Positions 1 through 26,323 of a stretch of DNA of 26,323 nt are shown in pieces (position 1 is the stretch's first letter; the number at the start of each line of letters is the position of its first letter). This stretch comes from a virus. The translations under genes and the position numbers were made by a program. Below the pieces are notes generated by a model. That model saw only the letters and a program-made list of their open reading frames with translations. It had not been told where the DNA came from and made no database searches. Location of the stretch: positions 1 to 26,323 of the IMG/VR virus record IMGVR_UViG_3300034073_002909; one strand, written 5' to 3'.

Positions 1-593
1 CGGTTTACGCATTGGACCTGTCACGGTTCTTTGTCACAAGCGGCTTCTATCCGAGTGATTTGATGGATAGCCGTACCGGCCTGGTCGATAGCTGGTCGGA
101 TTGGGATGGTGCCATTGTGGACAAGGTAAACAGCAAGCTGTACCTGAGACGCACTAACGACGATCCATCTGGGACGCCGACCTGGGCAAGCTGGCAGGAG
201 TTCGTTAATGGCACGTTCTTGGGACGTGGCTTCCAGTTCAAGGCAGAGCTGATCAGCAACGACTCAGCGCAGAACATCCTGGTCGATCAGCTCGGCTACG
301 AAGCCACCTTCCAGCGCAGGACTGAGCAGTCGGTCGGTGCTGTCACCAGCGGCGCTGGCACAAAGTCTGTGACGTTCGACAAAGCGTTCTTTACTGGCAC
401 TGCACTGCTTGGCGGCCTGAGCAGCAGCCTGCCCAGTATCGGCATTGTGGCGCAGAACCTGGCGACAGGCGATTACTTCAACGTCACCAACGTCACCAGC
501 ACCGGCTTTGACGTGACCTTCAGAAACAGCGCGGGCACTGCCGTCAGCAGGGATTTCCTATGGACTGCAGTGGGATTTGGCAAGGGCGCTTAA
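1..593 (+). CDS. C-terminal end of a phage tail protein (J-like central tail/host-specificity protein), 5' partial
   Basis: The frame is open from the window edge (reads V-Y-A-L-D before the first possible start), so only the C-terminal ~197 residues are seen. The stretch W-x-x-F-x-N-G-T-F-x-G-R-G-F-Q-F followed by a beta-rich tail ending V-G-F-G-K-G resembles the C-terminal jelly-roll-like part of J-type central tail fibre proteins of cyanophages and lambdoid phages. Such proteins sit at the tail tip and contact the host surface. It is followed 23 bp later by a tail fibre gene, as expected for a tail module. The family assignment is by remembered resemblance, not by alignment; the tail/adhesion role is an inference from sequence style and position. 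Confidence 0.6.
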   Translation, partial: VYALDLSRFFVTSGFYPSDLMDSRTGLVDSWSDWDGAIVDKVNSKLYLRRTNDDPSGTPTWASWQEFVNGTFLGRGFQFKAELISNDSAQNILVDQLGYEATFQRRTEQSVGAVTSGAGTKSVTFDKAFFTGTALLGGLSSSLPSIGIVAQNLATGDYFNVTNVTSTGFDVTFRNSAGTAVSRDFLWTAVGFGKGA

Positions 594-616
594 ACTGGTA
601 GCAAAATGGCCTAGCT

Positions 617-2083
617 ATGGCTCAACACGATTACGTCATCGCTAACGGCACTGGTGCAGCCGTCCGATCTGACCTAAACAATGCGCTGGCAGCGATCGTC
701 AGCCAGAACAGCGGCGCCGTTGCACCGACCACAACCTACGCCTACATGCCGTGGGCGGACACCGGCAGCAGCCCGCCGGTGTTCAAGATCCGCAACGCCG
801 CCAACAACGGCTGGATCACGCTCTACGAGCTGGATGGCACGTTCTCGGTTGAGGCCGGCAGCGCCAGCAGCCCTGGCCTGTACTTCACCGGCGACATCAA
901 CACCGGAATCTTCAGTGCAGGTGCAGATCAATTCAACATTGCAACCAACGGCGTCGAGCGCGTCGAATGGGGCACCAGCGAGGTGGTGTTCAACGATGGC
1001 GGTGCTAATTACGACTTCCGCATCGAAGGCGACACAAACTCTTCGCTTTTTTTTGTTGATGCGTCAGCAGAAGCGGTAGGGATTGGCACTACTGGGCCCA
1101 CGGCAACATTGCATGTTCGCGCAGCAGATAGTGACACAATCGCAAGCCTGCTTCGATTGGAGCAATTCAACTCTGCCCAAACAGACGGCGCTCGGCTTGT
1201 CATTAGTGCAGATGCTGCTAATAACACCGTCTCTTATGACTCCTCTGGCACAAGTAGTGGCGCCCATGTTTTCCTAACAGGCTCGAACGAACGCCTCCGC
1301 ATCGATACTTCTGGACGCCTGTTAGTTGGCACGTCTACTGACTCTCAAACAAGCACTCTTGTTTTGAAAGGCAATAGCGCAGGAGCTACCAACGCTGGAA
1401 CATTGCGGATTGAAAGAGGTCAAGGTGCCGGAAACATTACATCTGCTGGTATAGAACTTGGCACCATTGCGCTCGGTGGTTCTGCTATTCCTAGCGCACT
1501 TGTCCAAGCATCTAGCGATGGAAATTGGACTGCTGGCACATCTTATCCAACTCGTTTAGTGTTCTCCGTTACTGCGGATGGCTCGGCATCACCAACTGAA
1601 GCGCTGCGTATTACCAATGATCGCTACGTCCGTTTGGCTAGCGGTTCTGGTGGCATCCAGTTCAACGGCGACACCGCAGCGGCTAATGCGCTGGATGATT
1701 ACGAGGAGGGGACATTTACGCCAACTGTTTATGGCTTAACAACGGCTGGCACCGGAACTTATTCTGCGCAAACGGGTAATTACACAAAAATTGGCAATCG
1801 TGTTTGCTTCACCCTTTCCCTCACGTGGTCAGCCCATACTGGTACGGGCAATATGCAAATTGCAGGATTGCCGTTTGTTCCTGCCGCATCTGAAAACAAT
1901 CGAGCCTGCACGCTAATCGCCAATAACATCACGCTCACAGCAAACAACTTTGCTGCTGGCTTTTATGCCAACACAGTTGCAGAAGTGCTTGTACGGCAGC
2001 AACCCGTGGGGGGTGGTGCGCTTGCGTTTGTAGCGATGGATACGGCTGGTACGTTCTACGTTTCCGGCACATATTTTGTTTGA
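617..2083 (+). CDS. tail fibre / receptor-binding structural protein
   Basis: 488 residues, rich in Gly, Ala, Ser, Thr and Asn, with almost no Cys. The N-terminal ~75 residues (MAQHDYVIANGTGAAVRSD) look like a virion-attachment domain. The middle has the words common in cyanophage fibres: F-T-G-D-x-N-T-G-I-F near residues 90-100, then a G-I-G-T-x-G-P-x-A-T-L-H-V motif near 155-168 and E-R-L-R-I-D-T-S-G-R-L-L-V-G-T-S near 225-240. These are short beta-repeat units typical of trimeric fibres. The C-terminal 100 residues (from E-E-G-T-F-T-P-T-V) resemble a terminal knob often found after such repeats. Base composition changes inside the gene: the 5' third is GC-rich and the region after ~1040 is markedly more AT-rich, which suggests a mosaic join. 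No chaperone or intramolecular peptidase motif was seen. Confidence 0.75.
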   Translation: MAQHDYVIANGTGAAVRSDLNNALAAIVSQNSGAVAPTTTYAYMPWADTGSSPPVFKIRNAANNGWITLYELDGTFSVEAGSASSPGLYFTGDINTGIFSAGADQFNIATNGVERVEWGTSEVVFNDGGANYDFRIEGDTNSSLFFVDASAEAVGIGTTGPTATLHVRAADSDTIASLLRLEQFNSAQTDGARLVISADAANNTVSYDSSGTSSGAHVFLTGSNERLRIDTSGRLLVGTSTDSQTSTLVLKGNSAGATNAGTLRIERGQGAGNITSAGIELGTIALGGSAIPSALVQASSDGNWTAGTSYPTRLVFSVTADGSASPTEALRITNDRYVRLASGSGGIQFNGDTAAANALDDYEEGTFTPTVYGLTTAGTGTYSAQTGNYTKIGNRVCFTLSLTWSAHTGTGNMQIAGLPFVPAASENNRACTLIANNITLTANNFAAGFYANTVAEVLVRQQPVGGGALAFVAMDTAGTFYVSGTYFV

Positions 2084-2147
2084 TATGTAAGCCCGCAACG
2101 GCTCAAAACTACGAACCTAAACCTGTTACGTCTGGAGGACGTTCCTA

Positions 2148-2630
2148 ATGGTTAAAACAGAAGAGCTAAAAGACTTGCCTGGCTTCGATGGATGCTACAA
2201 AGTATCCAAGGATGGCACTGTATATAGTCTGAAAAGTGGAGGGCTAAAAGCATTAAAAGGAGGCAATGTGCGCCGTGGCTACAGAGGGGTCACGTTGTAT
2301 CACAACGGCAAGGCGCATCTGCGGTTGGTGCACCGCGCGGTAGCTGAAGCATTCTTGCCGAACCCCGACGGCCTGCCCCATGTAAATCACAAAGATTTCA
2401 ACAAACAGAACAACTCTGTTGATAATCTTGAGTGGTGCAAAGAGTCTGAGAACACGAGGCACCTGCTTCAAGGTGGCAAGCATTCTCGATGCCTTGCGCC
2501 TAATATTGTCTTAGAAATAAGACAGCGCCATGCCGCCGGAGAATCCCAAGCGTCTCTGGCAAAACAATTTGGTCGAAGCCCTGGAGCTATCTGCCAGATT
2601 GTGAACAACCAAACCTTCGCCTTCATCTGA
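2148..2630 (+). CDS. HNH homing endonuclease with NUMOD4-type N-terminus and C-terminal HTH
   Basis: 160 residues. Residues 5-50 (W/L-K-D-L-P-G-F-D-G-C-Y-K-V-S-K-D-G-x-V-Y-S) match the NUMOD4 DNA-binding module. The HNH core follows: V-H-R-A-V-A-E-A-F-L-P-N near 63-74, H-V-N-H-K-D near 79-84, and N-N-S-V-D-N-L-E-W-C near 88-97. The last 40 residues form a resolvase-like HTH (A-G-E-S-Q-A-S-L-A-K-Q-F-G-R-S). A strong ribosome site, GGAGGA at 2134-2139, fixes the start. Free-standing HNH genes of this type nick DNA of phages lacking the gene and spread by homing. It sits between the tail fibre and the integrase region, a common place for such insertions. Confidence 0.88.
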   Translation: MVKTEELKDLPGFDGCYKVSKDGTVYSLKSGGLKALKGGNVRRGYRGVTLYHNGKAHLRLVHRAVAEAFLPNPDGLPHVNHKDFNKQNNSVDNLEWCKESENTRHLLQGGKHSRCLAPNIVLEIRQRHAAGESQASLAKQFGRSPGAICQIVNNQTFAFI

Positions 2631-2632
2631 CC

Positions 2633-2836
2633 ATGAGCCTCACTAAAGAAACCGTTGTTGACAAAATCGAAGTACTGGAAAGCAACGCCATCCAAGTGCG
2701 CTCTTGCATTCGAGTGCTGGAAGATGGCGTAGTGCTGTCTTCTTCCTATCACCGCCACGTGCTGCAGCCTGGTGATGACCTGAGTGGTGAAGACCCGAAG
2801 GTGGTGGCGATTGCTAATGCTGCGTGGGCTGAGTGA
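2633..2836 (+). CDS. small conserved-looking phage protein of the tail region
   Basis: 67 residues starting ATG two bases after the HNH stop. The sequence (V-D-K-I-E-V-L... V-Q-V-R-like strands, then Y-H-R-H-V-L-x-P-G-D-D-L-S) reads as a small beta protein and resembles short proteins that cyanophages encode just after tail fibres. No catalytic motif is visible. Its 3' end overlaps the likely start of the integrase by 20 bp. Function unknown; a virion accessory role is only a guess from position. Confidence 0.6.
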   Translation: MSLTKETVVDKIEVLESNAIQVRSCIRVLEDGVVLSSSYHRHVLQPGDDLSGEDPKVVAIANAAWAE

Positions 2837-3731
2837 TACCCAGCCAGGGAGAGTAACCCTACTCACAAATGAAACAGTGTCACTGACAGTCAGCGAGCTA
2901 TGGGACGCCTTCCTTACGGAGCGTTCCATTTCGCTGTGCCCAACCAGCCTGACGTCTGATTACCGGCAAGTCACCAAATGGCTCAGGCGCTGCCCAGTGC
3001 AGGATCTGGAGCAGGCACGGCAGGTGATGATCTGGGTGCTGGGGCAGAAGCCTGTCCTGTCATCGCGGCGCGTGGCGATGTACACCAAGACGATGTACAA
3101 GTGGGCGGCACAGGAGGATGTCGGTTATCTCGACCGCAACCCGCTGGCTAGCTTCAAGATGCCCAAGGCGCCGCAGCGTGACGAAGAGATCATCGTCATC
3201 CCGCGCAACGAGATCGGCCTGGTGCTGGCAGCCCTTGAGGCAAAGCTGACCTATCGAACCGTCAACTGGTCCCAATACACCGAGTTCATGCTGCAGACCG
3301 CCATGCGCACCGGAGAGGTGCGAGCGCTCAGATGGGCAGACATCAAGGACAACAAGATCCTGGTGCATCAGAACTGGACGCTGACCCATGGCCTGAAGGA
3401 CAGCACCAAGACCAACAAAAAGCGATGGGTGCCCCTCAACGGCAAGTGCCAGGCAATCCTTGACACCTTGCCGCGAGAGTCGGATTACCTGTTCCCATGG
3501 GACCGGCTGGCATTTCAGAGCTACTTCCGCAAAAAGCTGCAACCGCTGCACCAAGCAGGACTGATCTCACACCTTTACCGGCCATACGACTGCAGGCACA
3601 CGGCCATCAGCCACTGGATTGAAGCCGGCATCCCGGTCCCGCAGGTGGCCGCCTGGGCTGGCAATACCAGCGAAGTGATTTTTAAGCATTACTGCAACAT
3701 TACGCAAGAGTACGAGATGCCGGAAATCTGA
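2817..3731 (+). CDS. int: tyrosine-recombinase integrase
   Basis: About 304 residues from the ATG at 2817. That start has an AAGGTGGTGG purine-rich stretch at 2798-2807; an upstream GTG at 2784 in the same frame is less likely. The N-terminal core-binding SAM-like domain is followed by the catalytic domain. Arg I lies in T-A-M-R-T-G-E-V-R-A-L-R-W, the beta-hairpin Lys region is T-N-K-K-R-W-V-P-L, box II is Y-D-C-R-H-T-A with Arg II present but the usual first His replaced by Tyr, and the nucleophile is Tyr in F-K-H-Y-C-N-I. The usual box III His-after-Gly position reads A-G-N-T-S. These substitutions occur in other phage integrases and do not by themselves indicate inactivity. The enzyme would integrate the phage at a host att site, so the phage is probably temperate. 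No attP core could be identified. Confidence 0.9.
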   Translation: MLRGLSDTQPGRVTLLTNETVSLTVSELWDAFLTERSISLCPTSLTSDYRQVTKWLRRCPVQDLEQARQVMIWVLGQKPVLSSRRVAMYTKTMYKWAAQEDVGYLDRNPLASFKMPKAPQRDEEIIVIPRNEIGLVLAALEAKLTYRTVNWSQYTEFMLQTAMRTGEVRALRWADIKDNKILVHQNWTLTHGLKDSTKTNKKRWVPLNGKCQAILDTLPRESDYLFPWDRLAFQSYFRKKLQPLHQAGLISHLYRPYDCRHTAISHWIEAGIPVPQVAAWAGNTSEVIFKHYCNITQEYEMPEI

Positions 3732-3758
3732 TAGATTGGCGTCGAATAAAGGCATTGC

Positions 3759-4067
3759 ATGGCCACCACATTTACTTGGAAGATCAGCCAGCTCGAGAGG
3801 GAGACGGCCGATGGTTTCGTTTTCACTTGCCACTACACGGTGTCAGCCGAGGACGAGGCCTATAACGCTGGCGCCTACGGCAGCCTGGGCCTCGAGCGCC
3901 CCGAGGGCAGCATGATCCCGTTCAGCCAGCTCACCGAAGAGCTTTGCGTTCAGTGGGTGAAGGACAAGTTCGGGCCTGAGAAGGTGGCAGAGATCGAGGC
4001 TGCCCTGCAGGCGCAGCTCGATGAACAGCGTCATCCGAGCCGCCAGGCCGGGATGCCATGGCAGTAA
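3759..4067 (+). CDS. conserved-looking phage protein, unknown function
   Basis: 102 residues. An AAAGG ribosome site at 3747-3751 precedes the ATG. The sequence begins with beta strands (T-F-T-W-K-I-S-Q-L-E) and ends in an acidic helix (F-G-P-E-K-V-A-E-I-E-A-A-L-Q-A-Q-L). The pattern resembles small proteins found near tail genes of cyanophages, in which a W-x-V-x-D-x-x-G-x-E stretch precedes the terminal helix. It overlaps the next small gene by 10 bp. Nothing indicates an enzyme; it may be a virion or assembly component. Confidence 0.65.
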   Translation: MATTFTWKISQLERETADGFVFTCHYTVSAEDEAYNAGAYGSLGLERPEGSMIPFSQLTEELCVQWVKDKFGPEKVAEIEAALQAQLDEQRHPSRQAGMPWQ

Positions 4068-4195
4068 AGGCCAAGACCGGCACCGCCCGCGTTCAGCATC
4101 GGGTTGGTCCGCCGAAGACCACCTCGATCGGGCAGGGGGCGCGATCTCGTCCCCGCCGGCGGGGCCGGAAGAAGCTGAAAGGGCAGGGTCGGTAG
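4058..4195 (+). CDS. 45-residue highly basic protein
   Basis: Begins ATG-GCA inside the end of the upstream gene and encodes 45 residues with no acidic residue. It contains 14 Lys/Arg and motifs A-V-K-A-K-T-G-T-A-R-V-Q-H-R, G-P-P-K-T-T and a final R-R-R-G-R-K-K-L-K-G-Q-G-R. I recall closely similar short basic proteins in the tail-to-lysis interval of other cyanophages, which supports that it is real. The charge suggests binding to DNA or RNA or to a virion protein. The role is unknown. Confidence 0.65.
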   Translation: MAVKAKTGTARVQHRVGPPKTTSIGQGARSRPRRRGRKKLKGQGR

Positions 4196-4221
4196 ACTGA
4201 CTGCTGCCATCGCTGCCTGCC

Positions 4222-4455
4222 ATGGACGCGCAAACTGGATTTTGGCGCTCCGTTCGGCAAGAAGCGCTGGCTGGACTGATTGTGATTGGAGCTGGTGCCA
4301 CCATGGGTGGCATCGGCTATCTGGTGTACACAGTGCCATCGCGACTGGACGACCTACTGCAAAGCCAGGCTCGATTCGAAAAACAGATTACAGCGCTTGA
4401 GGACAGGGTTGACGATCACGGACAACGCATTCTAAAGCTTGAGCTTAGCCGTTAA
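4222..4455 (+). CDS. small membrane protein with C-terminal coiled coil, holin candidate
   Basis: 77 residues: a short cytoplasmic N-terminus, one clear membrane segment at about 15-37 (A-L-A-G-L-I-V-I-G-A-G-A-T-M-G-G-I-G), then a heptad-rich helix (residues 41-77, L-D-D-L-L-Q-S-Q...I-L-K-L-E-L). Many phages encode such one-span, coiled-coil proteins beside the endolysin as holins or holin partners (XhlA-like). The endolysin lies 0.7 kb downstream, separated by an antisense HNH gene and a second small membrane protein. Holin function is inferred from topology and position. Confidence 0.65.
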   Translation: MDAQTGFWRSVRQEALAGLIVIGAGATMGGIGYLVYTVPSRLDDLLQSQARFEKQITALEDRVDDHGQRILKLELSR

Positions 4456-4756
4456 GCCACAAGTCTAAAGCATCTTCCGCATCTTGGGTCCAAAAATCTT
4501 GGGCCCTAAACCATTCTCTCCACTCTGACAGCGATCCTTTTCTGGTGTTGCACGAGTAGCAGCATGCCACCAGATTGGATCGAACCGTCTCGCCTCCCTT
4601 GGAGCGAGGCACAATGTGATCAAGCGTTCCAGAGCGACCAAGCGGCTCTTTGCAATAAGCACACTGATTATTCCAGAAATTTAAGACATGTTGCTTGTAT
4701 CGAGCCTTTTTGGCCCTTGTATCAAAAAAATTTACTTCATCGCCCGGTTGAACCAT
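4445..4756 (-). CDS. HNH endonuclease, antisense insertion in the lysis cassette
   Basis: 103 residues with a full HNH zinc-type core: C-A-Y-C near 33-36, L-D-H-I-V-P-R-S-K-G-G near 46-56, N-L-V-A-C-C-Y-S-C-N near 62-71. The C-terminus (W-R-E-W-F-R-A-Q-D-F-W) is paralogous to the HNH protein at 8126-8530 (W-A-W-W-T-Q-Q-K-Y-W). The gene runs against its neighbours, overlaps the upstream coding end by 11 bp and separates the two small membrane proteins of the lysis region. It is most simply a free-standing homing endonuclease that has entered this interval. Confidence 0.85.
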   Translation of the reverse strand: MVQPGDEVNFFDTRAKKARYKQHVLNFWNNQCAYCKEPLGRSGTLDHIVPRSKGGETVRSNLVACCYSCNTRKGSLSEWREWFRAQDFWTQDAEDALDLWLNG

Positions 4757-4783
4757 CGCTGGGCCGCAGTGGATTCAATGTAG

Positions 4784-5176
4784 CCAGCGCAACCAGATCA
4801 ACCGGCTACGATAGAAGTACCACAACACGGTAGCAATCGTGGATTTTCTGAACCATCCAGCTTTCTGGATCTGTGTCGCTGCTGCCAGCGAACTGATTGC
4901 GTTGTCACCCCTCAAAAGCAACAGCATTATTCAATTGGTGTTTCAAATCCTGAATCTCCTGAAGGCAAAAAAGCGCTAGAGATCGGTTGGCGCCGGTGGT
5001 GGTTCGAGCTGACCCTGCCGGCCAAGATCGATCAATCCGAAGCAGACTGGCACGCGGCCCAGCCGGCCCAGCCAGACCCGGTGATCGCGCATGAGCCGGT
5101 AGACAATGAGCTGCAGACCGGCGACAGCCGGTTGTTAGGTGGTCCCATGAGCATCAAGTCACCATGGTCAAACTGA
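4784..5176 (+). CDS. open frame with no usable start, possible frameshift extension or decayed gene
   Basis: This frame is open from just after a stop at 4781 to TGA at 5174 but contains no ATG, GTG or TTG until far downstream. Its content looks like protein in the second half: S-I-G-V-S-N-P-E-S-P-E-G-K-K, then A-L-E-I-G-W-R-R-W-W-F-E-L-T-L-P-A-K-I-D, then a Pro/Ala/Asp-rich linker. It ends 13 bp inside the endolysin gene, the overlap expected for translational coupling. Three explanations fit: a -1 extension of the 46-residue protein, use of a non-standard start, or a gene that lost its start when the HNH gene entered nearby. I cannot choose between these from sequence alone. Confidence 0.4.
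   Translation, partial: PAQPDQPATIEVPQHGSNRGFSEPSSFLDLCRCCQRTDCVVTPQKQQHYSIGVSNPESPEGKKALEIGWRRWWFELTLPAKIDQSEADWHAAQPAQPDPVIAHEPVDNELQTGDSRLLGGPMSIKSPWSN
4839..4979 (+). CDS. 46-residue hydrophobic protein, second holin candidate
   Basis: Starts GTG and encodes 46 residues: D-F-L-N-H-P-A-F-W, a hydrophobic helix (I-C-V-A-A-A-S-E-L-I-A-L), then S-P-L-K-S-N-S-I-I-Q-L-V-F-Q-I-L and a Lys-rich end. The S-E-L-I-A-L-S-P-L-K-x-N-S pattern resembles small hydrophobic proteins encoded near cyanophage endolysins. There is no good ribosome site, and the same DNA is also open in the -1 frame. The zero frame ends TAG two codons after a perfect slippery heptamer, so part of the product may be extended by 67 residues (see the -1 frame entry). 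A membrane role in lysis is plausible but unproven. Confidence 0.55.
   Translation: MDFLNHPAFWICVAAASELIALSPLKSNSIIQLVFQILNLLKAKKR
4967..4973 (+). other. A AAA AAG slippery heptamer, candidate -1 frameshift site
   Basis: Read in the frame of the 46-residue hydrophobic protein, the codons are GCA AAA AAG CGC TAG, giving the classic A-AAA-AAG heptamer one codon before the stop. A -1 slip would read on as A-L-E-I-G-W-R-R-W-W through an open frame to 5176. A GC-rich region with GCCGG/CCGGC arms starts about 19 bases downstream (about 4992-5032), somewhat farther than the usual 5-9 base spacer. This is a sequence-level candidate only. Confidence 0.4.
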
Positions 5177-6225
5177 GCGATCTGTTCCGCTACTACAAGC
5201 ATGGGACGCCACACCAAATGGCGGCCATCTCTGAATTGGAAGCGGAACTATTAAAGGTTGCGCCTGCAATCTTGAATAGGGACCAAGCCTGGTACAAAAC
5301 CTGGCAGCAGGGCGGCAAGTTGCATAATTACGAATCTGCAGCAAAACTTATCAAAGAATTCGAGGGCTGCCACCTTTCGGCCTACCCAGACCCCCTCAGC
5401 GGCGGCGACCCCTGGACCATCGGCTACGGCACCACCAGGTACAGCGATGGCCGCAAGGTGCAGCGCGGCGACAAGATCACCGTCATCGAAGCCGGTAAGC
5501 TCCTTGATCTCGAGATCGAGCGCATTGTCGAGAAACTTCGAGCCACCGTTCCGTTCTGGAACGCGATGTCTGGTGACAAGCAGTCCGCTCTGATCAGTTT
5601 CGCCTACAACCTTGGCAGCGGCTTCTACGGCAGTCCTGGATTCGAGACGATCAGCAAGCGGTTGAAGGAGAAAGACTGGGTGGCCGTGCCTGAGGCCATG
5701 TTGCTCTATCGCAATCCGGGCACCAGCGTCGAGGCGGGGCTGCTCCGGCGGCGGCAGGCTGAGGGGCGTCTGTGGGGGCTGCCGGAGATGCAGCAGCAGC
5801 CGGCCAAGCTGTCGCCCAGTAGCCCGTTCACAGCACGGATCACGCCGCACATCACCCTGGGCGAATTCGCACTCGGGCAGGAGGCCCGGCGATTCGACCA
5901 CCAGCATCAGGTGGACACGGCTGCTGAGCTGGCGGCGTTCCTCGAGCGAGTGCGGATTGCGTTCGGTGGCAAGCCGATCATCATCACCTCGGGGTACAGG
6001 CCCCCGGTCGTGAACCGGGCCGTTGGTGGAGCGAGCGGCTCAGAGCACCTTTATGACGCGCCAAGTGTTGGAGCTGTTGATTTTTACATTGATGGCGCAG
6101 ATGTGTACAAAGTCCAAGAATGGTGCGACAAGAGCTGGCCGCACAGTCTTGGCTATGGCGCTCCAAAGGGTTTTGTGCATCTAGGAATCCGAAAAGGACG
6201 TCCTAAAGTCCGCTGGGACTACTGA
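5164..6225 (+). CDS. endolysin: GH24 lysozyme plus M15-like peptidase
   Basis: 353 residues in three parts. Residues 1-55 form a helical N-terminal region. Residues ~58-200 are a T4-type lysozyme (glycoside hydrolase 24): catalytic Glu in K-E-F-E-G-C, then Y-P-D-P...W-T-I-G-Y-G-T-T, then A-L-I-S-F-A-Y-N-L-G and L-R-R-R-Q-A-E-G-x-L-W. Residues ~225-353 are an M15-family D,D-peptidase-like domain: I-I-I-T-S-G-Y-R-P, S-E-H-L-Y-D...G-A-V-D-F and F-V-H-L-G-I-R supply the usual H...D...H zinc ligands. Together they would cut both glycan strands and peptide stems of peptidoglycan. No signal peptide is visible, so release should depend on a holin. It lies directly after the small membrane proteins. 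Confidence 0.92.
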   Translation: MVKLSDLFRYYKHGTPHQMAAISELEAELLKVAPAILNRDQAWYKTWQQGGKLHNYESAAKLIKEFEGCHLSAYPDPLSGGDPWTIGYGTTRYSDGRKVQRGDKITVIEAGKLLDLEIERIVEKLRATVPFWNAMSGDKQSALISFAYNLGSGFYGSPGFETISKRLKEKDWVAVPEAMLLYRNPGTSVEAGLLRRRQAEGRLWGLPEMQQQPAKLSPSSPFTARITPHITLGEFALGQEARRFDHQHQVDTAAELAAFLERVRIAFGGKPIIITSGYRPPVVNRAVGGASGSEHLYDAPSVGAVDFYIDGADVYKVQEWCDKSWPHSLGYGAPKGFVHLGIRKGRPKVRWDY

Positions 6226-6388
6226 CCGACCACTGCATATAATGCAACTTCACGTCAGCCTGCCATCGCTCCCGGTGGCAGAACATCATCCCGCGCCCGT
6301 GAACGCAATACGAAACAGAACCGTCGTACTCGATACGTTCCTCGATATACGGTCGAGTAGATTGAGGCATGCTGCTGGCGTCGTCCAT
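6203..6388 (-). CDS. small antisense protein of unknown function
   Basis: 61 residues. The middle (Y-I-E-E-R-I-E-Y-D-G-S-V-S-Y-C-V-H, then M-M-F-C-H-R-E-R-W) reads like a genuine small beta protein, and an AGGA lies a few bases before the start. It fills the otherwise empty space between the endolysin and the next rightward gene, overlapping the endolysin end by 23 bp. I do not recognise a family with certainty. It could be a spurious frame, but amino-acid usage (Tyr, His, Trp, balanced charge) favours a real gene. Confidence 0.42.
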   Translation of the reverse strand: MDDASSMPQSTRPYIEERIEYDGSVSYCVHGRGMMFCHRERWQADVKLHYMQWSVSSPSGL

Positions 6389-6674
6389 GATTCCTGAATT
6401 GCCGGTTGGTGTTCAACTCGAGTGCGAGCTCATGGTTCGGTCGACTCGAGAACACGGATTGAAGGATCCGCAGCAATTGCTGGACTTGACCGCCACCTTG
6501 ATTCGCCAGGTGTTCATCCTAGAGAGGACACTCATGGAATCTCTCAAACGGATCGCCCACCTGGAGGTCGAACTGGCCCTGGCCACGACTGGACACAAGG
6601 CGGGCGCTGTCGAACAGAAACATTGCGAAATGACAGCGCAAATCATGGACGAACTTGGTATCGATATGCCATAA
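6387..6674 (+). CDS. small helical protein, distantly NblA-like in pattern
   Basis: 95 residues if begun at the ATG at 6387; an in-frame ATG at 6369 would overlap the divergent small gene more. It is almost wholly helical: P-V-G-V-Q-L-E-C-E-L-M-V-R-S-T-R-E-H, a D-P-Q-Q-L-L-D-L turn-helix, then L-I-R-Q-V-F-I-L-E-R-T-L-M-E-S-L-K-R-I and a final helix. The spacing of L-E-x-E, Q-x-L-L and R-Q-x-x-x-x-E/D-x-L-x-x-x-L-K recalls NblA, the short two-helix protein that triggers phycobilisome breakdown and is known in some freshwater cyanophages. The match is weak and this protein is longer than typical NblA (~60 aa). Function should be treated as unknown. Confidence 0.6.
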   Translation: MIPELPVGVQLECELMVRSTREHGLKDPQQLLDLTATLIRQVFILERTLMESLKRIAHLEVELALATTGHKAGAVEQKHCEMTAQIMDELGIDMP

Positions 6675-6695
6675 TTCACTGGAATCAAAAGACTC

Positions 6696-7211
6696 ATGAT
6701 CTTACCCGATCACGAAATTGCTCGTTATTGTCAAATCTATGGAATGGTTGAAGATTACGATTCGGACTTGATCAATCCGGCCAGTCTGGACGTCCGCCTT
6801 GGGCCCACGATCATGGTCGAGGATGCCGTCGACGACGAGCTCAGGGCAGTGTCGATTGCGCACACCACCAAGGAAGATCCTTTCTATCTGCAGCCGGGGC
6901 AGTTCATCCTGGCCGAGACAATCGAAACCTTCAATCTGCCGGATGACATCTGCGCTCAGTTCGTCCTGAAGTCAAGCCGTGGCCGTGAGGGCATCAGTCA
7001 CGCGCTTTGCGGCTATTGCGATCCCGGGTGGCATGGCAGCCGGCTGACAATGGAACTGCATTGCCTGCGCCAGTTGCATCCGGTGAAGCTGTGGCACGGC
7101 ATGAAAATCGGACAGATGAAGTTCGAGCTAATGCTGTCGGCACCGCTGCGCGATTATTCGCAGACTGGCCGCTACAACATGGACAAGAGCGTTCAACCGA
7201 GCCGTGGCTGA
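6696..7211 (+). CDS. dcd: dCTP deaminase
   Basis: 171 residues. The N-terminus M-I-L-P-D-H-E-I, the N-P-A-S-L-D-V-R-L-G strand, F-I-L-A-E-T-I-E-T-F, the S-S-R-G-R-E-G loop and D-P-G-W-H-G-S-x-L-T-M-E-L with its Glu match the Dcd/trimeric dUTPase fold; the Ser, Arg and Glu are the expected active-site residues. The enzyme converts dCTP to dUTP, or directly to dUMP in bifunctional members, feeding thymidylate synthesis. Its stop overlaps the following thyX gene, so the two steps are co-expressed. I cannot tell from sequence whether it also hydrolyses dUTP. Confidence 0.9.
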   Translation: MILPDHEIARYCQIYGMVEDYDSDLINPASLDVRLGPTIMVEDAVDDELRAVSIAHTTKEDPFYLQPGQFILAETIETFNLPDDICAQFVLKSSRGREGISHALCGYCDPGWHGSRLTMELHCLRQLHPVKLWHGMKIGQMKFELMLSAPLRDYSQTGRYNMDKSVQPSRG

Positions 7212-7938
7212 AATGGATTCACGATTCCGCGTTAAAACGCTCCGTGCAACCGAAAGCCCGCAACAGCTTGTGTGGCTGGCATTGCATCAGGATTACAGCG
7301 AGGATTCGGTGATCGATTGCGTCGATCCACCGTGCGAGCGAGTGTCGGGTGAGATTGCGGTGAAGCGGCTGCTGGCCGGCGAGCGAGGGCACTACGGCTG
7401 CCTGGAGCATCCGCAGATCAGCCTGGCTGTCGCCGGTTTCCCGCATTCGGTGATGCAGCAGGCCCGCACCCATCGCGTGGGCGTCAGTTTTGATGTGCAG
7501 TCGGGGCGATACACCGGCAAGAGGATCATCGACCTGGCCGAAGGCAGACGAGAAATCGAGGACGTATTTTATCTTCGACCCCCTGGTGAATACCACGATC
7601 GCAAAGGCAAGTCTTATCAGTACACTAAGGACCAGCGCAAGGTCGATAGCTTCATCTTGCTCGAATCTGCTGTTAAATTTCGCAATGCAATAGCAGAACG
7701 CGGAATGTCTGAGGAACACGCCAGGGACATGATTCCGTACGCAATCAGGCAGGATTTTGTTGTCAGCTTTAACCTGCGATCAGCGCTGCATTTTATGGAC
7801 CTTAGGGGTAAAGCTGACGCTCAGCACGAAATAGTGCAGCTCTCGCAATTGCTTTGGCCTTGCATTCAGGAATGGGCGCCAGAAATTGCTGCCTATTACA
7901 CGAAACATCGCCTGGGCAAGGCACGTCTCGCCCCCTAG
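7204..7938 (+). CDS. thyX: flavin-dependent thymidylate synthase ThyX
   Basis: 244 residues. Motifs include G-H-Y-G-C-L-E-H-P-Q-I-S near 61-72, F-P-H-S-V-M-Q-Q-A-R-T-H-R near 79-91, S-F-D-V-Q-S-G-R-Y-T-G, and a C-terminal R-D-M-I-P-Y-A-I-R-Q-D...R-S-A-L-H-F-M-D-L-R substrate/flavin region. The ThyX signature normally reads RHR-x7-S; here it is T-H-R followed by eight residues before the Ser, a variant I associate with cyanobacterial and cyanophage ThyX. It methylates dUMP to dTMP using FAD and methylenetetrahydrofolate. The GTG at 7204 overlaps the dcd stop; an ATG at 7213 is an alternative start. Confidence 0.93.
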   Translation: MAEMDSRFRVKTLRATESPQQLVWLALHQDYSEDSVIDCVDPPCERVSGEIAVKRLLAGERGHYGCLEHPQISLAVAGFPHSVMQQARTHRVGVSFDVQSGRYTGKRIIDLAEGRREIEDVFYLRPPGEYHDRKGKSYQYTKDQRKVDSFILLESAVKFRNAIAERGMSEEHARDMIPYAIRQDFVVSFNLRSALHFMDLRGKADAQHEIVQLSQLLWPCIQEWAPEIAAYYTKHRLGKARLAP

Positions 7939-7962
7939 AGTTCCCTCGGAGGACACGGAACC

Positions 7963-8181
7963 ATGTCAGTCCATCTAGTCGATGTAAAGGCTCGCTTAAT
8001 CATCGAGTCCGATGTCGATGAAGAAGAATTGGCTGGAAACCTTTGTGCTCGGATCGAGGAATATCTTCGATCGAATGAAAAAATAATTGACATCGAGATA
8101 GAGAACACGCTGCTGCCTCTGGACGATGACGATGGATCACGCGATTCAGGAAGCAGAGCTGATCCCCAAGCGTGCAAGTAA
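7963..8181 (+). CDS. small acidic phage protein, unknown function
   Basis: 72 residues preceded by an excellent ribosome site (GGAGGA, 7948-7953). The first 50 residues have a beta-alpha-beta pattern (V-K-A-R-L-I-I-E-S, then E-E-L-A-G-N-L-C-A-R-I-E-E-Y-L, then I-I-D-I-E-I-E). The end is an Asp-rich disordered tail that overlaps the next gene by 56 bp. It has no motif I recognise. It lies 24 bp after thyX in the same direction, so it is probably co-transcribed. Confidence 0.65.
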   Translation: MSVHLVDVKARLIIESDVDEEELAGNLCARIEEYLRSNEKIIDIEIENTLLPLDDDDGSRDSGSRADPQACK

Positions 8182-8530
8182 GCAGCGCTTTCGGCATTCA
8201 ATCTTTGAGGCTTGGGGGCACAATTGCGCGTATTGCGGCAACTATGCCGACACGCTCGATCACGTCGTGCCAAGGCTGAACGGTGGATTGACCGTGAAAT
8301 ACAACCTGGTGCCAGCCTGCAAGCGTTGCAACGGCAACAAAGGCCATCAGCCGGTCTGGGCATGGTGGACGCAACAGAAGTACTGGAGCATCCCCAGGGC
8401 CCTGCGGGTGCTGGCGTGGGTGAGGCGTCAGGCCAGCCAGAACGCTGAGCATTCGTGGGCGCATCTCCCACCAGAGCGCCTGCCTTCCGGGAATCCCAAT
8501 GAGCACTCACCGGCCACAAACTGCCAGTGA
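8126..8530 (+). CDS. HNH endonuclease
   Basis: 134 residues with a compact HNH core: C-A-Y-C-G-N near 35-40, T-L-D-H-V-V-P-R-L-N-G-G near 43-54, N-L-V-P-A-C-K-R-C-N-G-N-K-G near 60-73, followed by a Trp-rich helix (W-A-W-W-T-Q-Q-K-Y-W). It is paralogous to the antisense HNH gene at 4445-4756. Its 3' end runs about 100 bp into a convergent gene on the other strand, where the C-terminal residues look poorly structured. Either a homing endonuclease or a phage nuclease with a DNA-processing role; sequence alone does not decide. Confidence 0.85.
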   Translation: MTMDHAIQEAELIPKRASKQRFRHSIFEAWGHNCAYCGNYADTLDHVVPRLNGGLTVKYNLVPACKRCNGNKGHQPVWAWWTQQKYWSIPRALRVLAWVRRQASQNAEHSWAHLPPERLPSGNPNEHSPATNCQ

Positions 8531-8733
8531 GTGCATTGCTGGCACGTTGGGCGGCCATTGGTGATCGTCTTCGCGTCCGCATAGAGCTGCTCGGCTTCAG
8601 CGATCGCCGTGGGCAGCTCGCGTGCTGACAGGGGAAGCTCCACGACCTGTTTACCCACCTTCAAGCGGACAATCCACTGATCTCCGGCCGGGAGCAACAC
8701 CATTCGGCCCGAGTGGTATCTCAGGGATGGCAC
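8428..8733 (-). CDS. small protein with C-terminal Cys cluster
   Basis: 101 residues. The N-terminal half is a beta sheet-like DNA/RNA-binding style segment (Q-W-I-V-R-L-K-V-G-K-Q-V-V-E-L-P-L) followed by a helix (A-I-A-E-A-E-Q-L-Y). The C-terminus holds C-Q-Q-C-T-H-W, C-S-L-G-F-P-E, C-A-H-E-C-S-A-F, a likely zinc or iron-sulfur site. C-S-L-G-F-P-E type clusters occur in other cyanophage proteins and a related one lies at 19725-19928 here. It overlaps the kinase gene upstream by 83 bp and the convergent HNH gene by 103 bp; a start at 8703 would shorten the first overlap. It is the last gene of the long leftward operon. Confidence 0.6.
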   Translation of the reverse strand: MPSLRYHSGRMVLLPAGDQWIVRLKVGKQVVELPLSARELPTAIAEAEQLYADAKTITNGRPTCQQCTHWQFVAGECSLGFPEGRRSGGRCAHECSAFWLA

Positions 8734-9238
8734 TTAGTAATTCCTCAAGAGTTCCTCCATTGATTATCTCATGAGTGAAATAAGGCCATTCATCAAGACC
8801 GCCTTCTGATGCGTGCGTTGTGTTCCGCGTCACACCAGGCCTGACAATGCGCCAGATTTGTCCGCCAAGGTTGCGGATCAGTTCAGCTTCATTCACAAAG
8901 CGGACATCATCAACAACTGTGAAGTTGCATCGACTGACCCGGGCAAGCCAGTGATCGATCCACATCGAGGGCGACACGCAGGTGCGCCCCCATTCGGTGC
9001 CGAGGGTGCGGAGCATGTGCCGAGCAGAGACCTTGAATTCTGGAATCAAAGCCTCTTTGTCGACGTAAACGTAATGGTGGATAGCATCTTCTGAATAGCC
9101 CATGCTTTTCAGCATGGCGCCGAGCATGTCCTTGAGCGGCTGGGCAAATGAATTTACCTTGTAGCCACGCTTTTGAATTTCTTGCGCAACCGTGGTTTTG
9201 CCGGATTGCGCTGCAGGGGAATAGAGTCCAATAATCAT
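8651..9238 (-). CDS. deoxynucleoside monophosphate kinase-like P-loop protein
   Basis: 195 residues. The N-terminus I-I-G-L-Y-S-P-A-A-Q-S-G-K-T-T is a Walker A loop with the usual first Gly replaced by Pro. Later elements fit the phage dNMP kinase family (T4 gene 1 type): F-A-Q-P-L-K-D-M-L near 31-39, R-H-M-L-R-T-L-G-T-E-W-G-R near 73-85, and V-V-D-D-V-R-F-x-N-E-A near 108-118 (Walker B-like DDVR). It would phosphorylate dNMPs such as the dTMP made by ThyX. Its start overlaps the preceding stop in an ATGA junction. The last ~25 residues overlap the downstream gene and look unstructured. Confidence 0.82.
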   Translation of the reverse strand: MIIGLYSPAAQSGKTTVAQEIQKRGYKVNSFAQPLKDMLGAMLKSMGYSEDAIHHYVYVDKEALIPEFKVSARHMLRTLGTEWGRTCVSPSMWIDHWLARVSRCNFTVVDDVRFVNEAELIRNLGGQIWRIVRPGVTRNTTHASEGGLDEWPYFTHEIINGGTLEELLSAIPEIPLGPNGVAPGRRSVDCPLEGG

Positions 9239-9399
9239 TGTTCAGACCATGCTTGCCTGGCCTCAAGACCGCATTGCAGGCAGAACTCTTGCCAGAGTCC
9301 GCTGTAAAGCATGTTCGTGCGACCAGATTGTTCGTAAAGAAAATCTAAAAAATCAGCCTTAACCTGTTCAGTCCTTGGATGGCAAGGAAACGTTTGCAT
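9235..9399 (-). CDS. 54-residue protein, unknown
   Basis: Ends in an ATGA overlap with the kinase start, the usual coupling in this operon. From the ATG at 9399 (GGTGG six bases before it) it encodes 54 residues, mostly helix: T-E-Q-V-K-A-D-F-L-D-F-L-Y-E-Q-S-G-R, then a Cys pair F-C-L-Q-C-G and an acidic end. An earlier ATG at 9420 is possible. I do not recognise a family. Confidence 0.5.
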   Translation of the reverse strand: MQTFPCHPRTEQVKADFLDFLYEQSGRTNMLYSGLWQEFCLQCGLEARQAWSEQ

Positions 9400-9607
9400 G
9401 AGGCCACCGGGCTTTTGCATAGGAGATTGCTGCGTCAGGATTCGGTGCCGGCGTTGTCCAGGTCATCGGAAGCGCACCCGGGACGCGGACGATCACCTTA
9501 AAGGGCTTGGTGATGTCGGTTGGCTTCGGTCGAGAAATGCCGTCACCGAATAGCGGCTGATTCTCTTCTGTATGTTCTTGCCAAATGAAAGACATAAATT
9601 CAGGCAT
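9368..9607 (-). CDS. small phage protein, unknown
   Basis: 79 residues. The C-terminal half (F-K-V-I-V-R-V-P-G-A-L-P-M-T-W-T-T-P, then A-I-S-Y-A-K-A-R-W-P) is a beta-beta-alpha unit like short proteins of cyanophage early operons, in which a strand-hairpin precedes A-x-x-Y-A-x-x-R-W-P. An in-frame ATG at 9595 is an alternative start. It overlaps its upstream neighbour by 8 bp and its downstream one by 32 bp. Role unknown. Confidence 0.62.
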   Translation of the reverse strand: MPEFMSFIWQEHTEENQPLFGDGISRPKPTDITKPFKVIVRVPGALPMTWTTPAPNPDAAISYAKARWPHANVSLPSKD

Positions 9608-10001
9608 TTGAAATTAGTAATTGTCGAATACGGCATGCCGTAAATGGACCGTCTGCAATGAGCTGCCAGATGGCTCTCATGGCTGCACGGGCCCGCTTTT
9701 CAGACGTGATCGACTCCGTCTGATCCATGGCAGCAATCACTGCCTTCAGGCACTGCTGAAACAGGAAATCGTCCTGTTGCATCAGCGCCTCGCGCCAGTT
9801 TGCCACCTCAGTCAGCGACAGCGGACCGAAGTTGCGAATCTTCATCAGATCGCTGCCGCTGGCCAGCATGATTTGTTGCGCGGTGTCGTATCCGCCACGC
9901 TTCAGCGCGTTTTGCGTCCTTTGCGAGATATGCTGCTGCGTCTCTGGCAACAGCCGAAAATCCGACCAAGCATTGGTTTGGGTATTCTGATTCAGCCGCA
10001 T
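9600..10001 (-). CDS. RNA polymerase alpha-CTD-like helix-hairpin-helix protein
   Basis: 133 residues. Residues ~24-72 match the C-terminal domain of the bacterial RNA polymerase alpha subunit: I-S-Q-R-T-Q-N-A-L-K-R-G-G-Y-D-T, then D-L-M-K-I-R-N-F-G-P-L-S-L-T-E-V. Positions equivalent to E. coli R265, N268, N294, G296 and S299, which contact UP-element DNA or activators, are kept (R28, N31, N57, G59, S62), while the K298 equivalent is Leu. The alpha N-terminal domain is absent. The C-terminal half is helical and unrelated. It could bind promoter DNA or activators in place of host alpha, or be a generic HhH DNA-binding protein. Confidence 0.7.
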   Translation of the reverse strand: MRLNQNTQTNAWSDFRLLPETQQHISQRTQNALKRGGYDTAQQIMLASGSDLMKIRNFGPLSLTEVANWREALMQQDDFLFQQCLKAVIAAMDQTESITSEKRARAAMRAIWQLIADGPFTACRIRQLLISNA

Positions 10002-10080
10002 TACGAGCTTTCAGTGGCGATTCTGCATAAACAAAATCTATTACAGATGTTGAAGGAATAGCAAAATAGAAGGGCTGCAT
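9808..10080 (-). CDS. small protein overlapping the alpha-CTD-like gene
   Basis: 90 residues from the ATG at 10080; an in-frame ATG at 10149 would overlap the upstream stop by 11 bp. The first ~55 residues read well (M-Q-P-F-Y-F-A-I-P-S-T-S-V-I-D-F-V, A-E-S-P-L-K-A-R-N-A-A, Y-P-N-Q-C-L-V-G-F). The last 35 (A-K-R-A-E-A-W-R-I-R-H-R...) look like an arbitrary reading of the alpha-CTD gene, so the conserved part is probably the N-terminal segment. About 194 bp overlap the alpha-CTD-like gene in another frame, unusually long for this operon. Unknown function. Confidence 0.5.
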   Translation of the reverse strand: MQPFYFAIPSTSVIDFVYAESPLKARNAAESEYPNQCLVGFSAVARDAAAYLAKDAKRAEAWRIRHRATNHAGQRQRSDEDSQLRSAVAD

Positions 10081-10138
10081 GGGATGAGCTGCGTGGCCGC
10101 GCACAGGATGCCATGACTGGATGAGTGCGCAATGTGTT

Positions 10139-10489
10139 TTAGGGCACATGTTTCCATAGTTTTCTGTTAAGAATTCTGCTGGTGTGATCGCGGCTCATGC
10201 CAAATCGCTGAGCGATCTCCTGCACCGACGCCCCTTCTCGGCGCAATTGCCGCATCTGGCGCACGTTGTCCTCGTTGAGCACAGCGCTGGCATGCTGGGA
10301 TCCCTTCGGGCCTGTGCCTGGGCGCCTGGAGCCGCGCTTGGCGCCTGGCTTCCTGGGGAAGTACTCCTCGAGCGTCCTGGTGATCTGCCCGCAATCAAGG
10401 CATCTGGCCCAGCGATGGCGCCCCTCTGTGCGCTGCTCGGTGTTGACGACGCGGGTCTCGCCATCGCAGAAACGACATGGAAAACCCAT
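10139..10489 (-). CDS. zinc-ribbon plus helix-turn-helix protein, likely regulator
   Basis: 116 residues. Residues 5-45 form a zinc ribbon with C-R-F-C...R-C-L-D-C-G and E-x-T-R-V-V-N-T, resembling the NrdR N-terminal ribbon. A basic Pro/Gly linker follows, then a resolvase-type HTH near 72-113 (V-R-Q-M-R-Q-L-R-R-E-G, S-V-Q-E-I-A-Q-R-F-G-M-S-R-D-H-T-S-R-I-L). It lacks the NrdR ATP-cone, so it is not NrdR itself. A DNA-binding or regulatory role is well supported; the target is unknown. It lies three bases after its upstream neighbour's stop. Confidence 0.75.
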   Translation of the reverse strand: MGFPCRFCDGETRVVNTEQRTEGRHRWARCLDCGQITRTLEEYFPRKPGAKRGSRRPGTGPKGSQHASAVLNEDNVRQMRQLRREGASVQEIAQRFGMSRDHTSRILNRKLWKHVP

Positions 10490-10492
10490 CGA

Positions 10493-10708
10493 TCAGGCGA
10501 TCGATCCCAGCATGATGTCCTCACCGGTGTCGGAGTAGACCAGGCAGTCCTTGGACCAGCCGAGCGGGTTGCCCTTGACCGGCGTTGCCATGGCATCAGG
10601 TTTTTCGATGGCAACAATTTCGTCAACGAAATCCTCCGCAACATCCTCGCTATCTGCCCAAACGTAGGCCTCGTATGTGACGGATACAACAAAAAGCTGT
10701 TTACTCAT
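10493..10708 (-). CDS. 71-residue acidic phage protein, unknown
   Basis: Starts M-S-K-Q-L-F-V-V-S-V-T-Y-E-A-Y-V-W-A-D-S-E, a beta hairpin followed by an acidic helix (D-V-A-E-D-F-V-D-E-I-V), the pattern of small phage proteins carrying an x-V-x-A-x-S-x-E-E-A motif. Its start overlaps the stop of the upstream membrane-protein gene by ATGA (10705-10708). Probably a cytoplasmic adaptor; no function can be assigned. Confidence 0.6.
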   Translation of the reverse strand: MSKQLFVVSVTYEAYVWADSEDVAEDFVDEIVAIEKPDAMATPVKGNPLGWSKDCLVYSDTGEDIMLGSIA

Positions 10709-10911
10709 GATTCGCAGAGATCAGAGAAAAAGGCGATAAACTCGGCGTCGTCCTTAGTAAATTTTTTAACAGCCTGTGCAATGGCGCGCAATACCATTAC
10801 AAATACAAAGCCTGGAAAAAGTAAAGAAAGGAGGCCGAGCAGCGCGAAGAAAAGACGCTGCTTGAACGTAATCGCTTTTGCGATGTCAGACATGAATTCA
10901 GTTGATTTCAT
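10705..10911 (-). CDS. small single-span membrane protein
   Basis: 68 residues from the ATG at 10911, which makes an exact ATGA overlap with the preceding stop; an upstream GTG-like start at 10932 is less likely. A basic segment (A-I-T-F-K-Q-R) precedes a strongly hydrophobic stretch (L-F-F-A-L-L-G-L-L-S-L-L-F-P-G-F-V-F-V), then a Lys/Asp-rich end. It is likely an inner or thylakoid membrane protein made early in infection. Role unknown. Confidence 0.6.
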   Translation of the reverse strand: MKSTEFMSDIAKAITFKQRLFFALLGLLSLLFPGFVFVMVLRAIAQAVKKFTKDDAEFIAFFSDLCES

Positions 10912-11111
10912 CTCATTAACCAGCAGTGCCAATCGTTTTCAGTGTTGATAAAAGCGCACTCGCCTGGGATCCCATAAGTGTTGGATTCGTAAAAGCCATC
11001 AGTGCCCCATAACTCTAGCATATAAGAAGCCTGATTGGCCCAGAAAAAGCGACCGATGTTGCCGCCGTTGCTTGTGATGCTAATAAAAGCATCAGGGATG
11101 AATGGCGTCAT
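10908..11111 (-). CDS. 67-residue aromatic-rich protein, unknown
   Basis: Rich in Phe, Trp, Tyr and Asn (I-G-R-F-F-W-A-N-Q-A-S-Y, D-G-F-Y-E-S-N-T-Y-G, N-D-W-H-C-W). It has no membrane segment and no known motif. It sits in the leftward operon, overlapping the upstream gene by 20 bp and joined to the downstream gene by ATGA, and these overlaps are the main evidence that it is translated. Confidence 0.5.
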   Translation of the reverse strand: MTPFIPDAFISITSNGGNIGRFFWANQASYMLELWGTDGFYESNTYGIPGECAFINTENDWHCWLMR

Positions 11112-11388
11112 TGTTCAATTCGTTAATGATGTCGAAAATGTCTTGGCGGATGCCATCGGCGCCCTTGATGCGGACCGCCAGAGCGGTCAGGGCGGCGGCA
11201 AGCGCCTTGCTGGTGCTTTGCTGCTCGTGGAAGGCCTCGAGGATTGCCTTACTGGCCGGGCATGGCTCGGCAAGCGCTGCGCTGGCGATGTCGACCCACT
11301 GCTGAAACACCACCCGATAACGAGGCGGCCAGTCAGCCTTCTCGAGGCAGTCAAGCAGTTCGATGGACAGCGCACGGAAATCAGTCAT
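11092..11388 (-). CDS. small helical phage protein, family resembles its upstream neighbour
   Basis: 98 residues, nearly all helix: F-R-A-L-S-I-E-L-L-D-C-L-E, W-P-P-R-Y-R, then K-A-L-A-A-A-L-T-A-L-A-V-R and a final helix. The opening M-T-D and the following S-x-x-x-L-L-D pattern suggest kinship with the next gene upstream (M-T-D-L-S-P-A-A-Q-A-V-L-D-A). Small M-T-D-x-S helical proteins are frequent in cyanophage early operons. It is joined to its upstream gene by ATGA at 11385-11388. Unknown function. Confidence 0.6.
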   Translation of the reverse strand: MTDFRALSIELLDCLEKADWPPRYRVVFQQWVDIASAALAEPCPASKAILEAFHEQQSTSKALAAALTALAVRIKGADGIRQDIFDIINELNNDAIHP

Positions 11389-11681
11389 TGGTGGATGGAT
11401 GTAGAGGTTTTGTCGCAGCCTTGGTTCCGGAGGGTAGGCCCGGGCAGGGCTTTGCCCTTCAGTTCGGTGGCGATGGCGAGGAGCTGCTGGCGAATGTCCA
11501 CGACACCTCCCAACTCAACGTCCCACGGTCGCTCTTCGATGAAGAGTCGCTCTTGTTCAGGCGGCACCACCTGATCCGCAGTAGCTCGCAGCGCGGCGGC
11601 AAGGATCTGGCGAGAGTCATAGCAGGGATGCAGGTTGCTGGCGTCTAGCACCGCCTGCGCTGCAGGAGACAGGTCAGTCAT
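11385..11681 (-). CDS. small helical phage protein (M-T-D-L-S-P family)
   Basis: 98 residues. Starts with the recurrent cyanophage opening M-T-D-L-S-P-A-A-Q-A-V-L-D-A and contains Q-I-L-A-A-A-L-R-A-T-A-D-Q-V, an A-A-A-L-R-A-x-A-D-Q pattern I recall from many cyanophage and Synechococcus small proteins. A second helix (I-R-Q-Q-L-L-A-I-A-T-E-L) follows, then a polar tail. Coupled by ATGA to the next gene and overlapping the previous one by 8 bp. Function unknown, but the family resemblance makes a real gene likely. Confidence 0.68.
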   Translation of the reverse strand: MTDLSPAAQAVLDASNLHPCYDSRQILAAALRATADQVVPPEQERLFIEERPWDVELGGVVDIRQQLLAIATELKGKALPGPTLRNQGCDKTSTSIHQ

Positions 11682-11862
11682 TGGCCTGGTTCAGGTAGTC
11701 AGTTTGTGAAATTGTTGGCAGCGGATCACCAAGCGCTTCAAGTGCGCAGATCATGCACCAATGCCCTTCGTGACCTTTGATGTTGCTTGAGATGGTGTGT
11801 GGGTGTGTTCCATGTTTGGGACAAATTACGCCGGGGCCGGCCCATGTGTAGAAATCAGTCAT
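11674..11862 (-). CDS. small zinc-finger-like phage protein
   Basis: 62 residues with C-P-K-H-G near 14-18 and W-C-M-I-C near 35-39 separated by a His-containing loop (H-T-I-S-S-N-I-K-G-H-E-G). This C-x2-H-(x)n-C-x2-C arrangement, with the S-N-I-x-G-H-E-G-x-W-C core, resembles a small cyanophage protein type I have seen repeatedly. Likely binds zinc. It is coupled to its upstream gene by ATGA (11859-11862). Confidence 0.66.
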   Translation of the reverse strand: MTDFYTWAGPGVICPKHGTHPHTISSNIKGHEGHWCMICALEALGDPLPTISQTDYLNQAND

Positions 11863-12365
11863 TGATTTCCCCAGCGACTGAGAACGGCGCGAGCGTATTC
11901 CAGTGCAACAGTGTTAAGCACCACACGAAAGAGACCCGGCTCGACTTGGCCGCCAGTCGCCGTGGAATGCACATTGGAAGCAGCCGCAAACTCGTCCCGC
12001 ATGGTTTCGGGCATCAGTTCCAGCAGTTCTTCGTCTGTTGGCATTTGCGGCTCGGACTGGTCGAGATAGGCGCGAGCTTCGGCCAGCAAATCAAGTTCGT
12101 CTTTCTCGTACCATCCTTCCCATTCCATGAGCATTTCCAGCGCATCAGTGAATCGCTGGATCAGGCCTCTAGATTTCGTATCGCATCGGTTTGTCGCGGT
12201 GTTCTGTTTAAGAAACTCGACCATCAAACGGTGGGCTTCACCAGCATCACCAATGAACTGATCCCGGTAATGAAAGCCTTCTTTGTCAAAACGAATGACC
12301 TCTTCCATTCTATCCGGAGTGTCTTGTTGAAAAATAACTTTGTTGTCCATTGTTGGTTCAATCAT
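11859..12365 (-). CDS. acidic protein of unknown function
   Basis: 168 residues from the ATG at 12365, chosen because GGAG lies seven bases upstream; an ATG at 12350 is the alternative. The protein is acidic and helical. One part reads as a beta segment (V-I-R-F-D-K-E-G-F-H-Y-R-D-Q-F-I-G), followed by helices with E-A-H-R-L-M-V-E-F-L-K-Q and a C-terminal helix A-L-E-Y-A-R-A-V-L-S-R-W-G. The A-R-A-V-L-x-R-W-G ending is common to several cyanophage early proteins. It overlaps its upstream gene by 8 bp. No activity can be assigned. Confidence 0.65.
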   Translation of the reverse strand: MIEPTMDNKVIFQQDTPDRMEEVIRFDKEGFHYRDQFIGDAGEAHRLMVEFLKQNTATNRCDTKSRGLIQRFTDALEMLMEWEGWYEKDELDLLAEARAYLDQSEPQMPTDEELLELMPETMRDEFAAASNVHSTATGGQVEPGLFRVVLNTVALEYARAVLSRWGNQ

Positions 12366-12714
12366 CGAGTTGCTCCAAGGCGCGGCGGATGGTGCTGAGA
12401 TCTTTCATCTGGTCACTAAAGAATTCACCCGTTGATACAAGACGTGTGAGTTTCTCCAGCGCCTGCTCCTTCAAACTCGGCGGTTTGGGGCGGCGGGCGG
12501 CGCGGAGTCCTTTGGCAGCGCGGTCGTTGTAGAGCAGCGCCTGTCGCTGAACGCACGCCTCCAGCTCCTGGTCCGCGCCCCATTGAACGGCGCGGGTGGC
12601 AAGGATTTCCACGCTCTCCCCAGTGAACTCGTCGTAAGTCAGGCGACACTCAGGGCAAGCCTCGGCAACCCATTGCTCTACCAGCTCCGGCGGTGGGGTG
12701 ATGGGGTGGGTCAT
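12358..12714 (-). CDS. small phage protein (P-P-P-E-L-V-x-Q-W family)
   Basis: 118 residues. The ATG at 12714 has GGAGG seven bases upstream and overlaps the previous stop by ATGA, so the start is firm. The opening T-H-P-I-T-P-P-P-E-L-V-E-Q-W-V, the A-V-Q-W-G-A-D-Q-E-L-E-A-C core and the K-P-P-S-L-K-E-Q-A-L segment match a small protein family I recall from cyanophages and picocyanobacteria. The final S-T-I-R-R-A-L-E-Q-L helix also fits. Role unknown. Confidence 0.78.
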   Translation of the reverse strand: MTHPITPPPELVEQWVAEACPECRLTYDEFTGESVEILATRAVQWGADQELEACVQRQALLYNDRAAKGLRAARRPKPPSLKEQALEKLTRLVSTGEFFSDQMKDLSTIRRALEQLDD

Positions 12715-13184
12715 CGCTCGGCCTCCCGCGTCAGCATCCAAGCGGCATCACCGCCGGTGTTCTCGTCCAACCACGCCGCCACCTCGCGGATCGCGGCGTA
12801 GGCTCCCGACCAGTTGATGGATTCGCCGTCTTGACTGATGGCGGCGGCCACTCGGGTGATCAGCAAAGGCCCCTTGACCGCTGGCTTGGAGTTTGGCGTC
12901 AGCAAATCCATGAGCTGTTGCGCCTGCTCGGACGTCAGCTTCAGTGGCTCGTTGATTTCGTAGACCTTTGAAGCTTTGCGCTCGGGCAACCCTGCTGCCG
13001 CACGGATCTGCTCCGGTGTGGCGTTGCGGATCAGGTCCATGCACGCATGAAACCGGCGGTCGTTTTCTTCCTCGTCGATCGGCTCAGGCTGCTGCTGCGC
13101 AGCCTCCAGGGCCTCGACCCTGGCGCGAAGCTCGAGGACGGCATCTAGCCAGCGTGCGGCATCTGTTTCCCATTGCTGAGTCAC
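12711..13184 (-). CDS. phage protein of unknown function, helical
   Basis: 157 residues. The GTG at 13184 has GGAGG seven bases upstream and overlaps the preceding stop as GTGA. The N-terminus (T-Q-Q-W-E-T-D-A-A-R-W) leads into a coiled coil (A-V-L-E-L-R-A-R-V-E-A-L-E-A). The middle has T-S-E-Q-A-Q-Q-L-M-D-L-L and the end A-A-I-R-E-V-A-A-W-L-D-E-N. The last part resembles a recurrent small-protein module (A-I-R-E-V-A-x-W-L) of cyanophage early operons. Probably an oligomer through its coiled coil. Function unknown. Confidence 0.7.
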   Translation of the reverse strand: MTQQWETDAARWLDAVLELRARVEALEAAQQQPEPIDEEENDRRFHACMDLIRNATPEQIRAAAGLPERKASKVYEINEPLKLTSEQAQQLMDLLTPNSKPAVKGPLLITRVAAAISQDGESINWSGAYAAIREVAAWLDENTGGDAAWMLTREAER

Positions 13185-13354
13185 AGCCGCACCTCCACGT
13201 CCACGATGTAGCGGTAGACGCCGGCCACGGTGCTGCATGCTTGCAGATCAAGGCTGCTCACCTTGCAGCCGGTGGTCTTCAGAAACTGATCCAGAGCGTT
13301 TTGAATTGTGACTTCGAGGGCTGCCTTGGCGGCCTTGGCTTCTTCAATGGTCAT
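13181..13354 (-). CDS. 57-residue small protein, unknown
   Basis: Encodes M-T-I-E-E-A-K-A-A-K-A-A-L-E-V-T-I-Q-N-A-L-D-Q-F, then T-G-C-K-V-S-S-L-D-L-Q-A and V-Y-R-Y-I-V-D-V-E-V-R-L. This helix-then-two-strands pattern ending in a V-x-V-x-V-x-L strand looks genuine. Its start makes ATGA with the previous stop and its stop makes GTGA with the next start, which is strong evidence for translation. Similar short I-x-x-A-x-x-x-F-x-x-x-T-G proteins occur in phages and in conjugative elements. Confidence 0.65.
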   Translation of the reverse strand: MTIEEAKAAKAALEVTIQNALDQFLKTTGCKVSSLDLQACSTVAGVYRYIVDVEVRL

Positions 13355-13440
13355 GGCAACATTTTAGATAGGACAATAATAATCAGCGCAAATAAACCCC
13401 AAATAGCAAACAATCGAATAGCTAAATCATGAAACTCCAT
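13351..13440 (-). CDS. 29-residue single-span membrane peptide
   Basis: M-E-F-H-D-L-A-I-R followed by an uninterrupted hydrophobic helix (L-F-A-I-W-G-L-F-A-L-I-I-I-V-L) and S-K-M-L-P. The stop forms ATGA with the next gene and the start lies 14 bp inside the upstream gene, so it is embedded in the coupling chain. Such mini-membrane proteins are easily missed. It could modulate a host membrane complex, but there is no functional evidence. Confidence 0.5.
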   Translation of the reverse strand: MEFHDLAIRLFAIWGLFALIIIVLSKMLP

Positions 13441-13750
13441 TGCTGTAAGCAGTGCAAAGCTCGATGATTTTATGGGCCCTTGTGGGACCGATTTGGTCCA
13501 TCAGTAACAAATCATCAAATTCAAGGCTTAGGACATGGTCGACGGAGAACACCCCTGCTCGAAGCAGCGGATGCAATAAGGATACATCATTGCGCAAGGC
13601 CGTGCGCAACTCGACGTGATCGTTACTGGAATTGAACCTGTCCAGCAACTGCAGCCACTCGAAAGCCGGCGTTGGGCTGGCTTGCGCCGCCTGTCGCAGC
13701 GCCCGGGCCAGGTCGCACGACATGTGATACCAGAACTGATTGCCGCGCAT
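13427..13750 (-). CDS. 107-residue protein with a C-terminal HhH-like segment
   Basis: Start ATG at 13750 shares its A with the previous stop (TGATG) and has GGGAGG four bases before. N-terminal helices contain F-W-Y-H-M-S-C-D-L-A-R-A-L-R-Q-A-A. The C-terminal ~45 residues (L-L-R-A-G-V-F-S-V-D-H-V-L-S, L-L-L-M-D-Q-I-G-P-T-R-A-H-K-I-I-E-L) resemble a helix-hairpin-helix motif, also present in alpha-CTD folds, and so loosely echo the gene at 9600-10001. The key polymerase-contact residues are not evident here. Likely a DNA-binding protein; role unknown. Confidence 0.62.
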   Translation of the reverse strand: MRGNQFWYHMSCDLARALRQAAQASPTPAFEWLQLLDRFNSSNDHVELRTALRNDVSLLHPLLRAGVFSVDHVLSLEFDDLLLMDQIGPTRAHKIIELCTAYSNGVS

Positions 13751-13893
13751 CAAGCCTCCCGCATCAACTCCAGCAGCCGCAGCAGGTGCTCGCCAAAAGC
13801 GACGTGGGTCATCACAGCATGGGTGCCAGGAGCTCGGCCGTAGGACTCTTCCCACCACTCTCTGAAAGCGGCCTCGATCGATTCTTGGTTCAT
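13750..13893 (-). CDS. 47-residue helical protein
   Basis: From the ATG at 13893, which overlaps the preceding stop as ATGA. It reads M-N-Q-E-S-I-E-A-A-F-R-E-W-W-E-E-S-Y-G, then T-H-A-V-M-T-H-V-A-F-G-E-H-L-L-R-L-L-E. Short proteins with F-R-E-W-W-x-x-S-Y-G occur in other cyanophage operons by memory. It is coupled on both sides. Function unknown. Confidence 0.65.
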   Translation of the reverse strand: MNQESIEAAFREWWEESYGRAPGTHAVMTHVAFGEHLLRLLELMREA

Positions 13894-14333
13894 GGGACGT
13901 ACCAGAGCTTCTGCCCAGTCTTGGCGATCCAAGCGTCGTACTCCTTGCGAGCAGCGTCAACAGCTTCGAGCTCAATCTCCCGAAGTTCTTGCTCTGAAAA
14001 TTCCTTGCCAAGAATTTCACGAAACTTTACCTTAAAGATTTTGTTGTACTGGTTCAGCTGGTCCTGTGCCGATCCGCCGCTCTTGGCTGAATTGACCTCG
14101 GCCGCAAACTTCAACGCGATCCGCTTTTTCGTGGTGATGCGGTGCATCCAGGCTGAGCTGAACGGCACCCCAGAAGCTTCCTGCTTCACCGATGCCTTGG
14201 ACAGCGCCTCGTCAATAGAAGCAATGGTCGCTTTCAGTTCTGCGTGAAAGCCCTCGAGTTCTTCTTTGCTAAGTGATTGGATTTGATCAATGGGAACCGA
14301 ACGGCTGAGGAATTCGCTTGTAAATGTAATCAT
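13890..14333 (-). CDS. protein of unknown function, helical, Lys/Glu-rich
   Basis: 147 residues from the ATG at 14333; an in-frame ATG at 14363 would put the terminator hairpin inside the coding region. Mostly helix: I-D-Q-I-Q-S-L-S-K-E-E-L-E-G-F-H-A-E-L-K, then a basic segment (R-I-T-T-K-K-R-I-A-L-K-F), then acidic E-L-R-E-I-E-L-E. Composition differs from its Ala/Pro-rich upstream neighbour. A recombination or DNA-binding partner is conceivable from its place downstream of the nuclease and SSB-like genes, but no motif shows this. Confidence 0.62.
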   Translation of the reverse strand: MITFTSEFLSRSVPIDQIQSLSKEELEGFHAELKATIASIDEALSKASVKQEASGVPFSSAWMHRITTKKRIALKFAAEVNSAKSGGSAQDQLNQYNKIFKVKFREILGKEFSEQELREIELEAVDAARKEYDAWIAKTGQKLWYVP

Positions 14334-14335
14334 GG

Positions 14336-14361
14336 GAAAAATCGAGGGGCCCGAAGGCCCC
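14336..14361 (-). terminator. hairpin with UUCG tetraloop followed by a T run
   Basis: On the minus strand GGGGCC-TTCG-GGCCCC forms a perfect 6-bp stem with a very stable UUCG loop, followed by TCGATTTTTC. This is a good intrinsic terminator. It lies after the SSB-like gene and ends three bases before the ATG of the next gene, so it would attenuate the rest of the leftward operon or block initiation at that start. Confidence 0.65.
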
Positions 14362-14369
14362 ATTGTTGA

Positions 14370-14915
14370 TCAGAACGGAGGCTGCCAGCCACCAGGCGGC
14401 TGAGCGGCCGGTGCGGCTGCTGGTGCAGCGCTGGGCGGCGGGCCCCAGCCAGGTGGATTCACCGGTGGCGGGGTCATTGCCGGGGCCGCAGCGGGTGCTG
14501 GTGCGGGAGCGGCGGCCGGAGCGCCGGGAGGCCCCCAGACAGCGGGTGCGGCAGGAGCAGCCGGAGCAGCCGGGGCGCCAGGCGGCCCCCACACGCCCGG
14601 GGCAGCCGGTGCTGCAGCAGCAGGAGCCGCAGCAGGCTGCACCCGGCTGTCTGGCTTGAGCTGGACGCTCATGTACCAGGGCTGGGTGTTTGAGGACTTG
14701 TCCCAGCCAGACACGCTCACCGGGATCTCGTTGCGCTCGTTCGGCTGCGCATTCATCAGGTACTCGGCGATCGCATAGGCCTGATCGGCCGGCACATTGA
14801 TCGTCCCCGAGTAGGCCGGATACTGCTTCGACGGATCGAAGCGGTCACCCATGCGCTGGCGCAGCACATTCGGGTCCTGGCGAAAGATGGCGCCATTGGC
14901 AGCAAAGCTGCTCAT
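14370..14915 (-). CDS. OB/SSB-like protein with Ala/Pro-rich tail
   Basis: 181 residues. The folded N-terminal ~95 residues have strands typical of small phage ssDNA-binding or DUF736-like proteins: Y-P-A-Y-S-G-T-I-N-V, E-I-P-V-S-V-S-G-W-D-K, P-W-Y-M-S-V-Q-L-K-P. The C-terminal ~85 residues are almost entirely Ala, Pro and Gly with a repeated V-W-G-P-P-G-A-P-A-A unit, ending G-G-W-Q-P-P-F. A long disordered tail with an aromatic tip is how SSB proteins recruit partners, although the usual acidic tip is missing. It is coupled by ATGA to the upstream gene and lies in the nuclease operon. SSB function is an inference. Confidence 0.6.
   Translation of the reverse strand: MSSFAANGAIFRQDPNVLRQRMGDRFDPSKQYPAYSGTINVPADQAYAIAEYLMNAQPNERNEIPVSVSGWDKSSNTQPWYMSVQLKPDSRVQPAAAPAAAAPAAPGVWGPPGAPAAPAAPAAPAVWGPPGAPAAAPAPAPAAAPAMTPPPVNPPGWGPPPSAAPAAAPAAQPPGGWQPPF
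14380..14640 (-). repeat. coding repeat tract, Ala/Pro/Gly-rich
   Basis: The DNA encoding the SSB-like tail contains imperfect repeats of GC-rich triplets and a 10-residue unit (V-W-G-P-P-G-A-P-A-A) present twice. It also leaves other frames open on both strands, so those frames should not be taken as genes. Such tracts are prone to length variation by slippage. Confidence 0.7.
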
Positions 14916-15244
14916 GCTTCCACCTCAGCCTTCTTGGTGCTGCGACGGCCGCGCTTCTTCTCGGTGCCGGGTGCCGGCTTGGCATTGGCGATCAGGTAGC
15001 AGCCGGTGCCATCAGGCTTGCGCTTCACCGAGTAGCGGATGGTCTCGGAGCGAGCCGACATTGCACCAGCGACCTGGGAGATCGTGGTGGCCTTGTAGCC
15101 AAACTCCTCGTCAGCGGTGTCGTAAGCCACCTCGATTGCTTCACCGATCTGGAGCTGCTGCAGAGCAGTCCTCAACGGGAAGGTTTTTGTAATTCGAGTG
15201 GTAGTGGTAGGGATGTCCTGGGCGGAAATGACGTTGAAACTCAT
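14912..15244 (-). CDS. small basic-tailed phage protein, unknown
   Basis: 110 residues. A beta-rich start (T-T-T-T-R-I-T-K-T-F-P-L-R-T-A-L), then G-E-A-I-E-V-A-Y-D, a helix-turn resembling an HTH (T-I-S-Q-V-A-G-A-M-S-A-R), R-Y-S-V-K-R-K-P-D-G, and a Lys/Arg/Pro-rich end (E-K-K-R-G-R-R-S-T-K-K). Likely binds nucleic acid. It is the gene between the OB-like protein upstream and the SSB-like protein downstream in the operon and couples to the latter by ATGA. Confidence 0.65.
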   Translation of the reverse strand: MSFNVISAQDIPTTTTRITKTFPLRTALQQLQIGEAIEVAYDTADEEFGYKATTISQVAGAMSARSETIRYSVKRKPDGTGCYLIANAKPAPGTEKKRGRRSTKKAEVEA

Positions 15245-15266
15245 TGCGATACGGAACGCATTGACA

Positions 15267-15842
15267 CTATACCCCTAAACGGGCCTGTTTTGCAGCGAAA
15301 AGCTGCTGGTACTGCTCGGCTGTGATCTTTCGCTCATTAAACCGCGCTTGAAGCAGCGCATCGACCGAATCCAGTTGCTCTATTGGCATTGCCTGTATCG
15401 CTGCCAGTGCCTTCTTGAATACATCATCGGCCTGGGTCGGCTTCAGGTTCTGCACGATCGGCTTCCGTCTCGGTGGCGTCCACTCGCACGACACCGGTGC
15501 CGCAAGATCCGGGCTGCCCATCACACGAATGCACGGCTCGTTCCGCCGCTTCGGGTGTGGCATCAAGCTCGTGGTCCCGTAAAGCGTCACCCGCTTACCC
15601 ACCCATTGACGCGGATCGGGCCCGAACATCGCCTTGATCGCGACCGCGTTGATCTTCGCCAGTACCAACTGCAGCGGCGTCTCCTCGAACGACATGATCA
15701 CCTTCGGCTCAACGCCGCGCTCGCCTTGCAGCTCCTCGCGGACGATGTCACGAACCGTGAAGGTAACCGGCTCGCCGTTGAACAGGCCAGCCTTCAGGAA
15801 CCGGCCCGGGTACAGCTCATCAAACGATTGGAATGCAGTCAC
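15267..15842 (-). CDS. phage recombination-associated OB-fold-like protein
   Basis: 191 residues, GTG start overlapping the nuclease stop as GTGA. The segment F-N-G-E-P-V-T-F-T-V-R-D-I-V-R-E-E-L, P-K-V-I-M-S-F-E-E-T, L-V-L-A-K-I-N-A-V-A-I-K-A-M-F-G and W-V-G-K-R-V-T-L-Y matches a family often encoded beside phage exonucleases (the N-A-x-x-I-x-x-x-F/Y-G...W-x-G-K-R-V-T-L-Y pattern). It is thought to be a ssDNA-binding or recombination helper; the exact biochemical role is not established. The C-terminal third is helical and ends A-E-Q-Y-Q-Q-L-F-A-A-K-Q-A-R. Confidence 0.72.
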   Translation of the reverse strand: MTAFQSFDELYPGRFLKAGLFNGEPVTFTVRDIVREELQGERGVEPKVIMSFEETPLQLVLAKINAVAIKAMFGPDPRQWVGKRVTLYGTTSLMPHPKRRNEPCIRVMGSPDLAAPVSCEWTPPRRKPIVQNLKPTQADDVFKKALAAIQAMPIEQLDSVDALLQARFNERKITAEQYQQLFAAKQARLGV

Positions 15843-16729
15843 AGACCCTCCAGGCCAAGATCATCAAGATTTGTATCGTCATCAGCGGATGACACATCCG
15901 CCCACGCGGGCGGCACAATCCACGCCTCACCGTAACTTGGCCATTCGTTTCGCGCTTCGCATTCGGCTATGCGGTCAAATGCCTCATCGCGCCTGCGAAA
16001 GCCTTCGTCCATGAACTCCTCATCAGCCCACACGAGCGAGTAGTTGTAAGGCTTCTTCCACTCGTATGCGATGAAGCCGGTCTGCTCGGGCGCAAACCCA
16101 TGCCGGTCGGCGTAGCCCAGGCTGTAATGCGCGAGCTGCACGTCATACCCCAGCTTCCACGCCTGGTTCCTGAACATCAGCGGGTGGGCGCTGACCGTCT
16201 TCTTCAGGTCCAGCAGGATCTTCTGACGCGGCACCTCGAGGTCGGGCTTGTACCGGCACTCGCGGCCCTCCGCATCAGTCCAGAAATGCGGCTTCTGCTT
16301 CGTCGGCAGGCTCGCCAACAGGGGCCCGATCACCGGATCTGCACGCAACCGGCCAGCGATCGCATGAGCGGTCTCGATCCACTCTTCATTCACGACCTCC
16401 TTGCCCTCGTTTTTCAGCAGCCACTGATCCCACCATGTGACCGCCAGAACGGTCGCCTCCGATGGCTTGGCCGCATTGCGCTGGCTGCTGGTCGGTTTCT
16501 TCGGCGCATCAGCCGGGAGCACTGCATAGCGCTTGTGGAACTCGGTCGGTTCCGTCAGCAGGCAGTCAACCAGCGACCCCTGGCGCATCGCGTCGGTGGG
16601 CTGGAACACCTCCCGCTCAGGGTCGACATGCTTGGCCCAGTAATCCAGCGCAGTGCCGGTCACCATTGCTTTTAGGCGCGTCGCGGACATCGCCGGATGC
16701 GCGTGGTACTCGTCAGGATGCAAGGTCAC
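15839..16729 (-). CDS. RecE-like PD-(D/E)XK exonuclease
   Basis: 296 residues from a GTG at 16729, first gene of the leftward operon. It follows the DUF3799/RecE exonuclease plan. The early M-S-A-T-R-L-K-A-M helix and G-S-L-V-D-C-L-L-T-E-P (near 52-62) carry the usual His/Asp region. Y-K-P-D-L-E-V...I-L-L-D-L-K-K-T near 160-178 is the D-x(n)-D-x-K core, and Y-D-V-Q-L-A-H-Y-S-L-G-Y-A near 194-206 is the conserved Q-x-x-x-Y motif. It would resect dsDNA 5'->3' to start single-strand annealing or recombination, with the next operon proteins as partners. Confidence 0.88.
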   Translation of the reverse strand: MTLHPDEYHAHPAMSATRLKAMVTGTALDYWAKHVDPEREVFQPTDAMRQGSLVDCLLTEPTEFHKRYAVLPADAPKKPTSSQRNAAKPSEATVLAVTWWDQWLLKNEGKEVVNEEWIETAHAIAGRLRADPVIGPLLASLPTKQKPHFWTDAEGRECRYKPDLEVPRQKILLDLKKTVSAHPLMFRNQAWKLGYDVQLAHYSLGYADRHGFAPEQTGFIAYEWKKPYNYSLVWADEEFMDEGFRRRDEAFDRIAECEARNEWPSYGEAWIVPPAWADVSSADDDTNLDDLGLEGL

Positions 16730-16743
16730 ATCTAAGGTAGGAC

Positions 16744-16778
16744 TTGCACAGCATACACGATGCAGTATGCTTTGGCAA
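16744..16778. promoter_or_regulatory. symmetric divergent promoter/operator
   Basis: Two sigma70-like promoters overlap here. Rightward: TTGCAC (16744-16749), 16-bp spacer, TATGCT (16766-16771). Leftward on the minus strand: TTGCCA (complement of 16773-16778), 17-bp spacer, TATGCT (complement of 16750-16755). The two -10 boxes are arms of an inverted repeat AGCATAC-(8)-GTATGCT (16750-16771), so one dimeric protein could control both operons. Matches are by eye. Confidence 0.6.
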
Positions 16779-18151
16779 TGCCTGCACTACGCCCCAGACA
16801 ACAAAAAGCAGTCGATGATCTGCGTGCTGCCTACCGGGCCGGCCGAAATGCAGTCGTGCTCGTCGCGCCCACTGGCATGGGCAAGACCGCAACAGCCGCC
16901 GAGATCATCCGATCAGCCATCAGCCGGGGCAATCCCGTCTGGTTCCTCGCGCACCTGCAGGAAATCCTGCTCGACACCAGCCGCCGGCTCACCAGTGAAG
17001 GCATCCAGCACGGTTTCATCATGGCCGGCATGCCCTCGGATCCGACCGCCATGGTGCAGGTGGTCTCGGTGCAGACCGCAGCACGGCGGCCGATCCTGTC
17101 CAAGCCAGCTCTGATCATCATCGACGAATGCCACCTGGCGGTGGCCAAGACCTATCTGCGCGTTATCGAGGCAGCCGGGAACCCGAGACTGCTGGGTCTC
17201 ACTGCCACACCAGAGCGGCTCGACCGCAAGGGCCTCAACGAGCTCTTCGATCACCTCGTGCCCACCTGCTCGACCCGGGACCTGATCGATGAGGGCCTGC
17301 TCTCGTCCTTCCGCTACTACGCCCCCTCGCTGCCAGACCTCACCAACGTCCGCGATCGCGGCGGCGATTACGACGAGGGCGATCTGGCCGAGGTCATGGA
17401 CCAGCCCACCATCACCGGTGACGCCATCGCCGCCTACCGCAAGTACGCCCAGGGCCGGCCGGCGGTCGCGTTCTGCACCAACATCAAGCACGCGACCCAC
17501 ACCGCAGAAGCATTCGCTGCTGCAGGGTTCAGGGCGGTGGCGATCTCAGGCAAGTCCACGGCCGGTGAGCGCAAGCACGCACTCGAGGCCCTCAAGGCTG
17601 GCCAGATTGACTTGGTGGCGAACGTCGGCCTGTGGGTCGCTGGTGTCGACTGCCCGAACATCGGCTGCGTGATTCTCCTGAGACCCACCAAGTCGGTCAC
17701 GGTTTACTTGCAATCCATAGGCAGAGGACTGCGCATCCATCAAAATAAAGACGACCTTGTTGTCCTCGATCATGCCGGAAACGTATTCGAGCATGGAATG
17801 CCAGACGAGCCACGAGAATGGACCCTGGAAGGACGACGCAAGCGCAAGGGCCAGGCAGCACCACCTGTGCGTCAATGTCCTGCATGCTTTGCCGCCCACG
17901 CTCCGGCACCCGTGTGCCCTTGCTGTGGACATACTTATTTTGTTGCAGAACGTGAAGGACCGCGCATCGTTGAAGGTGAGCTCCTTGAAATTACAAGTGA
18001 AGTAGCACAAAAGATCCGCAAACCGCATCCTGCAGCAGGTTGCAAAACATACGAAGACCTAGTGCAACGTGCCCGCGAAAAGGGCTACTCCGAGGGCTGG
18101 GCCAAGCACATCTGGCAAGCAAGGCAGCGCAAACAGCTCAAGACGGCGTAA
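16778..18151 (+). CDS. SF2 DEAD/DEAH-type helicase with C-terminal zinc ribbon
   Basis: About 457 residues from the ATG at 16778, where the protein starts with the usual L-R-P-R-Q-Q-K-A-V (Q-like motif); an in-frame ATG at 16760 lies inside the predicted promoter. Motif I is A-P-T-G-M-G-K-T, motif Ib V-V-S-V-Q-T, motif II I-I-I-D-E-C-H, motif III L-G-L-T-A-T-P, and motifs V-VI include L-V-A-N-V-G-L-W-V-A-G-V-D and Q-S-I-G-R-G-L-R. A Cys-4 zinc ribbon follows (C-P-A-C...C-P-C-C-G). Related to UvrB/RecG/ResIII-type phage helicases used in recombination or replication restart. The VRR-NUC gene follows. Confidence 0.92.
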   Translation: MPALRPRQQKAVDDLRAAYRAGRNAVVLVAPTGMGKTATAAEIIRSAISRGNPVWFLAHLQEILLDTSRRLTSEGIQHGFIMAGMPSDPTAMVQVVSVQTAARRPILSKPALIIIDECHLAVAKTYLRVIEAAGNPRLLGLTATPERLDRKGLNELFDHLVPTCSTRDLIDEGLLSSFRYYAPSLPDLTNVRDRGGDYDEGDLAEVMDQPTITGDAIAAYRKYAQGRPAVAFCTNIKHATHTAEAFAAAGFRAVAISGKSTAGERKHALEALKAGQIDLVANVGLWVAGVDCPNIGCVILLRPTKSVTVYLQSIGRGLRIHQNKDDLVVLDHAGNVFEHGMPDEPREWTLEGRRKRKGQAAPPVRQCPACFAAHAPAPVCPCCGHTYFVAEREGPRIVEGELLEITSEVAQKIRKPHPAAGCKTYEDLVQRAREKGYSEGWAKHIWQARQRKQLKTA

Positions 18152-18170
18152 ACTGCACCCGTCACCAAAC

Positions 18171-18201
18171 AAGGGCCTCAAAGTGAAGGGGGGCCCTTTT
18201 T
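18171..18201 (+). terminator. intrinsic terminator immediately before a start codon
   Basis: AAGGGCC (18171-18177) pairs with GGCCCTT (18192-18198) around a 14-base loop and is followed by TTT and C. It ends one base before the ATG at 18203. The purine-rich AAGGGGGG that would serve as ribosome site for the next gene lies in the loop and 3' arm, so the same structure could also limit translation. Confidence 0.65.
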
Positions 18202-18202
18202 C

Positions 18203-18550
18203 ATGTCCGAACAGCACGTCCAACAAGCAATTCGACTTGCGCTCGGTACCAGGCCAGACGTCACCCTCTGGCGCAACAACTGCGGCAAGCTCCCCGATCC
18301 ACGCACCAACCGCTGGGTGGAATTTGGCGTCGCCAATCCCGGCGGCTCTGACCTGATCGGCCTCCGCACCATCACCATTGGCCCCGAGCACGTCGGCCGC
18401 ACCATGGCCGTGTTCAGCGCCTGCGAAGTGAAAACCCCCACTGGCCGGGTCAGGCCCGAACAGCAGAGGTTCATCGACTTCATCCGCTCTCGCGGCGGCA
18501 TCGCCGGCGTCGCTCGCTCGGTGGAGGACGCCCAGCGGTTATTCAGTTAG
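18203..18550 (+). CDS. VRR-NUC domain nuclease
   Basis: 115 residues, the usual size of stand-alone phage VRR-NUC proteins. Core motifs: L-W-R-N-N-C-G, F-G-V-A-N-P-G-G-S-D-L-I-G (catalytic Asp), A-C-E-V-K-T-P-T-G-R (the E-x-K of the PD-(D/E)XK fold) and P-E-Q-Q-R-F-I-D-F-I followed by G-G-I-A-G-V-A-R-S. Members of this family act as structure-specific or Holliday-junction nucleases. It follows the SF2 helicase by 51 bp across a terminator-like hairpin, suggesting the two work on the same DNA intermediates. Confidence 0.92.
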   Translation: MSEQHVQQAIRLALGTRPDVTLWRNNCGKLPDPRTNRWVEFGVANPGGSDLIGLRTITIGPEHVGRTMAVFSACEVKTPTGRVRPEQQRFIDFIRSRGGIAGVARSVEDAQRLFS

Positions 18551-18679
18551 CCATTCAATCTGACCAATAAATACAGCATCATCGCTATACGAAATAATCT
18601 GCAGAGCTTCGGCGCGGCTGTGGGCCCACACCATCCCGATCTTGTTCAATCTTTTGATCTGGTAATAGAAGCGGCGCAT
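18539..18679 (-). CDS. 46-residue basic/hydrophobic small protein
   Basis: M-R-R-F-Y-Y-Q-I-K-R-L-N-K-I-G-M-V-W-A-H-S-R-A-E-A-L-Q-I-I-S-like reading (beta strand, W, then helix, then I-G-Q-I-E-W-L). The A-H-S-R-A-E-A-L pattern is common in small phage proteins. It overlaps the convergent VRR-NUC gene by 12 bp and the upstream membrane-protein frame by 95 bp. One of these two overlapping frames may be spurious; this one has the better protein character. Confidence 0.5.
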   Translation of the reverse strand: MRRFYYQIKRLNKIGMVWAHSRAEALQIISYSDDAVFIGQIEWLTE

Positions 18680-18758
18680 GATCGTGAAGAATAGTTGCAA
18701 TGACAATGACGGGAATCAAGAAAACCAGTAGCTCGGTTGCGGCACGGCGCTTGCTCAC
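18585..18758 (-). CDS. small membrane protein candidate
   Basis: 57 residues from a GTG that overlaps the exonuclease stop as GTGA. A basic start (S-K-R-R-A-A-T-E) leads into a clear membrane helix (L-L-V-F-L-I-P-V-I-V-I-A-T-I-L), then a polar tail with little structure. The stop-start coupling and positive-inside start support translation. The tail overlaps another small gene in a different frame. Confidence 0.5.
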   Translation of the reverse strand: MSKRRAATELLVFLIPVIVIATILHDHAPLLLPDQKIEQDRDGVGPQPRRSSADYFV

Positions 18759-19411
18759 AGTTGCTTCACTCCAAACGGCAACAACTCAGCAGCTTCTGCA
18801 GTCATCTTCCGGGTCCACGCTCGACGGTCTCGATCCCAACTGAAACCAGCATCTTTGGCGAGACCATTGCTTTCGAATGACACCACTGCCTGATACAAAA
18901 ACCGTGGCTTCATTGCATCAGCAAGCAGCTCCTCAAGATTCGGACACCGCTCGAACACCTGCGCAATGTAAATGCAGTCTGTCAGCGCTCGGTGTGCAGC
19001 CCACACCGGCACACCGTAGGCCAGCGCTACGTTTTGCAGCGCCGGACGCTTGCGCACTCCAGGCCACTCGACATCATCCATCGTGCAAATCCATGGGCGT
19101 TTCGGCAAGAAATCTTCAACCCATTGCCGATCAAATGCTGCATTATGCGCTACATAAGCGTCACAATGACATGCCATGTCATACGCTGCACCCTGCATAT
19201 TTGCTGTCGCACCAGGTGGCGCACATGTTGTCAGTGCTGGCGTGATTCCATTCACATGCTCTGCCGGATTCGTGCTCACCGGCAGCAAGAACGACATCTG
19301 CGCAATCGTTGCGCGATGTTCAACGCTGAAGAAAATCATGCCAACCTCGGCCAAGCTGCCTTCGGTCGGTTTTAATGCTGTGGTCTCTGTGTCAATGATC
19401 AGTAGCTTCAT
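18755..19411 (-). CDS. DEDDh 3'-5' exonuclease (DNA polymerase III epsilon-like)
   Basis: 218 residues from the ATG at 19411, two bases after the upstream stop; a TTG at 19417 would overlap it. ExoI: L-L-I-I-D-T-E-T-T. ExoII: Y-V-A-H-N-A-A-F-D. ExoIII: A-A-H-R-A-L-T-D with the catalytic His. The C-terminal ~50 residues (F-S-W-D-R-D-R-R-A-W-T-R-K-M) resemble a domain often attached to phage DEDDh nucleases. The protein would trim 3' ends in replication or recombination. It belongs to a leftward mini-operon with the RlpA-like gene. Confidence 0.9.
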   Translation of the reverse strand: MKLLIIDTETTALKPTEGSLAEVGMIFFSVEHRATIAQMSFLLPVSTNPAEHVNGITPALTTCAPPGATANMQGAAYDMACHCDAYVAHNAAFDRQWVEDFLPKRPWICTMDDVEWPGVRKRPALQNVALAYGVPVWAAHRALTDCIYIAQVFERCPNLEELLADAMKPRFLYQAVVSFESNGLAKDAGFSWDRDRRAWTRKMTAEAAELLPFGVKQL

Positions 19412-19413
19412 GT

Positions 19414-19728
19414 TCAAGGATGCGTTATGTGAACATTTGCAATGCCGTCCAGGGGCACGCCCAGTCGATGCGCAGCGCCAGCGGACAGGTCAATCCGACC
19501 GCAGTCGCACCTGTCGGTGATCGGCACACGCAACCGGCGCCCTCGGTGGGTGACGGTCACAATCGTCCCGCACCGCAGCCAGGGATGCGCTGCGCTCACG
19601 CCCCAGTGACGGTACACCTGGCCGCAATACGTCGTCCGGCCGTCATACCACTTGTGGTAGGTGCTTGCAGTCACCTCTCGAGCATGCACCGGCGCCGTCA
19701 TCAGCGCGGCGGCCAGCAGCCACCTCAC
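19414..19728 (-). CDS. RlpA-like double-psi beta-barrel secreted protein
   Basis: 104 residues if started at the GTG at 19728, which overlaps the preceding stop as GTGA. The start then gives a textbook signal peptide (V-R-W-L-L-A-A-A-L-M-T-A-P-V-H-A). The mature part matches RlpA-type barrels: T-A-S-T-Y-H-K-W-Y-D-G-R-T-T-Y-C-G-Q, A-A-H-P-W-L-R-C-G-T-I-V-T-V-T, V-P-I-T-D-R-C, and the R-I-D-L-S-A-G-A-A-H-R-L-G end with its catalytic-type Asp. RlpA proteins bind or cleave peptidoglycan glycan strands. In this operon it sits with exonuclease rather than lysis genes, so its role in infection is open. Confidence 0.82.
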   Translation of the reverse strand: MRWLLAAALMTAPVHAREVTASTYHKWYDGRTTYCGQVYRHWGVSAAHPWLRCGTIVTVTHRGRRLRVPITDRCDCGRIDLSAGAAHRLGVPLDGIANVHITHP

Positions 19729-19928
19729 TTCCGCCTCCACTCGCCGCACCACTCACCATTCCCGGTGAGAGGCCACACAGCGATCATTGCCAGACTCAGG
19801 CTGTGCTCGGTGTGCACCGACACCACGGGCGCATGACGCCGGCAGCGGCCGATACTGCCCGGGGTTCCCTCCAGTTCCCCCATCCAGTCCCACCATCGGC
19901 AGTCGCCGCATCTATCTTTTCTATTCAA
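19725..19928 (-). CDS. Cys-rich small protein, probable zinc-binding
   Basis: 67 residues from a TTG at 19928 that has GGAG seven bases upstream; a GTG at 19967 is an alternative. Cys pattern: C-G-D-C-R-W-W, G-R-C-R-R-H-A-P, and E-W-C-G-E-W near the end, a layout (C-G-D-C-R-x-W...C-R-R-x-A-P...W-P-x-T...W-C-G-E) widespread in small phage proteins. Likely binds zinc. First gene of the leftward mini-operon that diverges from the primase gene. Confidence 0.72.
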   Translation of the reverse strand: MNRKDRCGDCRWWDWMGELEGTPGSIGRCRRHAPVVSVHTEHSLSLAMIAVWPLTGNGEWCGEWRRK

Positions 19929-19992
19929 GGGTGTGCTCCAAAAGCAACGACTCGCATAGCGTACCACAAAATTCAGGTGCTACCGTAACGGC
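19929..19992. promoter_or_regulatory. divergent control region with an origin-type GTAACGG word
   Basis: 64 bp between the leftward Cys-rich gene and the rightward primase gene. It contains GTAACGG at 19985-19991, two bases before the primase ATG. The same word recurs in the repeat region after the primase gene (23.7-23.9 kb). That suggests the initiator protein, or another GTAACGG-binding factor, may control its own gene. No convincing -35/-10 pair was found. Confidence 0.4.
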
Positions 19993-22900
19993 ATGATTGA
20001 TTTCGACGCTGCCAACGCCTTCGTCCTCGCCCTCGGCAAAGACCCAGGCTCCATCAGGCTTCGTGGCTTCTACCCCGCCGGCCATCCCCTCAAGGACTCC
20101 GACTCCGGCCGCAAGTCCGGCCCCGATCGCAACACCATCACCCGCTGGCAATCTGAAGGCCGGGGCGTCTACATCGTCATCAATGACGGCGGCGACACCG
20201 ATGCCGACATCACCGCCTGTCGCGCCTTCTTCGCCGAATGGGACGACCGCCCCAAGGACTGGCAGGTCACCGCATGGCAAGAGTTCAACCTCCCAGAGCC
20301 CACCATCCAGGTCGACACCGGCGGCAAATCCATCCACAACTACTGGGTGCTCTCAGAACCGGTCTCACCTGAGACATGGAAACCCATCCAGACCCGCCTC
20401 CTCGACTACCTCGAGGCCGACACAAAACTTAAAAACCCTTCCCGTGTCATGCGCCTGCCCGGTGCCATGCACATGGACAAGAACGGCACCCCAGACGGCC
20501 GCACCGACATCATCCACACCTCTGACAACCACTACACCGCCGAAGATTTCGCCGCATTCCTCCCCTCAGAGCAGCAGCTCTACGAGCCCGCGAAATTCAC
20601 CGACTTCCCCTCCGCCTCCACACCCGATGAAATCCGCGACGCTCTTGCCTGCATTCCACCACGCAAGCCCGGCACCAACACCTACGACATCTACCGCAAC
20701 ATCCTCTGGGGCCTCATAAAGGCAACCGGCAACGAAGACGAAGCAATATCCCTAATGCAATCCCACTCCCCTGAGTGGAAGGGCATCCAGCAGGTCGCAC
20801 GCTCTGGTGGCGCACGCGTCAACGAATCCACCTTCTGGTACTGGGCCAAGCACTACGGCTACAAGCGCAAACGGCCCGTCCGCGACCTCCCGCCACTCAC
20901 ACCACCACCACCGGCAGCCGGCGCCGCACCCGCCGACGACACACCCTTCCGCTGTCTCGGCTTCAACCGCAACAACTTCTATTACATGCCCAACCGTGGC
21001 GGCCAGGTCATCGAGCTCTCGGCCGGGGCCCACACCAAGAACAACCTCATGACCCTCGCCCCACTCACCTGGTGGGCCACCCTCTTCCAAACTGAAAAAG
21101 GCGCCATCGACTGGGACTCAGCAGTCAACTCCCTCATCGCACGCTGCCAAGCAACCGGCATCTACTCCCCTTCACTCGTGCGCGGTCGCGGCGCCTGGTG
21201 CGATGGCAATTCCGTCATCGTTCACCTCGGCAATCGACTCATCGCTGACGGCAAGCACATCCCAAAACCGCATCAATTCCAGTCCCGCTACTTCTACGAA
21301 AACAGCGAATCACTCGACGGCCCATCCGACACACCACTCTCAGACGAAGCCGCAACAGCACTCGCCAACATCTCCGAGCGCTTCTCCTGGGAGTCACCAG
21401 TCTCAGCCAACCTCCTCCTCGGCTGGATCGTTCTCGCGCCCGTTTGCGGTGCACTTTCCTGGCGGCCGCACATCTGGGTGACGGGAGCTGCTGGCTCGGG
21501 CAAGGCCCAACCACATTCAGCGAAAATCCTGACCCCCACAGGCTGGCGCACCATGGGCGACATTGCCGTGGGTGATCTCGTCTCCACTCCCGATAACGGC
21601 TTTGCTCGCGTTCGCGGCAAATTCCCTCAGGGCGCACAACCCACCTACAAGATCACCTTTGCCGATGGACGCTCCACTCGCGCCACGGGAGATCACCTAT
21701 GGAAGGTTCGTGTCAGTCACTCATGGCGTCTTCGCACGACCGAGGAAATGATCCAGATGCTGTCTACAGCGACTCGACAATCCAGAAGTCTCGCAATCCC
21801 ACTCTGCAAACCAATGACCGTCCGCAATGGGGGCGCAGCCTCCATGCTGCCGCTTCATCCCTATGCGCTCGGCATCATGCTGGGGGATGGCTCATTTACT
21901 GAAGATGGTGGCAATAACCTGACGGTATTCGATCCAGAAATTGTTGATCGAGCCCGAAAGCGCCTTGAGGGATCAGCCTTTAATTTCTTCGACACAAACG
22001 TCGAAGGCCGCTACCGCTTAGGTGATCTTTCTCGTTATGGTAAGCAAACCAGGAAGACCATTAAAGAGTTGAGACTATTGGGTACAAAGTCAGATACTAA
22101 ATTCATTCCAAGGGCTTACCTCGACGCATCTGTCGAGGATCGCCTTGAGCTTCTAAAGGGTCTTATGGACACCGATGGCACCTCCGGCACTGGAGGAAAT
22201 CTAAGTTACTGCACTGTCTCCGAGCAACTCCGTGATGACGTGGTTGAGCTTGTGCGTTCACTTGGCGGAATTGCAAATGTTGGCGTTAAAGCCTCCTTTT
22301 ACACTCATCATGGCGAACGTCGTCGAGGGAAGAAGGCTTTCATCATCAGCATTCGACTTCCGGATCCGACCGTCGCTTTCTCTCTGGAGCGCAAGCTCGC
22401 TCGTGTCTCTGCTGATCACCAATACGCCGACTGCCTTTATCTGAATGTTGTTTCGATCGAGCTAGACGAGCCAGAACAGTGCTCCTGTATTGCAATCGAC
22501 CACCCAGATCGCCTCTACGTCACCGACGACTTCGTTGTAACTCACAACACCACCGTCCTTCGTGACTTCATGCGTCCATTGCTCGGCGGCATCTTCAAAG
22601 CTGCAACCGGCGGCACCACCGAAGCCGGCATCCGTGGCGCCCTTCGCTCCGACGCCATTCCCGTTCTCTTTGACGAGTTCGAGCAGAACGAGCTCAAGGA
22701 CAAGTCCCTCGTCCAATCCGTCCTGGCCCTGGCCCGGGTCGCATCATCGGAAGGCGGACAGATCATCAAAGGCACCGCCACCGGTGGCACAGCGGCCTAC
22801 GACATCCGATCAATGTTCTGCTTCAGCTCCATCACCGTTGGCATCTTCCAGAAAGCCGACTTCGACCGCATCTGCGTCCTCTCCCTCGTCCCAGCCAAGG

Positions 22901-23589
22901 ACAAGCCCAAGGAGCACTGGGAGGCCCTGCGTCGCGAGATCACCCAACACTGCACCGAGGAGGTCGGTCGCATGCTGGTGGCCAGGACCATCAAGCACAT
23001 CCCGACCATCCGCAGCAACAGCAAGGTGTTCGCGTCGGTTCTGGCCGAGGCCTATGGCCAGCGGTTTGGTGACCAGAACGGGGCCCTGCTGGCTGGTGCG
23101 TGGAGCCTGATGCCCGCTGGCATGGGTGATCGGCTGGTGACGATCGAGGAGGCCCGGGAGTGGGTCGGTTCTATGGACATGAGCTCGAAGCAGGTCGACG
23201 AGACCGATGCTGATGAAAATAAGTGTCTTAATTACATCCTTCAGTATCTTCTGGGCGTAGGCGGAAGCAAAAAGATGTCAATCCTGGAGCTTGTTACCGA
23301 CTACGTTAAAGGAAGGCGAATTGTGTCGCATTCCAGTTTTGATGACGGTGAAAGCATCGATACGCTTATCGGTCGGTATGGCATTCGGGTGATTGATGAC
23401 ACACTCGTGATAGCTAATAACAACGCTAACCTGGCCTCTATCTTGCGCGATACGCCTTGGGCAAATAATGCTTTCAGGCAATCGCTGAAGCGAATTCCGG
23501 GTGCTTCCGCGTCGGCCAGTCCGGTGAGGTTTGCGGGTTCTGGTGTTAGCAGGGCAACTGTGATACCCCTTGCGACATTTCTTGAATAG
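19993..23589 (+). CDS. primase-ATPase replication protein interrupted by an intein
   Basis: 1198 residues, 850 after intein removal. Residues ~1-200 are an archaeo-eukaryotic-type (RepB-like) primase: F-F-A-E-W-D-D (acidic motif), V-D-T-G-G-K-S-I-H-N-Y-W (His motif), R-V-M-R-L-P-G-A. Residues ~215-290 look like a PriCT-2 linker. The helicase/ATPase domain has Walker A G-A-A-G-S-G-K|T-T, split by the intein at residues 505-852, and Walker B P-V-L-F-D-E-F-E near 890. The protein would unwind and prime at the phage origin. N-extein codon use is strongly C-ending, while the intein DNA is more even, consistent with separate ancestry. The repeat region follows directly. Confidence 0.88.
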   Translation: MIDFDAANAFVLALGKDPGSIRLRGFYPAGHPLKDSDSGRKSGPDRNTITRWQSEGRGVYIVINDGGDTDADITACRAFFAEWDDRPKDWQVTAWQEFNLPEPTIQVDTGGKSIHNYWVLSEPVSPETWKPIQTRLLDYLEADTKLKNPSRVMRLPGAMHMDKNGTPDGRTDIIHTSDNHYTAEDFAAFLPSEQQLYEPAKFTDFPSASTPDEIRDALACIPPRKPGTNTYDIYRNILWGLIKATGNEDEAISLMQSHSPEWKGIQQVARSGGARVNESTFWYWAKHYGYKRKRPVRDLPPLTPPPPAAGAAPADDTPFRCLGFNRNNFYYMPNRGGQVIELSAGAHTKNNLMTLAPLTWWATLFQTEKGAIDWDSAVNSLIARCQATGIYSPSLVRGRGAWCDGNSVIVHLGNRLIADGKHIPKPHQFQSRYFYENSESLDGPSDTPLSDEAATALANISERFSWESPVSANLLLGWIVLAPVCGALSWRPHIWVTGAAGSGKAQPHSAKILTPTGWRTMGDIAVGDLVSTPDNGFARVRGKFPQGAQPTYKITFADGRSTRATGDHLWKVRVSHSWRLRTTEEMIQMLSTATRQSRSLAIPLCKPMTVRNGGAASMLPLHPYALGIMLGDGSFTEDGGNNLTVFDPEIVDRARKRLEGSAFNFFDTNVEGRYRLGDLSRYGKQTRKTIKELRLLGTKSDTKFIPRAYLDASVEDRLELLKGLMDTDGTSGTGGNLSYCTVSEQLRDDVVELVRSLGGIANVGVKASFYTHHGERRRGKKAFIISIRLPDPTVAFSLERKLARVSADHQYADCLYLNVVSIELDEPEQCSCIAIDHPDRLYVTDDFVVTHNTTVLRDFMRPLLGGIFKAATGGTTEAGIRGALRSDAIPVLFDEFEQNELKDKSLVQSVLALARVASSEGGQIIKGTATGGTAAYDIRSMFCFSSITVGIFQKADFDRICVLSLVPAKDKPKEHWEALRREITQHCTEEVGRMLVARTIKHIPTIRSNSKVFASVLAEAYGQRFGDQNGALLAGAWSLMPAGMGDRLVTIEEAREWVGSMDMSSKQVDETDADENKCLNYILQYLLGVGGSKKMSILELVTDYVKGRRIVSHSSFDDGESIDTLIGRYGIRVIDDTLVIANNNANLASILRDTPWANNAFRQSLKRIPGASASASPVRFAGSGVSRATVIPLATFLE
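21505..22548 (+). other. class 3-type intein with LAGLIDADG endonuclease, in the Walker A loop
   Basis: 348 residues. It starts with Ala (A-Q-P-H-S-A-K-I-L-T-P-T-G-W), not Cys/Ser, and ends V-V-T-H-N before Thr. Block B is T-G-D-H-L-W (T61, H64, W66); block F is E-Q-C-S-C-I-A-I-D; block G has Thr before H-N. Trp at B:12, Cys at F:4 and Thr at G:5 are the published hallmark of class 3 inteins. Two DOD motifs, L-G-I-M-L-G-D-G (~122-129) and L-K-G-L-M-D-T-D-G (~215-225), keep their Asp residues, so the homing endonuclease may be active. Splicing restores G-S-G-K-T-T. Confidence 0.9.
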
Positions 23590-23608
23590 GTTAAGGACCT
23601 TTTTAACC
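23589..23608 (+). terminator. weak hairpin after the primase-ATPase gene
   Basis: GGTTAA (23589-23594) pairs with TTAACC (23603-23608) around GGACCTTT, starting at the stop codon. The stem is AT-rich and lacks a trailing T run, so it may only weakly terminate or protect the 3' end. Confidence 0.3.
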
Positions 23609-23648
23609 TCGCCCCAGGGTGTAACAGTTCCGGGGTTCAGTCTCAAAG

Positions 23649-23697
23649 TGAGACTCAGATGAGACAAGCGAGTCTCAAGGTGAGTCTCATGAGACTC
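23649..23697. repeat. TGAGACTC / GAGTCTCA repeat cluster
   Basis: Exact 8-mers at 23649-23656, 23670-23677, 23682-23689 and 23690-23697, in alternating orientations, the last two forming a back-to-back palindrome. A further copy lies at 24027-24034. The spacing and inversions suggest dimeric protein sites. Confidence 0.75.
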
Positions 23698-23702
23698 GGG
23701 CT

Positions 23703-23928
23703 GTAACGTTACGCCGTTACGCTTTTGTAACGGCAAAAATCCAGTCGTACCAAGGGTTGTTACGGTCGTAACGGTTGTAACGGTTTTCCAGCGGAAACAC
23801 CCCCATATATATCCATACCCCCCTACCCCCCTCCCCCTCTTACTACTTACCTATCTATATAGAGATATGGTGTTACAACGTTACAAGCCTTGCGCTGGAA
23901 GGGATCTCGGTGTAACGGTCACCGTTAC
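23703..23928. repeat. GTAACG/CGTTAC iteron-like words
   Basis: GTAACG at 23703, 23727, 23768, 23777 and 23912; CGTTAC at 23707, 23715, 23879 and 23923. Many are extended to TGTAACGG. The densest part, 23703-23782, has six copies in 80 bp. Relaxed GTTACA copies occur at about 23872 and 23942. Confidence 0.75.
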
Positions 23929-24006
23929 AGCCGTCTCTGGGTGTTACAACCCAGTGATTGCAAGGGTTCTTGGCGTTTCAAGCTGAAAAAGCCTTGGTAC
24001 GACTGG
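23741..24006. repeat. perfect 15-bp inverted repeat bracketing the origin core
   Basis: CCAGTCGTACCAAGG at 23741-23755 and its exact reverse complement CCTTGGTACGACTGG at 23992-24006, 236 bp apart. The arms enclose the C-rich/AT-rich stretch and the 19-bp palindrome. Could be recombinase or initiator sites or a large stem. Confidence 0.8.
23911..23929. repeat. 19-bp palindrome containing two iterons
   Basis: TGTAACGGT-C-ACCGTTACA, 9-bp perfect arms around one base. It joins one GTAACG and one CGTTAC word into a symmetric site, the best single candidate for a dimeric initiator or repressor. Confidence 0.8.
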
Positions 24007-24100
24007 GCTCTCACTGCTGTCGCACTGAGTCTCACGCTGAGACCCCTTCCAGCGCAATGGATCTCCCCACCAGAGGGGGTGCGGGGGGCAGAATTGGGGC

Positions 24101-25898
<1,798 letters not shown>

Positions 25899-26011
25899 CG
25901 GGGCTCAAAAAATTTTGGGACTTGCATAGGGTCGGTTTTTATAGTGTTTTTTCAAGATTTTATATACACAAGATCTCGGTGATTTATGGCGGCCAGCTCC
26001 TCGGCGCCGCC

Positions 26012-26025
26012 CCGCCGGCCGGCGG
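26012..26025. repeat. 14-bp perfect palindrome CCGCCGGCCGGCGG
   Basis: Fully self-complementary GC palindrome in an otherwise AT-rich stretch, flanked by GGCGCC. It could form a strong hairpin or be a protein-binding site. Nothing specific links it to a known factor. Confidence 0.6.
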
Positions 26026-26130
26026 AAGTGCTCGCGCACACACTATCCTTCTAGCAGGATATAACGGTAGCGTTTAGTATATTTTGCAATCGTACTTTTG
26101 CGCGATTGCTATATCGTCGCTGAGAGTTGA

Positions 26131-26184
26131 TAATATTTTGCAACATGCACGCTATAAGCCATCCGCGCAGATCGCAAAATATTA
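26131..26184. repeat. 11-bp inverted repeat TAATATTTTGC / GCAAAATATTA
   Basis: Arms at 26131-26141 and 26174-26184, 32 bp apart. A related ATATTTTGCAA word lies at 26079. Repetition of the same AT-rich word suggests a protein-binding cluster. Confidence 0.65.
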
Positions 26185-26224
26185 TTAACTTAACCGCTAC
26201 GATATATTTATATTTTGTCGATTT

Positions 26225-26323
26225 GCGACCGCCCCGGGTGGGGTGACCGCCTGCCGGTGGCGACCGCCCCGGGTGGGGTGACCGCCTGCCGGTGGCGACC
26301 GCCCCGGGTGGGGTGACCGCCTG
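26225..26323 (+). repeat. 35-bp GC-rich tandem repeats, about 2.8 copies, running off the window
   Basis: Units start at 26225, 26260 and 26295 and are identical in the part seen (GCGACCGCCCCGGGTGGGGT then GACCGCCTGCCGGTG). Each unit holds two degenerate half-units sharing GACCGCC, so it arose by an older duplication. The repeats stop at the window edge; more copies may follow. Could be a packaging or terminal repeat, a protein-binding array, or an assembly end. Confidence 0.8.

Follow-up and report, generated by a model that had tools for sequence, protein, structure and literature searches.

The DNA analysed here encodes a phage protein that carries an RNA polymerase alpha C-terminal domain (alpha-CTD) detached from the rest of the alpha subunit, and the gene is conserved and selected in a clade of cyanosiphoviruses. 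As judged from the residues retained, there is about an even chance that the product is a small phage transcription regulator, in which the alpha-CTD was taken over as a DNA-binding module and combined with a new C-terminal region. The window, that is, the whole stretch of DNA under analysis, comprises the 26,323 bases of an IMG/VR virus record, and its relevant features are collected in Table 1. Domain identity, contact residues, selection, conservation in six out of six contigs and the lack of sigma regions 2 and 3 in five virus contigs were computed.

Table 1. Features of the window, and of related viral contigs where a contig is named, that are discussed in the text.
Feature	Coordinates	Strand	Basis or remark
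Putative zinc ribbon and helix-turn-helix protein, upstream neighbour	10139..10489	-	HTH_23, 25.7 bits
Upstream small ORF in another frame, beginning MQPFYFAIPSTSVIDFVYAESPLKARNAAESEYPNQ...	9970..10080 (constrained part)	-	Open to stop at 9808
ORF with the alpha-CTD domain, 133 aa	9600..10001	-	True N-terminus uncertain
Frame-switch zone, upstream frame to alpha-CTD frame	9951..9981	-	Invariant GGATTTTCG, then predicted hairpin
RNA_pol_A_CTD (PF03118) domain, residues 25-67	9801..9929	-	Pfam match
C-terminal region, about 60 aa (residues 74-133)	9603..9782	-	Kept in all six contigs
Small downstream ORF	9368..9607	-	ORF list; 8-nt overlap with the alpha-CTD stop
Deoxynucleoside monophosphate kinase, downstream in the same gene run	8651..9238	-	Family matches
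Second protein of the original prediction	13427..13750	-	Weak HhH-like C-terminus, not alpha-CTD
Sigma70_r4 and alpha-CTD fusions	L034:2500-3177, L038:2386-3432, L042:2527-3195, L047:2572-3192, L053:2278-3177		

Identification of the alpha-CTD domain

The original prediction of an alpha-CTD-like domain at 9600-10001 was borne out by profile searches. RNA_pol_A_CTD was the only Pfam family above its cut-off in the 133-residue ORF (E 2.7e-10, 40.3 bits, cut-off 23.8), while generic HhH families (HHH_5 etc.) gave no Pfam match at E<=10, and the comparison between RpoA C-terminal and HhH profiles was thus decided in favour of the former. The Pfam search returned neither the alpha N-terminal domain family nor Sigma70 region 4, and the domain does occur without the alpha N-terminal domain, as had been proposed, in a protein of only 133 residues. 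The NCBIfam RpoA models matched by their C-terminal part only, over the same stretch as PF03118, and this stretch was also recognised by alpha-CTD chains of the PDB, the best being B. subtilis 1z3e (E 1.1e-5). In four relatives of the gene the PF03118 scores were 36.9-40.8 bits. Since the PF03118 match exceeds its cut-off and the alignment to residues 258-305 of E. coli alpha contains no gaps, the observation is real and well above chance.

The domain shares 33% identity (16/48) with the Synechocystis alpha-CTD and 19/48 residues with that of B. subtilis, and in a domain tree the window protein was placed on a long, unresolved branch apart from cyanobacterial RpoA. A recent origin from the rpoA gene of a cyanobacterial host was considered and found unsupported by these values.

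DNA-contact and sigma-contact residues

In E. coli alpha, residues including R265, N268, N294, G296, K298, S299 and E302 have DNA-contact roles, and D258, D259 and E261 are the acidic contacts to sigma region 4. The alignment paired R265 with R28, N268 with N31, N294 with N57, G296 with G59, S299 with S62 and E302 with E65. The equivalents of R265, N268, N294, G296 and E302 showed no variation across six contigs, whereas the S299 position is Ser in three of them, including the window, and Ala in the other three. The predicted retention of DNA-contact positions therefore holds for R265, N268, N294 and G296 and in part for S299, and the alpha-CTD surface was largely preserved in the homologues except at the S299 position with its three Ala residues. 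Moreover, the K298 position is occupied by Leu61 in all six contigs and the C269 position by Ala32 in the window protein; because of these two replacements and of the S299 variation, the affinity of the window protein for UP-element DNA may be lowered.

The positions of D258, D259 and E261 correspond to T21, Q22 and H24 in the window protein, and the 285-287 region reads S/G/S compared with T/E/V in E. coli. According to the alignment, the putative DNA face of the domain is mostly kept and the putative sigma face is lost. Loss of the acidic sigma patch argues against a simple full mimicry of alpha and in favour of a repurposed DNA-binding module; redirection of host transcription by mimicking or displacing alpha, as originally suggested, is possible. 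With both the N-terminal assembly domain and the acidic sigma patch missing, the protein differs from a functional RpoA subunit.

The AlphaFold2 model of the protein (pLDDT 52.7) was too poor to interpret and returned no PDB match in Foldseek at E<=0.001. The C-terminal region, which comprised three helices in this low-confidence model, is probably helical; no recognised family was found in it, and the window's C-terminal 60 residues were found solely in its own clade and in no contig outside.

Phage affiliation, conservation and selection

The window is a fragment of a cyanosiphovirus related to S-CBS3 and S-LBS1. Its endolysin shows 70% identity to that of Synechococcus phage S-CBS3, the integrase (79%) and VRR-NUC (65%) are similar to those of S-LBS1, the primase resembles that of cyanophage S-2L, and S-CBP3 matches a short stretch at 90% identity. 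Two further features of the record were observed: a 35-nt GC-rich repeat in almost three head-to-tail copies at the very end of the contig (26225-26323), and an intein of about 348 aa (21505-22548) that interrupts the primase-helicase (19993-23589) at its P-loop (GSGK/T) and is missing from the relatives G003 and G004.

The alpha-CTD gene also occurs on four other IMG/VR contigs and one MAG contig, with 92-98% identity and the gene order kept. The MAG comes from a pond and is labelled Hyphomonadaceae, and its bin includes a contig of the window's phage clade, L015 (JAIXVM010000181.1), probably a mis-binned phage. The six contigs compared throughout are the window, the four IMG/VR contigs and the MAG contig, and represent essentially two lineages. 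The gene is intact and in the same place in all six. Between lineages its pN/pS was 0.05-0.27, and whenever another contig was compared with the window, residues 24-73 showed no more than one amino-acid change, next to two to five silent changes. Purifying selection acts on the gene.

The cyanosiphoviruses S-CBS3 and S-LBS1 encode a sigma factor (PMC6157547), of group 2 or RpoD-like type and located shortly after the endolysin. A PF03118 search of both genomes found no alpha-CTD; a Sigma70_r2/r3 search detected these regions in S-CBS3 and S-LBS1, whereas the five virus contigs belonging to the window's clade gave no match. A sigma factor is likely missing from the clade, although the clade contigs do not include the terminase and portal genes and such a factor could lie outside the region covered.

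Gene start and putative frameshift

The distribution of variable sites along the gene suggested that the annotated start at 10001 is doubtful. Of the 13 variable sites between 10080 and 9970, 12 are silent when read in the upstream frame and 1 when read in the alpha-CTD frame; of the 10 between 9950 and 9812, 7 are silent when read in the alpha-CTD frame and 1 when read in the other. These sites are few and come from six contigs of essentially two lineages. According to this pattern, the first 10-15 codons or so of the annotated ORF lie outside the constrained frame. The switch of frame points to two overlapping genes, a start further downstream, or a fusion produced by +1 frameshifting.

The last of these can be put forward tentatively. 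A +1 ribosomal frameshift near GGATTTTCGG (9954-9963) would join the ORF starting at 10080 to the alpha-CTD frame and would give, also tentatively, a fusion of mini-domain, alpha-CTD and C-terminal region of about 159 aa, compatible with any of the functions proposed below. Besides the passage of constraint from one frame to the other, the TTTT of GGATTTTCGG is invariant in the six contigs, the sequence immediately 3' of the slip site is predicted to form a hairpin (z -2.0), and the ORF from 10080 fills the gap of 137 nt before 10001 in a gene run that is otherwise tightly packed. However, the slip site is a short one, no covariation supports the hairpin, the mini-domain is like neighbours that end naturally near that length (a weak argument), and the pattern also fits two other models: two genes overlapping by about 190 nt, of which the upstream one would continue as a free tail as far as the stop at 9808, or initiation of the alpha-CTD gene at a later TTG at 9950. 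Shine-Dalgarno motifs, missing from most genes of the run, gave no help in choosing the start codon, and an Rfam search returned nothing. The alpha-CTD domain is unaffected by the choice, as the fused reading keeps the PF03118 match at 39.7 bits.

Neighbouring genes

The protein encoded directly upstream has what looks like a zinc ribbon (C-x2-C ... C-x2-C) at its N-terminus and a helix-turn-helix (HTH) at its C-terminus. Sigma70_r4 scored 22.1 bits on it, below the cut-off, and about 28 (27.6-28.3) in the relative G003; as the PHROG family that best matches the whole protein is one of HNH endonucleases, it was taken as a generic HTH protein. Its counterparts in G003 and the MAG contig share only 42% identity with it, compared with 92% for the adjoining alpha-CTD gene, indicating that this upstream protein was exchanged or is fast-evolving.

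A nucleotide-metabolism set occupies 6696-9238, with dCTP deaminase, ThyX and the dNMP kinase close together, and a ligase adenylation-domain protein of just 242 aa lies at 24799-25527. Promoter and terminator scans gave results at chance level, with no promoter-like sites beyond chance in 8000-20100.

The original prediction had also pointed to a second HhH-like protein in the same operon. A weak HhH likeness of its C-terminus was indeed observed, but the HHH_5 match was below threshold (14.4 bits, cut-off 27, E 0.055). As a possible alpha-CTD relative this protein was rejected, since it meets no threshold and retains none of the R265, N268, N294, S299 and E302 equivalents. Its AlphaFold2 model (pLDDT 64.9) was too poor as well, with no Foldseek match at E<=0.001.

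Alpha-CTD proteins in other viruses

An alignment scan of viral contigs for alpha-CTDs yielded 26 loci with various partner regions, none of them a full-length RpoA. Among 19 distinct viral alpha-CTDs, from phages unrelated to the window, R265 is present in 18, N268 in all and E302 in 18, and an acidic residue occurs at position 258 in 17 and at 261 in 16. At least five viral proteins are fusions of Sigma70 region 4, a promoter-binding module, with an alpha-CTD, both domains scoring over their Pfam cut-offs. Searches of a set of open-access papers found none on this architecture and no study of phage proteins made of a detached alpha-CTD.

Some matches were discarded. That of phage Goslar (H1, E 0.2) was judged spurious, being a reading frame without the alpha-CTD motif. 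A gut "phage" match (L009) is a full-length, host-type rpoA, and two plasmid "RNA polymerase alpha" matches (L080, L081) are rpoA genes within ribosomal-protein operons; all three, likely contamination or chromosomal pieces, were left out of the stand-alone alpha-CTDs.

Possible function

On the basis of residue conservation and of the viral alpha-CTD class, we infer DNA binding and an action on transcription. In the regulator proposed above, the alpha-CTD module would use the R265/N268/N294/G296/E302 surface to bind the minor groove of DNA that is A/T-rich or resembles UP elements, and the C-terminal region, possibly with the N-terminal mini-domain, would mediate dimerisation or interact with the host polymerase or a further phage protein as a putative partner. 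The protein might thereby do part of the job of the S-CBS3/S-LBS1 sigma factor in this clade, either biasing the host polymerase to phage promoters or occupying the UP elements of host promoters.

Against a role in transcription stand the position of the gene, which shares its run with genes of nucleotide metabolism and recombination, and the absence of promoter-like sites beyond chance in the scan described above. The dNMP kinase gene and an exonuclease VIII-like gene are neighbours in the same orientation, and dCTP deaminase, ThyX and a helicase belong to the same conserved block. HhH folds generally bind DNA without sequence preference. Together with the loss of the sigma-contact patch, these elements are consistent with a protein that binds DNA in phage replication, recombination or nucleotide metabolism by means of an HhH module derived from the alpha-CTD and has no role in transcription. 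We consider this somewhat unlikely, as the match is specific to the alpha-CTD and not to generic HhH families, and the viral fusions with sigma region 4 point the class to transcription.

Retention of the DNA-contact residues without the N-terminal domain that would tether the protein to the polymerase could also suit a decoy of alpha, which would displace the host alpha-CTD from UP elements or soak up host activators and so shut down host transcription. A parallel in effect is provided by gp67 of phage G1, which disrupts the interaction between alpha-CTD and UP element (PMC4495994). Nevertheless, the sigma-contact residues are gone, the 285-287 region has diverged and the conserved 60-residue C-terminal region would be needless in a pure decoy, making this explanation quite unlikely. 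The composite in which a programmed +1 frameshift yields the mini-domain/alpha-CTD fusion, which works in trans as a detached alpha-CTD and steers the host polymerase at UP-like sites, replacing the sigma factor of the sister phages, is also quite unlikely. Finally, chance resemblance or a degenerate functionless remnant, to which the strong divergence from the Synechocystis domain and the long tree branch might point, is extremely improbable given an E value of 2.7e-10 over a curated cut-off, a pN/pS below 0.3 and an intact gene in all six contigs.

Comparison with known systems

Modification, cleavage or blocking of the host alpha subunit is known from several phages. Alt/ModA of T4 modify R265 of alpha. 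Rac of phiKMV-type phages leads to cleavage of alpha (PMC7552054). These proteins and gp67 target or exploit the alpha subunit, and, unlike the window protein, gp67 and Rac are not reported as alpha-CTDs in PMC4495994 and PMC7552054.

The sigma factors of S-CBS3 and S-LBS1 resemble the present case in their genome neighbourhood after the endolysin and in being a phage-encoded piece of the host transcription machinery. Phage P-SS2 carries a pair of sigma factors proposed to modulate the host polymerase (PMC2784084). In all three phages the protein in question is a sigma factor, not an alpha-CTD, and it has no sequence relation to the window protein. A conserved and selected cyanophage case in which sigma is seemingly missing makes the idea of a free alpha-CTD as a transcription factor acting in trans testable.

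Compared with the alpha-CTDs of bacterial RpoA (B. subtilis 1z3e, Synechocystis 8gzg), the window domain aligns without gaps over alpha 258-305 and has R265, N268, N294, G296 and E302 in common, S299 being common to the window protein itself. It differs in lacking the N-terminal domain and tethering linker, in the changes of K298 to Leu, C269 to Ala and D258/D259/E261 to T/Q/H, and in the new 60-residue C-terminal region.

The fusions in L034, L038, L042, L047 and L053 likewise use the alpha-CTD as a module of a small phage protein. In contrast, the window protein has no region 4, and the HTH protein upstream of it, whose Sigma70_r4 score is borderline, is encoded by an ORF of its own and is closer to HNH-associated HTH proteins. 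The wider set, these fusions included, suggests a recurrent phage route to promoter-binding proteins from polymerase parts.

Close counterparts are Goe8_c00050 of Bacillus phage vB_BmeM-Goe8, annotated as "RNA polymerase subunit alpha", and the IMG/VR loci L030-L055, which carry an alpha-CTD without the alpha N-terminal domain and the same DNA-contact residues, but in which other N- or C-terminal parts are attached and acidic residues are mostly preserved at the sigma-contact positions. Stand-alone alpha-CTDs recur in phages, and the window protein adds a variant to this known but uncharacterised kind.
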